From a virus, in the IMG/VR virus record IMGVR_UViG_3300001920_000017, positions 1 through 50,539 of that record: a stretch of 50,539 nucleotides of DNA. One strand, given 5' to 3'. Every line of letters starts with the position of its first letter. Positions within the stretch are counted from its first letter, which is position 1. The notes under the pieces are model-generated. The model was not told the origin of the DNA. It saw nothing but the letters and a program-made list of their open reading frames with translations, and searched no databases. The translations under genes and the position numbers were made by a program. Of this stretch, positions 1 through 50,539 are shown piece after piece.

Positions 1-1050
1 ATGCCGACCTCACCAGGCATGGCGTTCGCGCTGCTCTTGCTTGCGCTGATCGCATGGATGGCGTTGCCGCTGCTGCCCGCGTTCATGGAACTGCTGCGTC
101 CGCGCGATGCGGCGCCGCTGAGCGCCGTTGGCAACGACGCCGGCAAGCTCACGTATTTCGCCGACTCGTTCACCAAGCGTGCGCAGCGCGAGGGATTGCT
201 CGGCACCATGGTGCCCCCGCGTCTCGGCGATGGTACGCCCGTACTTTCGCACTCGCAGGGCGCGCCACTCGTCAAGCAGCGCAAGCCCATCGAGGACATG
301 GTCGTGCTCATGGACAGCACACCATTGCCCGAGGACTGTGAGCTGGCCACCGAAGTGCTGGCACGCCTGACGGTGCGCGGCAGCAACGGCGTGGTGTATC
401 GCGCGCTGCTCGGCCAGCGCGACGTGTATCTCGGTGAGCGCTCCACGATTCTGCGCTGGGTACACGCCAAGGGTCGACTCGAAGTGGCCAACGACTGTCG
501 TCTGCTCGGACGCGCGACCGCCGAGCGCACGATTGTATTGGGCACGAACGTCAGCTTCGAACGACTCGAGGCCGGCGTCATTCGTGTCACCGATGTGGAG
601 ACGGCCGAAGCTCCCGTGCTGCCCACGGGTGCCTACGAGCGCTTTGTGCCGAGCTACGGCAAGCAGTTGGCACCCGCCTATTGGCGCATCGACGGTGGTC
701 TGCCTATCACGGCGGGCTCGGCCTTCATCGGCTCGGCCATTGCGACGGGCTCCATCGTGGTCAACGACGGCGCGCGCGTCACGGGGTCGCTCAAGGCGCA
801 CGACGAAATCATCGTGCGCAGTGGTGCGGTGGTGACGGGCTCATTGTCCTCGCGCAAACGCATCACGCTCGAGCGCGGTGCGCGCGTGTCGGGCCCCATC
901 ATTTCCGAAGAAGCCATTGTGGTGGAAGCGGTCGTGGTGGGCAGCAGCACCAAGCCCACGACGGTCACGGCTCCGGTCGTGCGTCTCCTGCCGGGTGCGA
1001 CCATCTATGGCGCGGTCATGGCGAGCGAGAATGGACTGACGGTGGCGTAA
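1..1050 (+). CDS. Membrane-anchored bactofilin-like polymer-forming protein
   Basis: Seen: residues 7-28 form one hydrophobic segment. The C-terminal third (about 230-345) is a run of short beta repeats rich in Gly, Val and Ile with recurring G-S, G-A-V and G-A-R turns, the pattern of the bactofilin (polymer-forming cytoskeletal) right-handed beta-helix. Known: bactofilins self-assemble into filaments that scaffold envelope or shape machinery. Inference: a host cell-envelope scaffold fixed to the inner membrane, with the middle 200 residues unrecognised. The ATG is the first base of the window, so a longer N-terminus cannot be excluded. A very strong terminator follows 31 bases after the stop, separating this gene from the phage block. 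It is the only gene on the left that looks chromosomal. Confidence 0.75.
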   Translation: MPTSPGMAFALLLLALIAWMALPLLPAFMELLRPRDAAPLSAVGNDAGKLTYFADSFTKRAQREGLLGTMVPPRLGDGTPVLSHSQGAPLVKQRKPIEDMVVLMDSTPLPEDCELATEVLARLTVRGSNGVVYRALLGQRDVYLGERSTILRWVHAKGRLEVANDCRLLGRATAERTIVLGTNVSFERLEAGVIRVTDVETAEAPVLPTGAYERFVPSYGKQLAPAYWRIDGGLPITAGSAFIGSAIATGSIVVNDGARVTGSLKAHDEIIVRSGAVVTGSLSSRKRITLERGARVSGPIISEEAIVVEAVVVGSSTKPTTVTAPVVRLLPGATIYGAVMASENGLTVA

Positions 1051-1081
1051 ACGAAAGCCCACGACAGACGCGCGACCCACA

Positions 1082-1125
1082 AAACACAACAGGGCCCCGG
1101 AAGAATCCGGGGCCCTGTTGTGTTT
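1082..1125 (+). terminator. Strong intrinsic terminator after the bactofilin gene
   Basis: A perfect 19-bp inverted repeat (1082-1100 with 1107-1125) around a 6-base loop. The upstream arm starts with A residues and the downstream arm ends in TTT, so it could act on both strands. It lies just after the stop of the bactofilin gene and probably marks the last host transcription signal before the phage genes. Confidence 0.93.
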
Positions 1126-1328
1126 CCTGCTGCGAGGAAGCGCTTACCAGCGATAGTCGCAAGCGCAACGCAGCCTGAGAATAGGGCGCAGGCTGCGCAG
1201 TCCTCAGAGGGAAGCCGCGCGGCCGATCATGGCGCCGTGCTCCCCATTTTCGGCCAGCGACAGGCACCGCACACCCACAGGGACACCCTGCCCGCCGTGC
1301 CGAATGGGCGCTGGCCGAGGCCCGCCGC
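1126..1328. other. Gene-poor junction between host terminator and first phage gene
   Basis: About 200 bases with no convincing gene. The 70-codon ORF that crosses it begins inside the terminator and has no coding character. The last 100 bases are open in the frame of the next gene and read like protein (a short A-E-A-R-R segment precedes the ATG at 1329) but contain no obvious start. Because host-type sequence ends at 1125 and phage-type small genes begin at 1329, this is the best place in the window for a left attachment site. I could not identify an att core. Confidence 0.4.
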
Positions 1329-1793
1329 ATGAGCGCCCAACTGCTCATCTCGGAGCCGGAGGCGGAGCGCCCGCCGGTCGGCGAATACACGCGCATCGAG
1401 AAGCCGACTGACGCGCCGTTCCTGCCGGAACTGGCCGCCCGCCTGGTTGGCGGCCTTGGCCCCGAATGGAAGTGGCACCGGGCCACGTCGCTCTTCGCCG
1501 ACGAGTCCGACCCGTTCCACTCACCGCGCATCGGCGTGCGCGTCCACCTCAACGTGCCGACCACCACGCGGACCGGTAAGCAGAAGTGGCCACCGGTCAA
1601 GACCGACCGCGTGTTGATCGTGACCGAAGCGCAGGAGCAGGAAGCGGCGGCGCAGTGGGAGCGCGAGCACGGGGCGTGTGCTCGGTGCGGCGGCGATGGG
1701 CTGACCTTTGCTGGCTGCAGCTCGACGCTCGGCACGAAGTACGCGGTGTGCACGAAGTGTGACGGCACCGGCAAGCCCGAGGTGCACCCATGA
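1329..1793 (+). CDS. Hypothetical protein with paired Cys motifs
   Basis: 154 residues. The family is not recognised. The C-terminus has two Cys pairs, C117-x-x-C120 followed by G-G-D-G and C141-x-x-C144 followed by G-T-G. These match the DnaJ-type CxxCxGxG zinc-binding knuckle, so a small zinc-ribbon fold is likely there. The rest (residues 1-110) is a mixed alpha/beta domain without recognisable motifs. It opens the early operon and its stop overlaps the next ATG (ATGA). ATG 1329 is the first ATG in frame after a stop-free stretch of roughly 150 bases, so an upstream non-ATG start is possible. Confidence 0.7.
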   Translation: MSAQLLISEPEAERPPVGEYTRIEKPTDAPFLPELAARLVGGLGPEWKWHRATSLFADESDPFHSPRIGVRVHLNVPTTTRTGKQKWPPVKTDRVLIVTEAQEQEAAAQWEREHGACARCGGDGLTFAGCSSTLGTKYAVCTKCDGTGKPEVHP

Positions 1794-1948
1794 CCTCCCC
1801 CATCGCCCTCACGGCCGAAGGCGTCGCCTGGGTGCTGGCGTCGCTGGTGGCCATCGTGCTGTTCGGGCTCGCCCGGTCGCATCGCCAGCGCCGCGACAAG
1901 GCGGCCGAGGAATACCGGCGTCGTGCGGATGCCCGGAGGTGGGGATGA
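1790..1948 (+). CDS. Small single-pass membrane protein
   Basis: 52 residues. Residues about 10-28 are a clean hydrophobic helix, followed by a strongly basic tail rich in Arg, Lys and His. This predicts an N-out, C-in small membrane protein. It overlaps its neighbours on both sides (ATGA at 1790, and its stop overlaps the next ATG), which supports translation by coupling. The function is unknown. Small membrane proteins in phage early operons often modify the host envelope or exclude other phages, but nothing here shows that. Confidence 0.6.
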   Translation: MTSPIALTAEGVAWVLASLVAIVLFGLARSHRQRRDKAAEEYRRRADARRWG

Positions 1949-2217
1949 GCGCCCACGCCACCCTCCCCCGCGCCCGCCGCCAGATGGTGCCGGTGTCGCA
2001 GCGTCGCCGCTCCCCCGATGCGGTGCGGCAACGCGTGCTGGCCTACATCGACGCGCGTCCAGGGGTGTCTCGGGCCGCGATCAACTCCGCGTTTGCGCAT
2101 GTCAACGCGTGGACGCTGCAAAGTGCGCTCAAGCTGCTGATGCATGTGGATGGCGCCATCCGCGCCGAAGGGCGCGGCGTGACGCGCCGGTTCTTCGCAA
2201 CGCGGGAGGTGGCATGA
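1945..2217 (+). CDS. Small winged-helix-like protein
   Basis: 90 residues, very basic at the N-terminus. Residues about 24-80 alternate helix, helix, helix and beta hairpin in the manner of a winged helix (V-R-Q-R-V-L-A-Y-I, then S-R-A-A-I-N, then L-K-L-L, then G-V-T-R-R-F-F). A small DNA-binding regulator is plausible. The start at ATG 1945 is set by GGAGGT at 1935-1940. It overlaps the preceding and following genes by four bases, so it is part of the same translationally coupled operon. Confidence 0.6.
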   Translation: MSAHATLPRARRQMVPVSQRRRSPDAVRQRVLAYIDARPGVSRAAINSAFAHVNAWTLQSALKLLMHVDGAIRAEGRGVTRRFFATREVA

Positions 2218-2429
2218 CTCGCCCTCGCCGTCCGGCATCGTTCGACTGCCGGGACTATCTGGTCGGTGCCGAGCGCCGCGAGTGGGACCAGCTCAATGCC
2301 GAAGCCGACGCGCTGCACGCGCGCCGCAAGGAAGTCACGCAGCGGCTGAACGCGCTGCGGGGCCGGGCATGGAACCGCCGCCGTGAAGATGCGCTCAAGG
2401 CCATGCGGGCTGAGAAGGTGGCCGCATGA
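2214..2429 (+). CDS. Small charged helical protein
   Basis: 71 residues, 30 percent or more charged. Residues about 22-68 are predicted to be a long amphipathic helix with heptad-like spacing, so it may be a coiled coil. It has no Cys and no membrane segment, and the family is not recognised. GGAGGT at 2205-2210 precedes ATG 2214, and the start overlaps the upstream stop (ATGA). Its only context is the early operon of small genes. Confidence 0.55.
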   Translation: MTRPRRPASFDCRDYLVGAERREWDQLNAEADALHARRKEVTQRLNALRGRAWNRRREDALKAMRAEKVAA

Positions 2430-2494
2430 CGCGCCTCTGTGAAGTGATCCTCGCAGCGCTCGCGGGCCGGGCGTCGGTGCGGAGGTGGGCATGA
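2426..2494 (+). CDS. Possible 22-residue leader peptide
   Basis: ATG 2426 overlaps the upstream stop and opens a 22-codon frame that ends in a TGA overlapping the next ATG (2491). It may be translated only to carry ribosomes to the downstream gene. There is no independent evidence for function, and it could equally be an untranslated spacer. Confidence 0.2.
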   Translation: MTRLCEVILAALAGRASVRRWA

Positions 2495-2949
2495 GCGCAC
2501 AATCCACCCCCGACCTCGCGGCGCTGCGGGCGCTGGATGTGGTTGGCGCCGTGCGCGCACTCAACACCGCACTGGCCAAGCGCATTCTTGCCGAGCGCAA
2601 CAAAGAGAACGCCGACGCTGGCCATCCAGACGAGTGGCCGGCTCAGCAGGAGTGGGACGACCTCGCCCATTCGTCGCACTGCATCTTCTGGCAGGCAGCG
2701 CGCCGTGAAGCGGGCATCAACGCCCACCCGGACTTTTCGTTCGCGCTCGAAGCGTTTGCGAACGCCCTCCCCGCGCTGCTGGACCGGATCGAGCGGGCGG
2801 AGCGGGTGGTGGGGCAGTACGACAACGTGCTGTCCACGGTGCGCGATCACCTGCTGTTGTGCGTCGGAGACGGCGACTTTGCCGCGCACTCGCAAGAAAC
2901 GGTAGACGCCGAGTTGGTGCGCTTGCGCGCCGCGCGGGCGGGGGCGTGA
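2491..2949 (+). CDS. Hypothetical early phage protein
   Basis: 152 residues, acidic and mostly helical. A central patch with H-S-S-H-C-I-F-W (about residues 50-57) is followed by a helix pair ending in a coiled-coil-like segment, D-R-I-E-R-A-E-R-V. The family is not recognised. I chose ATG 2491 over the in-frame GTG at 2485 because GGAGGT at 2481-2486 sits 4 bases before the ATG and would overlap the GTG. Its stop is overlapped by the next ATG. Confidence 0.65.
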   Translation: MSAQSTPDLAALRALDVVGAVRALNTALAKRILAERNKENADAGHPDEWPAQQEWDDLAHSSHCIFWQAARREAGINAHPDFSFALEAFANALPALLDRIERAERVVGQYDNVLSTVRDHLLLCVGDGDFAAHSQETVDAELVRLRAARAGA

Positions 2950-3242
2950 TGCGCGACCTTCTGACCTTCGCCGCGTACCTCATCGGCTGCGGCGCGCTCG
3001 GCGGCTGGTATTCGTGGCTCGGCGCGGTGATGCTTGCGTGCGCGCTCGCTGTTGCGGCCTACCGTGCATGGCACACCGAACCCGCGCAGCGGAAGACAGA
3101 AACCGTGATCGCCGCCGTCCGGCGCAGTCACGCCGCGCCTGTCTGCGAACTCTGCCACCGCCCCGCGCCGCTGCGGACCATCGTCCCCGGCTACGACGAC
3201 GCGACGGTCGCGTGCCTGGCGTGCGCGGAGGTGCTCCAGTGA
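2949..3242 (+). CDS. Two-helix membrane protein with C-terminal zinc-ribbon-like Cys pairs
   Basis: 97 residues. Residues about 5-40 hold two closely spaced hydrophobic helices. The C-terminal half has two Cys pairs, C-E-L-C and C-L-A-C, about 25 residues apart, typical of a small zinc ribbon. The topology suggests a cytoplasmic metal-binding head on a membrane hairpin. ATG 2949 shares one base with the preceding TGA. The function is unknown. Confidence 0.6.
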   Translation: MRDLLTFAAYLIGCGALGGWYSWLGAVMLACALAVAAYRAWHTEPAQRKTETVIAAVRRSHAAPVCELCHRPAPLRTIVPGYDDATVACLACAEVLQ

Positions 3243-3490
3243 CCCGCTACTTCTGCCCCCGCGACAGCGTGAAGCCGCGCCCGCTCACGGATGACGAGGC
3301 GTACGCGATACGCGGCAACCCGGACGTGTTCGATACCTGGTCGCGTGCTCGTGGAGCGGCGCAAGCGCACGCGGAGCGGATGGTCGCCGAAGCCCGCTCG
3401 CAGCTCGACCGCGCCCGCTCGCTGCGGGATGTGGCCAACAGTCTGCCGGGGGAGGCGCCGGTGGCGCAGGAGGTCGCGTGCCAGAACTGA
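3239..3490 (+). CDS. Small hypothetical protein, GTG start
   Basis: 83 residues. It is mostly helical and charged in its second half (H-A-E-R-M-V-A-E-A, then R-A-R-S-L-R-D), with no membrane segment or metal motif. The GTG at 3239 is supported by GGAGGT at 3227-3232, six bases away, and by the four-base overlap with the upstream stop. Its end overlaps the HNH gene by 13 bases. Not recognised. Confidence 0.55.
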   Translation: MTRYFCPRDSVKPRPLTDDEAYAIRGNPDVFDTWSRARGAAQAHAERMVAEARSQLDRARSLRDVANSLPGEAPVAQEVACQN

Positions 3491-3960
3491 TCATCGACCG
3501 CGACAGCGGGCGCTTTGTCTCAGGTCAGCACTATTCGGTGTCGACGCAGATCAAGCGTGGAGAACGGCGAAGCCCGGAAACCGAGATCAAGCCCGGACAG
3601 CGACTCAGCCCGCGTACGGAGTTCAAGGCTGGACAGACGGCTCACAACAAGATGCCGATTGGCTCAGTCACCACGCGACTCGTCTTCGGTGTGCGTCGGG
3701 CGTTCGTAAAGGTCGCCGAACCGAACATTTGGAAGCCGCGGGCAAAGGTCGAATGGGAGCGCGCCAACGGGCGTCCGCTTCCACGCGGCCACGTTGTACA
3801 CCACGTCGACCGCAATCCGCTGAACGACGATCCCACGAACCTGATGGCGCTCACCAGAGCAGAGCATGCTCGCGAGCACCTCAACGAAGTGAGGGCGTCA
3901 GGATTCAGTGGTGAGGAAGCTCGCAAGCGCGCGCAGGCCGCACGGAGGAAGCGCCCATGA
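3478..3960 (+). CDS. HNH endonuclease (phage type, with N-terminal NUMOD-like repeats)
   Basis: 160 residues. The C-terminal half carries the HNH beta-beta-alpha-metal signature: H-H-V-D, N-P-L-N-D, N-L-M-A-L and R-A-E-H at about residues 102-126. The N-terminal third has repeated K-x-G-x-R-x-S-P and F-x-x-G-x-x-x-H-N-K motifs, as in HNH proteins of phages and selfish elements, which probably contact DNA. Known: such proteins nick or cut DNA and are often free-standing homing endonucleases, while others assist packaging. It lies inside the early operon, far from the terminase, so mobile-element behaviour or an early DNA-processing role fits better than packaging. It starts at GTG 3478 with GGAGG at 3468-3472. 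Confidence 0.85.
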   Translation: MPELIIDRDSGRFVSGQHYSVSTQIKRGERRSPETEIKPGQRLSPRTEFKAGQTAHNKMPIGSVTTRLVFGVRRAFVKVAEPNIWKPRAKVEWERANGRPLPRGHVVHHVDRNPLNDDPTNLMALTRAEHAREHLNEVRASGFSGEEARKRAQAARRKRP

Positions 3961-5366
3961 TCCCCGCCGATGAACTGATTTGTGATTCCTTCGCCGGCGG
4001 TGGAGGCGCCTCCCTCGGCATTGAGATGGCGCTCGGCCGCTCGCCCGACATCGCCATCAACCACGACGCCGAAGCGATCGCGCTGCACGCGGCCAACCAT
4101 CCGTACACGCGGCACTACCGCGAGGATGTGTGGAAGGTCGATCCGCGCGAGGCAACGGGCGGCCAGCCCGTCGGGCTGATGTGGCTGTCGCCGGACTGCA
4201 AACACTTCAGCAAGGCCAAGGGCGGCAAGCCGGTGAGTCCGCGCGTGCGGGGGCTCGCCTGGGTGGCGGTGCGGTGGGCCGTGGCCGTGCGTCCGCGCAT
4301 CATCGTCCTCGAGAACGTGGAAGAGTTTCAGACGTGGGGGCCGCTCGGCGTCGATGATCGCCCGTGCCCGCGTCGCCGGGGCCTCACGTTCAAGCGATTC
4401 ACCGGCCGCCTGCGCAATCTCGGCTACGACGTGCAGTGGCGCGAGCTGCGTGCCTGCGACTACGGCGCGCCCACGATCCGCAAGCGCCTGTTCTTGATCG
4501 CGCGCTGTGACGGCCAGCCGATTGTGTGGCCGAAGCCGACGCACGCGAAGGGCGGTCGCGCCGGCCTGCTGCCGTGGCGTACCGCCGCCGAGTGCATCGA
4601 CTGGTCGATCCCCTGCCCGTCGATCTTCGAGCGGACGCGCCCGCTGGCCGTGGCCACGCAGCGGCGCATTGCGGCCGGACTGCGGCGCTACGTGTTGGAG
4701 TCGCCGCGTCCGTTCATCGTCCAGGTGCAGAATGCCAGCAGCGGTGACACGCCGCTGTCGATTGATGCGCCGATGCGGACAGTGACCGCGCATCCGAAGG
4801 GCGGCGGGTTCGCGCTGGTGGCCGCGTTCCTCGCCAAGCACCAGAGCGAACGCAATCCGGGCGACGTGAATGCGGCGTCGCTGTTCGATCCCGTGCCCAC
4901 GGTGAAAAGCCGCGACAGCAACGCGCTGGTGACGGCCCACATCGTGAAGATGCGCGGTGACAACGTCGGCCACAGTGCCGGTGAACCGCTGCACACGGTG
5001 AGCGCCGGCGGCACGCACTTCGCTGAGGTCCGCGCCTTCCTCACGGCTTACTACGGCAACGAGAAGGACGGCGGCGACCTGTTCGACCCGATGCGCACCG
5101 TGACGAGCAAGGAGCGGTTCGGCCTCGTCACCGTCGAGGGGCACGACTACGCCATCCGCGACATCGGCATGCGCATGCTGGCGCCGCGCGAGCTGTACCG
5201 CGCGCAGGGTTTCCCCGATTCGTACCGCATCGACGTGCTGTTCAACGGCAAGCCGATGACCAAGACCGCGCAGGTGAGGATGTGCGGAAACAGCGTGGTC
5301 CCCGCCGTCGCTGCCGCGATCGTCGCCGCCAACGTCGGCACCCTTACCCAGGAGCGTGCCGCATGA
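3957..5366 (+). CDS. C5-cytosine DNA methyltransferase
   Basis: 469 residues, within the usual size for the Dcm family. Motif I (F-A-G-G-G-G, residues 12-17) binds AdoMet. Motif IV is S-P-D-C (78-81) with catalytic Cys81, a form common in phage enzymes in place of P-C. Motif VI is E-N-V (119-121), motif VIII is R-K-R-L-F-L-I-A near 175-182, and motif X is G-N-S-V-V-P near the C-terminus. Between them the target-recognition region has repeated P-x-x-T-V segments. No restriction enzyme is adjacent, so it is probably an orphan enzyme that protects phage DNA from host restriction. The target site cannot be read from the sequence. GGAGGAA at 3944-3950 sets the start. Confidence 0.95.
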   Translation: MIPADELICDSFAGGGGASLGIEMALGRSPDIAINHDAEAIALHAANHPYTRHYREDVWKVDPREATGGQPVGLMWLSPDCKHFSKAKGGKPVSPRVRGLAWVAVRWAVAVRPRIIVLENVEEFQTWGPLGVDDRPCPRRRGLTFKRFTGRLRNLGYDVQWRELRACDYGAPTIRKRLFLIARCDGQPIVWPKPTHAKGGRAGLLPWRTAAECIDWSIPCPSIFERTRPLAVATQRRIAAGLRRYVLESPRPFIVQVQNASSGDTPLSIDAPMRTVTAHPKGGGFALVAAFLAKHQSERNPGDVNAASLFDPVPTVKSRDSNALVTAHIVKMRGDNVGHSAGEPLHTVSAGGTHFAEVRAFLTAYYGNEKDGGDLFDPMRTVTSKERFGLVTVEGHDYAIRDIGMRMLAPRELYRAQGFPDSYRIDVLFNGKPMTKTAQVRMCGNSVVPAVAAAIVAANVGTLTQERAA

Positions 5367-5470
5367 CCCGCCTCAACTGCCCCGTCATTGGGGCCCTCGT
5401 GCTCGGCGCCGTTTTGTGGTGCGGGTTGGTTGCGGTCTTCACCGTCTTGTGGCGGGTGGCCCGTGGCTGA
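5363..5470 (+). CDS. Very small single-pass membrane protein
   Basis: 35 residues: a short polar N-terminus, one strongly hydrophobic helix (about 8-30) and a basic end. AGGAG lies about ten bases upstream, and the start overlaps the methyltransferase stop (ATGA). Its size and organisation resemble the other one-helix proteins of this operon. The function is unknown. Confidence 0.5.
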   Translation: MTRLNCPVIGALVLGAVLWCGLVAVFTVLWRVARG

Positions 5471-5966
5471 CCGTCCCCACATCAAAGCCGCGACGACCAC
5501 GGTCACGGTGACGAAGTCCCAGTCGGACCTGATCGCGCTGCTGCGCCGCTACGGGTGCCGTGACTTCGGGTTCGACGAAGACCCGAACGGCCACGAGGCG
5601 TCGGTGCGGTTCCGCGTCACCACCGGTGTCCGCGATCTGCCCGTCCTCATGCGCGTCAACATCGACGCCGTGTACCGCGCGCTGTATCCGTTGGCGCCGA
5701 AGGGTCACGGCACCCAGCGCACCAAGGCGCTCGAGCAGCGCCAGCAGCAAGCGCAGCGCACCGCGTGGCGCCTGCTCATCGACTGGATCGACGCCGCGTG
5801 CAGCACCACGGCCATCGGCCTGCAGTCGGTTGAAGAGGTGTTCATGGCGCACATCGTCGTGCGCGACCACGAGCACCGCCCCATGCGCCTCATCGAGGCC
5901 TTCCACGACATGCAGCAGCGGGGCGCGTTGCCGCTCGCGCTGCCTTCCCCAGGAGATGCACGATGA
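5463..5966 (+). CDS. Hypothetical early phage protein
   Basis: 167 residues from GTG 5463. The ATG-initiated longer frame (from 5388) would run through the small membrane gene in another frame and is less likely. The first 75 residues look like an alpha/beta domain (T-V-T-K-S-Q-S-D-L-I-A-L-L, then V-R-F-R-V-T). A Gln/Arg-rich helix follows, then a helical C-terminal half that includes F-M-A-H-I-V-V-R-D. It is not recognised, and there are no catalytic or metal motifs. Confidence 0.65.
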   Translation: MADRPHIKAATTTVTVTKSQSDLIALLRRYGCRDFGFDEDPNGHEASVRFRVTTGVRDLPVLMRVNIDAVYRALYPLAPKGHGTQRTKALEQRQQQAQRTAWRLLIDWIDAACSTTAIGLQSVEEVFMAHIVVRDHEHRPMRLIEAFHDMQQRGALPLALPSPGDAR

Positions 5967-6610
5967 CCACCCCCGAGACGGCGGGAGAGCCGTACTGGTT
6001 ACAGCAATTGCGCCAACATCTCCGCCTTGGTTTTGGCGCGCTGTACACAGTGGATGAAGTAAACATCTGTCTGATCTCTGAGGTACTCACTCACATCGAC
6101 ACCCTCGCCGCCCGCGTGCGCGAGACGGAGGGACGGCGCGCGGAACTCAACCCGCTGGACGTTCAAGATGTGCGCGCGGAGTTCACCGACGAATTGCGCG
6201 ATTACTTCGGCGAAGTACACGAGGAATTCAACGCCCACCGGGCAGTCGAAGAGATTGTCCATCTCCGCGCCCAACTCACCGCCGCCACGGAGCGGGCGGA
6301 GCGCGTGGACCTGTTGGAAATCCCGAAGCAGCCGGGCCTTGACCCGATCCGCGCGATCTTCCTCGACCACGAACCGGGCAAGGGTACGCTCATCGTGCAG
6401 TGCTACAACGAGGCATGGACGTGCTACTTCGGCGCGATGGGCAAGCGCACGCTGCGGGAGTTCGTCGCGTCAGTCGACCGTGGCTATCTCGGCGGCGCCA
6501 TGCGGTGCGGCAACCCCACGTATCGCGAGCGCGTGGCGAACGCCGTCATCCTCTCTTGCCGCGCCGCCCTCGCCGCTGCGGCGCCCACGGAGGTGCGGGA
6601 TGGAGCTTGA
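5963..6610 (+). CDS. Hypothetical protein with central coiled coil
   Basis: 215 residues. Residues about 30-115 are helical with heptad character (R-V-R-E-T-E-G-R-R, then H-L-R-A-Q-L-T-A-A-T-E-R-A-E-R). A compact C-terminal alpha/beta domain (about 125-205) contains a W-T-C-Y-F patch. The family is not recognised. AGGAG at 5951-5955 lies seven bases before the start. It overlaps the preceding gene by four bases and the next by eleven. Confidence 0.65.
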   Translation: MTTPETAGEPYWLQQLRQHLRLGFGALYTVDEVNICLISEVLTHIDTLAARVRETEGRRAELNPLDVQDVRAEFTDELRDYFGEVHEEFNAHRAVEEIVHLRAQLTAATERAERVDLLEIPKQPGLDPIRAIFLDHEPGKGTLIVQCYNEAWTCYFGAMGKRTLREFVASVDRGYLGGAMRCGNPTYRERVANAVILSCRAALAAAAPTEVRDGA

Positions 6611-6824
6611 TGAGGTAGGAGACCCGTGCATGTGTATGACAGGCAGCGAAAGAGCGAGGTGCGAAAACATGCGCTGTGCCCCCCACCTCGCTATGTGCTC
6701 TCGATGCGACGGGCTTGTGTCGAAGCGGCCCCACGCGGGATACCGATGCGACGCTTGCCTTGCTTTTGTGGGAGATGCCAACGGCAATTTTTATCCGCCC
6801 ACGGACGCGGCGGGGGAGGGGTGA
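6600..6824 (+). CDS. Cys-rich small zinc-binding-like protein
   Basis: 74 residues with ten Cys, including C-M-C near the N-terminus and C-S-R-C and C-D-A-C pairs further on. This suggests at least one and perhaps two zinc knuckles. The acidic N-terminus and absence of hydrophobic segments point to a cytoplasmic protein. GGAGGT at 6589-6594 fixes the ATG at 6600. It overlaps the next gene by one base. The function is unknown. Confidence 0.6.
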   Translation: MELDEVGDPCMCMTGSERARCENMRCAPHLAMCSRCDGLVSKRPHAGYRCDACLAFVGDANGNFYPPTDAAGEG

Positions 6825-7234
6825 TGGCCGGATGCGCTGATGTGTGCCTGAGCGTCCACGACGACGCCGACACCCCCGATTTCTTCTCGGTCAAGACGGT
6901 CACGGCGAAGAAGACGTATCGCTGCGTTGAGTGTGGCGACTGGATCACACCCGGAATGAGATACGAGCGCACGTCCGGGAAGTGGCACGGCTGCATGGAG
7001 ACGTACCCCACCTGCTTGCCGTGCGCAGATGTTCGTGACGCCTTCACCTGCGGCTCTTGGGTTTACGGTGAACTGTGGAACGATGTGCTAGAGCAGATGT
7101 TCCCAGTGTGGCGCGAGAAAGGCGCATGGGACTGTCTTGCCAAGTTGCAGACGCCGGAAGCTGTGGCGAAGTGCAACGCGGCGTATGCGGAGTGGTTGCG
7201 CGACTGGTACGGCGAGGAACTGCCCAATGCCTAA
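6824..7234 (+). CDS. Zinc-ribbon-like hypothetical protein
   Basis: 136 residues. The early motif Y-R-C-V-E-C-G-D-W-I followed later by C-L-P-C is the layout of a treble-clef or zinc-ribbon domain, here at about residues 29-64. The remaining half is helical and ends in a conserved-looking acidic W-L-R-D-W-Y-G-E-E segment. Similar proteins occur in phage early regions without known function. A purine run at 6813-6821 acts as the ribosome site. Confidence 0.65.
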   Translation: MAGCADVCLSVHDDADTPDFFSVKTVTAKKTYRCVECGDWITPGMRYERTSGKWHGCMETYPTCLPCADVRDAFTCGSWVYGELWNDVLEQMFPVWREKGAWDCLAKLQTPEAVAKCNAAYAEWLRDWYGEELPNA

Positions 7235-7442
7235 CCCCCTCTGGCTCCTGCGCGACCCGAGCGGGCGGGTGATCGGGGCGAGTGCCAATGGTGCGCAACA
7301 TGCGGTTAACGACGCATGGCGCTTCTGCCTCATTCCCGACGATCTGCCGCGCAGGTTCGACAGCGTAATCAAAGCCAACCCCACCGCCTCCACCTACACC
7401 GTGGACGGCTACACCCTCGCACGCAAGGAGATGGACGGATGA
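7227..7442 (+). CDS. Small hypothetical phage protein
   Basis: 71 residues. It reads like a compact alpha/beta protein: W-L-L-R-D-P-S-G-R-V-I-G forms a beta hairpin, then a helix with A-V-N-D-A-W-R-F follows, then a closing strand with Y-T-V-D-G-Y. It has no metal site. It overlaps the previous gene by eight bases, and GAGGAA precedes its ATG. Not recognised. Confidence 0.6.
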   Translation: MPNPLWLLRDPSGRVIGASANGAQHAVNDAWRFCLIPDDLPRRFDSVIKANPTASTYTVDGYTLARKEMDG

Positions 7443-7840
7443 GTGACGCAACGCATCTGCACGTGGAAGCCGAAGTGCGCTATTGGGAGGACGCGACCGT
7501 CAACGATGTCCGAGACGTAGAGGGGACGCTCGTGCCTTTTCGCAACGGCGAGAAGTGGTGCCCCGTCATTCGTCTCGCAGACGGCGTGGTGGAGAACTGG
7601 CCCGCTGGCACGACGGCTGACGTGTACTACAAGGTCTGCGATCAGGGCGAGTACTGGCTCGCGAACGCCGATGGTATGCGCCGGTTCAAGTGGCGCAGCC
7701 ACTACGTGCCGGACGCGTGGCTGGCGCACAGTGATGAGCAGGGCTACGGCGACTACATCATCCTCGATATCGACGAGGACGGGCGCATTCAGCACTGGAA
7801 TACCCCCGTGTTCGTTGCTGACGAATGGGAGTCGCTATGA
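7439..7840 (+). CDS. Hypothetical phage protein, beta-rich
   Basis: 133 residues, acidic and rich in Trp and Tyr. The first half (E-A-E-V-R-Y-W-E-D-A-T-V-N-D) and the D-V-Y-Y-K-V-C-D-Q-G-E-Y-W strand pair suggest a beta barrel or sandwich. The C-terminal half has D-Y-I-I-L-D-I-D-E-D-G-R-I. Related sequences are, to my knowledge, only annotated as phage hypothetical proteins. AAGGAG at 7425-7430 supports ATG 7439. Confidence 0.65.
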   Translation: MSDATHLHVEAEVRYWEDATVNDVRDVEGTLVPFRNGEKWCPVIRLADGVVENWPAGTTADVYYKVCDQGEYWLANADGMRRFKWRSHYVPDAWLAHSDEQGYGDYIILDIDEDGRIQHWNTPVFVADEWESL

Positions 7841-8334
7841 CCGACCTCCTCCGCACCCCCGCCGGGGAGCCGGTGGTGGTGTATGTGCTTCTCAACGCGA
7901 TGGGCGAACTCATCGTCGAAAGCACGCGTGGCGATTACATACGCGGTCTGTTGGGACGCTATGATGGCGACACCATGCGCGCCTGCCACCTCCTCCCGCT
8001 CAACGAGGACGCGCGGACGGTCAAGCGGGACAACCTGGAATCCGCCGAGGCGTTCCACATCAGCGAGTACATCCGCGACGAGATGGAGGCGCGTGGGCTT
8101 GACATGGACACGCTCGCGATCCTGATGGGTGGCGACTGGGCGGTGACGCGCTGCACGCTCGACTTGCTGCTGCATGTGCACCGCAAGAGTGCGCAGCTCG
8201 GGCCGGTAGCTGGCCAGCTCGCCCGCGCGTTCGGCACGACGCCCGACCTCTGGACGCGCATTCACGAGACGTGGCGCCATCACCCGCGCGCGGTGGAGAC
8301 GCCGGAGTCGACGGACGGAGGGGCCGATGTCTGA
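7837..8334 (+). CDS. HigA-like helix-turn-helix protein, no adjacent toxin
   Basis: 165 residues. Residues about 75-147 follow the HigA antitoxin plan: a first helix with I-S-E-Y-I-R-D-E-M, then L-D-M-D-T-L-A-I-L-M-G at the first HTH helix. The family signature near the end is close to L-A-R-A-F-G-T-T-P-D-L-W. The N-terminal 70 residues are an extra domain not found in plain HigA. No HigB-like RNase gene flanks it, so it may be an orphan antitoxin that neutralises a host or rival toxin, or a transcriptional regulator. I chose ATG 7837 over ATG 7825 because GGGAG at 7827-7831 is correctly spaced for it. Confidence 0.7.
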   Translation: MTDLLRTPAGEPVVVYVLLNAMGELIVESTRGDYIRGLLGRYDGDTMRACHLLPLNEDARTVKRDNLESAEAFHISEYIRDEMEARGLDMDTLAILMGGDWAVTRCTLDLLLHVHRKSAQLGPVAGQLARAFGTTPDLWTRIHETWRHHPRAVETPESTDGGADV

Positions 8335-8668
8335 GGGGATCACTGAGGTGTGGCGCGTCGTGTGCGAATCCGGCTACGACAACGTGTTTCTTGACGAGGA
8401 CATGGCAATCAGCGAAGCGGCGATGCTGGGCGTGGATGTGCTGCGCCTCCCCCTCGCGACGACGGAGCAGGTCAAGGACACGGAGCGTCTCGACTGGTTG
8501 GAGCGCGATCACAACGCGGTGGTGCACCCTGCCCTTCGTGGCACTGGCGACGATGTCGCGTTCGGCGTGGCCGTCAAGCACGAAGAAGGCAGCGGGTTCA
8601 GCCCCAACGGCAAGCTGCGAGAAGCCATTGACGCCGCCCGCGCGGCCCGGCCGGAGGGGCGCGCGTGA
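8327..8668 (+). CDS. Phage hypothetical protein (D-T-E-R-L-D-W-L type)
   Basis: 113 residues. The motif D-T-E-R-L-D-W-L-E with a C-terminal L-R-E-A-I-D-A-A helix is a recurring pattern in small phage early proteins of unknown role. The N-terminal half is helical, and the middle (F-G-V-A-V-K) is probably a beta hairpin. GGAGGGG precedes the ATG closely. It overlaps the HigA-like gene by eight bases and the nucleotidyltransferase gene by four. Confidence 0.65.
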   Translation: MSEGITEVWRVVCESGYDNVFLDEDMAISEAAMLGVDVLRLPLATTEQVKDTERLDWLERDHNAVVHPALRGTGDDVAFGVAVKHEEGSGFSPNGKLREAIDAARAARPEGRA

Positions 8669-9612
8669 CCTATCTCTCCCGCGTATCGGCACTGTTCTCG
8701 GAAGGCCATGACTTCGCCTTGCCGCCGTCGTTGCTATGCTTGGCGTTTGTCGGCTCGCACAGTCACGGCACCTACGTCCCGCCGTCTGATCCTGACGCGA
8801 TTGACGACGTGGACCTGATGGGCGTGGTGCTCCCACCGGCCCCGTACCTTGTCGGGCTTCGCACGTTTGAGCACTGGACCTGCCAGCGAGACGAGTTGGA
8901 CATCGTGACATATAGCTTGCACAAGTTTGTGCGCCTGTGTCTGAAGGGAAACCCGAACGTGCTGGGGCTCCTGTGGCTACGCCCCGAGGACTACGTGCAA
9001 AAGTCGCCGTGGTTTTCGGCGTTGGTTGCCGAGCGAGACGCCTTCTCTGCTAAGTCGGTGTATGCATCGTTTGCCGGCTATGCGAGCGGACAACTGCACC
9101 GGATGACCTCGTATTCTCCTGAGATTCAGCAGGAGATTGACGCACTGACCGCGCAGCTTGAGGCGGCCGGGTGGCTGCTCTCCGAGGTGATGGACCGGCG
9201 AGCGTTGCCGATGCCGAAGGGCCTGACGACAGACGAGGCAAACACGAAGGCACAGCGATTGCGCGAACTGCGCGCGCGGTATCACGCGGCCTATATGGGC
9301 GAGAAGCGGCGCCGCCTCGTGGTGCGGCACGGATATGACACAAAGAACGCCGCGCACCTTGTGCGATTGCTCTACACGTGCGTGGAGTTCTTCCGCACGG
9401 GGAGGCTGTCCGTGTACCGCGCAGAGGCGGAGACGCTGAAGGCGATCAAGCGTGGCGAGTGGACGCTAGACGCCGTAAAGGCTCACGCCGAAGATCTGTT
9501 CCGTGAAGCGAAGGCTGCGCGTGACGCAGCGGATATGCCAGAAACGCCGGATGCCGAGCGCGTGGGGCGTGTAGTGGAGCGATTGGCGCTAGAGTCTCTG
9601 GGGGTCGCATGA
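8665..9612 (+). CDS. Predicted nucleotidyltransferase (pol beta superfamily, COG3541-like)
   Basis: 315 residues. The N-terminus has the nucleotidyltransferase signature G30-S31-H-S-H-G-T followed by D47-D48-V-D50-L, which supplies metal-binding acids. A third acidic residue sits in D-E-L-D-I-V near residue 80. A long helical half follows, ending in a coiled-coil-like tail. Known: this superfamily transfers nucleotides to proteins, small molecules or RNA. Stand-alone phage members like this one have no settled role and have been proposed for tRNA or RNA modification. It is by far the largest enzyme in this operon segment besides the methyltransferase. It starts at GTG 8665, following GGAGGGG. 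Confidence 0.8.
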   Translation: MTYLSRVSALFSEGHDFALPPSLLCLAFVGSHSHGTYVPPSDPDAIDDVDLMGVVLPPAPYLVGLRTFEHWTCQRDELDIVTYSLHKFVRLCLKGNPNVLGLLWLRPEDYVQKSPWFSALVAERDAFSAKSVYASFAGYASGQLHRMTSYSPEIQQEIDALTAQLEAAGWLLSEVMDRRALPMPKGLTTDEANTKAQRLRELRARYHAAYMGEKRRRLVVRHGYDTKNAAHLVRLLYTCVEFFRTGRLSVYRAEAETLKAIKRGEWTLDAVKAHAEDLFREAKAARDAADMPETPDAERVGRVVERLALESLGVA

Positions 9613-9791
9613 CCCCCGCCCTGATCGAGCTGCGGCTCTACACCGCCGCCGGCGAGGTGGCGACGTGGGGCATCGCGCCGGCGCAGGCCCTCGCCGTCGC
9701 GATGCCGACGCTGCTGTTCGCGTGGGCGCTCGTGACGCTCGCGGCGTTGGTGCGGGATACGCGAGACATGGAGCACGACCATGCCGCGTGA
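9609..9791 (+). CDS. Small single-pass membrane protein
   Basis: 60 residues with one hydrophobic helix at about 26-49 (A-V-A-M-P-T-L-L-F-A-W-A-L-V) and a short charged C-terminal tail. It overlaps the upstream stop by four bases and the next gene by eleven. The function is unknown. It is the fourth one- or two-helix protein in the early operon. Confidence 0.55.
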   Translation: MTPALIELRLYTAAGEVATWGIAPAQALAVAMPTLLFAWALVTLAALVRDTRDMEHDHAA

Positions 9792-10053
9792 CATCACCGA
9801 ACCCCAGGCGTGGCGCCGCCTCGCGCGGACGATTCACGCCGACCCGTCCAGTGGGCCGCTGGTCTACTGGTGGCAGATCCGCGTCACGGACGCCGTGCGC
9901 GAGCGCCTGCAGGCCCGGTGGCGCGACTTCTGCGGCCCGCAGGCGGGCTTCACGCCGCTGCAGCCGGACGAGGAGGTCTTCGCGTGCTGGTGGTTGGCGC
10001 TGGAGGCGGAGGAGGAGATGGGACGACCACGAAAGGAGGGCCACGGTGCCTAA
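9781..10053 (+). CDS. Small hypothetical protein
   Basis: 90 residues, Trp-rich and acidic toward the end, with a basic tail. It looks like a small helical domain (V-R-E-R-L-Q-A-R-W-R-D-F). No motif is recognised. A GGAG lies ten bases before the ATG. It immediately precedes, and overlaps by eight bases, the second HNH gene. Confidence 0.55.
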   Translation: MPRDITEPQAWRRLARTIHADPSSGPLVYWWQIRVTDAVRERLQARWRDFCGPQAGFTPLQPDEEVFACWWLALEAEEEMGRPRKEGHGA

Positions 10054-10603
10054 GAGAACCGCAGTATCGAAGCGGACGCGATTCTCGGTGTTCGCGCGCG
10101 ACAACTTCACTTGCCGCTATTGCGGTAGGCAGTCCGATTCGGTGGTGCTCGTCATTGACCACCTGATTCCAGTCGCGGCCGGCGGCACCAACGACATGGA
10201 GAACCTCGTCACGGCGTGCGAGCCCTGCAATCAGGGCAAGTCAGACACGTCGCTTACTCAGCACGCCCCGAACGAGACGGACCGGCTGGCTCGGCTGCAG
10301 GAGCAACACGAGCAACTCCGCGTGGCGCAAGCGGCGCAGCAAATCGCTGAGGCGCGACGGCAGCTCGAGCAGACCGTGGTGAACTACTGGTGTGACGCCC
10401 GTGGAACCGACGGCATGCAGCCGAACGTCGCGCGCCTGATGGCCGGTTGGGCCATGCGATACGGCCCCGAAGTGGTGTTTCAGTGGATCGACATCGCCGT
10501 CGCATCCATGGCGCCGTGGCATGCTGACTATCGCGTCGCGCGGTACATCAGCGGCATTCGCCGCAATTGGATCGCCGCCGAGCGCATTCCAGAGGAGCCA
10601 TAG
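10046..10603 (+). CDS. HNH endonuclease domain protein fused to a helical domain
   Basis: 185 residues. The N-terminal 65 residues form a classic HNH of the McrA type: F-A-R-D-N-F-T-C-R-Y-C-G, then V-I-D-H-L-I-P, then G-G-T-N-D, then N-L-V-T-A-C-x-x-C-N-x-x-K. It has both zinc Cys pairs and the catalytic His in D-H. The remaining 120 residues start with a long Gln/Glu helix and continue into a separate alpha domain ending next to the replication gene. HNH proteins just upstream of replication initiators are common in phages, so a role in recombination or replication is as likely as homing. It starts at GTG 10046 with AAGGAGGG just before. Confidence 0.88.
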   Translation: MPKRTAVSKRTRFSVFARDNFTCRYCGRQSDSVVLVIDHLIPVAAGGTNDMENLVTACEPCNQGKSDTSLTQHAPNETDRLARLQEQHEQLRVAQAAQQIAEARRQLEQTVVNYWCDARGTDGMQPNVARLMAGWAMRYGPEVVFQWIDIAVASMAPWHADYRVARYISGIRRNWIAAERIPEEP

Positions 10604-11751
10604 TGCCACGCAAGCGTCTCCTTGCCCCCGAGTTCTTCACGCACGCCGACTTGTTCGACGCGGAGGCGGCATCCCAATTGCCGCTCCGTCTTGCGTTCGC
10701 GGCGCTGTGGTGCCAGGCGGACCGCCGTGGCGTGTTCGCTTGGAGGCCTCGCGAACTCAAGCTCGCCTGTTTACCCTACGATGCCGTGGACTTCGAGGCG
10801 GTGCTGTCCGCCTTGGAGGCCCACGGGTTTGTTCGCCGCTACACGTCGCAGGGTCGCCGGTTTGGGGTTATCCCGACGTTTGCGCGCTGGCAATCGTTCC
10901 ATCGTGACGAGCGACCATCAGACGCACCAGGGCCGGACGCAGCGGATCCCGACTCCGCTGGCCGGGCGGATACCGCCTCCGCAGTAGGATCGGACGACAC
11001 GGATGCCGACTCCGTGCGCCGGGTGGGTGCCGACCCCACAACCGCAGGACCGGATGACGCGAATGCCGACTTCGCGCGCCGAGCGGATCCCGACTCCGCA
11101 CCCCGGGTGGATGCCGATTCCACACCAACACCGGGCCAGCATGGTGCGACCACGGTGCCGCCCCGTGGTCGGCACCATAGCAGCACGCCAGCTTCTCCTG
11201 CAGTTACAGCTTCTCCTGCAGTTACGATTTCTCCCACGGCGACGGCCGCGGGCGTAGCCGCGCCCGTGAACGCCGCCGACGCCCAGCACCGCAAGCGCCT
11301 GGTGATCGCGGCGAACAGGGGCGTCACGGCGCTGTTGGGGTACGAAGACACCACGCCGATGCGGTGGGACACCAAGTCCACCCGCGAGGTCGCGGATCGG
11401 TTTACCGAGCATCGGGTCGAGCTCGCCTTCGCTGAGTCGGCGCTATTTGAGCTGGCCAGCACCCGCATGCCGAGCGACGGGATCCCCGCGCGCAGCCTGC
11501 GGTATTTCGCTGACGCGGTCATCCGCGCATGGCGCGCCGAAGAGGCACACCGCCTGGCGTCTGCGGCCGAGGCCCCGGCGGCGATCGCGACCACGCCCAA
11601 GAGTGCCAGCACCGCACGCAGCACACCGGCGACGCCGCCGATCTCCGAAGCCGAGCAACTGCGCGCCTTCGCCGTGCAGTACGCCCAAGCCGGCAACCCG
11701 GAGTGGATCGCCCATTGCGAAGCCCATGGGATCGACTGGAGCCCCGCATGA
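10603..11751 (+). CDS. Replication-initiator-like protein with low-complexity linker
   Basis: 382 residues from GTG 10603, which overlaps the preceding TAG. The N-terminal 100 residues (F-F-T-H-A-D-L-F, then L-R-L-A-F-A-A-L-W-C-Q-A-D-R-R-G, then L-P-Y-D) match the winged-helix domain of phage replication organisers, where D, L-W-x-x-A-D and P-Y-D are typical. Residues about 105-225 are a disordered Asp/Ala/Arg/Thr/Pro linker built from degenerate repeats. A second helical domain follows to about 310, then a short C-terminal helix. Inference: it binds the phage origin and recruits the helicase-loader-like product encoded next. The origin itself was not identified. Confidence 0.7.
   Translation: MPRKRLLAPEFFTHADLFDAEAASQLPLRLAFAALWCQADRRGVFAWRPRELKLACLPYDAVDFEAVLSALEAHGFVRRYTSQGRRFGVIPTFARWQSFHRDERPSDAPGPDAADPDSAGRADTASAVGSDDTDADSVRRVGADPTTAGPDDANADFARRADPDSAPRVDADSTPTPGQHGATTVPPRGRHHSSTPASPAVTASPAVTISPTATAAGVAAPVNAADAQHRKRLVIAANRGVTALLGYEDTTPMRWDTKSTREVADRFTEHRVELAFAESALFELASTRMPSDGIPARSLRYFADAVIRAWRAEEAHRLASAAEAPAAIATTPKSASTARSTPATPPISEAEQLRAFAVQYAQAGNPEWIAHCEAHGIDWSPA
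10915..11277 (+). repeat. Degenerate repeats encoding the initiator linker
   Basis: The region codes for residues 105-225 of the preceding protein. Variants of a D-A-D-S-x-x-R-x-D unit recur at irregular spacing. After these comes a short near-exact tandem (tctcctgcagttac twice, at about 11194-11225). The composition is strongly skewed to Asp, Ala and Arg. This looks like linker expansion by slippage rather than a binding-site array, although replication origins often lie inside initiator genes. Confidence 0.5.
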
Positions 11752-12335
11752 GTCAGGATTTGCAAGGCGCCGAGCGGCCGGCCTACTGGGAGCCCGGCCC
11801 GACCCTCACGGTAAACGTCACCACGACGCTCCGCGCGCTCGCCCGACGCTGGCCGCGCGCCATGGCCGCCGCGCTGGATCCGTCCGAGGCCGGCCGGGCG
11901 TACATGCACGACTTCGCGTATGCGCTCCGCGACGCCGACGCGGCCGTGTGGCCGGAGCTGGCCCGCGAGTACATGGCGGCGCATGAGTTCCCGCCGGGGC
12001 CGTTCGAGCTGCGGCTGGTCGCGCGTCGACTCGCCGATCGTTACGCCCCGAAGGCGCAGCCGGAACCCTGCCCCCCGCCCCCGATCCAGACCGGCCACGA
12101 CCTCACGCGCATGGCCGAAGTGAACGCCGTGCTCAAAGCCGAGCTGGGGGGCGCCCTCGGCGCGATGGAGGCGTGGGAGTATCTCGGGCAAGCCGCGATC
12201 GACGACCCCAAGCGCTTCGCTGAGGTGCGCGCCGGCAAGGTGACACCGGAGCAACTCGCCGCCGCCATCGTTGCGGTGCGTGCACAGCGAGCCCGGAAAG
12301 CGCCGCAGCCCGACGTGTCGGAGGATGCCGCATGA
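11748..12335 (+). CDS. Helicase-loader-like phage replication protein
   Basis: 195 residues. Residues about 22-85 show Y-M-H-D-F-A-Y-A-L, then W-P-E-L-A-R-E-Y-M-A-A-H-E-F-P-P-G-P-F-E-L. This pattern of an alpha bundle followed by an F-P-P motif is typical of G39P-type loaders of replicative helicase. The C-terminal half is helical and alanine-rich. It has no ATP-binding motif, so it is not a DnaC-type loader. Its position directly after the initiator-like gene, with a four-base overlap, supports the call. It could also be a different accessory of the same replisome. Confidence 0.5.
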   Translation: MSQDLQGAERPAYWEPGPTLTVNVTTTLRALARRWPRAMAAALDPSEAGRAYMHDFAYALRDADAAVWPELAREYMAAHEFPPGPFELRLVARRLADRYAPKAQPEPCPPPPIQTGHDLTRMAEVNAVLKAELGGALGAMEAWEYLGQAAIDDPKRFAEVRAGKVTPEQLAAAIVAVRAQRARKAPQPDVSEDAA

Positions 12336-12799
12336 CCCGCTTTTCGACGCGGCAGTATCGCAAGCAGGCGCCCACGCTGGCGCCGGAATCAGGCCGTGGC
12401 GCCACGATCCCCCCGGCGCGAGGGGCTGACCCTGCCCTCGCCGCCATGAACGGCGTAGAGGCCCGCTACAGCGGCTTCCTGACGGCGGAGACCGCGGCGG
12501 GGCGCGTGGCGGCATGGTGGTACCAGAAACTCACGTGGCGCCTGGGCACCGGGGTGCACTACCGGCCGGATTTCGTGGTGTTGCGGCCGGATGGCCTGCT
12601 TGAGATCCACGAGGTCAAGGCGCGCGCGAAGGCCGGCGATTTCGGCGCCACCGAGGCCAGCTGGGCCAAGGTCAAGGCGACGGCCGGCGAGGCGCCGTTT
12701 CGCGTGTGCGTCGTCTGGCCCGGCGCGCAGGGGCGCTGGAATACCCGCGTCATCTCGCCGGCTGACGCCAACGTGGAGGGCCCCGCCGATGCCCCATGA
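12332..12799 (+). CDS. DUF1064-like PD-(D/E)XK nuclease
   Basis: 155 residues. The core has E43-A-R-Y on a helix, then R-P-D80-F-V-V-L, then E94-V-K96. This is the E...D...E-x-K layout of the PD-(D/E)XK fold, in the arrangement of DUF1064 phage nucleases. Known: members of this family sit in phage replication modules and are thought to cut branched DNA or resolve junctions. The first 35 residues are basic and probably flexible. The start at ATG 12332 has GGAGG upstream and overlaps the previous stop. It overlaps the next gene by eleven bases. Confidence 0.75.
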   Translation: MTRFSTRQYRKQAPTLAPESGRGATIPPARGADPALAAMNGVEARYSGFLTAETAAGRVAAWWYQKLTWRLGTGVHYRPDFVVLRPDGLLEIHEVKARAKAGDFGATEASWAKVKATAGEAPFRVCVVWPGAQGRWNTRVISPADANVEGPADAP

Positions 12800-12998
12800 C
12801 CTCTGCCCCACCAGCGGCAAGGTGCGCCACGCGTCGAAGCGGGACGCGCTGGCGACCGGCGTCGCGCGCAAGCAGCGGGACAAGTCCCGGCGCCACCGGG
12901 AGCCGCACATCCCCCGCTACGCGTATCGCTGTCCCGACTGCGGCGCCTGGCATCTCACGCGGGTGCCGCAGGAACCGCGGCGCAAGAGGGCGAGCTGA
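12789..12998 (+). CDS. Small zinc-ribbon-like phage protein
   Basis: 69 residues, very basic. It has C-P-T-S-G-K-V-R near the N-terminus and Y-R-C-P-D-C-G-A-W-H-L-T near the C-terminus. The latter is a short zinc-binding knuckle common in small phage proteins of replication modules. It is probably a nucleic-acid-binding accessory. GGAGG lies upstream. It ends where the next gene begins (one-base overlap). Confidence 0.65.
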   Translation: MPHDLCPTSGKVRHASKRDALATGVARKQRDKSRRHREPHIPRYAYRCPDCGAWHLTRVPQEPRRKRAS

Positions 12999-13354
12999 TG
13001 GCGGTCTCGGTCTCCGTCGCCCTCCGGCACCGCAAGCTGCGCCGCCGCAACGTGGCCAAACTCGTGTGGCTGTTCGTTGCGCCCACGCTGTCGGCCGACA
13101 CGCCGCAGGTGGTCAAGGTGTGCGGCACCGCGCGGGCGCTCGGCCTCAAGCGCGTCGATGTGCGGCGCGCGCTGCAGCTACTCACGCGGCTGCGGTTTCT
13201 GCACGTCGCGAAACCGGCCACCGACGGCACGCCCGGCGAGTATGTGCTGGGCCCGCGCGCGTTGCAGGTCCGCGAGTGGTCGCCCCCAGCGGGGACCCAG
13301 GGGGGCCCCCCTCGGCCCATTGAGGAATTGCCGTTGTTCCGCCGCGTGGCGTAG
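12998..13354 (+). CDS. Winged-helix-like regulator
   Basis: 118 residues. The N-terminus is Arg-rich (R-H-R-K-L-R-R-R-N). Residues about 35-75 resemble a winged helix: V-V-K-V-C-G-T-A-R-A-L-G, then D-V-R-R-A-L-Q-L-L, then a beta wing with F-L-H-V-A-K. A proline-rich tail follows. It lies at the end of the replication module, before the metallopeptidase and terminase genes, a usual place for a late-gene activator in phages. That role is inferred from position only. Confidence 0.5.
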   Translation: MAVSVSVALRHRKLRRRNVAKLVWLFVAPTLSADTPQVVKVCGTARALGLKRVDVRRALQLLTRLRFLHVAKPATDGTPGEYVLGPRALQVREWSPPAGTQGGPPRPIEELPLFRRVA

Positions 13355-13361
13355 GTGGAGC

Positions 13362-14030
13362 ATGGCCCCTCGTGCGTCATCGCGTGCCGCTGCGCGCCGC
13401 TCTCTGGTGTTCCCGACCCTGCCCCGCCGTCCGATGCCGCCGGCCCCCTGTGCCGAGGATGAGCCGGTGGGGTTCTGGGTTGCGGATGAGCTCGCCGCAT
13501 GGATCGTGGACACGTTCATCCGGCCGGATGGCGTCCTCGCGAACGATGAGCACGCGCACCTGAACGACGCGCGCCTTGGCGTGCTGTGGACCAACGCCAT
13601 CAACCGGAGTCAGCAGCGCGAGGTAATGGCCACCGCGGAGATCCCAGGCATTCAGGCGGGCGGCTGGCGCCGGGCGCGCTTTGAGTGGCAGCTCGCGCAG
13701 TGGTTCGGCACGGCACCGGACTTCCTGCTCACCTTCTCGGGCCCGGCCTGTCGTCCGCTGAGCGACCGTGCGTTCTGCGCGCTCGTTGAGCATGAGCTGT
13801 TTCACTGTGGCCAAGCCCTCGACATGTTCGGCTCGCCGAAGTTCGATCAGACCGGCAAGCTGATGTTCGCCATCAAAGGCCATGATTTGGAACAGTTCCA
13901 CGGCGTCGTCGCACGCTATGGGCCCACGTCGCAGGCCGAGCGCACGTTCCTCCGGCTGGCGCAGCAGGCGCCCGAGGTGGGCGACGACGCGATCGACATC
14001 GCGTGCGGTGTGTGCGGGAGGGCGGCGTGA
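13362..14030 (+). CDS. Putative phage metallopeptidase
   Basis: 222 residues. The zinc-peptidase motif H144-E-L-F-H148 is followed by G-H-D-L-E-Q-F (about 173-179) and V-V-A-R-Y-G. This is the signature set of the phage metallopeptidase family often annotated as Putative phage metallopeptidase. The first 30 residues are basic and flexible. Known members usually sit just upstream of terminase genes, as here. The substrate is unknown. It may process a head protein or act on host proteins. ATG 13362 is preceded by a GGTGGAG stretch. Confidence 0.8.
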   Translation: MAPRASSRAAARRSLVFPTLPRRPMPPAPCAEDEPVGFWVADELAAWIVDTFIRPDGVLANDEHAHLNDARLGVLWTNAINRSQQREVMATAEIPGIQAGGWRRARFEWQLAQWFGTAPDFLLTFSGPACRPLSDRAFCALVEHELFHCGQALDMFGSPKFDQTGKLMFAIKGHDLEQFHGVVARYGPTSQAERTFLRLAQQAPEVGDDAIDIACGVCGRAA

Positions 14031-14076
14031 ATGCAATGCCAGGTGGACCGCGACATAACGTGACAATTCGCGCGCT

Positions 14077-14544
14077 ATGGCGAGCCTGAGCAGCGACGTG
14101 CAAGCGTTTATCGTGCAGCGGCTTGCGTGCTACGACACGCCCAAGGCGATTGTGGAGGCTGTCGCGGAAACCTTCGGGGTTCAAACCGATCGACGCCAGG
14201 TCGAGAAGTACAACCCGGAGCGTGCCGGTCCCAAGCCCGCCGAGAAGTGGTGTGTGTTGTTCGCGGAGACCCGCAAACGCTTCATTGCGGATCTGCAGGC
14301 TATCCCGGTCGCCAATGCGGCCGTCCGCTTGCGGACCCTCGATCGCCTCGTGCGGCGCGCCGAAGAGAAGGGCAACGCGCCACTGGCCGCGCAACTGCTC
14401 GAGCAAGCCGCGAAAGAAGTCGGCGGCATGTTCACCAACCGCCGCGTCCTCGAACCCGCCGATCCGGTGGCCGCGCTCGCGGCGACGCTCGGCGTCACGC
14501 CTGACGAGATCAGTGGGGCACTCGCTGATGTGGCGGGGGCCTGA
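14077..14544 (+). CDS. Small terminase subunit, DUF2280-like
   Basis: 155 residues. The N-terminal helices (V-Q-A-F-I-V-Q-R-L-A, then T-P-K-A-I-V-E-A-V, then F-G-V-Q-T-D-R-R-Q-V-E-K-Y-N-P) follow the DUF2280 pattern. They include a DNA-binding HTH and then an aromatic F-A-E-T-R-K-R-F helix. Known: the small subunit binds the packaging site and regulates the large subunit. No clear ribosome site precedes ATG 14077, but a stop in frame 21 bases upstream rules out other starts. The stop overlaps the large-subunit ATG (TGATG). Confidence 0.8.
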   Translation: MASLSSDVQAFIVQRLACYDTPKAIVEAVAETFGVQTDRRQVEKYNPERAGPKPAEKWCVLFAETRKRFIADLQAIPVANAAVRLRTLDRLVRRAEEKGNAPLAAQLLEQAAKEVGGMFTNRRVLEPADPVAALAATLGVTPDEISGALADVAGA

Positions 14545-15971
14545 TGTGGGCGGCGCTGCTTTTGATGCTGATGCTGACCCGCGCTGAACTCGCCGCGCGG
14601 ATTCTGGCGTTGCCAGCCAGCGAGCGCGCCACAGCGTTCGCGCACCTGCAGCGCGTGGCCCCGGCACGTGCCGTGGGCGCGGCGGGCACGGTGCTGCTCC
14701 GGTCGCTCCCGGTGGCGCGCACGATCCCCGCGTGGGCCGAACCGCTCCGAGGCGCGACGCGCTACAAGGGCGCCAAGGGAGGCCGTGGGTCCGGTAAGTC
14801 GCATTTCTTCGCGGAAGAGTTGGTCGAGCGCGCGGTCGCGAACCCCGATTACCGCGCGGTCTGCGTCCGCGAGATTCAGCGCTCGCTCGAGTTCTCGGCG
14901 AAAGCGCTGATTGAAAAGAAGATTCGGACGCTCGGGGTCAGCTCGCAATTCGAGATCACGGCCCGCATGATCCGCCGCCGCGGCGGGTCGGGGCTCATCA
15001 TCTTCGAAGGCCTGCAGGACCACACGGCCGATACGCTCAAGTCACTCGAAGGCTTCGACCTCGCGTGGGTCGAAGAAGCGCAGAGCTTGTCCGAGGGGTC
15101 GATCGACGCGCTACTGCCGACGATCCGCGCGCCGGGATCCGAGGTGTGGTTCTCGTGGAACCCGAAGCGCAAGACCGACCCGGTCGACGCGATGTTCGAC
15201 GCGGCCGAGGACCCGTCGATGGTGTGCGTGCACACCACGTATCTCGACAACCCGTTCTGCACGGACGAGCTACGCGCCGAGGCCGAGCGCCTCAAGGCGA
15301 GCGACCCGGACAAGTACAATCACGTGTGGCTCGGTGGCTACGACACGGGCGGCAAAGGGCGCGTGTACAGCCGGTTCATGGCGCGCCCGTTCCCCGAGGG
15401 CAACATCGATCCGAGTGTGCGCGACCTCGGCGGCACGATCTACATCGGCCAGGACTTCAACGTGAACCCGATGGCCTCGGTGTTCGCGTGTAAGGTGGCG
15501 GACGAGTGCCACATCTTCGACGCGTGGGCCGTCGAGACGTCGAACACCACCGAAGTGTGTGAAGCGGTGAAAGCGCAGTTCCCCGGGCGCGACATCGTCT
15601 TCTGCCCCGACCCCGCCGGCAACCAGCGCCGCAGTAGCACGACGCGCGTCGGGCAAACGGACTTCACGATCATTCGCAGCTTCGGGTTTCGCCTGCACGC
15701 GCCGCCCAAGCACCCGGCGGTGGTGGATCGCGAGAACAACGCGAACCAGATGTACGAGCACAACGGGCGCCGCCGCGTGCGCATCAGCCCCAAGGCGTCG
15801 GTGCTCATCGAGGCGCTCAACGGCCTCAAGTACAAGCCCGGCACCAACCTCCGCGACAAGTCGTCGTACCACGATCACGTGTGCGACGCCGCCGACTACC
15901 TCCTGTGGCAGGAGTTCAACGTGCTGCAACAGAACCGTGCGACCGTGACCACCTTCGCTGTGAGCGGCTGA
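14544..15971 (+). CDS. terL: Large terminase subunit
   Basis: 475 residues. The ATPase half has Walker A G-G-R-G-S-G-K-S (79-86), Walker B F-D-L-A-W-V-E-E (171-178) and a coupling motif S-W-N-P (204-207). The RNase H-like nuclease half starts near residue 298 with I-G-Q-D-F-N-V-N-P and carries further acids in F-C-P-D-P and H-D-H-V-C-D-A. This is a complete motor that cuts and pumps DNA into the prohead through the portal. A later ATG (14565 or 14571) would remove the hydrophobic L-L-L-M-L-M start, but the TGATG overlap favours 14544. Confidence 0.95.
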   Translation: MWAALLLMLMLTRAELAARILALPASERATAFAHLQRVAPARAVGAAGTVLLRSLPVARTIPAWAEPLRGATRYKGAKGGRGSGKSHFFAEELVERAVANPDYRAVCVREIQRSLEFSAKALIEKKIRTLGVSSQFEITARMIRRRGGSGLIIFEGLQDHTADTLKSLEGFDLAWVEEAQSLSEGSIDALLPTIRAPGSEVWFSWNPKRKTDPVDAMFDAAEDPSMVCVHTTYLDNPFCTDELRAEAERLKASDPDKYNHVWLGGYDTGGKGRVYSRFMARPFPEGNIDPSVRDLGGTIYIGQDFNVNPMASVFACKVADECHIFDAWAVETSNTTEVCEAVKAQFPGRDIVFCPDPAGNQRRSSTTRVGQTDFTIIRSFGFRLHAPPKHPAVVDRENNANQMYEHNGRRRVRISPKASVLIEALNGLKYKPGTNLRDKSSYHDHVCDAADYLLWQEFNVLQQNRATVTTFAVSG

Positions 15972-17590
15972 TGGCTGACGCGACCCCTGTCCGTACCATT
16001 GCGGCCGACGCGCCGTCCGGCGCCCGCCCCAGTTTCGAGCGCCCGGAGTACGTGGCCGGCAAGCCCGCGCGCCGCCTGTCGCGCGCGATGATGGAGGGTA
16101 CGCGCGGCATCCGCGCGCTGGGCGAAGAGGCCATGCCCAAGTGGCCGGGTGAAGACGCCGGGTTCTACAAGATCCGCGCGAGCATCGTGCGCGTGGCGCG
16201 TTACTACAAGCGCACCGTGCAAGCGATTGTTGGCATGGTGGTCGGGACGCCGCCCACCCTGGCGGAGGGCACCGCGCCGATCCTCATCGAGGACGCCGAG
16301 GACATCGACGGCCAGGGCACGCACTTCGAAGTGTTTGCGCGTCGGACCACCTTGGAAGCGGCGGTGGGCGGATACTCGGCGATCCTCGTGGATGCGCCGC
16401 CGGTGCCATTGGGGATGGTGCTCACGCTCGCGGATGAGCAGGCGCTGGGGCTCCGGCCGTACTGGGCGTTGATCCGCGCGGAACAGATCATCAACTGGGT
16501 CGTGGAAGCGCCCGACTGGCTCGCACTCCTCACCGCGTGGCAACAGCGCGCGTTGACAACGGACCAAGTGCGACGGCTCGCCCGGCACATGGTCACCCGG
16601 CAAGTCACGATTCACGAACCCGCCGATGTGCGCGACGGCGACTTCGGCGTGCGCACGGTGAACCGGTACCGGGTGCTGACCCTCGACACGAACGGCGTGC
16701 GGTTCGCGATTTGGGAGCAGCGGCAGGCGCAAGGCGCGACGGGCGAGCACTACGCGCTGATCGCCGAGGGGCCGATGCTGGGCGGCAAGCGTCAACCGCT
16801 GCCGGCCATCCCGCTGTCCATTGCCTACTCCCAAGAGCCGCAGGCGCCGTTTGTCTGCGAGCCGCTCGCCCAGCCGGTCGCCGAGCTCAACCTCGACCAT
16901 TACCAGCTCTCGGCTGAACGGCGCTACCTGCTGCGCATCACGCACGCGCCGACGCTCGGCCTGTTCGGCTTCGAGGACGACCTCGACGAGCAGGGCAACC
17001 CGAAGCCGATCGCCGTGGGCCCCAACGCGGTGCTCAAGTCGCGCAACCCGGACGCGGATGCCAAATGGATTTCGGCCGAGGCCGGGGCGCTGTCCGAGAG
17101 CCGCGAGGAACGCGACGACGTGGTGGAGCAGATCGCCGCGATTGGCGCGTCGTTCCTTGGCCGTGATGAGCAGCGCGGCGCAGAGACCGCGCGCGGCCGG
17201 GCGCTCGACATGGCGGCCGAACACCAGATGCACGCGCTGTTGGGGCGCGGCGTCCAGGATGCGCTTGAGCAGGCGTGGGTGTTCCACGCGCACCATCGCA
17301 ACGTGGACCCGCCGAGCATCGAGATGCACACCGTCCAGGTGGCGCCCGAGGTCAATCCGCAGGTCGCGCAGCTCCTGTGGCAGGCGGTCATCGAAGAGCG
17401 GCTCGACATGGACCAGTGGCTCGCCTATCTGCGCACGGGGGTCGTCCCGCAGACCTTCGAGCGGGACGCGGCCGAGATCCTCGCCGCCGCGGAAGCGGCA
17501 CGTGCTGCCGAGGCGGAACGCAAGCGGCAGCAGGGCGGCACGGAGCCCCCCGACGACGATCCGGCCCGCGCACTCGATCAGGCCGCGTAG
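15971..17590 (+). CDS. Portal protein, DUF4055-like
   Basis: 539 residues, close to the usual length. The order of motifs fits DUF4055 portals: an early helical segment with Y-K-I-R-A-S, then R-Y-W-A-L-I-R-A-E-Q-I-I-N-W, then P-A-I-P-L-S, then L-N-L-D-H-Y-Q-L-S-A-E-R-R-Y, and a long C-terminal helical tail. It forms the dodecameric ring at one capsid vertex. It directly follows the large terminase gene (one-base overlap) and precedes the small genes that lead to the MuF head protein, the standard order. A charged Gln/Pro tail closes the protein. Confidence 0.87.
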   Translation: MADATPVRTIAADAPSGARPSFERPEYVAGKPARRLSRAMMEGTRGIRALGEEAMPKWPGEDAGFYKIRASIVRVARYYKRTVQAIVGMVVGTPPTLAEGTAPILIEDAEDIDGQGTHFEVFARRTTLEAAVGGYSAILVDAPPVPLGMVLTLADEQALGLRPYWALIRAEQIINWVVEAPDWLALLTAWQQRALTTDQVRRLARHMVTRQVTIHEPADVRDGDFGVRTVNRYRVLTLDTNGVRFAIWEQRQAQGATGEHYALIAEGPMLGGKRQPLPAIPLSIAYSQEPQAPFVCEPLAQPVAELNLDHYQLSAERRYLLRITHAPTLGLFGFEDDLDEQGNPKPIAVGPNAVLKSRNPDADAKWISAEAGALSESREERDDVVEQIAAIGASFLGRDEQRGAETARGRALDMAAEHQMHALLGRGVQDALEQAWVFHAHHRNVDPPSIEMHTVQVAPEVNPQVAQLLWQAVIEERLDMDQWLAYLRTGVVPQTFERDAAEILAAAEAARAAEAERKRQQGGTEPPDDDPARALDQAA

Positions 17591-17613
17591 CCACCCATCC
17601 ACGAGGAGCCCAC

Positions 17614-17928
17614 ATGTCGGAGCACACGCAGCACACGGAACCGGACGCCCCGCGCGTCGACGAACCGCGCTATCACACGATCGAGATTGCGGTGGGGCCG
17701 AGCCCGATGTCCGCCGAGGTGTTCCTCGACGGCAAGCGCTGGAAGGGCCTGCAGAGCATCGGGTTCGCGGTCGGTCCCGGCCAGGCGGTGGAAGTCACCG
17801 CGAAGTTCTGGGCCGACGTCAACGGCCGGTTTGTCTTGGAGCAACTGGAAGGCGCGCGCCTCGGCCGCCGGACGCCAGATGGCGCCATCTTGGCCCCGCA
17901 GGCTGACAACGGGGCGGCCCCGGAGTAA
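17614..17928 (+). CDS. Small hypothetical head-module protein
   Basis: 104 residues, beta-rich and acidic. Residues about 20-72 alternate strands (T-I-E-I-A-V-G, then A-E-V-F-L-D-G-K-R-W, then V-E-V-T-A-K-F-W). GAGGAG at 17603-17608 precedes the ATG. It has no known family. It sits between portal and MuF genes, where small accessory or decoration proteins are common, but nothing shows which. Confidence 0.6.
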   Translation: MSEHTQHTEPDAPRVDEPRYHTIEIAVGPSPMSAEVFLDGKRWKGLQSIGFAVGPGQAVEVTAKFWADVNGRFVLEQLEGARLGRRTPDGAILAPQADNGAAPE

Positions 17929-17936
17929 GCTATGAG

Positions 17937-18134
17937 ATGCCCCGCATCAATCCCGAGGACGCGCAGCGCCGGCACCGCACCGATACGCTCGGGGCCGTGT
18001 CGCGCGAGCTCGCGCACCCGGTGGCCACGTACTACCGCGCGCTCCGCGAAGAGGGCATCGAGCGCGACGTGGCCGTGCAGCTCGCCGCGGAGTATTCGCG
18101 CCTCCTGCTGGACGCGATCGCGGGGCCGGGGTGA
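17937..18134 (+). CDS. Small helical protein in the head module
   Basis: 65 residues, one long amphipathic region with R-R-H-R-T-D-T-L, then Y-Y-R-A-L-R-E-E-G, then L-L-L-D-A-I. It is not recognised. I chose ATG 17937 because the in-frame alternatives upstream are absent and the reading starts with a plausible basic N-terminus. It has no clear ribosome site. Confidence 0.5.
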   Translation: MPRINPEDAQRRHRTDTLGAVSRELAHPVATYYRALREEGIERDVAVQLAAEYSRLLLDAIAGPG

Positions 18135-18152
18135 TGTAGCTGGGGCGGCGGC

Positions 18153-18407
18153 GTGAACCGCCGCCAGCACGACTACGCGCTGCTGCGCTATCGAGATGGC
18201 CCGTCGATCACGTTCGCGTCGTCGGAGCGCGAGCGATTGGAGACGGCCGTCCGCGACGGCGCCCGCTGGTTTGAGGGCCTCGACGAATACGGCGGCAGCG
18301 TGCTCTGCTCTCTGGAGGGCGCCCGGGCCGTGCATCATTTCACGCCGGCATGTCTTGAGGCCTCCCGTGAAGAGGAGAAGGCCGAGCGCCTCGAGGGCAC
18401 ACTGTGA
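18153..18407 (+). CDS. Small hypothetical protein
   Basis: 84 residues from GTG 18153. It is a mixed beta and helix protein (Y-A-L-L-R-Y-R-D-G-P-S-I, then A-R-W-F-E-G-L). It ends in a charged Glu/Arg helix that overlaps the head-protein start by four bases. The family is unknown. Translational coupling to the head gene is likely from the overlap. Confidence 0.55.
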   Translation: MNRRQHDYALLRYRDGPSITFASSERERLETAVRDGARWFEGLDEYGGSVLCSLEGARAVHHFTPACLEASREEEKAERLEGTL

Positions 18408-20395
18408 GCCCCGCCGAACGCGCACAACGCCGCCTGCAGGCCTTGGCCGATGCGCTGGAGCCCCGGCTCCGTGACCGCTTCTTGCGCATGGCGCGTGTGC
18501 TCCCGCCCGACGAAATCGCGGACCTCGTGCGCCTGCTGGAAGCGGGCGACCTCGACGGCGCCGTGTCGCTGGTGTTCGATCGCTCGCAAGCGACGCAGGC
18601 GCTGACGACGATTCGCGCGGAGTTCGCCCGCGGCGTGGCCGAGGTGACGCAGCGCATTCAGCGTGACCTCACGCTCGTGGGCATTCGCGTGATCGTGCCG
18701 ATCTCGTCTCCCGCCCTGATCGAGCGCGTGCGCACGTGGGAGGACACCGCGTTCCGGCGGGTCAACGAAGAACTGCGCGCCGGATTGCGCGAGACGATCG
18801 CTACCGAGCTGCAGCGCGGCATCGGGCCGCGGCAGGTAGCCGTGGCGCTCAAAGGCCCGATCAGCCCGGTGGGGCTCACGGCGTACGACGTCCGCATCGT
18901 GCAGAGCTTTCGCGCGGCGCTCGAGGAAGGCCGGTACCGCGATGCGCTGCAGCGCGCGCTCCGAGATCGCCGCTCCGATCGCTCGCTCTTCGCGCGCCTC
19001 ACGAGCGGCAAGCCGCTGACGCCCCAGCAGATCGACCAGATGACGGCGGCATATCAGCGCAAGCTGGTGGCCTTCCGCGCCGAGACGTTCGCGCGCACCG
19101 CCGCAATCCAGGCGGCGAACGATGCGGCCCAGGCGTCATGGCTCGAAGCGGTAGCGCAGGGGCAAGTGCCCGAGGAGGAGGTGCGCCGGTACTGGATCGT
19201 GAGTGAGGATGAGCAGCTCTGTGCAACCTGCGCACCGATTCCGGGGCTCAACCCCGACGGTGTCGGGTTGCGTCAGCCGTTCATCACGCCGCTCGGGCCG
19301 CGCATGGGCCCGACGATGCACCCCAATTGCGTGCTAGGCGACACGCCGATCACCGCCAGTCCGGCTATTCATGCGGTGACGCAGCGGTTCTACGAGGGCC
19401 CCGTCGTGGTCATCGAGACGGCCGGAGGCAAGCGTCTCCGCTGCACCCCAAACCACCCGGTACTCACGCGGGGCGGTTGGGTTGCGGCGGGCGCGCTCGA
19501 CGTAGGTGATGATGTAGTCCGCTACCTCGGCCGTGATCGGGTGCCGCTTGTCGATCACGATCATCAGGACGTGGAACCCCATATTGAGCAGATAGCGCAG
19601 GCGGCGAGGCGAGCGGGCTGCATGCTTGCCGAAGAAGTGCCACTGTCCGCCGAAGATTTCCACGGCGACGGGATGGGCTCCGAAGTCGCAGTTGTATGGA
19701 CCAACCGCGATCTGCGGGATCACGTGGAACCCACGCTCTTGCAGAAGGCGCCACAGCACAACCTCGTGCTCGCTCATGCCGGTGCGGTCGGCTTGTCGAG
19801 TGAGAGCACGCCGGATCTTCTCGGTCATGCCGGGCGTCCTGCCCTTGGCGGCGGCGTGCGCCTTGGCGAGTTGCAGCCGCCGAGCCTCGGGGTCTGTCTT
19901 GCGACTCCACTTGATGCGCTCGGACTCGGAGCTGTCTCGCACTTTCAGACCGAGCTTCTGCAGGCGTCGAATGATCGCGGGTCTAGATACACCGAAGTGA
20001 GCGGCCATCGCGAGCACCGAGTCCCCCCGCTCGTATCGGCGCCGGATCTCGTCAACGTCGATGGGCAGCATAAGGACACGGCTCGTTTCTTCGATGCGCC
20101 CGCGAATCGGGATACCGCGGCGGCGCAGGAAGTTTCGGACAGTCTGGGAGACTACGCCGTGCTCGCTGGCGAGCTGCTTCAGGGGCGCGCCGGCGAGGTA
20201 GCGCTGGATAAGATCGTCCGCATTGAGCGGGTCGAAGCGTGTTGCCATGTCTTCAACCTCGAAACTGAAGAGGGGTGGTACGCTGCTGATGGAATCATAA
20301 CACACAATTGCCGCTGCACCGTGTGGATGCGGAGAGAACGCGCCGGCGTCCGCCGTGCGCCTGCGCCGGGCAGCACCCGGTTTGTGTTTGCATGA
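18404..20395 (+). CDS. MuF-type phage head morphogenesis protein, interrupted by an intein
   Basis: 663-residue precursor. The N-extein (1-308) is a long helical protein ending in Q-L-C-A-T-C-A-P-I-P-G and M-H-P-N, and the C-extein (636-663) begins C-R-C-T-V-W-M. Joined, they restore the H-P-N-C-R-C-T motif of the MuF/SPP1 gp7 family, so the mature product is 336 residues. Known: these minor head proteins bind the portal and help assembly or DNA ejection. The intein (residues 309-635) must excise for this protein to be normal. The reading frame stays open through the whole insert, so a single precursor is translated. On the opposite strand the insert encodes a nuclease (separate entry). Confidence 0.9.
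   Translation: MSPAERAQRRLQALADALEPRLRDRFLRMARVLPPDEIADLVRLLEAGDLDGAVSLVFDRSQATQALTTIRAEFARGVAEVTQRIQRDLTLVGIRVIVPISSPALIERVRTWEDTAFRRVNEELRAGLRETIATELQRGIGPRQVAVALKGPISPVGLTAYDVRIVQSFRAALEEGRYRDALQRALRDRRSDRSLFARLTSGKPLTPQQIDQMTAAYQRKLVAFRAETFARTAAIQAANDAAQASWLEAVAQGQVPEEEVRRYWIVSEDEQLCATCAPIPGLNPDGVGLRQPFITPLGPRMGPTMHPNCVLGDTPITASPAIHAVTQRFYEGPVVVIETAGGKRLRCTPNHPVLTRGGWVAAGALDVGDDVVRYLGRDRVPLVDHDHQDVEPHIEQIAQAARRAGCMLAEEVPLSAEDFHGDGMGSEVAVVWTNRDLRDHVEPTLLQKAPQHNLVLAHAGAVGLSSESTPDLLGHAGRPALGGGVRLGELQPPSLGVCLATPLDALGLGAVSHFQTELLQASNDRGSRYTEVSGHREHRVPPLVSAPDLVNVDGQHKDTARFFDAPANRDTAAAQEVSDSLGDYAVLAGELLQGRAGEVALDKIVRIERVEACCHVFNLETEEGWYAADGIITHNCRCTVWMRRERAGVRRAPAPGSTRFVFA
19334..20248 (-). CDS. 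Antisense homing endonuclease nested in the intein (two HTH plus Vsr/DUF559-like nuclease)
   Basis: 304 residues. GAGG (20257-20260, minus strand) lies 8 bases before the ATG at 20248. Residues about 10-48 and 64-103 are two resolvase-type helix-turn-helix units (A-P-L-K-Q-L-A and S-V-L-A-M-A-A at first helices). A basic linker follows. Residues about 158-268 form a PD-(D/E)XK-like domain: E161, C-D188-F, V-A-V-E197-I, W203-H204, then V-L-M-I-V-I-D. This is the layout of Vsr-like and DUF559 nucleases. Its codon boundaries coincide with those of the sense intein. By hand count over residues 151-270, 96 of 120 codons end in G or C here against 83 of 120 in the sense reading. Its stop (TAG) is the complement of Leu codon CTA at intein residue 3. 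The ORF is also open upstream to 20404. Confidence 0.83.
   Translation of the reverse strand: MATRFDPLNADDLIQRYLAGAPLKQLASEHGVVSQTVRNFLRRRGIPIRGRIEETSRVLMLPIDVDEIRRRYERGDSVLAMAAHFGVSRPAIIRRLQKLGLKVRDSSESERIKWSRKTDPEARRLQLAKAHAAAKGRTPGMTEKIRRALTRQADRTGMSEHEVVLWRLLQERGFHVIPQIAVGPYNCDFGAHPVAVEIFGGQWHFFGKHAARSPRRLRYLLNMGFHVLMIVIDKRHPITAEVADYIITYVERARRNPTAPREYRVVWGAAETLASGRLDDHDGALVEPLRHRMNSRTGGDRRVA
20257..20299 (-). promoter_or_regulatory. Possible minus-strand promoter and ribosome site for the nested endonuclease
   Basis: Minus strand: TATGAT at 20294-20299 is a good -10 element, in an unusually AT-rich patch that encodes the intein end G-I-I-T-H-N with rare ATA and ACA codons. GAGG at 20257-20260 is well placed for ATG 20248. 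No convincing -35 hexamer was found, so the promoter call is weak, while the ribosome site is better supported. If real, the intein carries its own expression signal. Confidence 0.35.
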
Positions 20396-20402
20396 GGTTC
20401 CC

Positions 20403-20711
20403 ATGCAGAAGACCGTCAGACTCCATCCGCCTGATGTACCCGCGCCGACGATTGCAACAATTCACGTCGACGAGAAGGCCGCAGCGAAGTTGCTGGAAGG
20501 TGAGGAGAGCCACGAAACCGCGCCGCCCGCGAAGCCGGCGCCGAACGCGATCGTAACCCGCGCCGCGTTCGAGGCCGCGCGCACCTCGGGCACGTGGACG
20601 CATGACGACCCGTCGACGGCGCTGTGGCTCAACAGCACGTTCGCCGCGAAGGGCGTGGATGCCGACGCGCTCACGGCCTCGCTCGCACTCCACGGCGTGG
20701 TGGTGCAGTAA
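20403..20711 (+). CDS. Small hypothetical protein after the head gene
   Basis: 102 residues, acidic and Pro/Ala-rich. The first half looks disordered (P-P-D-V-P-A-P-T, E-T-A-P-P-A-K-P-A-P). The second half contains a helix with W-L-N-S-T-F-A-A-K-G. A GAGG lies five bases before ATG 20403. A terminator hairpin follows the stop closely, so this is the last gene of the portal-head transcription segment. Family unknown. Confidence 0.6.
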   Translation: MQKTVRLHPPDVPAPTIATIHVDEKAAAKLLEGEESHETAPPAKPAPNAIVTRAAFEAARTSGTWTHDDPSTALWLNSTFAAKGVDADALTASLALHGVVVQ

Positions 20712-20725
20712 GGACCGCGCATGGA

Positions 20726-20748
20726 ACGGGGCCCCTGACGGGCCCCGT
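20726..20748 (+). terminator. Terminator-like hairpin before the scaffold gene
   Basis: A 9-bp perfect stem (20726-20734 with 20740-20748) around a 5-base loop, in GC-rich form, followed by a weak pyrimidine run ctccctttc. It lies 15 bases after the stop of the preceding gene and close before the scaffold gene. The same GGGGCC/GGCCCC core is used in the hairpin at 37038-37062, so the phage seems to use one terminator style. Its strength is uncertain without a longer T tract. Confidence 0.7.
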
Positions 20749-20826
20749 CTCCCTTTCGGCCCTCTAGGATCGCGCGTGATGTGGTCGCATGATGCGGCAT
20801 CACCTTGCAACCCCTGAGGGGACGCG

Positions 20827-21552
20827 ATGCTCAAGACGTATGACACGAAGGACGCGGTACCCGAGTCGTTGCGCGACGCGGCCGTGGAAACGAAGGACGG
20901 CAAGTGGGCGGCCTGGGATGTCTCCGGCCTCAAGCAGAACGCCGACAGCTTGCTCAACGAGAAGAAGCAGGTGCAGCAGAAGTACGAGGACTTGTCGAAA
21001 GCGCTCGGTGGGCTGAGCCCAGAGCAGATCGCCAAGTATCGCGAAGAGATGGCGCGCGCCGAAGACGAGCACGCGCGGAAGGCCGGCGACTTCGACAAGC
21101 TCCTCGAGAAGCGCGTAGGCGAGACTAAGGCGGAATACGAAAAGCGCATCGCCGAGCTCGAGCCGTACCGCAAGAAGTATTTCGATCGCGAAGAAGAAAT
21201 CGCGATCCGGTCGGCCGCCGCAAAGGCGGGCGTGCCGGCCGAGGATCTCGATCACGTGGTGCTGCTCACCCAGGGCCGCCGCGTGCGGTATGACGAGAAG
21301 AGCGGCAAAACGGTCGTGCTCGACCGCGACGGCGACGTCACGGGGCTCACGGTGGAGAAATTCTTCGCTGAGACCTTCAAGGCCGAAGCGCCGAAGTTCT
21401 ACGGACCGCAGGGCGGTTCGGGTGGGGGCGCGGGCGGCAGCACGGGGGGCAAGGGCAGCGCGAATGGCGCGCCCACCGTGACGGACGACCGGAGTTTCTT
21501 GGCCAACGTCGACAAGATCGCCAGTGGCGAAGTGAAGGTCGCCGTCAGCTGA
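20827..21552 (+). CDS. Phage scaffolding protein
   Basis: 241 residues, acidic and highly helical. Residues about 35-130 are a continuous charged coiled coil (N-E-K-K-Q-V-Q-Q-K-Y, then L-L-E-K-R-V-G-E-T-K). A small globular part follows at about 135-195, then a Gly/Ser-rich linker and a short C-terminal helix. Placed directly before the coat gene, this matches tailed-phage scaffolds, which co-assemble with coat protein inside the prohead and leave before packaging. A GAGGGG run precedes the ATG. Confidence 0.8.
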   Translation: MLKTYDTKDAVPESLRDAAVETKDGKWAAWDVSGLKQNADSLLNEKKQVQQKYEDLSKALGGLSPEQIAKYREEMARAEDEHARKAGDFDKLLEKRVGETKAEYEKRIAELEPYRKKYFDREEEIAIRSAAAKAGVPAEDLDHVVLLTQGRRVRYDEKSGKTVVLDRDGDVTGLTVEKFFAETFKAEAPKFYGPQGGSGGGAGGSTGGKGSANGAPTVTDDRSFLANVDKIASGEVKVAVS

Positions 21553-21732
21553 GCTGAGCGCGCTGCGGCGCGAAGAAGGTGCAGGGCCGAACCGCTGAGC
21601 GGACGGCAGTAGGTCCGTAGTCCAGCGACGCGTTGAGCGCGTGCTGATTCGCCCCTCGGGGCTTTCGGTGCGTCTCGACGCGTTCGCATTTGGGCGAGCC
21701 ATCGAGCGCCAGCACTCTCAGGAGTCACTCAG
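21553..21732 (+). other. Intergenic leader before the coat gene, with small hairpin
   Basis: 180 bases without a gene. It contains a short GC hairpin (GCCC-CTCG-GGGC at 21651-21662) followed by TTT, and a coat-gene ribosome site GGAG at 21719-21722. A small attenuator or mRNA stabiliser before the highly expressed coat gene is plausible. I see no promoter match. Confidence 0.35.
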
Positions 21733-22887
21733 ATGGCCAACGTCCTGACCGATGTCATTCCGGTTCTGCTGGCTCAGGGCCTGCAGATCCTGCGCGGCGC
21801 CACCGTGATGCCGCGCCTCGTCAACACCGATTTCGCCAACATGCCGGCGCAGAAGGGGGACACGGTCAACGTGTGGATCCCCTCGGCGGCCACCGTGGCC
21901 GACGTGGCACCCTCGGCCGCACCGTACCAGGCCCCCGACTCGTCGGGCGTCAAGGTGCCGATCCAGCTCAATCGCTGGCGCCACTCCGGCTTCTTCCTGA
22001 CGGACAAGGAGCAGGAAGAGATCGCGGCGGGCTACAAGTCCCGCAAAGCCGAGGAATCGGTGAAGGTGCTGGCGAACGACGTCAACGCCTTCTTGCTGGC
22101 GCAGTACAAGCAGATCTACGGGTACGTCGGGACGGCGGGCACCACGCCGTTTGCGTCCGACGTCACCGCCGCCACGGCCGCACGCGCGGCGCTCAGTCGC
22201 CAGCTCGCGCCCCTAACGGACCGCCGGTTCGTGATGGACGTGAACGCCGAGGCCAACGCGCTCGGCTTGGCGCAGTTCACGTCTGCCGAGAAGGTCGGCA
22301 GCAACACGGCGATCATCGACGGTACGCTCGGCCGTCGTCTCGGCTTCGACTTTGCGATGGACCAGCAGGTCCCCACGCACACGTCGACGGCGCTCAGCGC
22401 CGGTAACGCCACAGTCAATGGCGCGCAGGCTGCTGGTGTTGGCTCGACCGACGGCGGGCGGACGGGCACGGTGTCGATCGCGAAGGCGACGAACGCCGGC
22501 ACGCTCGTGGAAGGCGACATCATCACGTTCGCGGGTGATGCGCAGACCTACACCGTGCTGGCCAACACCACGCTGATCGTGGGCAACACGTCCGTGCCGA
22601 TCGCGCCGGCCCTACAGTCGGCGAAGTCGGGCGGCGAGCTCATGTCGCTCAAGGCCTCGCATGTCGTCAACCTCGCGATCCACCGCGACTGCATCGCGTT
22701 CGCCTCGCGCCCGCTGCAGGCCGCGAAGGACAACACGGTCGAGATGATGTCCGTGGCCGATCCGATCTCCGGCATCGCGCTGCGTCTCGAAGTCACGCGC
22801 CAGAACAAGCAGTGGCTGTGGGACTTCGACATCCTCTACGGCGGCAAGTGCGTGCGCCCCGAGCTCGGCGTGCGCGTCGCGGGCTGA
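21733..22887 (+). CDS. Major capsid protein, P22 coat-like
   Basis: 384 residues. The N-terminal segment (M-A-N-V-L-T-D-V-I-P), then a charged helical E-loop region with D-K-E-Q-E-E-I, then the beta-rich insertion around residue 260 with G-D-I-I-T-F-A-G followed by T-Y-T-V-L matches the P22-like coat plan, including its I-domain motif. It builds the icosahedral shell. The upstream scaffold and downstream connector genes agree. An 11-bp hairpin closes the transcript. A siphovirus with a P22-type coat is a known mosaic combination. Confidence 0.82.
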   Translation: MANVLTDVIPVLLAQGLQILRGATVMPRLVNTDFANMPAQKGDTVNVWIPSAATVADVAPSAAPYQAPDSSGVKVPIQLNRWRHSGFFLTDKEQEEIAAGYKSRKAEESVKVLANDVNAFLLAQYKQIYGYVGTAGTTPFASDVTAATAARAALSRQLAPLTDRRFVMDVNAEANALGLAQFTSAEKVGSNTAIIDGTLGRRLGFDFAMDQQVPTHTSTALSAGNATVNGAQAAGVGSTDGGRTGTVSIAKATNAGTLVEGDIITFAGDAQTYTVLANTTLIVGNTSVPIAPALQSAKSGGELMSLKASHVVNLAIHRDCIAFASRPLQAAKDNTVEMMSVADPISGIALRLEVTRQNKQWLWDFDILYGGKCVRPELGVRVAG

Positions 22888-22914
22888 TCGCGGCTGCTCC
22901 CTCTGTCTTGACTC

Positions 22915-22941
22915 GCCAGCGGCGCACTCCGCGCCGCTGGC
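22915..22941 (+). terminator. Hairpin after the coat gene
   Basis: An 11-bp perfect stem (22915-22925 with 22931-22941) around a 5-base loop (actcc). There is no T tract, so it may act more as an mRNA 3-prime stabiliser or partial terminator that raises coat mRNA relative to downstream genes. It lies 28 bases after the coat stop. Confidence 0.7.
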
Positions 22942-22966
22942 CCGGCTTCCACGCTGAGTCCTCACC

Positions 22967-23188
22967 ATGTCCGACTTCGCACCGATCTCCATCATCCCGC
23001 AGCCGCCCATCCCGACCATGCGCATCGTCGCGCCTGATGTCGACGGTGGCGTGGCCATCATCAACCGCGCGGACTTCGACCCGAAGACGATGGTCGATGC
23101 CGACGCCCCGAAGGCGAAGGCCGAGAAGACCGAGAAGGCTCCGGCCGAGAAGGCTCCGGCCGAGACCGACGCCCCGAAGGCGAAGTAG
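22967..23188 (+). CDS. Small Lys/Ala/Glu-rich head-module protein
   Basis: 73 residues. The first 45 residues have Pro/Ile-rich strands (I-S-I-I-P-Q-P-P-I-P). The last 28 residues are a low-complexity tail of A-E-K-A-P and D-A-P-K-A-K units, including a near-exact 15-base tandem duplication (about 23133-23162). Short repeat tails after coat genes are common and may be flexible connectors. Function unknown. Confidence 0.6.
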   Translation: MSDFAPISIIPQPPIPTMRIVAPDVDGGVAIINRADFDPKTMVDADAPKAKAEKTEKAPAEKAPAETDAPKAK

Positions 23189-23194
23189 TCGCGC

Positions 23195-23689
23195 ATGCCG
23201 CTCACGCTGATCGTCGAAGACGGGACCGGCCGCCCGGACGCCAACGCGCTCGCGTCACGCGAGGCGGTGACGGCCGTGCTGGCACGTGTACCGTTCACGG
23301 AGGCGTGGGCGGATGTCGCGACCGAGAAGCAAGACCAAGCGATCGCCGAGGCGTCCGCCTGGCTGACGCGTCGTGCGTGGTGTGGCATCCGCACGTACGA
23401 ACGCCAGGCGCTCGCTTTCCCGCGGGCGCATCTCGTGACACCTGATGGCTATGCGGTCGCGTCGAATGCGATGCCCGCGTGGCTCATCGAAGCGGTGGCG
23501 CGGCTCGCGTTCTGGCTCTCGCAGCAGACCGCGACACCGTTTGCCGATAGCGGGGTGCAGCCTGGCACGCGCATGAATCTGCCCGGTGGATTCAGCTTCA
23601 CGGTGGCGGGCGGCGTCACGATGCCACCGGACGTGCGGGCGCTGATCGCGCCGTATGTCACCACATCGGCCACGGTGGTGCGGATCTAA
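23195..23689 (+). CDS. Head-tail connector protein (DnaT-like ssDNA-binding domain family)
   Basis: 164 residues. The start (L-I-V-E-D-G-T-G-R-P-D-A-N-A) and the later helices around W-L-T-R-R-A-W-C-G-I-R-T-Y with Q-A-L-A-F-P-R-A are typical of the phage connector adaptor family annotated as DnaT-like ssDNA binding or head-tail connector. It lies right after the coat and small tail-tip gene. In structural terms it should bind the portal ring outside the head. The start at ATG 23195 has only a weak ribosome site. Confidence 0.78.
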   Translation: MPLTLIVEDGTGRPDANALASREAVTAVLARVPFTEAWADVATEKQDQAIAEASAWLTRRAWCGIRTYERQALAFPRAHLVTPDGYAVASNAMPAWLIEAVARLAFWLSQQTATPFADSGVQPGTRMNLPGGFSFTVAGGVTMPPDVRALIAPYVTTSATVVRI

Positions 23690-24060
23690 TGCCCCTCGAC
23701 CTCCGTGCTCTGGTCGGCAACGCAGTGCCCGTTGCGACAAACGCCGGCGCCGCGTCGACGATCACCATCACCCGGCCCGTGGTGCCGAACCCGCTCACCG
23801 GGACCACGAGCGGAAGCCCGGTCGTGCAGCAGGTGCCGCACGTCTTTCCGACGACGGCGCGCAAGATCGGCAAGGGCAACGACGCCGCGTGGTCGAGTGC
23901 GCGGGTCGTGTTGTTTGTCGCGGCAGCACATGTCACCTGGCCGCCCAAGCGCGGCGATCAGTGCACGTGGGGCGGGGTGACGGCGCCGATTGCGGCGCTC
24001 GAAGAGTTCGCGCCGACGGGCGTCGCGATCGGCTGGTATGTCGCGGTGGGGGGCGCATGA
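23689..24060 (+). CDS. Head-tail connector or head-closure protein
   Basis: 123 residues, beta-rich (T-I-T-I-T-R-P-V-V, then W-S-S-A-R-V-V-L-F-V-A-A-A-H-V-T-W, then G-D-Q-C-T-W-G-G). Its one-base overlap with the previous gene and its position between the adaptor and the HK97-gp10-like gene fit a head-closure or neck protein. Family recognition is by position and fold feel only. Confidence 0.55.
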   Translation: MPLDLRALVGNAVPVATNAGAASTITITRPVVPNPLTGTTSGSPVVQQVPHVFPTTARKIGKGNDAAWSSARVVLFVAAAHVTWPPKRGDQCTWGGVTAPIAALEEFAPTGVAIGWYVAVGGA

Positions 24061-24563
24061 CGCTCGCGCGCGATCCGCAGCAACTCGTCTACGACTTTCA
24101 ACTCGACCTCTCGCGGTTCGGGGATGAGGTCGAAGGCGGCGCGCTCAAGATGTTTCACGAGAGCGCGCAGCAGGTAGCGGAAGCCATCGTCGTGGGCAAT
24201 CAGTACGGCCCGGGCGTCCCCGTCGACACGGGCTTCGCGCGCTCGTCCTTCCGCATCGGCGTCAACGCGCCGGTGGACGGACCGAGTTTGCGCCCGTTCA
24301 TCAGCCGCCGTGTCACACGGCCTGGCGTCGAGATCTTCCCCGCCGCGCTCGATCTCGCGCCGATCGGCACCGCGCAACTCGGCGACATCCTGTACATCAC
24401 GACGCCAGCCGTCTACCCGCAATACCTCGAGTTCACGCCCAAGCGCCGCCGCTTCGGCCCGCACAAGGGGCAAACCACGGAGTTCATCGCGCCCGTCGAA
24501 GCCCGGTTCGACGCGATCGTGGACGACGCAGCGGATCGCGTCGGGTACGGAGCGTCTGAGTGA
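24057..24563 (+). CDS. Neck or tail-completion protein, HK97 gp10-like
   Basis: 168 residues. The layout F-x-x-x-L-S-R-F followed by a helix, V-D-T-G-F-A-R-S-S-F-R and P-Q-Y-L-E-F-T is close to the HK97 gp10/neck family, whose hallmark is the D-T-G-x-x-R segment and a later Y-x-x-x-x-E-x-G-T-like strand. It forms part of the neck that joins the head to the tail. It overlaps the preceding stop by four bases. Confidence 0.68.
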   Translation: MTLARDPQQLVYDFQLDLSRFGDEVEGGALKMFHESAQQVAEAIVVGNQYGPGVPVDTGFARSSFRIGVNAPVDGPSLRPFISRRVTRPGVEIFPAALDLAPIGTAQLGDILYITTPAVYPQYLEFTPKRRRFGPHKGQTTEFIAPVEARFDAIVDDAADRVGYGASE

Positions 24564-24573
24564 GGGGCTCACC

Positions 24574-24990
24574 ATGAGCCCCGTCAACTGGGGCGACGCC
24601 TTCGTGCAGGCGATGCGCAACGCGGTGAAGACCGTCAGCGGTCTGCCGACCACGCAATGCTGGGCCAACACCACGGTCCAGCCGTCGCAGGTGGCCGCGT
24701 CCGTCGATGACGGGCTGATGGCCATGGACGAAGAGCCGAGCGAGTGCGGCCCCGGGGCGTGGTGGCGTGTCACCGCGATTTACCGCGTCGTGCTCTACGT
24801 CCCGCTCGGCGGCGACATCCACGCGATCACCTCGGTCGCCGGCGCGATCAGTAACACGCTGCGCACGGCGGCCATCACGGTGCTCGGCCAGCCTGTTGAA
24901 GTCACACGCCTGCGCATCGGGCCGGAAATGGTGGGCGACGCGCTGTATGCGCTGCCCGTGTTGGTGCACACCACGTTCGATCATCCCTGA
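24574..24990 (+). CDS. Tail terminator protein
   Basis: 138 residues. The N-terminal helix (W-G-D-A-F-V-Q-A-M-R-N-A-V), the beta sheet with R-V-T-A-I-Y-R-V-V-L-Y-V and the later L-R-T-A-A-I-T-V-L have the helix-strand order of siphovirus tail terminators. Position after the neck gene and before the tail-tube gene supports it. It caps the tail during assembly. GAGGGG precedes the ATG. Confidence 0.65.
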   Translation: MSPVNWGDAFVQAMRNAVKTVSGLPTTQCWANTTVQPSQVAASVDDGLMAMDEEPSECGPGAWWRVTAIYRVVLYVPLGGDIHAITSVAGAISNTLRTAAITVLGQPVEVTRLRIGPEMVGDALYALPVLVHTTFDHP

Positions 24991-25029
24991 CATCGTCCAG
25001 ACCTGTTCTGACGCCACTTCGAGGCCCCC

Positions 25030-25947
25030 ATGCCCAACGCGACTTCTCGTAACTTCCGCATCGCGTACGTGCGCGAGACCACCTTCGGCACCACGCCGGG
25101 CTCGGCGCTCACCATCGCACGCAGCATCGGCGGCGGTGGCCAGTTGCAGTACCAGAGCGTCGAATCGGAAGAGACGCACCTGAACGAGGTGCCCGACTAC
25201 ACACGCGTCGGCGCGGAAGGCAACGGCGTGATCCCGATGGAATACTCCTACGGCGCGCTGCACGACTTCATCCCCGGGATCCTGGGCAGCGATTGGGCCT
25301 CCAACGTGTGCAGCGTCGGGTCCACGCGCTACGGCTACACGATCGAAGATCAGTACCTCGACATCGGGCGCTACAACCCGTTCAAGGGCTGCTTGATCAA
25401 TCGCCTTGCGGTGCGCATGGCTGCGCGCGCGAAGATCACGGCGGAAGTCGGTTATCGGCCGACGATCATCCCGGCCGCCATGGCCACCGCCACGGCGGGC
25501 ACGGGCGCCGCGCTGGCGGCGCCGACGAATCCGATGCTCAACGCCTCGACGCACCTGCAGCTGTTGCAGGAAGGCGGCTCGGGCACGTTCAAGGTGCGCG
25601 AGTTCAGCTTCGAGCTGTTGCGCCAGGTGATTCCGAGCCCCGTGTGCGGCTCGCTGTACGACGATGACGCCGACATCGGCATGTTCTCGGCGCGCGGCAC
25701 CGCCGTGCTGCAGATCGCGAACAGTACGATCGCCGACAAGCTGATGAACGACACGCTCACGTCGCTGGCGCTCACCATCGGCGGTGCGTCGACGCTCAAG
25801 GATGCGTGGCTGTTCTCGCAGGTGCGGCTGATCGGTGGCGGCATCCAGCAGGTGTCGCGCAACAGCCCGGTCCTGCTCTCGCTCGAATGGGCGTCGAAGT
25901 CCGACGCGACCAACACGTCCTGCAAGGTCACCCGAACCCCGGCGTAA
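25030..25947 (+). CDS. Major tail tube protein
   Basis: 305 residues. The start R-E-T-T-F-G-T-T-P-G-S-A is the usual beginning of siphovirus tube proteins. The chain then reads as two beta-sandwich-like domains with L-L-Q-E-G-G-S-G-T-F-K-V in the second. Position between tail terminator and tail chaperones fits. It polymerises around the tape measure to form the tube. A GAGG lies upstream. Confidence 0.8.
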   Translation: MPNATSRNFRIAYVRETTFGTTPGSALTIARSIGGGGQLQYQSVESEETHLNEVPDYTRVGAEGNGVIPMEYSYGALHDFIPGILGSDWASNVCSVGSTRYGYTIEDQYLDIGRYNPFKGCLINRLAVRMAARAKITAEVGYRPTIIPAAMATATAGTGAALAAPTNPMLNASTHLQLLQEGGSGTFKVREFSFELLRQVIPSPVCGSLYDDDADIGMFSARGTAVLQIANSTIADKLMNDTLTSLALTIGGASTLKDAWLFSQVRLIGGGIQQVSRNSPVLLSLEWASKSDATNTSCKVTRTPA

Positions 25948-25979
25948 CGCCGGGCTCCGCCTCAACCCCTGAGACTGTC

Positions 25980-26486
25980 ATGGCCAAGATTGCCCGCCTG
26001 TCCTCGGTCGCCAAGTCGACCGAGGGCGTCACGTTCGACCTCCCCGACCTCACCGCGTCGCCCAGTGCCAAGGGCGAATATCCGCTGCTGCGCGGCAAGG
26101 ACGGGAGCGTCGCCACCATCACGTTGCTCGGCCCGGACTCGCCCGCCGTGCGCGCCTTCGATCGCGTGCGCGCGGCGGCAGCGCAGAACCGCCTGCTCGG
26201 CGCCGCCATCGCGGGCCAGCAGGGCGTGAACCTCGTCACGGAAGAGCGCGTCGCCGAGCAGGACGAGGAAGACCTGCACAAGGCCGTCGTACACACGGTG
26301 AATTGGACCGGGCTTGAGGACGACCACGACGCGCCGCTGCCCTGCACTGCCGAGAACGCCCGCGCGTTCTTCGCGGCGGCGCCGGCCTATCAGGCGTGGG
26401 TGCTCGAGCGCGTGCGAGACCGCAGCCATTTTTTCGGCCCCTCCTCGACGTCGTCCGCCGCTACGCCGAGCACTACTTCAGCCTGA
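25980..26486 (+). CDS. Tail assembly chaperone, short form (G-like)
   Basis: 168 residues. It is produced by reading straight through to 26486. The second half ends in a low-complexity S-S-T-S-S-A-A-T-P-S-T-T-S-A tail that looks like an accident of reading past the frameshift point. Known: in lambda-like phages the short G protein and the longer GT fusion coat the tape measure during assembly. A slippery heptamer lies at codons 151-152 (26429-26435) and joins this frame to the downstream one. The strongest evidence is the context between tail tube and tape measure. Confidence 0.78.
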   Translation: MAKIARLSSVAKSTEGVTFDLPDLTASPSAKGEYPLLRGKDGSVATITLLGPDSPAVRAFDRVRAAAAQNRLLGAAIAGQQGVNLVTEERVAEQDEEDLHKAVVHTVNWTGLEDDHDAPLPCTAENARAFFAAAPAYQAWVLERVRDRSHFFGPSSTSSAATPSTTSA

Positions 26487-26830
26487 ACGAACCGCTCGCC
26501 GGGAGCACGCGGCGCGAGATCCTCTGCGACAACCTCGCGACCGGTGACGGGGACTTCGAAGGGCAGCTCGCCGATCTGGCGGGCCCGCCGCTGCCGCCCG
26601 AGTTGTCCCGCGCATGGCGCGCCTTCCTGCACCTGCACGCGCGGCGCCCGGTCGGCACGCAGTTCCATCGCATCCCGTTCTCTGAACTCCTCGCGTACGC
26701 GGCCCTCATGCACACCGACCTGACCCCGCTGGACCTCGCGTGCATCGAAGTGGCGGACGACGTCTACCAGGCGGCGATCATGGAACGCATTACGCCCAGC
26801 GCTGAGGGCCCGGCGCCCTCGGGCGAGTAA
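26396..26830 (+). CDS. Tail assembly chaperone, T part (read only by -1 frameshift)
   Basis: The coordinates give the in-frame open stretch, but translation should enter at 26435 by frameshift, making the T part 131 residues. This part has R-R-Y-A-E-H-Y-F-S-L-N, then a helical bundle with L-P-P-E-L-S-R-A-W-R-A-F, and ends in an acidic D-D-V-Y-Q-A-A-I-M segment. The ATG at 26396 lies inside the G gene without a ribosome site, so independent translation is unlikely. The fusion protein is expected in small amounts and contacts the tape measure. Confidence 0.78.
   Translation: MGARARARPQPFFRPLLDVVRRYAEHYFSLNEPLAGSTRREILCDNLATGDGDFEGQLADLAGPPLPPELSRAWRAFLHLHARRPVGTQFHRIPFSELLAYAALMHTDLTPLDLACIEVADDVYQAAIMERITPSAEGPAPSGE
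26429..26435 (+). promoter_or_regulatory. Programmed -1 frameshift site (T TTT TTC)
   Basis: The heptamer T-TTT-TTC is in phase with the zero frame (codons TTT 26430-26432 and TTC 26433-26435). It fits X-XXY-YYZ exactly. A -1 slip makes the next codon CGG at 26435 in the T frame, giving R-S-H-F-F then R-P-L-L-D-V-V. Expected fusion length is 283 residues (152 zero-frame plus 131 shifted). A GC-rich stretch follows but I did not define a stimulating structure. Confidence 0.85.
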
Positions 26831-26835
26831 GCGCG

Positions 26836-29800
26836 ATGGCCCGCGTCGCAACGCTCGGCACCGCGATTGATTCGGGCGGCGCCAAGAAAGGCGCCGACGA
26901 AACGCGCGCGGCCCTCGACAGCATCACCCAGGCGGCGGTCAAGACCACCGCCGCCGTGCAGCAGAGCGGACGCGTCGCGACGCAGTCGCTCACCGAAGAG
27001 GTGCGCGCGGTCACGCGGCTCGAGGCGGAGCGCAACCGCGCGGCCAATGAAGCGCGCCGGCGTGCCCAAGCGGAAGCCGCCGACGCCGCGCGCCGCGCTG
27101 CCATTCGGCAGCAGGAGATCGACGCCGCCGAGCGGGCACGCCGCGCGCAGGATGCGCACACGCAGGCCATGGGGCGCGCCGAAGCCGCGGCCTACGAGCT
27201 CGACGCCGCGTTCAACAAGAAGGCGGCGGGCGCGCTCGCCTCCGAGGCCGGCATGAACCGGCTGCGTTCGAGTGCGACCGCACTGCTCCCCGCCCTCACC
27301 GGCATCAACGGCGCCGCCGGGACCGCGATCTCGACGCTGGGCAACCTGGCGGCCGGCAGCGGCGTCACGCTTGCGATCGTGGCCGGTGTTGGCGCCATCT
27401 CGGCGGTCTACACCGCGCTGACGGCCGATGCGAAGCGGCTGCGCGAAGAGAACCAGAAGGCCGTGGCGTCACTGCGCGAGTTGGCCGGTTCGGGTCGCGC
27501 CACGTCGCTCAACGAGGCGATCCGCAAGGCCCGGCAGGAAGAACTCGCGCTCACGCGGCAGCTCACGGAGGCCGAGGCCGCGCTGCGCCGTGCGCAGTCG
27601 GGCCAAGGGTACGCCGGGGCCAAGACCGGGCTCGTGGATCCGTCGTTCGCGGCCGAAGCGACGCGGCTGCAGAAGCAGATCGCGGACACGCAGCGCGCGA
27701 TCGCGGACGGCCGCCGTGAACTGGGGCGCGTGCTCACGGACACGGCGCAAGACTACTCGCGCGCCCAGACGCAGGCGCTCGCCGACCTCGTGCGCTCGGG
27801 CAACGCGACGGTAGCGGAGCAAACCAAGCTGCGCGATCGGCTGCGCAACCTGCAGGGACAGCTCACCCAGGCCACCGCCGCGGGCGAGGACCCGGCGAAG
27901 CGCGCCGAGCTCGTGGCGCAAATCAAGACGATCACCGACGTCTACGACGAACAGGCCGAAGCCGCGAAGCGTGCCGCCGATGCGCGGGTCAAGTCGGGCC
28001 GCGAGCTGATCACGTTTGAGCAGGCCTATGCCGCCTCGCTCAACGATGTCACGCGCAAGCTCGCAGACTACGACGCCGCGCAGAACGAAGCGCTGACCAA
28101 GGCGACGACGGCCATTGGCCTGACAATCGACGCGCGCGCGCTCGACATCCAGACCCTGCGTGACCAGATCGCCGTGGTGCGCAGCAACGCCGATGCGTAC
28201 AACGCCCTCACCATCGCGCGCGAGCAAGAGCGCGCGGTGGCCGACGCCCGGGCGAAAATGCCGAAGGGCGCGGAGCTCTCAGCAGAGACCGAAACGCGCA
28301 TCCGCGCGCAGGTGAAGGAGTACCTCGAGCTCAAGAAGGTGCTGGACGCGCTCCGCTCGTGGGACGGATCCAGCCCCTTCACGCTGCCAGAAGACACGGT
28401 CAAGAACACCCGCGCGTGGGAGTCGGCGCTGCGCGATGTGGTGGGCACGCTGCGCGACCTGGGCGGCGCACTCAATGGGACGGGCTCCGACGCGGTGAAG
28501 ATGCTCGGCGCCGTGATGGCGTCCGTCGAGGGGCTCATGCGCGCCCGCGAACGCGCCGCGCAGATGCAGGCCGATGGCCAGCGCCTCACCACCGGGCAGC
28601 AGTGGGCCGCGGCGGGTGCGGGGGCCATTGGGGCATTCGGCGGGGGCTATGCGATTGGCTCCACCACCACGAGTCGGGCCACCGGGTTCCTCGGTGGCGC
28701 CGCAGCCGGCGCGGCCACCGGTGCCGCGGCCCTCGCCCCCACTGGCATCGGCGCGCCCATCGGCGCACTGATCGGTGGCATCATTGGCGGCATTGGCGGT
28801 TTGCTCGGCGCCTCCGACAAGGGCAAGCAGGCCGCCGTGCAGATGGAGATTGCGCAAAAGCAGCTCGGCAAGGCGCTCGATGGGATCAAGGCCACCTTCG
28901 CGAACGACAGCCTTGGCGCCGCGATCGCGCAAGCCCGCGCGCAGTTCGATGATCTCCGCAAGTCGACGGAAGCCGCCTACTCCGGGCGCAAGAACGAAGC
29001 CGAACGCAAGCAGATCCTCGCGGAGCTCACCGTGCTCGAGGCGCGGCGCGTGGAGCAGCTCAAGGCCCAGTATGCCGTGGAGCTGCAGCTCGCGACGAAT
29101 GACCTCGAGGTGCGGCGGTTGCGGGCGGTGGGCCTGACGGCAGAAGCCGATGCGCTGGAGCGCGTGAACACCGCGCAGCGCGAGCTGACGAACGCGATTC
29201 AGCAGTATGGCGAAGACTCGACGTATGTCGAGAAGCTGAAAGAGACCCAGGCCGCGCAAGCCGCCGCGGCGGAGTCCGCGCGGTTGTTGGCCGAAGCCGA
29301 GCGCCAGGTTGCGCTTGCCCGGCGCCGCGAAGACATCGGCGCGGACCTCACCGCCCGCGGGCAGACGCTGACCGGCGACACGCGCGGCGCCTTCATCACG
29401 CGCCAGAACGCCGGCGCGGTGGTGGCCCTGCGCGAAGCCGAAGACCTTTTCAAGGCGGGCGCGATCACCGCCGAGATGTTTGCGGAACTCACCCGCATCA
29501 TCAACGAAGAGCTGTTGTCGGCCATTCGCGATTTCGACCAAGCCGCAGCCGACGCGGCCGAGCGCCGCCGGGCGGAAGCCGAAGCGGCCGAACAGCAGCG
29601 CGTCGCGCGGATCCAGCAGGACCAGACGGCCATCATTCGGGAGATGACCGACGCGTACCGCGTGCTCAACCCGCAGCTCGCGGCGGAGCTCGCCGCGCAG
29701 CAGGTGCAGATCGATCGCGCGGCACGCCTGGCGGCGGCCACGGATGATGTCACGCGGGCGCAGCTGGAGCAGTTGTTCAGCCTCCAGGATCAGGTGACGG

Positions 29801-30474
29801 CGTACGAGGCCAGCGCACGAGCCGCCGAGTCGGCCGCGCGTGCCGTCGAAGCACAGACCCGCGCTGCGGAGCGCCTCGCGCAGATTGGCCAGGATGTGGA
29901 CGAGCGGTTCCTCCGCGCGACCGGCCAGACGTTCGAGGCCGACCGGCGCGGGCTCGAGCGCGAGCGGGATTCGCGGATCGCCGAAGTCATGGCGGCCTTC
30001 GCGGCCCTCGGGATGCCAACCGGCGGCAACCCGATGCAGCAGGCGCAGGCGATCGCCGCGCAGCAAGCGCAGATGCAGGACCTGATTGCGAAGATTCAGC
30101 AGACGTTCGATGCGGACCTCGCGCGGCTGATCGCATCCACGATGACGGGCACGCCGGCGTCCACGGCGGCAGGCGCCACGGATCCGACGCGCGGCGCGGC
30201 GTGGAACCCGGGCCGCATGGCGGACATCCCCGTGTTGGGCGGCGACAGCGTGACCTATCGGTCCGCCGCCTCGATGACGGAGACCAGCGCCACGCGCCTG
30301 ATCGACTTCGCGTCGGCGCAGCTCAGCGTGCAGCGCGACATCCTCGCCGAGTTGCGTGGGCGGCGCGGTGGGGCGTCGGACCTGTTGGGCCCGGCGGTGA
30401 TTGATCGGATTGACACGGCGCTGGGTACGCGCATGGTCGACAGCGCCATGCTGGTGAACGGGCAGCTGCTGTGA
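26836..30474 (+). CDS. Tape measure protein
   Basis: 1212 residues, mostly helical. The first 150 residues are alanine/arginine-rich coiled coil. A hydrophobic glycine-zipper region (G-G-x-x-G-A-A-x-G patterns, about residues 590-670) matches the membrane-active part of tape measures. Long helical repeats with A-E-A-x-x-A-E-R fill the rest. At the usual rule of about 0.15 nm of tail per residue this predicts a tail near 180 nm. It directly follows the G/GT pair, as expected. It has no peptidase domain that I can see. Confidence 0.9.
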   Translation: MARVATLGTAIDSGGAKKGADETRAALDSITQAAVKTTAAVQQSGRVATQSLTEEVRAVTRLEAERNRAANEARRRAQAEAADAARRAAIRQQEIDAAERARRAQDAHTQAMGRAEAAAYELDAAFNKKAAGALASEAGMNRLRSSATALLPALTGINGAAGTAISTLGNLAAGSGVTLAIVAGVGAISAVYTALTADAKRLREENQKAVASLRELAGSGRATSLNEAIRKARQEELALTRQLTEAEAALRRAQSGQGYAGAKTGLVDPSFAAEATRLQKQIADTQRAIADGRRELGRVLTDTAQDYSRAQTQALADLVRSGNATVAEQTKLRDRLRNLQGQLTQATAAGEDPAKRAELVAQIKTITDVYDEQAEAAKRAADARVKSGRELITFEQAYAASLNDVTRKLADYDAAQNEALTKATTAIGLTIDARALDIQTLRDQIAVVRSNADAYNALTIAREQERAVADARAKMPKGAELSAETETRIRAQVKEYLELKKVLDALRSWDGSSPFTLPEDTVKNTRAWESALRDVVGTLRDLGGALNGTGSDAVKMLGAVMASVEGLMRARERAAQMQADGQRLTTGQQWAAAGAGAIGAFGGGYAIGSTTTSRATGFLGGAAAGAATGAAALAPTGIGAPIGALIGGIIGGIGGLLGASDKGKQAAVQMEIAQKQLGKALDGIKATFANDSLGAAIAQARAQFDDLRKSTEAAYSGRKNEAERKQILAELTVLEARRVEQLKAQYAVELQLATNDLEVRRLRAVGLTAEADALERVNTAQRELTNAIQQYGEDSTYVEKLKETQAAQAAAAESARLLAEAERQVALARRREDIGADLTARGQTLTGDTRGAFITRQNAGAVVALREAEDLFKAGAITAEMFAELTRIINEELLSAIRDFDQAAADAAERRRAEAEAAEQQRVARIQQDQTAIIREMTDAYRVLNPQLAAELAAQQVQIDRAARLAAATDDVTRAQLEQLFSLQDQVTAYEASARAAESAARAVEAQTRAAERLAQIGQDVDERFLRATGQTFEADRRGLERERDSRIAEVMAAFAALGMPTGGNPMQQAQAIAAQQAQMQDLIAKIQQTFDADLARLIASTMTGTPASTAAGATDPTRGAAWNPGRMADIPVLGGDSVTYRSAASMTETSATRLIDFASAQLSVQRDILAELRGRRGGASDLLGPAVIDRIDTALGTRMVDSAMLVNGQLL

Positions 30475-30481
30475 GGCATCC

Positions 30482-33400
30482 GTGAGCCAAGCCTCGCGCC
30501 TCCCCACGCTCTCGCTGTGGTCCGACTTCGCGTCCGCCGGTGGTCAGCGCTTGGGCGGTCTCGGCGCGCCGCTCGGCGGCAGTGCGCGCTATCGCATCGA
30601 TGGCGATACGACCGCCACGCTCGGGGTCAGCGCCGCGCGCTGGCAGCAACTGGGCGGCACACTCGGCCACGTCGTGCGCATCGACTGGCCGGAAGGCACC
30701 ATCGACGAATGGCGCGTACAGCGCGTGAGCGATGCGCGCACCTCGCCGCTGCCGCCGGTCGATGTCGTACAACTCGCGCTGGTGCCGATGTGGGCGGATC
30801 TCGCCGAACGCGGCCCCGTGTTGCCCGTGGTGGGCGGCGCGGTCACGACCCGCGTGGCGGGCGCCCTGCCCCTCACCACGTGGCTCACACAACGCGTGCT
30901 GGCACACGAAGCCGCGCAGCGGCTCGGGCTCGTGCTCGGCACCGTGGCCAGTGATCCGGTGGTGGATGCGGAGTTCGATGCGGCGGCGGCGCTCGCGATC
31001 GCGCAACAGGTGGTGGGGCAAGCCGGTGCCGAACTCACCTTCGAGCGCGTCGATGACACGCAGTGGCGCCTGCATGCGCCGGCCGCGCGCGGCGCCGAAC
31101 TCCCTGCGCTGGTGGCGCGTCCCGGCGTCAACGTATTGGCGCAGCTCGCGGGCTACGACCGCGCGCAACTCAACACCGTGGTGTTGCCGTTCGGCGATGC
31201 GGATCCCGCGACCGGCGACCGCGCGACGATGGCCGAAGTGCGCTATGTGGTGCACGGCCTGCCCGGCGATCGCTGGGTGCAGCTCCGCGACGCCGACACC
31301 GACACGTCGCCCATTCTGGTGGACACGCAGTGGGTTGGTGCGGCGGTGCAACTTGTGGACCTGTCGACGCGCGGCATCGTGGACAGTCGCGCGAGTGATG
31401 GCGCGGTGCGCCTCGACAGCGTGACGGGCCTGAGTGTGGGCAGTGTCGTGGGCCTCGCGATGGCCGACGGCGCGCCGCTGGTGGAAGTGTTCGACAGCAC
31501 CAGCCTCGCGAGTGGTGGGCGCCGCGTGCGGCCCCTCACGCTCGCCGGGCGCGGCGAAGCCAACCGCATTGCCAATGGCCGGTTTGCTGACGCGCTCACC
31601 GGCTGGACGACGCCCAATGCGCCGACGCCGGCGGCGTATGCCGAAGTCCAGCGCAGTGAACTCGGGGTCACGCGCACGTTCCGCGCGAATGGCGCCCGCT
31701 CGGCCGGCACTGCGGCGTCGACGCCGTTCACCGTGGATGGCCTCGGCGCCGGTGAGCGCATCGTGCGCGGCGACGTCATCACGCATGTGGGCGGCGAGCT
31801 CGGCTTAAGCGGCGCGTGCATCCCGAACGCGAGCGGCGTGCTGACCGTACCGCTCGACGATCCGCTGCCGAGCGACTTCGCGGACGGCGATGTGTTACCC
31901 CTCGTGCGGCGCGAGGGCGGCAGCTACACGCTGGCGGCGCTGCCCAAACTCGGTGGGATCCTGCTCTGCACCGGCGCGAGTGCCGACGCCGTGCAGCGCC
32001 TCACGGCGTTCGGGCGGGTCGATGGGCCGCCGTTCCTGAGCACGCCGGGCGATGTCTTCGTCACGGGCCCCGGCAGTGAAGTGTTCGACGGCAACCTGAA
32101 CGCGCTGTATCCGGTGCCCGGTGCGTCGACGCAGGCGGCGTTTCGCTATGGCGGGTTCAGCGGCGGCAGCGCGACCCCGTTGGGCGTGTTCACATGCAAC
32201 CTGGTCCGCGTTGTGAGCGCGCAGCGCCTCCGGTTCTACCAGAGCACCACCCCGTCGGGCGCACTGGGCACGCACCTGATGGCCGATCTCAACCAGTTCA
32301 ACGGCGTGCTGCTGCCGGAGTACTGCCGCAACAACCCGGGCACCACGAACACCGCGTGGCGCTTTCTCGGGGAGATCGACAGCACCGGCTACGATCCCGA
32401 CGTCAATCTCAACTACGTCGAAGCCGATTGGGTCGGCGTGCCCGCGTGGGCGGATCTCACGGGCCTCGTGGCCGGAATCGTCAACTACGGCAGCGGCCCG
32501 CAGGTCATCACCACGAGCGACCTGTGGTCGGGCAGCGCCACCCTCGACTGGCGCCGCGAAACGCGATCGCTCGTGTTGGACGGCGCGCACCCCACCGGCA
32601 GTACCACGCTCACCACGAAGCCGATTCCCGCCCTCGCGCGCCGCGATTGGCTCGGCACCGATAATCTGTATCTGCCGACGCTGGGCCTCACGCTCGCGCT
32701 CACCGGCACCGCGTCGTGGGCCAGCACGGGCCTCGCCACCGTGCCCGTCAGTGTGCCGAGCGGCGTCACCATTCCCGCCGGCACGCGGTGTTACAGCAAT
32801 TGGTCGGGCACCAGCGACGCGGACGGCTACCTCGTGGTGGCGACCGAGGTCGTGGGTCCCGCGTCCAGTGTGAGTGTGCGCGGCGGCGATGCGTACGCCA
32901 ACACGTGGGATGGCCTCAGCACCGCGCCGACGGCGCTCTATCGCGTGGACCCGCTGTCCATCGTGCGCATCCTCGGCAACACGCTGCGCGCGGCCGCGAC
33001 GGCGACCGCCGATGGCAGCGGCGCCGCGAGCATCACGCTCGAAGGCCCGAACGTCAACACCATCACGGACAACGCGACGCTGGTGCTCTCGCGCCCCGTG
33101 ATGCTGCGCCCCACCGATCCACAAGACGGCAGCGTGGTGCGCTGTGTGACGCCCGTGACCGCGCCCACCGCCGATGCGCCGGCGCTGGCGTCCAGTCTCG
33201 CGCGCATCCCCGTGCCCGCCGGCGGCACGCGGCCGGTGACCGTGTTCGTGACGTTCAGTCTGTCGGCCGGCACCTATCAGGCGAGCGACCTGCCCTGGGT
33301 GGTCCTGATCGACGACGCGGGCTCCATCCGCGCGAGTGCGCGCCTCGCCGATACTGCCGTGCAGGTGCTCACCACGCCAACGCTCGCCCGCGTCATCCTC

Positions 33401-33817
33401 ACCACGACGATCACGAGCACGCAGTGGCTCGGGGCGCGCATCATCGGCGGTCCCGCGTCGCCCACCGCGTGGATTGTCGTCACCGATGCGATGCTCTGCA
33501 CCACGGCGCGCGATGATGTGCCGTTCACCGCGTCGTCGTGGGGCAACCCACTGGCGCAGCGCGCGGCCGAAGCCCTCAGCCTGCAGCGCTTCCCCACGGC
33601 CGACATCCAGGTGTCGCTGGCCACGCTGCGGCGCTGGTTCGATGCGCCGTCCACGACGCCCGCCGTGCAGCTCGGGCAGCGGCTCGAGTTCCCCGCGCTC
33701 GGCGTCACGCGCCGCGTCGTGGAGATCGATCGCCCCTTCACGCAACCCGACCGCGCTACGATCACTGTCGGCGTACCCCCAACCGCCCTCTCGCGCCGCG
33801 CCGGGAGTCTGAGGTGA
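30482..33817 (+). CDS. Large tail tip protein (probable baseplate hub and adhesin)
   Basis: 1111 residues from GTG 30482. The first 260 residues have a hub-like alpha/beta plan (V-R-I-D-W-P-E-G-T-I-D-E-W, then R-P-G-V-N-V-L-A-Q-L-A-G-Y-D). The long remainder is beta-rich with many Thr, Ser and Gly, likely several beta-sandwich or carbohydrate-binding modules. The last 100 residues (I-Q-V-S-L-A-T-L-R-R-W-F) close with a strand-helix that may plug into the tail tube. A tail-tip or hub role is inferred from order. Exact homology is not recognised. Confidence 0.6.
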   Translation: MSQASRLPTLSLWSDFASAGGQRLGGLGAPLGGSARYRIDGDTTATLGVSAARWQQLGGTLGHVVRIDWPEGTIDEWRVQRVSDARTSPLPPVDVVQLALVPMWADLAERGPVLPVVGGAVTTRVAGALPLTTWLTQRVLAHEAAQRLGLVLGTVASDPVVDAEFDAAAALAIAQQVVGQAGAELTFERVDDTQWRLHAPAARGAELPALVARPGVNVLAQLAGYDRAQLNTVVLPFGDADPATGDRATMAEVRYVVHGLPGDRWVQLRDADTDTSPILVDTQWVGAAVQLVDLSTRGIVDSRASDGAVRLDSVTGLSVGSVVGLAMADGAPLVEVFDSTSLASGGRRVRPLTLAGRGEANRIANGRFADALTGWTTPNAPTPAAYAEVQRSELGVTRTFRANGARSAGTAASTPFTVDGLGAGERIVRGDVITHVGGELGLSGACIPNASGVLTVPLDDPLPSDFADGDVLPLVRREGGSYTLAALPKLGGILLCTGASADAVQRLTAFGRVDGPPFLSTPGDVFVTGPGSEVFDGNLNALYPVPGASTQAAFRYGGFSGGSATPLGVFTCNLVRVVSAQRLRFYQSTTPSGALGTHLMADLNQFNGVLLPEYCRNNPGTTNTAWRFLGEIDSTGYDPDVNLNYVEADWVGVPAWADLTGLVAGIVNYGSGPQVITTSDLWSGSATLDWRRETRSLVLDGAHPTGSTTLTTKPIPALARRDWLGTDNLYLPTLGLTLALTGTASWASTGLATVPVSVPSGVTIPAGTRCYSNWSGTSDADGYLVVATEVVGPASSVSVRGGDAYANTWDGLSTAPTALYRVDPLSIVRILGNTLRAAATATADGSGAASITLEGPNVNTITDNATLVLSRPVMLRPTDPQDGSVVRCVTPVTAPTADAPALASSLARIPVPAGGTRPVTVFVTFSLSAGTYQASDLPWVVLIDDAGSIRASARLADTAVQVLTTPTLARVILTTTITSTQWLGARIIGGPASPTAWIVVTDAMLCTTARDDVPFTASSWGNPLAQRAAEALSLQRFPTADIQVSLATLRRWFDAPSTTPAVQLGQRLEFPALGVTRRVVEIDRPFTQPDRATITVGVPPTALSRRAGSLR

Positions 33818-33820
33818 CCT

Positions 33821-34591
33821 GTGTCTCTCTGGATTGACGAACGACCGGTGTCGGCGCTCGGTGCCCGACTGGCGCGTATCGAGGGGTTCCTCGGCGGCCC
33901 GATCATCAGTCGGCAACTGACTGGTGTACCGGGCCTCACGCGTCCGTTGATTGGCGGGCTCCGCGCGCCGGATCCTCGCACCGCGGTGCTCGAGCTGAGC
34001 GTCCCCCTCAACGCCCTCACCGATCGTCCGACCGCCATCCGCGCGCTCGAGCTCGCGCTCACCGGCGAGCGCTGGGTGCGCACCATCGATCGGCCAGGCC
34101 TCCGCACGCGCTGTCACGTCACGATGGCGGCGCGCGAGATCCCGCAGGCGCGCGGACTCACCATCGCACGCGTGCTCGTCACGCTCACCTGCACCGCGCT
34201 CGACGGCAGCTCGGAGCACTGGCCGGCGCGCTCGCCGGTGTTGCTCAGCACGACGCCGGCGGCCGTGCCCACGGGCTCGCTGCCCACCACGGGCTGGTTG
34301 CTCGCGTGGGGCTTCAGTTCGCCGCTCACGATCACGTACCGCACGGCGCGCGGTGACGCCACGACGCTCACGATCACGCAGACGCTCGCCACCGGCGAAC
34401 ACGTGGCCATCGATCTGCTCACGGCCGATGTGTGGCACGTCGCGACGACGGGCGTCCGTACCCGCGTCGCGCTCGTCACCGGCACGATGCCCGCGTGTGA
34501 TGGCCGCCACGCGCTCGGCAGTCTCGCGCCGACGCTCGCGCTGTCGAGTGGTACCGGCCTGCTGCTGCCCACGCTCCACGACCGGATATAG
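33821..34591 (+). CDS. Distal tail-like protein
   Basis: 256 residues from GTG 33821, preceded by GAGG. The first half (R-A-L-E-L-A-L-T-G-E-R-W, then R-L-R-T-R-C-H-V, then V-T-L-T-C-T) resembles the belt-and-beta-sandwich plan of distal tail (Dit) proteins. The C-terminal half is a second beta-rich domain. Position next to the hub fits. Residue identity alone would not prove it. Confidence 0.5.
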   Translation: MSLWIDERPVSALGARLARIEGFLGGPIISRQLTGVPGLTRPLIGGLRAPDPRTAVLELSVPLNALTDRPTAIRALELALTGERWVRTIDRPGLRTRCHVTMAAREIPQARGLTIARVLVTLTCTALDGSSEHWPARSPVLLSTTPAAVPTGSLPTTGWLLAWGFSSPLTITYRTARGDATTLTITQTLATGEHVAIDLLTADVWHVATTGVRTRVALVTGTMPACDGRHALGSLAPTLALSSGTGLLLPTLHDRI

Positions 34592-34595
34592 CACG

Positions 34596-35330
34596 ATGCG
34601 CGAAACCCAAGCCGACCTCGGGCCGCAGTCCCGGGCCCTGCTCCATCTCGACGTGCGCCAGGGCGCGATCTGGGAGCCCAGCACGGGCAATCTCGTCGCG
34701 CACAGCGGCCAGCGTTTCACGTGGAGCCGTGGCAGCGCGACGCTCGCGAGTGTGCCAGTGCCCGGCGGCAGCTACACCGCGCCGCTCACGGTGCCCGCGT
34801 TTGCGGAAGCGGACGGCGGACTCGGGCTCCATCTCGGCGCCGATGACATTCTGCGCGAGTCGACGGCAATCCTGTGGCCTCCTGGCCCATTCTTCGGGCG
34901 CTTCAAGTTCGTGGAGCGCGGCGCGCGGACCACGAGCAATGCGACGCTGTTCGCGATCACGCCCGACGATCCCACGAGCGGCACGCGGTTCTATCTGTTC
35001 GCGTCGTCCAACTACTACGCGCTGTTCGCGCACAACGGCACCACCAGCGCCACAGCCACGCTGAGCGCTGGGCAACCCGCACCGGGCGATCTCGTCACGG
35101 TGGACTTCGCGTGGGCCGCGGGTGGCCTCGCGCTGCATCAACGCATCGGCGCGGGCGCGCCCACCAGTGCCACGAGCGGCGCACTCGCGCTGCCGAGTGC
35201 GTGGAGTGCCGGTACGCGGGCCCGCATCGGCCGCCGCGGTGCCACGGCCAACCCTGCAGCGCTCACGCTGATCCAGTGGGCGCTCGTGCCCGGCGCGTAC
35301 GACGTGGACACGCTCGACACCCTGTTCTAA
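34596..35330 (+). CDS. Tail protein with concanavalin/LamG-like lectin fold
   Basis: 244 residues. Residues about 65-240 show the strand order of a jelly-roll lectin: F-K-F-V-E-R-G, then F-A-I-T-P-D-D, then R-F-Y-L-F-A-S-S, then V-T-V-D-F-A-W-A-A-G-G-L-A-L-H. It is probably a host-surface-binding tail component. ATG 34596 lies five bases after the preceding stop. Its neighbours on both sides are tail-tip proteins. Confidence 0.6.
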   Translation: MRETQADLGPQSRALLHLDVRQGAIWEPSTGNLVAHSGQRFTWSRGSATLASVPVPGGSYTAPLTVPAFAEADGGLGLHLGADDILRESTAILWPPGPFFGRFKFVERGARTTSNATLFAITPDDPTSGTRFYLFASSNYYALFAHNGTTSATATLSAGQPAPGDLVTVDFAWAAGGLALHQRIGAGAPTSATSGALALPSAWSAGTRARIGRRGATANPAALTLIQWALVPGAYDVDTLDTLF

Positions 35331-35348
35331 CCCTCTTCTGACCGGACC

Positions 35349-37010
35349 ATGCCCACGCAGATCCTTCACGGCAGCGCGCAGTTTGGCGACGGCAGCACCT
35401 CGGGCGGCGGCGGCACCGTGGTCGGTGGCGGTGGGGGCGGCGGCACGACGACGCTGGTCGGCGTGTCGCTGCTCAATCCCGGCGGCGGCTCCCTCGCCGA
35501 TATTCGCACGCTCGAACTCTCCGGCTTGCAGGCCACCGCCTCCGGCCCCAATCGCGCGACGCTCGCGCCCCTCGCCAGTGCGGAGCTACCGACGCCCGAC
35601 GTCGTGCTGAGTGGCGGCGCGTGGGTGCCGCGCGACCTGAGCGCCACGAGCTACAGCCTGCAGTTCACGGCGGGCTCGGGCATTCTCAACGGCCGCGCGA
35701 TCACGTGGCCGGCCGCGACGATCACGACACCGGCCGCCAACGCGATCGTGTACGTCGATAGCAACGGCACCGTGCAAGTGCGGAGCGCAGGCGCGCCTGA
35801 GACGCTGCCCCCCGCTGGGCAACTGATGCTGGCGCGCACCTACGTCGATGTGGGGCTCTACGGCGCGCGGGTGTATGCCGTCGCCGACTCGCGCACGTAT
35901 GACCGGAGCGCGGTACCGCGCGCGCCGCTGTTCTTGCGCGATCGCGTGATGGAGAGCCGCATCACGAGCGGTGCGTGGGCCGGCGCCACGGCCATCAACG
36001 CGACCGGCGACATCAACTGGTACTTTGCGAACCTCGGGCTCTACCCGTTCGTGGAAGAGTTGCCGCAGCAGGTGCAGGATCATCTGGACGTGCAGATCGC
36101 GAAGTTCGCGAGCGTCAGCACCGGCACCGGTGCGACCGATTGGGCGACGCTCCATGGCACGACGCACACCGACCAGTATCAGTGGTGGTACGATGTCACG
36201 GATCCCCGGGGGACTCCTGCCAAGAAGCGCGCCGACTCGCACGACTCGTATTGCGCCACGTTCCTCCGGCTCGCCGTGCGTTTCGCGCGCCTCGCGCCCG
36301 GGGGGCTCGCGTGGTGGGATGCCAACATCGCGGCGATCCAAGAAGCGATCTACCGCAACCACCTGATTCGCCAACGGCTGGTGCACGGCGGCGCGGGGTA
36401 CCTCAACGAGACGTTCCAAGACGAAAACGTCTATCCGTTCTGCCAGACGCTCGACAACATTGAAGTGTATCGCGGGCTGGTGGACGCCCTCGCGCTGATG
36501 ACGGAGCGTGGTGGCGCGCAGGCCACGTACGCGAGCGCCAATGCGAGCTATGCGACCAACATACTCGCGGGCATCCAGGCGCAGTGGAGCGACGCGGCGA
36601 ACAGCAACGGGGACACGGGCTGGCTCAGTGTCGCGTGGGACAACGCGGGCGCTGATGCGCTGGAGAATCCGCTGGAGCTGTTCTATCCGCACCTGACCAT
36701 CGGCGTCCCAGCGGCGGTGTTCGATGTGCCACTCTCGCCAACGCCGGCGACGGCACGGCAGCGGCTCGCGAAGTTGTTCGATCACCTGAACACGAAGGCG
36801 CCGGGCTGGTTCCAGTCGCGCAGTTACGACCTCTTCCCGTGGGGCATCGTCGCGGCCGCGGCGGCGAAGGTCGGCTTTCGGGACCTCGCCGAAGCGTGGT
36901 TGTCGTTCGTACAGCGGCATCATGCGCGCGACAGCGAAGGGTATTTATACATTCACGAATTGGGGTGGGCGCGCTATATCGAGCGCACCTTGGGCGGCGA
37001 AGTGTTGTAA
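35349..37010 (+). CDS. Tailspike-like protein with (alpha/alpha)-barrel glycosidase-like domain
   Basis: 553 residues. The first 15 residues and a Gly-rich linker (about 15-37) attach the protein. A short beta domain follows to about 190. From about 200 to the end the chain is helix-rich with a recurring aromatic-helix pattern (D-S-Y-C-A-T-F-L-R-L-A-V, then F-Q-D-E-N-V-Y-P-F, then D-L-F-P-W-G-I-V-A-A-A-A-A). This is typical of six-hairpin (alpha/alpha)6 glycoside hydrolases and lyases. Known: such spikes cut host surface polysaccharide. Candidate acids include the Asp-Ser and Asp-Glu pairs in those motifs. The family is inferred, not matched. A terminator hairpin follows. Confidence 0.55.
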   Translation: MPTQILHGSAQFGDGSTSGGGGTVVGGGGGGGTTTLVGVSLLNPGGGSLADIRTLELSGLQATASGPNRATLAPLASAELPTPDVVLSGGAWVPRDLSATSYSLQFTAGSGILNGRAITWPAATITTPAANAIVYVDSNGTVQVRSAGAPETLPPAGQLMLARTYVDVGLYGARVYAVADSRTYDRSAVPRAPLFLRDRVMESRITSGAWAGATAINATGDINWYFANLGLYPFVEELPQQVQDHLDVQIAKFASVSTGTGATDWATLHGTTHTDQYQWWYDVTDPRGTPAKKRADSHDSYCATFLRLAVRFARLAPGGLAWWDANIAAIQEAIYRNHLIRQRLVHGGAGYLNETFQDENVYPFCQTLDNIEVYRGLVDALALMTERGGAQATYASANASYATNILAGIQAQWSDAANSNGDTGWLSVAWDNAGADALENPLELFYPHLTIGVPAAVFDVPLSPTPATARQRLAKLFDHLNTKAPGWFQSRSYDLFPWGIVAAAAAKVGFRDLAEAWLSFVQRHHARDSEGYLYIHELGWARYIERTLGGEVL

Positions 37011-37037
37011 GCGCAAAGGTAGTGCCGTGAATGAAAC

Positions 37038-37062
37038 AACGGGGCCCGTGAGAGGCCCCGTT
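37038..37062 (+). terminator. Terminator hairpin after the tail genes
   Basis: A 9-bp perfect stem (37038-37046 with 37054-37062) around a 7-base loop. The core GGGGCC/GGCCCC matches the hairpin at 20726. It follows the tailspike-like stop by 28 bases and separates the tail module from the lysis module. There is only a short T pair after the stem. Confidence 0.8.
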
Positions 37063-37097
37063 AGGGTCGCGCGCGTCTAGGACAACGCGGGCGCGTT

Positions 37098-37376
37098 ATG
37101 CATCGTGCGCCCATGGACATTCCCGAGTGGCTCGTCGAATGCGCGAAGGTGGGCGCAGGCGCAATCGTCGGCGTGTTTGCCGGCACGCGCCGCATGGAGG
37201 CCCGCGTTCGCACACTCGAAGATCGGCAGCAAGCCACCGACCAGAAGATCGCGACGCACGACAAGACGCTCGAGGAAGTGCACGAGACCGTGCAGGTCGA
37301 CCACGACCTGCTGACCCGCGTAGACGCGAACCTGCAGCTCATCATGCAGGCGATGCAGCTACGCCCCCGAACCTGA
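37098..37376 (+). CDS. Lysis-module protein with short hydrophobic N-terminus and coiled coil
   Basis: 92 residues. Residues about 15-30 hold a short hydrophobic stretch (V-G-A-G-A-I-V-G-V-F-A-G). The rest is a charged helix with heptads (R-V-R-T-L-E-D-R, then L-E-E-V-H-E-T-V). It may be a holin-like or antiholin-like protein, or a membrane-tethered accessory. The start is ambiguous: ATG 37098 is used here, but ATG 37113 (M-D-I-P-E-W) is as likely, since neither has a good ribosome site. Confidence 0.55.
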   Translation: MHRAPMDIPEWLVECAKVGAGAIVGVFAGTRRMEARVRTLEDRQQATDQKIATHDKTLEEVHETVQVDHDLLTRVDANLQLIMQAMQLRPRT

Positions 37377-37379
37377 ATC

Positions 37380-37389
37380 GGAGGTGATC
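37380..37389 (+). promoter_or_regulatory. Ten-base perfect ribosome binding site before the holin-like gene
   Basis: The run GGAGGTGATC is the full complement of the 16S rRNA 3-prime tail. It lies five bases (from GGAGG) before GTG 37390, so it decides the start of the next gene over the GTG at 37384. This is the most perfect ribosome site I noticed in the phage genome, suggesting high or tightly timed translation of the holin-like protein. Confidence 0.8.
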
Positions 37390-37644
37390 GTGATTCCGCT
37401 GTCGAAAGTGTGGGGCTGGTGGCTGTTCTACCTGCAGCTCGCGAACGCCGCGCTGGCCGCCCTCGTGTACTTCCAGATGGTGCCGCTCGACATGGCCTTC
37501 ATGGCGACATGGAAGGCGCACGCCACGGTGATTCATGGCGCCATCGGCGTCGTCACCGGCGCATTGCAGGCGTTCGCCAAGGCGCTGCCGGATGCGGACG
37601 GCGACGGCGTGCCGGACCTCTTCCAGTCGAAGCGCACGCCGTGA
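37390..37644 (+). CDS. Holin-like two-helix membrane protein
   Basis: 84 residues from GTG 37390. Two hydrophobic stretches (about 7-28 with W-G-W-W-L-F-Y-L-Q-L, and 40-62 with H-A-T-V-I-H-G-A-I-G-V-V-T-G) are joined by a short loop, and the tail is acidic with D-A-D-G-D-G. Known: class II holins have this plan and permeabilise the inner membrane on time. The following amidase gene and the perfect ribosome site support a lysis role. Confidence 0.7.
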   Translation: MIPLSKVWGWWLFYLQLANAALAALVYFQMVPLDMAFMATWKAHATVIHGAIGVVTGALQAFAKALPDADGDGVPDLFQSKRTP

Positions 37645-38153
37645 GCGACGCGAAGCACGCGGCGTTCTCGCTGCCCGCGTCGTGGCAGTGGCGGCCGTCG
37701 CCGAATCATTCGGCGCGGCCCGCCCGCGTGTCCGCCATCGTACTCCATGCGGACGCGAGTAGCCGCGTCGCGTCGTCGCTCGACTGGATTCGGCGCGCCG
37801 AGTCCAAGGTGAGCTATCACGTGCTGATCGGGCGCGTCGGCGAGGTGTTTGCCGTCGTGCACCCTGACCGCATGGCGTGGCATGCGGGCGTGTCGTCGCT
37901 CGATGGCGCCTCGCACGTCAACCGCTTTTCGGTGGGCGTGTGCCTGTCGAACCGCAACGACGGCGTGGAGCAGCACCCCGGCGCGCAGGTGAGCGCGGCG
38001 GCGGACGTCTGCGCGGCGCTGTGTCGCCACTACGGCATTCCGGTGGACCGCATCGTCACGCACGCGCAGGTGGCGCCGGGCCGCAAGACCGATCCCATTG
38101 CCCTCGACCTCGCGGAGTTCCGCGAGCGCGTGAACGCGAGGCTGACGGTATGA
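37641..38153 (+). CDS. Endolysin: N-acetylmuramoyl-L-alanine amidase (Amidase_2)
   Basis: 170 residues. The motif order fits Amidase_2: I-V-L-H36, then S-Y-H60-V-L-I-G-R, then A-W-H-A-G-V, then V-N-R-F-S-V-G-V, then V-T-H141-A-Q-V-A-P-G-R-K-T-D151. His36, His141 and Asp151 should hold the catalytic zinc (Asp151 in place of the Cys seen in T7 lysozyme). It cleaves the bond between MurNAc and the peptide stem. It has no signal peptide, so it needs the holin-like neighbour. GTG 37641 overlaps the preceding stop by four bases. Confidence 0.92.
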   Translation: MSDAKHAAFSLPASWQWRPSPNHSARPARVSAIVLHADASSRVASSLDWIRRAESKVSYHVLIGRVGEVFAVVHPDRMAWHAGVSSLDGASHVNRFSVGVCLSNRNDGVEQHPGAQVSAAADVCAALCRHYGIPVDRIVTHAQVAPGRKTDPIALDLAEFRERVNARLTV

Positions 38154-38464
38154 GACTCGCTGACCTCAACCCGCGATGGACCAACGCGGGCGGTGACGGC
38201 GTGACGGGCCCTAATGGGAAGCCCGAGCCACCGCGCACCGGCGTGGGCCTGATGCTCGACTGCCCGTGCGGTGCAGCCGACTCGCCACTGTACGTGCCGT
38301 TTGCCAATCCGCTCGATGGCGGGCCGCAGTATGGGCCGCAGGGCTGGCAGCGCACGGGAGACACGTTCGAGACGCTGTCGCTGCAGCCCTCGATTCAGCG
38401 CGTCATGTCGCCCTGTCATTGCCGCTGGCATGGCTGGATCACCAACGGGGACGTGCACACATGA
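38150..38464 (+). CDS. DUF6527-like small protein next to the endolysin
   Basis: 104 residues. It has a C-P-C motif around residue 38-40, then P-S-I-Q-R-V and C-H-C-R-W-H-G-W-I-T-N-G-D-V at the end. The Cys/His arrangement plus H-G-W-I-x-x-G-x-V is the layout of the DUF6527 family found near lysis genes in phages. It may bind zinc. Function unknown. It overlaps the amidase and spanin-like genes by four bases each. Confidence 0.7.
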   Translation: MRLADLNPRWTNAGGDGVTGPNGKPEPPRTGVGLMLDCPCGAADSPLYVPFANPLDGGPQYGPQGWQRTGDTFETLSLQPSIQRVMSPCHCRWHGWITNGDVHT

Positions 38465-39087
38465 CCCGCCTCCCCTCATGGCTCTGGGGCCTCATGGGCG
38501 TGCTCGCCCTCGCCCTCGGCGTGTGGAAGGCGGGCGCGATCACGGTCGCGATGATCCGCGCCGACGAACGCGCGGCCGTGTTGCGGGAGGGCGACGCGCT
38601 GCTCGCCGTCATCAACACCAACGCCGGCCGCATCGCCCGCGAGCGCGACAGCGTGACGCGCATCCTCGTGCAGCGCGATTCGCAGCTGACGCAGGCGCTC
38701 GCCTCAGCAGGCCGCGTCGTCGAACGCATCGTGACCAAGGAAGTGCCCGTGCTCCCCGCGTCGTTGCTCGATACGGCCGCCACGCGGCGCACCCTCACGG
38801 CGCTCCGGTTCGACCTCACGACGTGCCGCGATACGCTGGCCGGCCTTGTGTCGGCCTGCGCGCAGTACCGCCAGACCAGTGACAGCGCGCGGGCCGTGGG
38901 AGCCCGGCAGCGCACGGCCGACTCCACCGCCCTTGTGCGGATGGCCGAGCAAACCGCCGCGATCAGTCGGAGTCGCGACGCGGCGGTGCAGCAACTCAGT
39001 CGCCGCTCGACATGGCGCACGGTGGAGCGCTCCGTCTGCGCCGTGTCGGCGGCTACGAACCTGATTCAGTGGCGCTACGCCAAGTGA
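38461..39087 (+). CDS. Rz-like inner-membrane spanin candidate
   Basis: 208 residues. Residues about 7-30 form one N-terminal membrane helix (L-W-G-L-M-G-V-L-A-L-A-L-G-V). A long periplasmic coiled coil follows with R-I-A-R-E-R-D-S-V-T, then S-Q-L-T-Q-A-L. The C-terminal part has R-D-T-L and several Cys. This is the i-spanin plan, where the coiled coil collapses inner to outer membrane after the amidase acts. No embedded Rz1 gene with a lipobox was recognised. It follows the holin-amidase pair. Confidence 0.65.
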   Translation: MTRLPSWLWGLMGVLALALGVWKAGAITVAMIRADERAAVLREGDALLAVINTNAGRIARERDSVTRILVQRDSQLTQALASAGRVVERIVTKEVPVLPASLLDTAATRRTLTALRFDLTTCRDTLAGLVSACAQYRQTSDSARAVGARQRTADSTALVRMAEQTAAISRSRDAAVQQLSRRSTWRTVERSVCAVSAATNLIQWRYAK

Positions 39088-39097
39088 GGACCTCGCC

Positions 39098-39742
39098 GTG
39101 ATCCGCCTCATAACCGTCGCGCTGCTGCTGTTGGGCGGCGCCTATGCCTATGCCGCGAGCCCCACCGCGCCGACGCTACGCACGCTGCAGCAGGGCGATA
39201 CCGTGCGCGTCGTGGCCGCCTGGCGTCCCGCGTGCGACGTGCGCGGCTGCAGCGATTCCAGCCGCATCGTGTGGCGCTGGGGCACGCAAACCGTCACGCG
39301 CACCACCCGCCGCACCGCTGACACGCTGTGGGTCGCAGCGCCCGCGTGGGGCGACTCACTGCGCGTCGCGATCGAGGTGGCGACGATCCGTCGGCGCCTC
39401 GCGTCGGATGTGCGCACCGCCAGTGTGATCGTGCGGCGCCTCGACGCGCCACCGCCGCCCGTCGATTCCCTGCGCGTCGATACGCTCGCCCTGCTCCGCG
39501 AACTGGCCGCTGTCGCCGTGCGCGACAGTTTCCCGATCGTCGTCACGCGCGACACGCTGGGCCGCCGTGAGGGGGCGCTACCCATTGGCGGCATGCTGTC
39601 GCTCTGCGCTATCGGCCGCAATCGCTACACCGGCACCGTGGCCGTGCTTACCGACATCACGTGGCCCGAGGATGTCGCCAACGCGGTGGAACGCCGCTGT
39701 GAGCGCGCCCGCGCGGCGTATGCCACCGAGCGGGGCGGGTGA
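39098..39742 (+). CDS. Exported protein of the lysis module
   Basis: 214 residues from GTG 39098. A signal-like N-terminus (L-I-T-V-A-L-L-L-L-G-G-A-Y-A-Y-A-A) is followed by a beta-rich domain with two Cys around C-D-V-R-G-C and a helical C-terminal half. It is probably periplasmic. It might be an o-spanin analogue, but it lacks a lipobox and is far larger than Rz1. GAGG lies about nine bases upstream. Confidence 0.5.
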   Translation: MIRLITVALLLLGGAYAYAASPTAPTLRTLQQGDTVRVVAAWRPACDVRGCSDSSRIVWRWGTQTVTRTTRRTADTLWVAAPAWGDSLRVAIEVATIRRRLASDVRTASVIVRRLDAPPPPVDSLRVDTLALLRELAAVAVRDSFPIVVTRDTLGRREGALPIGGMLSLCAIGRNRYTGTVAVLTDITWPEDVANAVERRCERARAAYATERGG

Positions 39743-40065
39743 ACATGGCGATGCCGGGCGCCGTGGCTCTCGACCGGGACGACGACGCGCAGACCTTCGC
39801 GCACGTCGACCGAGACGCGCTACTGCGCGCCATTGAGGCGTTGCCGGACACCCTGCGCCCCACCGCGCGCCGTCGGTGGATGCTCGACGAACGCCCCTAT
39901 CGGATTGCCGAGGCGATGGACTGCCCCGTGTACGTCGTGCAGATGCGGCTGCGCCTCGCTTATGAGGCGATCAGCGAGCTGCTGGCGGGCTTCCCGCATC
40001 ACGAGTGCGTGCACCGCGTCTCACTCCGGCAGCGCGCGCTGCTGCACGTCGGGGGCTGCACCTGA
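39739..40065 (+). CDS. Sigma-region-4-like protein
   Basis: 108 residues. The stretch L-L-R-A-I-E-A-L-P-D-T-L-R-P-T-A-R-R-R followed by Y-R-I-A-E-A-M-D-C-P-V-Y-V-V-Q-M is a sigma-70 region-4 pattern (helix L-P-x-x-x-R then I-A-E-x-x-x-C-P). There is no region 2, so it is not a full sigma factor. It may be an anti-sigma or late-transcription regulator, or a small HTH protein. The start is GTG 39739 or ATG 39745. The Cys in the HTH and a later His/Cys cluster are unusual. Confidence 0.55.
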   Translation: MNMAMPGAVALDRDDDAQTFAHVDRDALLRAIEALPDTLRPTARRRWMLDERPYRIAEAMDCPVYVVQMRLRLAYEAISELLAGFPHHECVHRVSLRQRALLHVGGCT

Positions 40066-40078
40066 TGGGGCACCCGTA

Positions 40079-40273
40079 ATGCTCATCCTCCGCGTGTCCT
40101 CCCCAACGCCCGGCCTCCGCTCGATCACCGTGATTCGGCGCCACAAAGGCCACGAGGTGGCGCGCGGCTATTTGCAGCCCACCGCCGAAGAGTGGGACGG
40201 CGAGGATTGGAAGCCGCTCCGCGCGCTGTACAAAGTCGAAACCGTGGACCCCTTACTCGAGTCGCCCCGATGA
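40079..40273 (+). CDS. Small hypothetical protein
   Basis: 64 residues. It looks like a small beta-hairpin protein (L-I-L-R-V-S-S-P, then I-T-V-I-R-R-H-K) with an acidic W-D-G-E-D-W tail. No family. It overlaps the next gene start by four bases. No clear ribosome site. Confidence 0.5.
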   Translation: MLILRVSSPTPGLRSITVIRRHKGHEVARGYLQPTAEEWDGEDWKPLRALYKVETVDPLLESPR

Positions 40274-40662
40274 CCGTTCAGCACTCCACCACCACGCGCA
40301 ACCGCTTCCGTGACGCCTACGTCGCGGCGTTCCCGGCGGGCGCGACGCTGCAGATTCGCACCGGCTCCCCGGCGGGTGTCAGCAACGCGGCCGGCGGCAC
40401 ACTGCTCGCCGAAATCACGCTGCCCACGTCGCCCTTCACGAGCGGCACCGGGCAGGTGACGAAGAACAACACCTGGGAAGACGCGTCGGCCGATGCGACG
40501 GGCGTCGCGGCGCACTATCGCCTCGTGAACGGCTCCGACATCGAAGAAGGCACCATCACCGCGACCGGCGGCGGCGGCGACCTCACGCTCGATAACACGT
40601 CGCTCGCAACGGGCCAGCAGTTCACGATCACGGGCTGGACGCGCATCATGCCGGCGGCGTGA
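40270..40662 (+). CDS. Small beta-rich tail or adhesin-like protein
   Basis: 130 residues. It has the look of a phage minor-tail or adhesin domain: N-terminal helix with R-N-R-F-R-D-A-Y, then strands G-T-L-L-A-E-I, then A-H-Y-R-L-V-N-G, ending with T-I-T-G-W. It has no catalytic motif. It lies in a run of accessory tail-like genes downstream of lysis. Confidence 0.55.
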   Translation: MTVQHSTTTRNRFRDAYVAAFPAGATLQIRTGSPAGVSNAAGGTLLAEITLPTSPFTSGTGQVTKNNTWEDASADATGVAAHYRLVNGSDIEEGTITATGGGGDLTLDNTSLATGQQFTITGWTRIMPAA

Positions 40663-41141
40663 GCATGCACGGCCTCTACCGTGTGCAGGATGGCGCGCTG
40701 CTCTCCGTGGGCAGCGTGCTCCCGGATCCGCTGCCCGAAGGCACCGCCGCGCTCGCACTCCCCGAGGGCGCGACGTACGGCGTCACGCACACGTGGGACG
40801 CCGCCACGCCCGCGTGGGTGCCGGTGGTTGCGGTGCCGGACACGCGGTGCACGGTCACGCAGTTCCGCGAGCGCTTCACCGAGGCGGAGCGCGATCGGAT
40901 CGAGATGGCGCAAGCCGAGCATCCCGACCCGTTGGTGCGCGCCCGACTGCGCCGCGCGGAGAAAGAGCTGGCCAGTGTGCAGGGGCAGATGGCGGATCGC
41001 GCACACCCGGCCTTACAGCGCGCGGTTGCGTGGATGACGACGGTGACGCTCGACAACGAACCACTCATTGCCGATATGACGCGTGCGGTCGAAATCATCG
41101 GCGCGGATGCGTTCGACGCCGCGAATCTGGTGGGACCATGA
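40659..41141 (+). CDS. Small tail-module protein with coiled C-terminal half
   Basis: 160 residues from GTG 40659 (ATG 40665 is also possible). The N-terminal half has strands with L-Y-R-V-Q-D-G. The C-terminal half has F-R-E-R-F-T-E-A-E-R-D-R-I, a pattern common in phage tail-fibre accessory proteins. Its function may be chaperone or linker. The start is unsettled, since no ribosome site stands out. Confidence 0.5.
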   Translation: MSMHGLYRVQDGALLSVGSVLPDPLPEGTAALALPEGATYGVTHTWDAATPAWVPVVAVPDTRCTVTQFRERFTEAERDRIEMAQAEHPDPLVRARLRRAEKELASVQGQMADRAHPALQRAVAWMTTVTLDNEPLIADMTRAVEIIGADAFDAANLVGP

Positions 41142-41968
41142 GCAATTGGCCCATTCTAGACGGTATGGTGCCGGTTCACCTGCCGGTGACGTACAACTCC
41201 CCGCCGAGCTACTCGCAGGGATCGGCCAGTCTAGCAACGCCGACTGCGTGGAACACACCAACCGCATGGACCGAGCTTATCGCGTCGACGCCGTTCGCGG
41301 TCTGTGGTCTGTTGCTGTCTCTGTCGATCACGCCCCTATACGGCTATGCAGATTTTGCGATTGGTGCAGCCGGGAGCGAGCAACGCATCGGCGTGCCGAT
41401 TCACAATCGAAACCAGCACCTGATCCGAAGGTTCTTGCCGATCGCATTGCCAGCCGGGACGCGCATATCGTTTCGGGTCGCGGCTGTTGCCACCGGCACA
41501 GCAAGCGCTCAGGTCGGGCTCGTGCCGCAGACCTCGCGCGCACCGGTAGGGTATTCGCGATGGGCGATCTACGGCCATGATGAATGGGCGTCGAACGACG
41601 GGATTCCGAGCATCGTGACATGCGATCCCGGTGCGACCACCAACACGAAAGGAGCGTGGTCAGAGGTCGTCGCGTCGCTGCCCTTCACCGCGCGGTTCGT
41701 GACGGCGTTGATGGCGAATCGGTTGAGTAGCAGCAACAGCGGCGCTTCGTCGCTATTTGACATCGGCACCGGAGCCGCTGGTGCAGAGTCAGCCGTGCTA
41801 CGCGACGTTTTTCTAGCGCACCAAGGCGCAATTCGGCAGATGGCGGGTGAGTTTTCTGCGCCTATCCACATCCCGGCCGGATCGCGGGTAGCGATTCGTT
41901 CACAGTGCTCGACAGGCGGAGCAAACTTGGCTCGACTTCTTGGCGGCTGGCTCGCCTTCGGAGGCTAG
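41138..41968 (+). CDS. Beta-rich adhesin-like protein with internal duplication
   Basis: 276 residues. Two similar halves can be read: A-S-T-P-F ... I-G-A-A-G-S-E-Q ... A-L-P-A-G-T-R-I-S-F-R, and A-S-L-P-F ... I-G-T-G-A-A-G-A-E-S ... I-P-A-G-S-R-V-A-I-R. Each is about 120 residues, so a tandem domain repeat is likely. The sequence has more A/T-rich codons than its neighbours, hinting at separate origin. It is probably a tail-fibre or receptor-binding element. Confidence 0.55.
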   Translation: MSNWPILDGMVPVHLPVTYNSPPSYSQGSASLATPTAWNTPTAWTELIASTPFAVCGLLLSLSITPLYGYADFAIGAAGSEQRIGVPIHNRNQHLIRRFLPIALPAGTRISFRVAAVATGTASAQVGLVPQTSRAPVGYSRWAIYGHDEWASNDGIPSIVTCDPGATTNTKGAWSEVVASLPFTARFVTALMANRLSSSNSGASSLFDIGTGAAGAESAVLRDVFLAHQGAIRQMAGEFSAPIHIPAGSRVAIRSQCSTGGANLARLLGGWLAFGG

Positions 41969-41969
41969 A

Positions 41970-42317
41970 ATGCCCGTCTCCATCGCCGCCAGCGGATCGC
42001 AGACCGCGACGCTCGACACCGATCACACGCTCGTCACGCAAGCCGGTCCCACCGGCGGCGCGATCTACCAACTGCGCGTGGATACCAACGCGCTGGCGAA
42101 TGGCGAGCGCGCGATCCTCACCCTGCAGACGCGAGCCCGCGTCGCGGACACGACGCGCACACTGTACCAAGCCGTGTTCGAGCACGCGCAGGGCGATCCG
42201 ATCAAGGACAGTCCGGCCGTCGCGGTGCCCGCATCGTCTGAGGTCGTGGCCATTCTGCGCCAAGAGGGCGGCACGGGGCGCGCGTTTCCGTGGGCGCTCT
42301 ATCGGCTGGACGGATAG
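41970..42317 (+). CDS. Small beta-rich tail-module protein
   Basis: 115 residues. Strands dominate (L-D-T-D-H-T-L-V-T-Q, then Q-L-R-V-D-T-N, then L-Y-Q-A-V-F-E-H). I used ATG 41970 because GGAGG at 41960-41964 is five bases upstream, whereas the longer frame from 41940 would start inside the preceding gene. No family. It is likely an adhesin-associated piece. Confidence 0.55.
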   Translation: MPVSIAASGSQTATLDTDHTLVTQAGPTGGAIYQLRVDTNALANGERAILTLQTRARVADTTRTLYQAVFEHAQGDPIKDSPAVAVPASSEVVAILRQEGGTGRAFPWALYRLDG

Positions 42318-42320
42318 CGC

Positions 42321-43181
42321 ATGATCGCGCAGGGCCTGCCGGCCCTTGGCGGGGCACTCGCCGGCGCGTGGACGCCAGCGGGTGCCTCTGGCGTTTCCGG
42401 CACCTCCACCGTCACACTCTCGCTCAGCGGCAGCGCGACGGGCACAGTCCGCGTAGCGGGCACGTCGAATGCCACGCTCGCGATCACGGGCACGGCGACC
42501 GGCAAGGCGGCGGTACGGGGCACGTCGACGGCAACACTCGCGCTCAGTGGCGCCGCGACGGCCGTCGCGCCGGTGCGCGGCGCATCGAGTGTCACCCTCG
42601 CGCTGACGGCGAGTGCCACGGGTGCGGTGCGTGTGCAGGGCACGTCGACGATCACGCTCGCCATCACGGGCAGTGCCACCGGCGGGACCGGCGCGAACAC
42701 CGGCACCAGCACGGTCACGCTGCAGCTCACGGGCAGCGCGACGGGGCGGGTTGCGGTGCGTGGCAGCAGTACGGCGACGCTGGCGCTCGGGGGATCGGCC
42801 ACCGGTGTGGCTCCGGTGCGTGGGGCCAGCACTGCGACGCTGAGCCTTGGCGGCATCGCGACGGGCGTCACGCGCGTGCAAGGCGCCTCAAACGCTACGC
42901 TCGCACTGGGTGGCACCGCGACCGGCCGGGTGCTCGTACGGGGCGCCAGCAGCGTCACGCTGGCCATTGCCGGCAGTGCGACGGGCACGGGGCCGATTCT
43001 CACGCTGCCGGGGCTCGTCACGGCCATCCTCACGTGGCGCAGCAGCGTCAGCACGACGTTGACCGCTCGGGCCGAGACGGACGCCACTCTCACGCAGCGC
43101 CAAGCTCTCGCCGCACACCTGACGGGGCGCCCGGAAGCGGACGCCACGCTCGCCTTCCAATCCGACGACCCGGTGCCCTAG
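42321..43181 (+). CDS. Repeat protein of ten 20-residue units
   Basis: 286 residues. Residues about 24-223 are ten copies of a 20-residue unit, consensus G-T-S-T-A-T-L-A-L-x-G-S-A-T-G, one with an extra residue. The pattern suggests a beta-rich fibre, solenoid or mucin-like stalk. A short hydrophobic N-terminus (about 1-20) and a unique C-terminal part follow, the latter with another repeat feel (T-A-R-A-E-T-D-A-T-L and T-G-R-P-E-A-D-A-T-L). Likely an extended surface fibre of the virion or of infected cells. It lies among accessory adhesin genes. Confidence 0.6.
   Translation: MIAQGLPALGGALAGAWTPAGASGVSGTSTVTLSLSGSATGTVRVAGTSNATLAITGTATGKAAVRGTSTATLALSGAATAVAPVRGASSVTLALTASATGAVRVQGTSTITLAITGSATGGTGANTGTSTVTLQLTGSATGRVAVRGSSTATLALGGSATGVAPVRGASTATLSLGGIATGVTRVQGASNATLALGGTATGRVLVRGASSVTLAIAGSATGTGPILTLPGLVTAILTWRSSVSTTLTARAETDATLTQRQALAAHLTGRPEADATLAFQSDDPVP
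42390..42989 (+). repeat. Ten-unit in-frame tandem repeat (about 60 bp each)
   Basis: The repeat units encode the ten 20-residue copies of the preceding protein. DNA copies have diverged more than the protein, mostly at third positions, so purifying selection on the protein or long divergence is indicated. There is no spacer structure, so this is not a CRISPR array. Confidence 0.85.
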
Positions 43182-43183
43182 CC

Positions 43184-43573
43184 ATGGCCAACGAACTCGA
43201 TCCCGAGATCTACAGCGGCAACAACAACGCGCACACCACGGCGCGGCCCATGCGGTGGCGGCTCAACCCGACCAACGGCGTCGAGGAACAGGTGCCCATC
43301 AGTGGGCTGACCGACCTCAAGGCCTATCTCGCGCTGAGCGACGTGACGACGGATCACACCGATGCGATTCACGCGGACCTGGTGGAGGACATGACCGAAG
43401 TCCTCGCCACGGCGGCGTATGAGGCCACGTTCAGCGGGGCCGACATGCGCACGCACATTGACGCCCTCGATCCGGTGCCGACCAAGGTGTATCGGCATTG
43501 GCAATCCGTCAGCGCGGGGTATCACGAGCACGCCGAGGTGCTCTGGCGTACGTCGCGCCCGGCGGCGTCGTGA
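43184..43573 (+). CDS. Small hypothetical tail-module protein
   Basis: 129 residues. It contains Y-S-G-N-N-N-A-H-T-T-A-R-P-M-R-W-R-L-N, then helical L-V-E-D-M-T-E-V-L. No family. It starts three bases after the repeat-protein stop and overlaps the next start by four bases. Perhaps a fibre-cap or attachment element, by position only. Confidence 0.5.
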   Translation: MANELDPEIYSGNNNAHTTARPMRWRLNPTNGVEEQVPISGLTDLKAYLALSDVTTDHTDAIHADLVEDMTEVLATAAYEATFSGADMRTHIDALDPVPTKVYRHWQSVSAGYHEHAEVLWRTSRPAAS

Positions 43574-43875
43574 GTCCACTCTTGCCGCCGACCGACGTCA
43601 CCTGCCACGATGCGCAGGTCACGCTGCCGATCCCCTGCCCGCCCCCGGTGGCGCGTGGCAGTGTCACCGCGTGTCTCGCGCGATCGCGCGAGGGGCTGGC
43701 CATCATGCCGGCGCTCGAGCGCACGCTGGTGTGGTCACGCGGCGCGCCCATCCCGCCGCTCACGCTGTTCACGCGCGATGTGAAGGCGGCGCTCCCGCGT
43801 GGCGGCAGCGTGTGGCTCGTGGTGCGCTACGGCGGCGTGGTGGTGGCCAGTGGGCAGGTGCAGGTGATTGCGTGA
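43570..43875 (+). CDS. Small hypothetical protein, last of the plus-strand phage run
   Basis: 101 residues from GTG 43570. It has proline-rich strands (L-P-P-T-D-V-T, L-P-I-P-C-P-P-P-V), ending in V-W-L-V-V-R-Y-G-G. It may be a beta-sandwich decoration or adaptor. The overlap with the preceding gene supports it. It is convergent with the minus-strand gene ending at 43928. Confidence 0.5.
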   Translation: MSPLLPPTDVTCHDAQVTLPIPCPPPVARGSVTACLARSREGLAIMPALERTLVWSRGAPIPPLTLFTRDVKAALPRGGSVWLVVRYGGVVVASGQVQVIA

Positions 43876-43927
43876 GGAAGACCGCGCGCAGCATTCCGAT
43901 CTTGCTCGATGTCGCCCTGGACGGCCG

Positions 43928-44191
43928 CTAGCCTGCGACTGGTCCCTTCGGGTAGTAGGGGGTCGTTTCCCCTGTGGTTTTGAGATCCGGATACTCTTCG
44001 AACATCCTGCGCTCAAGCGCAGTCCGAAGATCGTCGATCTCTTCCTGCGCGCGGCGCGCTTTTGCGGTAACAGGCTGCGGATAGGCGGCACCCAGCATGA
44101 CCACAATCTTCACGAGGCGGTCGCGCATCACGGCAAGCTCTTCGGCCAGCGCGGTGTGCTGGTCTCGTGACAATCCGGGTTTTCTTGGCAT
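43928..44191 (-). CDS. Small helical minus-strand protein
   Basis: 87 residues. It is a charged two- to three-helix protein (A-L-A-E-E-L-A-V-M-R-D-R-L, then R-A-Q-E-E-I-D-D-L-R-T) with an early M-P-R-K-P-G-L basic start. GGGA lies close before the ATG at 44191. It is the first minus-strand phage gene after a long plus-strand run and is divergent from the repressor-like gene at 44326. Function unknown. A lysogeny-control partner is possible by position. Confidence 0.65.
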   Translation of the reverse strand: MPRKPGLSRDQHTALAEELAVMRDRLVKIVVMLGAAYPQPVTAKARRAQEEIDDLRTALERRMFEEYPDLKTTGETTPYYPKGPVAG

Positions 44192-44234
44192 GTCCCAATG
44201 CTAGCATGAGTGCCGCCGAGCGGCAAACCCACCA

Positions 44235-44263
44235 TTGCGGACATATGTCCACAGTGATAATAT
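44235..44263 (+). promoter_or_regulatory. Promoter with palindromic operator in the divergent region
   Basis: TTGCGG (44235-44240) and TAATAT (44258-44263) are spaced 17 bases apart. Between and partly over the -35 lies the perfect 12-base palindrome GGACATATGTCC (44239-44250). Binding of a dimeric repressor there would block transcription to the right. The neighbouring HTH gene is the obvious candidate regulator. The region 44192-44325 has no gene. Confidence 0.65.
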
Positions 44264-44325
44264 CCTGACGTCGGCGCCACCGTGGCCCGGCCAACACCTA
44301 CTGGGCGGCTCGCCCGAGGGTCCTA

Positions 44326-44685
44326 ATGCCCCTCTTCATCACCCGCGACTCCGAGGGGAAAGCCCTCGGCATCGTGCTGGCCGACACCGAAGACGCCGCC
44401 CTCCGCACCACCAACGAACGCGCCCACCAAGACATCGCCGAGGGCCGGCAGCGGCTGGCCGTGTCGGCGGTGCCGGATAGCCCGTGGCGCGCACGGCTCT
44501 CGGGGTTGGTGGAGGATTCCGGCCTCAGCAACCGCGAGTTCGCCCGCCGCGTGCTCGGGCGTGACGTGCGCTCGCTGGCGCGCTACCTTGGCGGCGACGT
44601 CATGCCTCCCGAACTGGCTGAGCAGATTATGCGAATGACCGTCGACGTGGACGAAACCACCATCACCATTCGGGTGCGGCGATGA
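44326..44685 (+). CDS. HTH repressor-like protein (paralogue of 46075)
   Basis: 119 residues. The N-terminal part has a beta segment (L-F-I-T-R-D-S-E-G-K-A-L-G-I-V). Residues about 60-95 read as an HTH: S-G-L-S-N-R-E-F-A-R-R-V-L-G, then R-S-L-A-R-Y-L-G-G. It ends in a beta strand, T-I-T-I-R-V-R-R. The overall plan (HTH, then linker, then I-T-I-x-V-x-R) recurs in the protein at 46075. It probably regulates the palindromic operator just upstream. Confidence 0.65.
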   Translation: MPLFITRDSEGKALGIVLADTEDAALRTTNERAHQDIAEGRQRLAVSAVPDSPWRARLSGLVEDSGLSNREFARRVLGRDVRSLARYLGGDVMPPELAEQIMRMTVDVDETTITIRVRR

Positions 44686-44918
44686 GCGACATTGTGCAGC
44701 TACTCTCCCTGCCCCTCGTAGCGCTCGCGGCGTACCTTGGGGTCCGCGCGGCAGACGTGAATTGGTTCGGCAGTGGCGGCGTCAGCCTTCCACCCGAGTC
44801 GCTTGAGGACCGCCAGGCCCGCGAGATGACCTATGCGCGAGAGCGCGGACTGCCGGACGATGCGCTCGCGCGACTCGAAGAGTTGCATGCGGCCGAGCGG
44901 ACGGTGGTCGGACTGTAA
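44682..44918 (+). CDS. Small hypothetical protein following the HTH gene
   Basis: 78 residues. The N-terminus is hydrophobic (I-V-Q-L-L-S-L-P-L-V-A-L-A-A-Y-L-G-V), then acidic with L-E-D-R-Q-A-R-E-M-T. It may be membrane-associated. The four-base overlap with the HTH gene suggests one transcript. Not recognised. Confidence 0.55.
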   Translation: MSDIVQLLSLPLVALAAYLGVRAADVNWFGSGGVSLPPESLEDRQAREMTYARERGLPDDALARLEELHAAERTVVGL

Positions 44919-45119
44919 GGTTTCTGCAGCTCTCACGAGGCTCGCAGAAACTTTGCAGTCCCTGCGCCCGGTTAAACTTTGCGCAACCACCGGGTGGTTG
45001 TCGGATCTTTAGCCGGCGGTGTCCTGGCGCGAGTGAGGGACGGAGCCCCCCCGCTGGTGCGCTAGCGGCTCGCTACTGGCGGGATTGCTGTTCGGCAGGC
45101 TTTCGGCTCATGTTCGGGT
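44919..45119. other. Gene-free region with inverted and direct repeats
   Basis: 200 bases without a gene. They hold (i) GTTTCTGC (44920-44927) and GCAGAAAC (44944-44951), a terminator-like hairpin just after the preceding stop. (ii) AAACTTTGC occurs twice, 26 bases apart (44948-44956 and 44974-44982). (iii) CAACCACC/GGTGGTTG is a 17-base interrupted palindrome at 44984-45000. These could be operators, iteron-like sites or a small RNA. No tRNA fold is evident. Confidence 0.5.
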
Positions 45120-45455
45120 ATGCACCCCCATGAGCTTCCGCCGACGACTGGCGTCGCCACTGACCCCAGCCCTGCCCCGACCTCGCACCGCATTCCGCCC
45201 GGAACCACGGTCCGCATCGCCTTCCACCGGTCCGCCAGCGGCTGGCCGGTGTGCTACCTACAGCGGCACGACGGCGACGCGTGGCACCCCGTGGGCCTCG
45301 ATACCATGGACACCTGGGGACTGGCGTCCTTCTGGTGGCGGATCGGTGGCCACAGCCCTGATGCCGTGGTCGCGTCCGCCATCCGCTACCTGCGAGGGGC
45401 CGGGGTTCCATGGGATGAAACGGCCGTCGAAGTCCCGTCACCGGTTGCCACTTGA
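45120..45455 (+). CDS. Hypothetical protein, Trp-rich
   Basis: 111 residues. It has T-T-V-R-I-A-F-H-R-S-A-S-G-W, then W-H-P-V-G-L-D-T-M-D-T-W, suggesting a small beta-rich domain. Not recognised. It lies between the repeat-rich gap and a palindromic promoter, so it may be a single-gene transcript. No strong ribosome site precedes ATG 45120. Confidence 0.5.
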   Translation: MHPHELPPTTGVATDPSPAPTSHRIPPGTTVRIAFHRSASGWPVCYLQRHDGDAWHPVGLDTMDTWGLASFWWRIGGHSPDAVVASAIRYLRGAGVPWDETAVEVPSPVAT

Positions 45456-45480
45456 CCAATTAGACGGTCAACATTACTAT
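45452..45480 (+). promoter_or_regulatory. Promoter with inverted-repeat operator before the RadC-like gene
   Basis: TTGACC (45452-45457) and TACTAT (45475-45480) are 17 bases apart. TTGACC also forms an inverted repeat with GGTCAA (45466-45471), an 8-base-spaced dyad over the -35 and spacer. The region is AT-rich relative to its surroundings. This looks like a regulated promoter for the gene at 45555. Confidence 0.6.
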
Positions 45481-45554
45481 ATTGGGGTCGGGCGCAACGA
45501 GCGCTGACCAGCAACGCCGCCGCTGAATAGGCAGCACTGGTAGGAGCTTCAACA

Positions 45555-46013
45555 ATGCAGGTGTCTCTCCCCTCGTGGTGCCGGATTGTCCGGGACGTGG
45601 ACGCGCAGCAAGCCGTTGCCTTCCACGAACGCCCGGCGATCACCGGCCCGGCAGACGCGGCGCGCTACCTTGGCGCTCGACTCTGCCACGAGGAAGTCGA
45701 GGTGTTCGCGGTGCTGTTGTTGGATGCGCAGGCGCGGGTGATCGCCCTGCAGGAAGTCACCCGAGGGTTGGTCAATTCCTCTCTGGTGCATCCGCGCGAA
45801 GTCTTCCGACTCGCCATCGCGATGAACGCCACCGCCGTGATCCTCGGCCACAACCACCCGAGCGGCGTGCTGAGGCCCAGCCCCGAAGATCACCGCGCCA
45901 CCGAAGCGCTGGTAGCAGCCGGAGCGATCCTCGACATCCCGGTGCAAGATCACCTGATCCTCGGCCTGACGGATCGCGACTACTACTCCTTCGCTTCTAA
46001 CCACCAGCTCTGA
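45555..46013 (+). CDS. RadC-like JAMM-domain protein
   Basis: 152 residues. It has the metal site of the RadC/JAB family: C-H-E47-E-V-E-V-F, then H99-N-H101-P-S-G, then D112, which is the E...HxH...D layout of JAMM metal sites. The usual RadC N-terminal helix-hairpin-helix is missing, so it is the short, mobile-element type. Known: such proteins are widespread in phages and plasmids, sometimes linked to anti-restriction, with no settled biochemistry. AGGAG at 45542-45546 is 8 bases upstream. A strong hairpin follows the stop. Confidence 0.85.
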   Translation: MQVSLPSWCRIVRDVDAQQAVAFHERPAITGPADAARYLGARLCHEEVEVFAVLLLDAQARVIALQEVTRGLVNSSLVHPREVFRLAIAMNATAVILGHNHPSGVLRPSPEDHRATEALVAAGAILDIPVQDHLILGLTDRDYYSFASNHQL

Positions 46014-46021
46014 CCCACGAC

Positions 46022-46045
46022 GGGCACCACCTTCGGGTGGTGCCC
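46022..46045 (+). terminator. Terminator after the RadC-like gene
   Basis: A 10-bp perfect stem (46022-46031 with 46036-46045) closed by a TTCG tetraloop, the most stable tetraloop type. There is no clear T tract. It lies nine bases after the stop. Confidence 0.8.
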
Positions 46046-46074
46046 TGAGCGGGGAGCTCACCCGAGACCGAACC

Positions 46075-46503
46075 ATGACCGACCAGACGAAGCGCCCTGA
46101 GGACGGCTCGTCCGACACGCCGGCGCCCGACCGCTTCACCTACGACACGACGCCCGCCACTCCACTGCGGACCGTCGACCATTCTGGCACCGGACGGCCG
46201 CCGACGCCGACCGCGCAGGCAGCGCTCCGCGCGCTCGTCAACGAGACGGACGAGGAGGGGCGCGTGGTGCCCACTGACATGCCGGCGCCGCATCTTGGCG
46301 CGCGGTTCACCCAGCGGCAGGCCGCGCGGAAGCTCTTGGCCGGGCGCAGCTACCAGGCGGTTCAGGCGTGGCTCGCCGGGGAGCCGGTACCGACCGCGAC
46401 CGCGGATTTCCTCGAGGAGGATCTGCAGCGCATCGACAATCGCGCCGAGGATCGCATGGTGCGGGTTGGCGCCGATGAAATCGCGATCGTGATAAAGCGA
46501 TAG
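46075..46503 (+). CDS. HTH repressor-like protein (paralogue of 44326)
   Basis: 142 residues. The first 70 residues are disordered-looking (Pro/Thr/Asp-rich). Residues about 75-105 hold an HTH: R-F-T-Q-R-Q-A-A-R-K-L-L, then Q-A-V-Q-A-W-L-A-G. It ends in I-A-I-V-I-K-R, parallel to T-I-T-I-R-V-R-R at 44326. The two may form a repressor and anti-repressor or bind related operators. It is likely transcribed alone, since terminators flank it on the left. Confidence 0.6.
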   Translation: MTDQTKRPEDGSSDTPAPDRFTYDTTPATPLRTVDHSGTGRPPTPTAQAALRALVNETDEEGRVVPTDMPAPHLGARFTQRQAARKLLAGRSYQAVQAWLAGEPVPTATADFLEEDLQRIDNRAEDRMVRVGADEIAIVIKR

Positions 46504-46546
46504 TTTGTGTCTTGCCCCATACAACCGACAATCCGAGCGTCCGCGC

Positions 46547-47173
46547 ATGTCCGAGACTGTAGTTGGAGCCAAGCTTAGCCTCGATCGATGCCCTCACTGC
46601 AGCGTCAATCGCCCTAGTCTGCGACGCATACATTCTGAGTCGACGTCGGACTATCGCGACCGTGATAAGCGATACTGGGGCGTCTATGTCTGCGGGAACT
46701 GCGGCGGCGTGGTGACCGCATTCTCAGACATCCCACAGGGCCCGGTTCGCGCGGTGTTTCCGCGTCTTTTGGGGGTGTCCGCGGAGATCCCCGAAAGGCC
46801 AAGACACTACTTGCTTCAGGCGATCGAGAGCCTTCATGCGCCAGCCGGTGCTGTGATGTTAGCAGCATCGTCCGTTGATTCGCAGCTCAAGGCGATCGGG
46901 TTGACTGAGGGATCTTTGTACGCAAGAATCGACGAAGCATCCGCCCGACATTTGATCACACAAGAGATGGCGGCGTGGGCACACGACGTACGTCTTGACG
47001 CCAACGACCAGCGGCACGCAGACAGTGCTTCCACCTTGCCCAGCACCGAAGATGGGAAGCGCTGTGTTGATTTCGCGCTGGCGCTGGCAGACTTTCTTTT
47101 CGTAATCCCATCTCGAGTGCGACGTGGTCGCGAGGCGGCATCGAAAGCGCCGAAACCCCCTGTCGGCGCCTGA
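46547..47173 (+). CDS. DUF4145 protein with zinc knuckle
   Basis: 208 residues. Two Cys pairs (C15-P-H-C18 and C49-G-N-C52) make a zinc ribbon. Residues about 90-195 match DUF4145 (A-G-A-V-M-L-A-A-S-S-V-D, then L-I-T-Q-E-M-A-A-W-A-H-D-V-R, then D-F-A-L-A-L-A-D-F-L-F). Known: DUF4145 is common near restriction and other defence genes and on mobile elements, function unclear. I used ATG 46547. The TTG at 46505 is an unlikely start. Its base composition is lower in GC than the structural genes, suggesting recent gain. Confidence 0.75.
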   Translation: MSETVVGAKLSLDRCPHCSVNRPSLRRIHSESTSDYRDRDKRYWGVYVCGNCGGVVTAFSDIPQGPVRAVFPRLLGVSAEIPERPRHYLLQAIESLHAPAGAVMLAASSVDSQLKAIGLTEGSLYARIDEASARHLITQEMAAWAHDVRLDANDQRHADSASTLPSTEDGKRCVDFALALADFLFVIPSRVRRGREAASKAPKPPVGA

Positions 47174-47227
47174 TCGCCGCTCGTAGGCAAACTGACGCCC
47201 TGCTGACGCCACGTCGCAACATGGCGC

Positions 47228-47434
47228 ATGGACGAACTCGAACTCGAAGCGATCATCGCCGAAGCCGAAACCTCCACCAACCTCGCCTGGCTGCGGCGGA
47301 CGCTGGTGGAGGTGGCGGGGGAACTGCGCGGTCTTGTGATACGGAGGGCTACTCCCGAAGTGCGGGAGCAATCCACGCCGACGGCACGCCCGGTCAGGTC
47401 GCCGGAGGTTGACTCAGCTCGGTTATCAGTTTGA
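47228..47434 (+). CDS. Possible small acidic protein, convergent with the minus-strand cassette
   Basis: 68 residues. The first 40 residues are a plausible acidic helix pair (L-E-A-I-I-A-E-A-E). The last part overlaps the 3-prime end of the minus-strand HEPN-like gene and reads like its shadow. ATG 47228 has no ribosome site. Weak call. Confidence 0.3.
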   Translation: MDELELEAIIAEAETSTNLAWLRRTLVEVAGELRGLVIRRATPEVREQSTPTARPVRSPEVDSARLSV

Positions 47435-47795
47435 TCACGGCGCGCGCATCACCGACCTGCTTCACACTCAGTGTGGCCGTGGCGAACTTCGCCGAGTTCT
47501 GGCTGTCGAACTTGTAGTCAGCCGAGCGCCGATTGCGGTACAGCGAGTCGAGCAACCGCCCGAGCACACGATACCGCTCATCCTTTGTCTCGTTGGCGAG
47601 ATTGTAGAACACGCTAGGCAGGCTACCGTGTCGGTCTCCTGACGGCTCGCGATTCAGTGACTGCGCAAAGCCCAAAGCCTCATGGTACGCCCCATAGTAG
47701 GCCCGACACACGGCACTTCGAAACCTTGCCGCTGCCGTACCGAAGCTAGCGGTGTTGAGGCCAGCTCCAACGTCGATAAATTCGCGCTGTTGCAT
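47394..47795 (-). CDS. HEPN-like RNase-fold protein
   Basis: 133 residues. The motif R31-A-Y-Y-G-A-Y-H38 is the R-x6-H arrangement of HEPN domains, with a preceding helix F-R-S-A-V-C and a following helix F-A-Q-S-L-N. Known: HEPN proteins are RNases or RNA-binding subunits in toxin-antitoxin, abortive infection and CRISPR systems. The start at 47795 uses TGATG coupling with the upstream gene's stop. The longer ATG at 47840 adds 15 residues without ribosome site. It is the last gene of the minus-strand cassette. Confidence 0.65.
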   Translation of the reverse strand: MQQREFIDVGAGLNTASFGTAAARFRSAVCRAYYGAYHEALGFAQSLNREPSGDRHGSLPSVFYNLANETKDERYRVLGRLLDSLYRNRRSADYKFDSQNSAKFATATLSVKQVGDARAVIKLITELSQPPAT

Positions 47796-48235
47796 CAGCT
47801 GAGATAGAAGCTGATCCGATCCGCGTCTTGGCCAACACAAGCCCGCAAAGCGCGGTCAATGCGCAACAGCAGCGCATCGCGTTCCACCGCATCGGCGGCT
47901 ACTACCTCAATGGCGTTCTCGTCATCAAAGGTCGCCGAGACTACCCCCTCCACTTCCTGAATGATCTCAAGAAGGGGGACAGCAATCTGCACGTCACCCG
48001 TAGGGATCGCCGGCATTGGGGAAGCAGGGGTGAACATGGCGAGTTCCTCGGCGAGTGCCGCCTGATCTACGACGGATCGCCGAAAGCCAAGCAGTCCGCC
48101 CCCGTCCAGCGAGACAAGGGTTGTCTCAGTCGTTGACGTGGCGTACGGCGCGACAGCGACCTCGGCCACCACGTGGTTGATCTGCTCCGGTGTCCACTTG
48201 TAGGGCGTAGCCTTCATGCTATCGTCTTGGCTCAC
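47795..48235 (-). CDS. Hypothetical middle gene of the minus-strand cassette
   Basis: 146 residues. It begins with W-T-P-E-Q-I-N-H-V-V-A-E-V and contains L-V-S-L-D-G-G-G-L-L-G-F-R, then I-I-Q-E-V-E-G-V-V-S-A-T-F. It ends R-I-D-R-A-L-R-A-C. No family. Its four-base and one-base overlaps with both neighbours indicate one operon. It could be the antitoxin or regulator of the HEPN-like gene, by position only. Confidence 0.6.
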   Translation of the reverse strand: MSQDDSMKATPYKWTPEQINHVVAEVAVAPYATSTTETTLVSLDGGGLLGFRRSVVDQAALAEELAMFTPASPMPAIPTGDVQIAVPLLEIIQEVEGVVSATFDDENAIEVVAADAVERDALLLRIDRALRACVGQDADRISFYLS

Positions 48236-48567
48236 GGCAACCTCTCAATCTTGATTCCGCTGGCCTCGAGAGCCTTCGCGAACTGCTCGACCTTCTCTCG
48301 CAGCTCGTAGAAATTCATCAGCGACAAATGGAACTGGTGCGTGACACGCACGGGGACGCCAGACGCAGGCCGACCCACTTCCGCAGCTTCGTGGAGCGTC
48401 CGTACGGCACCCGGAATATTGACGTGCCCGATCAGAAGAGACACGTCCGCGTTGTACCGCGTGAAGTGAAAGAATGCGGCGGGATCCGGATCTGGGATCG
48501 CGTTCATATCCAAGTTCGCCTGCACAGGTGTGGCATGGCGAACAGGCTGCTTGACTGGCTGCGTCAT
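48232..48567 (-). CDS. Hypothetical second gene of the minus-strand cassette
   Basis: 111 residues from ATG 48567, preferred over TTG 48630, which would overlap the upstream gene. It has F-F-H-F-T-R-Y-N-A-D-V-S-L-L-I-G, then V-T-H-Q-F-H-L-S-L-M-N-F-Y-E-L-R. Helical C-terminus. Not recognised. Overlaps by four bases on both sides. Confidence 0.6.
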   Translation of the reverse strand: MTQPVKQPVRHATPVQANLDMNAIPDPDPAAFFHFTRYNADVSLLIGHVNIPGAVRTLHEAAEVGRPASGVPVRVTHQFHLSLMNFYELREKVEQFAKALEASGIKIERLP

Positions 48568-48773
48568 AGTGCGTGCGCCAGCAAAGCCGAAAACCGCTCG
48601 GCTCGAAAGTGTAAGCCGATGGTCTGCCAATCCTTTTCAGACTTACGCTGCGTCGCGATGGCCTGATCCTTCCCAATTTTGCTCACGATGACTCCGAGGT
48701 CTCGGGGGTCGCAGCGCCCATCGTCGGGCGAGGCCTCCAGGCATTGCGCCGCGCATAGCGCCGCGCAATGCAT
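48564..48773 (-). CDS. Small first gene of the minus-strand cassette
   Basis: 69 residues from ATG 48773. It is Cys-containing at the start (M-H-C-A-A-L-C-A-A-Q-C), then has D-L-G-V-I-V-S-K-I-G-K-D and Q-R-K-S-E-K-D-W. The stop overlaps the next ATG. On the minus strand TTGACA lies about 40 bases upstream (48814-48819), a perfect -35 hexamer, but the matching -10 is unclear. Family unknown. Confidence 0.45.
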   Translation of the reverse strand: MHCAALCAAQCLEASPDDGRCDPRDLGVIVSKIGKDQAIATQRKSEKDWQTIGLHFRAERFSALLAHAL

Positions 48774-48859
48774 CAAGTTGACTAGTAACCCTACCCTTTG
48801 GTAAGCCCAGAAGTGTCAATTCTGGACAATCGGCGCCAGTTAGAGCCGCTTGGCGCCGC

Positions 48860-49282
48860 TCAACACCCCGGCATAATCAGCCGCCGGAACCCGACCGACT
48901 CAGCGGCCACCGAGTCGGGCAGCACCACCTGATCCCCGATGGCCAGCAGCCGCGCGACCGGGCAGTTCGCGCGGAAGTAGAACCGATTGGCAGACGAGCC
49001 GTACCACGCGCCGGTGTAGGTGGCTGAATCCTTCTTGCCCGGTGCCGCCATCAATGGCGCCGCGGTAGAGGGGGTCTCCGGCCTCGAGGGTGCCGGCTTG
49101 GGCTCAGCGGCCGGCGTACTGCGCCGACACGTCAGACTGCAGCTGATACACGCATTGCCGCACGGGCACCCCTTCTTGCACCGCGGCTGCGCATCGATCG
49201 GTGACGCGCCGCAGCCAGGGACGCCGGCGGCAGCGGGCGACACCGAGAGGACGACGGCAGCGAACAGCAGGCGGGAGAGCAT
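48860..49282 (-). CDS. Secreted Cys-rich protein
   Basis: 140 residues. Signal peptide 1-19 (L-L-F-A-A-V-V-L-S-V, cleavage near A-A-A). Cys at 24, 35, 39, 41, 45, 48 and 52 form a dense block (R-C-K-K-G-C-P-C-G-N), with one at the end. The K-G-C-P-C-G-N-A-C pattern is a motif seen in secreted proteins of Proteobacteria and allies. A flexible Pro/Ala linker precedes a C-terminal domain with Y-F-R-A-N-C-P-V-A-R. Could be phage cargo or host. It is not linked to the structural genes. Confidence 0.65.
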   Translation of the reverse strand: MLSRLLFAAVVLSVSPAAAGVPGCGASPIDAQPRCKKGCPCGNACISCSLTCRRSTPAAEPKPAPSRPETPSTAAPLMAAPGKKDSATYTGAWYGSSANRFYFRANCPVARLLAIGDQVVLPDSVAAESVGFRRLIMPGC

Positions 49283-49445
49283 GCGAGGGATTTTCCGGCG
49301 TGGTGCAGCCCGGCGGAATAGGGTGAACGACCTATCATGGGACGGGCGGACGACGGCTCGGAACCGGCGGTCCGAATGAAGCAGGGATCACCTCGCCCCA
49401 CGAACTGACAGGGCACTGACGGGCCGGTGCAACGTTGCGGCTGCG
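49283..49445. other. Gap between secreted-protein and lipoprotein genes
   Basis: 163 bases without a gene. Nothing stands out apart from moderately AT-rich patches near 49320-49340 that could belong to the minus-strand promoter of the Cys-rich gene. No hairpin of note. Confidence 0.3.
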
Positions 49446-49796
49446 CTACGGGGCCGAGGCGCATGCGAACGCCTCGCCCTGCCCACTTGATCCCCAGAAC
49501 CCATTCTTGAGCGAGACCAGCAACACCACGTTGGCGCCTCGACCCGCTGCCTCATTGCGCAGCTTGTGGTCGACCGCCTTCGCCGCGGCACCCTTCCCGA
49601 ACAACCCGCCCCGGCCGTCGCTCGCCTTGAGAGGGCCTTTCGACTCACAGCCGCGGACCTGCTCCTGGGCATAGGTGAGCCGGACAGGCTCGGCGGCAGC
49701 GGCGAGTGGCGGCGTGCGGTAACACCCCCCTAGCAAGAATGACAGGGCCAGCGCTGCCGAAGCGCGCCCCGTCGGTCGCCGTCTTTCCACAGCCAT
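49446..49796 (-). CDS. Predicted lipoprotein
   Basis: 116 residues from ATG 49796. A basic start is followed by a hydrophobic run and lipobox L22-G-G-C25, so Cys25 should be lipidated. The mature part has C50 and C111 (a possible disulphide) around L-R-N-E-A-A-G-R-G-A-N-V-V-L-L, which is close to the DUF4156-like pattern. The earlier ATG (49844) would put the lipobox too far from the N-terminus. It may be cargo altering the host surface, or a host gene. Confidence 0.7.
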   Translation of the reverse strand: MAVERRRPTGRASAALALSFLLGGCYRTPPLAAAAEPVRLTYAQEQVRGCESKGPLKASDGRGGLFGKGAAAKAVDHKLRNEAAGRGANVVLLVSLKNGFWGSSGQGEAFACASAP

Positions 49797-49828
49797 CAAC
49801 ACCACTCCCGTGTTGCGTGCTTGCACGA

Positions 49829-49856
49829 TTGCGGCCCTCGCCACTTACGGTAAAAC
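49829..49856 (+). promoter_or_regulatory. Candidate promoter for the plus-strand gene at 49882
   Basis: TTGCGG (49829-49834) and TAAAAC (49851-49856) with a 16-base spacer. The same 85-base gap must also serve the divergent lipoprotein gene. Moderate match only. Confidence 0.4.
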
Positions 49857-49881
49857 TTCGGTTTCCCTGAATCCACTGCCA

Positions 49882-50193
49882 ATGCCCCACCACACCGCCA
49901 CCTGCTACTTCCGTGTGATCGAACGGGTGCCCTTCCCTGTCCAGGCGAACCCTGGCGAGTATTTGTCCGTGTGGCCCGGAGACCCAAACCTGCTGGTGTT
50001 TGACGCGACGGGCCAACGGGTGGTTTGCGAAGGCTACTTCCCGGAAGGGAAACTCTGGTCGGAACTCTTTATGTTGCTCGAGAAGAAAGCTATCGCGCCC
50101 CTTTCTTCTTCGGAGCTCTACCGGATTGGCCACGCTCTGCGCGGTAGCGGCGGCCCACTGCGTCCATTCCTTCGCGTGTGGCGGTTGGCGTAG
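49882..50193 (+). CDS. Hypothetical protein convergent with the XRE gene
   Basis: 103 residues. I used ATG 49882, since the longer frame starting at 49810 runs through the promoter region. It has Y-F-R-V-I-E-R-V-P-F-P-V-Q, then L-S-V-W-P-G-D-P-N-L-L-V-F, a compact beta domain, then helix L-W-S-E-L-F-M-L-L. Its last 104 bases overlap the 3-prime end of the XRE gene in the opposite direction. Not recognised. Confidence 0.6.
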   Translation: MPHHTATCYFRVIERVPFPVQANPGEYLSVWPGDPNLLVFDATGQRVVCEGYFPEGKLWSELFMLLEKKAIAPLSSSELYRIGHALRGSGGPLRPFLRVWRLA

Positions 50194-50539
50194 CCTGCGC
50201 AGCCTGCCCCGCTGGGGCAGGCACCTCGACGGTGGCGGAGTACTCCACCATGCCTGCCAACTCCATGAGAATGTTCGCGGCAGCTCGCATCTGATCGGCA
50301 AGCAGTTTGCCGCCCGCAAGACGGAGAATGTCCTCGCCGTACCGCAAGAGCGCGGGGTGGCTCTCGTAGAGCAGCGCCGCTGAGGCCAAGAAATCCTCCG
50401 GCGGCTGGCGGGAGCCTTGCTCGTAGCCAGCGAGCGACCCCTGTGAAATCCCCAGCCGCTCAGCCGCCCCCACCTGCGTCAGGCCTACAGCCTCTCGCGC
50501 CTGCTTGAGGCGCTGTCCGATGTCTCGCGCGGAACCCAT
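50090..50539 (-). CDS. XRE-family transcriptional repressor
   Basis: 149 residues. The N-terminus holds a clear XRE HTH: L-K-Q-A-R-E-A-V-G-L-T-Q, then A-A-E-R-L-G-I-S-Q-G-S-L-A-G-Y-E-Q-G (about 10-48). A helical region and a disordered basic tail follow. The short C-terminal part lacks an S24 peptidase, so it is not a self-cleaving CI. Possibly the phage immunity repressor or a host regulator. The ATG lies on the last bases of the window, so upstream context is cut off. Its 3-prime end overlaps the convergent gene. Confidence 0.75.
   Translation of the reverse strand: MGSARDIGQRLKQAREAVGLTQVGAAERLGISQGSLAGYEQGSRQPPEDFLASAALLYESHPALLRYGEDILRLAGGKLLADQMRAAANILMELAGMVEYSATVEVPAPAGQAAQATPTATREGMDAVGRRYRAERGQSGRAPKKKGAR

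Follow-up and report, generated by a model that had tools for sequence, protein, structure and literature searches.

A contiguous phage intein whose bases also encode, on the other strand, a putative homing endonuclease

It is well established that canonical inteins carry their endonuclease in frame (PMC6801210). The intein family described here has much in common with canonical bifunctional inteins of the LAGLIDADG and HNH types, namely the Hint blocks, a conserved host site, presumed homing, empty alleles and eroded copies. However, whereas canonical inteins have the endonuclease in the splicing frame, in our family it has a gene of its own on the other strand, and the sense middle is an apparently unstructured image of it. 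The EDxHD (Vsr-like) homing endonucleases are another related system, since I-Bth0305I (PDB 3r3p) is the best solved match of the nuclease domain in both sequence and fold. I-Bth0305I was deposited as a mobile intron protein, and for related EDxHD enzymes a position between the halves of split inteins is reported as well (Dassa et al. 2009); the proteins of our family instead have two HTH units and are encoded antisense in inteins. Out-of-frame endonucleases are known as well. ShiLan-type hidden HNH insertions, which sit in phage methylases, likewise have the endonuclease in another frame of an insertion that is open in the phage host frame, but this frame is on the same strand, the enzyme is HNH and a self-splicing domain was not found (PMC11855218). 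By comparison, our element uses the opposite strand, an EDxHD-like enzyme and a complete intein. Finally, homing endonuclease genes (HEGs) of nuclear group I introns may lie antisense to both the host gene and the splicing element, with evidence of their own expression (PMC9548176). There, however, splicing is carried out by RNA, with the HEG inserted in one of its peripheral segments, whereas here two proteins are encoded by the same bases. Actinobacteriophage inteins of 'non-canonical architecture' (bioRxiv 10.1101/2025.01.02.630785), cited for overlapping frames, might include similar cases, possibly some of the Gordonia ones. In the literature that we searched (few subscription papers and no bioRxiv preprints), we found antisense HEGs in introns only, out-of-frame HNH enzymes on the same strand only, and no antisense nuclease within a contiguous intein. 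The original prediction, that known inteins carry the endonuclease in frame and that no antisense nested case is known to have been described, held within this literature, and we found no prior description of the two-strand arrangement there.

The sequence analysed is a virus record of 50,539 bases, referred to in its entirety as the window. The intein interrupts a MuF-like head morphogenesis gene (18404..20395, + strand) encoding a 663 aa precursor. On one side of it is the portal gene (15881-17590), on the other are the scaffold (20827-21552) and capsid (21733-22887) genes. The host gene matches PHROG 3517 (head morphogenesis) with E=2e-44; the match to PF04233 is weak in the window (E=0.004), while relatives exceed the cut-off. 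Across the family, host proteins include MuF proteins, portal-MuF fusions and minor capsid protein 2. In several phage records intein-bearing MuF genes are labelled NAD+--asparagine ADP-ribosyltransferase, a name that we consider doubtful. Elsewhere in the window, two large phage proteins of 1212 and 1111 aa (26836-30474 and 30482-33817, +) have no PHROG match at 1e-4. A DNA methyltransferase gene (3957-5366) suspected of containing a large insertion looked like ordinary variable sequence, in which no intein blocks or nuclease could be recognized by eye.

The intein itself (19328..20308, +) spans 981 bases or 327 aa, from C1 to N327, within the context MHPN/CRC. It reads CVLGD...TPNHPVLT...HVFNLETEEGW...GIITHN and is followed by CRC. 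It is contiguous and of the class-1 type, with C1, T40xxH43 in block B and the H326-N327/C junction, including the C+1 residue. Pfam family PF14890 matches the sense product (E=3e-10), and C1, G24, T40, H43 and N327 are invariant in 60 inteins. The N-terminal splicing blocks A and B (C1..GD.., T40-P-N-H43; 19328..19531, +) are modelled by AlphaFold2 with pLDDT of about 88-98, and the C-terminal blocks F and G (HVFNLETEEGW..GIITHN; 20195..20308, +) are supported by sequence, conservation and the model. In this model a Hint fold is assembled from the two ends, with residues 1-70 and 290-327 at pLDDT of about 90-98. In contrast, the middle of the intein (residues about 130-263; 19715..20116, +), which faces the HTH units and the start of the nuclease domain on the other strand, is predicted to be disordered (pLDDT <50 for residues 163-263) and shows antisense-type evolution. 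No nuclease match was found for the sense middle in Pfam, and the endonuclease domain is not in the splicing frame. A split intein with two half genes is not what we see, as ORF 18404-20395 is uninterrupted. The in-frame placement at the conserved host site HPN/CRC together with known intein-less alleles meets the criterion for an intein. Thus, the original prediction of an intein at these exact coordinates, with complete splicing blocks and no sense endonuclease, held in full. The sense motif DFHGDG was considered as an intein feature and rejected, because it is the reverse image of the nuclease motif AVAVE and its evolution follows the antisense strand; it is nevertheless kept in eroded inteins, so that a minor sense role is possible.

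On the opposite strand, the same bases contain a second ORF of 304 aa (19334..20248, −), with an ATG at 20248 and a TAG stop at 19334-19336. An alternative upstream start at 20404 would give 356 aa, but the conserved start is the one at 20248. Sense and antisense codons are exactly superposed, sense position 1 lying opposite antisense position 3. The encoded protein consists of a first HTH unit (residues 7-43; 20120..20230, −), matched by Pfam HTH_58 and HTH_28, a second, resolvase-like HTH unit (residues 65-98; 19955..20056, −), matched by HTH_7 in relatives, and a nuclease domain (residues 160-277; 19418..19771, −), whose residues E162, Y185, D188 and E197 are invariant in 60 antisense proteins. 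For the window protein the Pfam E-values are 1e-5 for HTH_58 and HTH_28, 1e-4 for the MTES_1575 REase family and 6e-4 for DUF559. The nuclease scores stay below the curated cut-offs (20.2 vs 20.6 bits for DUF559, 22.4 vs 38.2 bits for MTES_1575). Among relatives, the best E-values reach 7e-14 (resolvase HTH_7) and 1e-10 (MTES_1575), the latter family being matched in 16 out of 60. An AlphaFold2 model based on 60 relatives (mean pLDDT 89.2) shows two HTH units, helices and an alpha-beta nuclease domain. The top Foldseek match is the catalytic domain of I-Bth0305I (probability 1.00, E=1.8e-3), which was recovered by sequence profile too, and the next relevant fold match for the nuclease domain is 3hrl; the profile E-values are 1e-3 and 4e-4. 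Although the acidic residues of the EDxHD pattern align, ExxGxxH as in DUF559 is the better fit, and the alignment with 3r3p is partial. Hence, the enzyme, as predicted by the model, is probably best termed an EDxHD/DUF559-like nuclease with I-Bth0305I as its nearest solved relative, and its cleavage activity is inferred. The original prediction of a 304-codon antisense ORF with two HTH units and a Vsr/DUF559-like nuclease held, with the nuclease type refined in this way.

The arrangement is not peculiar to the window. A tblastn search of annotated phages with the antisense protein produced matches in 116 records (28-35% identity, E down to 3e-25), and those listed fall opposite genes annotated as head morphogenesis, minor capsid, MuF or hypothetical. 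Scans of viral contigs yielded 76 loci and those of bacterial genomes 4. After removal of duplicates, there were 71 inteins, the window included, with both sets of splicing blocks and the antisense nuclease. The phase is identical in all 71 (70 besides the window). A further 49 inteins were detected by a search with the splicing blocks only, and the arrangement also occurs in phages of Gordonia, Salmonella, Escherichia, Cronobacter, Pantoea, Pseudomonas, Vibrio, Aggregatibacter, Helicobacter, Klebsiella and Mycobacterium, and in a plasmid of Chloroflexota. About 130 distinct relatives have it, codon on codon in every one. Insertion is mostly at HPN/CRC, with other sites used in loci L088 and L102 and by the first intein of L007. 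In the latter (L007:2872-5730, −) a single MuF gene has two such inteins at two sites, with an antisense nuclease in each.

Conservation read backward may be misleading. The antisense tail EYRVVWG faces the sense block B TPNHPILT, and we set it aside as nuclease homology since it is a mirror of this block. For this reason, the searches were repeated with the nuclease core lacking the tail and with the splicing blocks alone, and the outcome did not change. With the splicing-block query, the antisense nuclease core was present in 73 of 75 intein matches, in a single phase; both exceptions are readings of one locus, L136, with a 172-residue intein and no nuclease. Distances between splicing blocks and between nucleases are correlated (r=0.60, not reached in any of 500 permutations). 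There are several short inteins of the same lineage (172-195 aa; L136, L111, L114, L151 and L092) in which the antisense nuclease is lost or truncated; in some of them the antisense −10 and start motifs remain visible. It is also worth pointing out that in Escherichia phage Snoke (L191, MK931441) and in KMB36 (L102, OR525703) the intein is annotated in the head gene and the antisense gene is not. In the genomes that we looked at, the antisense gene is unannotated except for two free-standing copies.

The extein and the splicing blocks evolve as sense coding sequence, and the middle evolves as antisense coding sequence. This was shown by substitution analysis of 34 close pairs, many of them from one phage group, with unrelated groups in agreement. 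By sense codon position (first/second/third), differences are distributed 22/16/62% in the exteins and 20/15/65% in the C-terminal block, which is the sense third-position pattern. In the middle the distribution is 58/14/28%, the antisense third-position pattern, and the N-terminal block is intermediate (39/15/46%). Single-base codon changes in the middle are 1220 synonymous and 489 non-synonymous for the antisense protein, as against 342 synonymous and 1367 non-synonymous for the sense protein. The switch between strands is graded along the element, with antisense constraint extending from about sense residue 53 to 252. Divergent pairs give the same picture: the BLOSUM score of the nuclease core is 2.33 on the antisense strand vs 0.46 expected from sense constraint alone, while in the C block the relation is reversed (sense, 2.75 vs 0.54). 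The mere openness of the antisense frame is weaker evidence. Conditional on the sense residues and on the codon usage of the extein, it is not significant in the GC-rich window alone (P about 0.08), but it is significant in several AT-richer relatives (1e-5 to 2e-10). Very long antisense ORFs with no Pfam match also occur elsewhere in the window, including those at 31895-34720, 28279-30507 and 15896-17602 (−); GC-rich codon usage is the probable cause. A Pfam search of eight antisense ORFs of the window other than the nuclease gene (445-941 aa) returned no match.

Three outcomes would have refuted the reading based on sequence alone: no profile match of the antisense ORF to nucleases, loss of this ORF in relatives that keep the intein, and selection confined to the sense strand. 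All three were examined and none did so. The profile search found MTES_1575 and DUF559, with I-Bth0305I as the top structural match. Loss of the ORF is not general, being limited to a few short inteins in which it is lost or truncated, as the homing cycle expects. Sense-only selection was not seen, since substitution patterns point to antisense selection in the middle and sense selection at the ends.

All four putative expression signals of the antisense gene are present in the window on the − strand: an extended −10 box TGTTATGAT (20294..20302), complementary to the block G codons ATC ATA ACA (Ile-Ile-Thr); a Shine-Dalgarno sequence GAGGTT (20255..20260), complementary to AAC CTC (Asn-Leu) of block F; the ATG start (20246-20248), complementary to the block F His codon CAT; and the TAG stop (19334..19336), complementary to the intein Leu3 codon CTA. 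That the rare codon ATA is used although the gene is GC-rich agrees with selection acting on the other strand. Across the family, the complement of block F (His-Val-Tyr-Asn-Leu-Glu) provides ATG and the Shine-Dalgarno sequence, that of block G (Gly-Ile-Ile-Thr-His-Asn) the extended −10 element TGTTATAAT, and that of Leu2 or Leu3 the stop. We compared observed codon choices with those expected from codon usage of the extein, i.e. the flanking host gene, in a first set of inteins and in a second set comprising the 49 further ones, and all four signals are shown to be enriched in both. The ATG start codon occurs in 31 of 36 cases vs 17.6 expected (second set, 32 of 41 vs 16.2), the Shine-Dalgarno Leu codon in 44 of 63 vs 22.7 (43 of 44 vs 17.2), the first base of the −10 box in 55 of 66 vs 14.1 (34 of 48 vs 6.1) and the stop at Leu2 in 47 of 51 vs 11.6 (23 of 27 vs 3.0). 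The codon for the terminal Asn, used as a control, shows no enrichment (30 vs 31.1 and 14 vs 16.1). TATAAT is found at one fixed place in 33 of 132 inteins. The combination of TGn and TAnnnT, likewise fixed in position, is seen in 43 of the 132 (4.6 expected). Some caution is needed here. The sequences are related, so p-values overstate independence, and for an element that moves horizontally the codon usage of the extein is perhaps the wrong standard of comparison, even though the neutral controls are unbiased. In addition, about half of the first set lacks the start codon in block F and presumably initiates a few codons later, and a scan of the window found neither a −35 box nor a consensus sigma-70 promoter pair. 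The signal-codon bias supports independent expression of the two strands, as an inference from sequence. The original prediction that splicing and mobility are separated by strand and independently regulated is thereby supported through codon choices for promoter, ribosome binding site, start and stop, in the absence of RNA or protein data.

Intein-less alleles are shown to exist very close to occupied ones. Gordonia phages Ailee, ChadMasterC and Shivanishola have an intein-less MuF that matches the Fosterous protein at 100% identity across 380 residues, and others have an intein of a different size at the Fosterous site. Jersey-like phages are a mix too, many being intein-less. The nuclease also occurs outside inteins, in two free-standing copies, one in L064 and one in Acinetobacter phage P1068 (L064:3866-4831 and L194:1815-2708, both +). 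Both are convergent with the 3' end of an intein-less MuF gene, overlapping it by 7-10 bases. The L064 copy has an additional N-terminal Cys-rich stretch. In the tree, this copy is nested in intein-borne clades (support 0.88-0.96) and the P1068 copy weakly so, with rooting uncertain. Because the L064 copy lies among intein-borne ones, it looks like an escape from the element; the idea that free-standing copies are ancestral to the element is, with the same reservation about rooting, unsupported.

Taken as a whole, the data are very likely explained by a contiguous MuF intein whose homing endonuclease gene lies wholly on the opposite strand. According to this model, the head transcript would be translated into a precursor in which the N- and C-terminal blocks form the Hint domain, while the antisense-derived middle would stay a floppy loop. 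The intein would then splice out at HPN/CRC, leaving a working head protein. From a promoter of its own in the complement of block G, and a ribosome binding site and start in the complement of block F, the two-HTH EDxHD/DUF559-type nuclease would be produced. This nuclease probably recognizes and cuts intein-less MuF alleles of co-infecting phages, and repair off the intein-bearing copy would spread both functions. What the sequences show directly are the paired ORFs and their conservation, the strand under selection in each part, the biased signal codons and the empty alleles of near-identical phages. In the absence of RNA, protein, splicing or cleavage data, splicing itself, expression of the antisense gene (transcription as well as translation), cleavage of intein-less sites and homing are all inferred. 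A bolder reading, which we consider likely, is that phage inteins include an extensive, ancient class in which the two functions are divided between the strands in one fixed codon-on-codon phase, with the splicing blocks doubling as promoter, ribosome binding site, start and stop of the nuclease, and with the ends constrained both ways.

Several alternatives deserve consideration. The antisense ORF could be a by-product of GC-rich codons, or of an intein read backward, without any protein being made. Long antisense ORFs are indeed common in the window, the openness of this one is not significant there, and backward reading does create apparent conservation, as EYRVVWG illustrates. However, this explanation is refuted by the substitution pattern and is all but excluded: the middle has the antisense third-position signature and is conserved beyond what sense constraint alone would give, AT-rich members keep the frame open, Pfam and fold matches point to nucleases, homologues exist free-standing with no intein opposite, and the eight other antisense ORFs match nothing in Pfam. 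Alternatively, the gene might be expressed with a main job other than homing, such as excluding or damaging rival phages, as some free-standing phage endonucleases do. In favour of this, free-standing copies lie at the 3' end of MuF genes without an intein and might target the MuF alleles of rivals. Yet the nuclease co-varies with the splicing blocks, precise insertion at a conserved site alongside near-identical empty alleles is the pattern of homing, and homing and rival exclusion are compatible in any case. We regard this possibility as very unlikely.

Two further objections concern the window copy and the source of the transcript. The enzyme or the intein of the window might be inactive while the family as a whole is functional; eroded relatives (L136, L111/L114, L151, L092) exist, and the homing cycle predicts dead copies. 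This seems unlikely, as the window element is full length, neither protein lacks any of its invariant residues and the four antisense signals are all in place. It could also be argued that the nuclease comes from the sense transcript or from some unusual read-through, given that no complete promoter was detected. However, the sense transcript cannot encode it, because the head operon is read from the other strand, and enrichment of the extended −10 element points to a promoter inside the element. Such an origin is therefore very improbable, although antisense transcription might still read through from a promoter located further upstream.

An intein with its nuclease on the opposite strand, the explanation that we favour, bears on how such elements are understood. 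In textbooks, inteins exemplify a parasitic gene that is joined in frame to the device by which it escapes; in this family the two are on opposite strands of the same bases. Owing to this encoding, the nuclease can be made without the head protein and the reverse, and if the bolder reading is true, splicing and mobility would be translated from different transcripts. Homing could readily be tested in the near-identical Gordonia phages, some of which have the element and some not. Since the antisense gene is unannotated even where the intein has been recognized, as in phage Snoke, catalogues likely miss a widespread nuclease family. Finally, antisense overlaps between proteins that are this extensive and ancient, and strongly supported on each strand by comparative evidence, are rare, and the origin and limits of two-strand coding become testable through this one.
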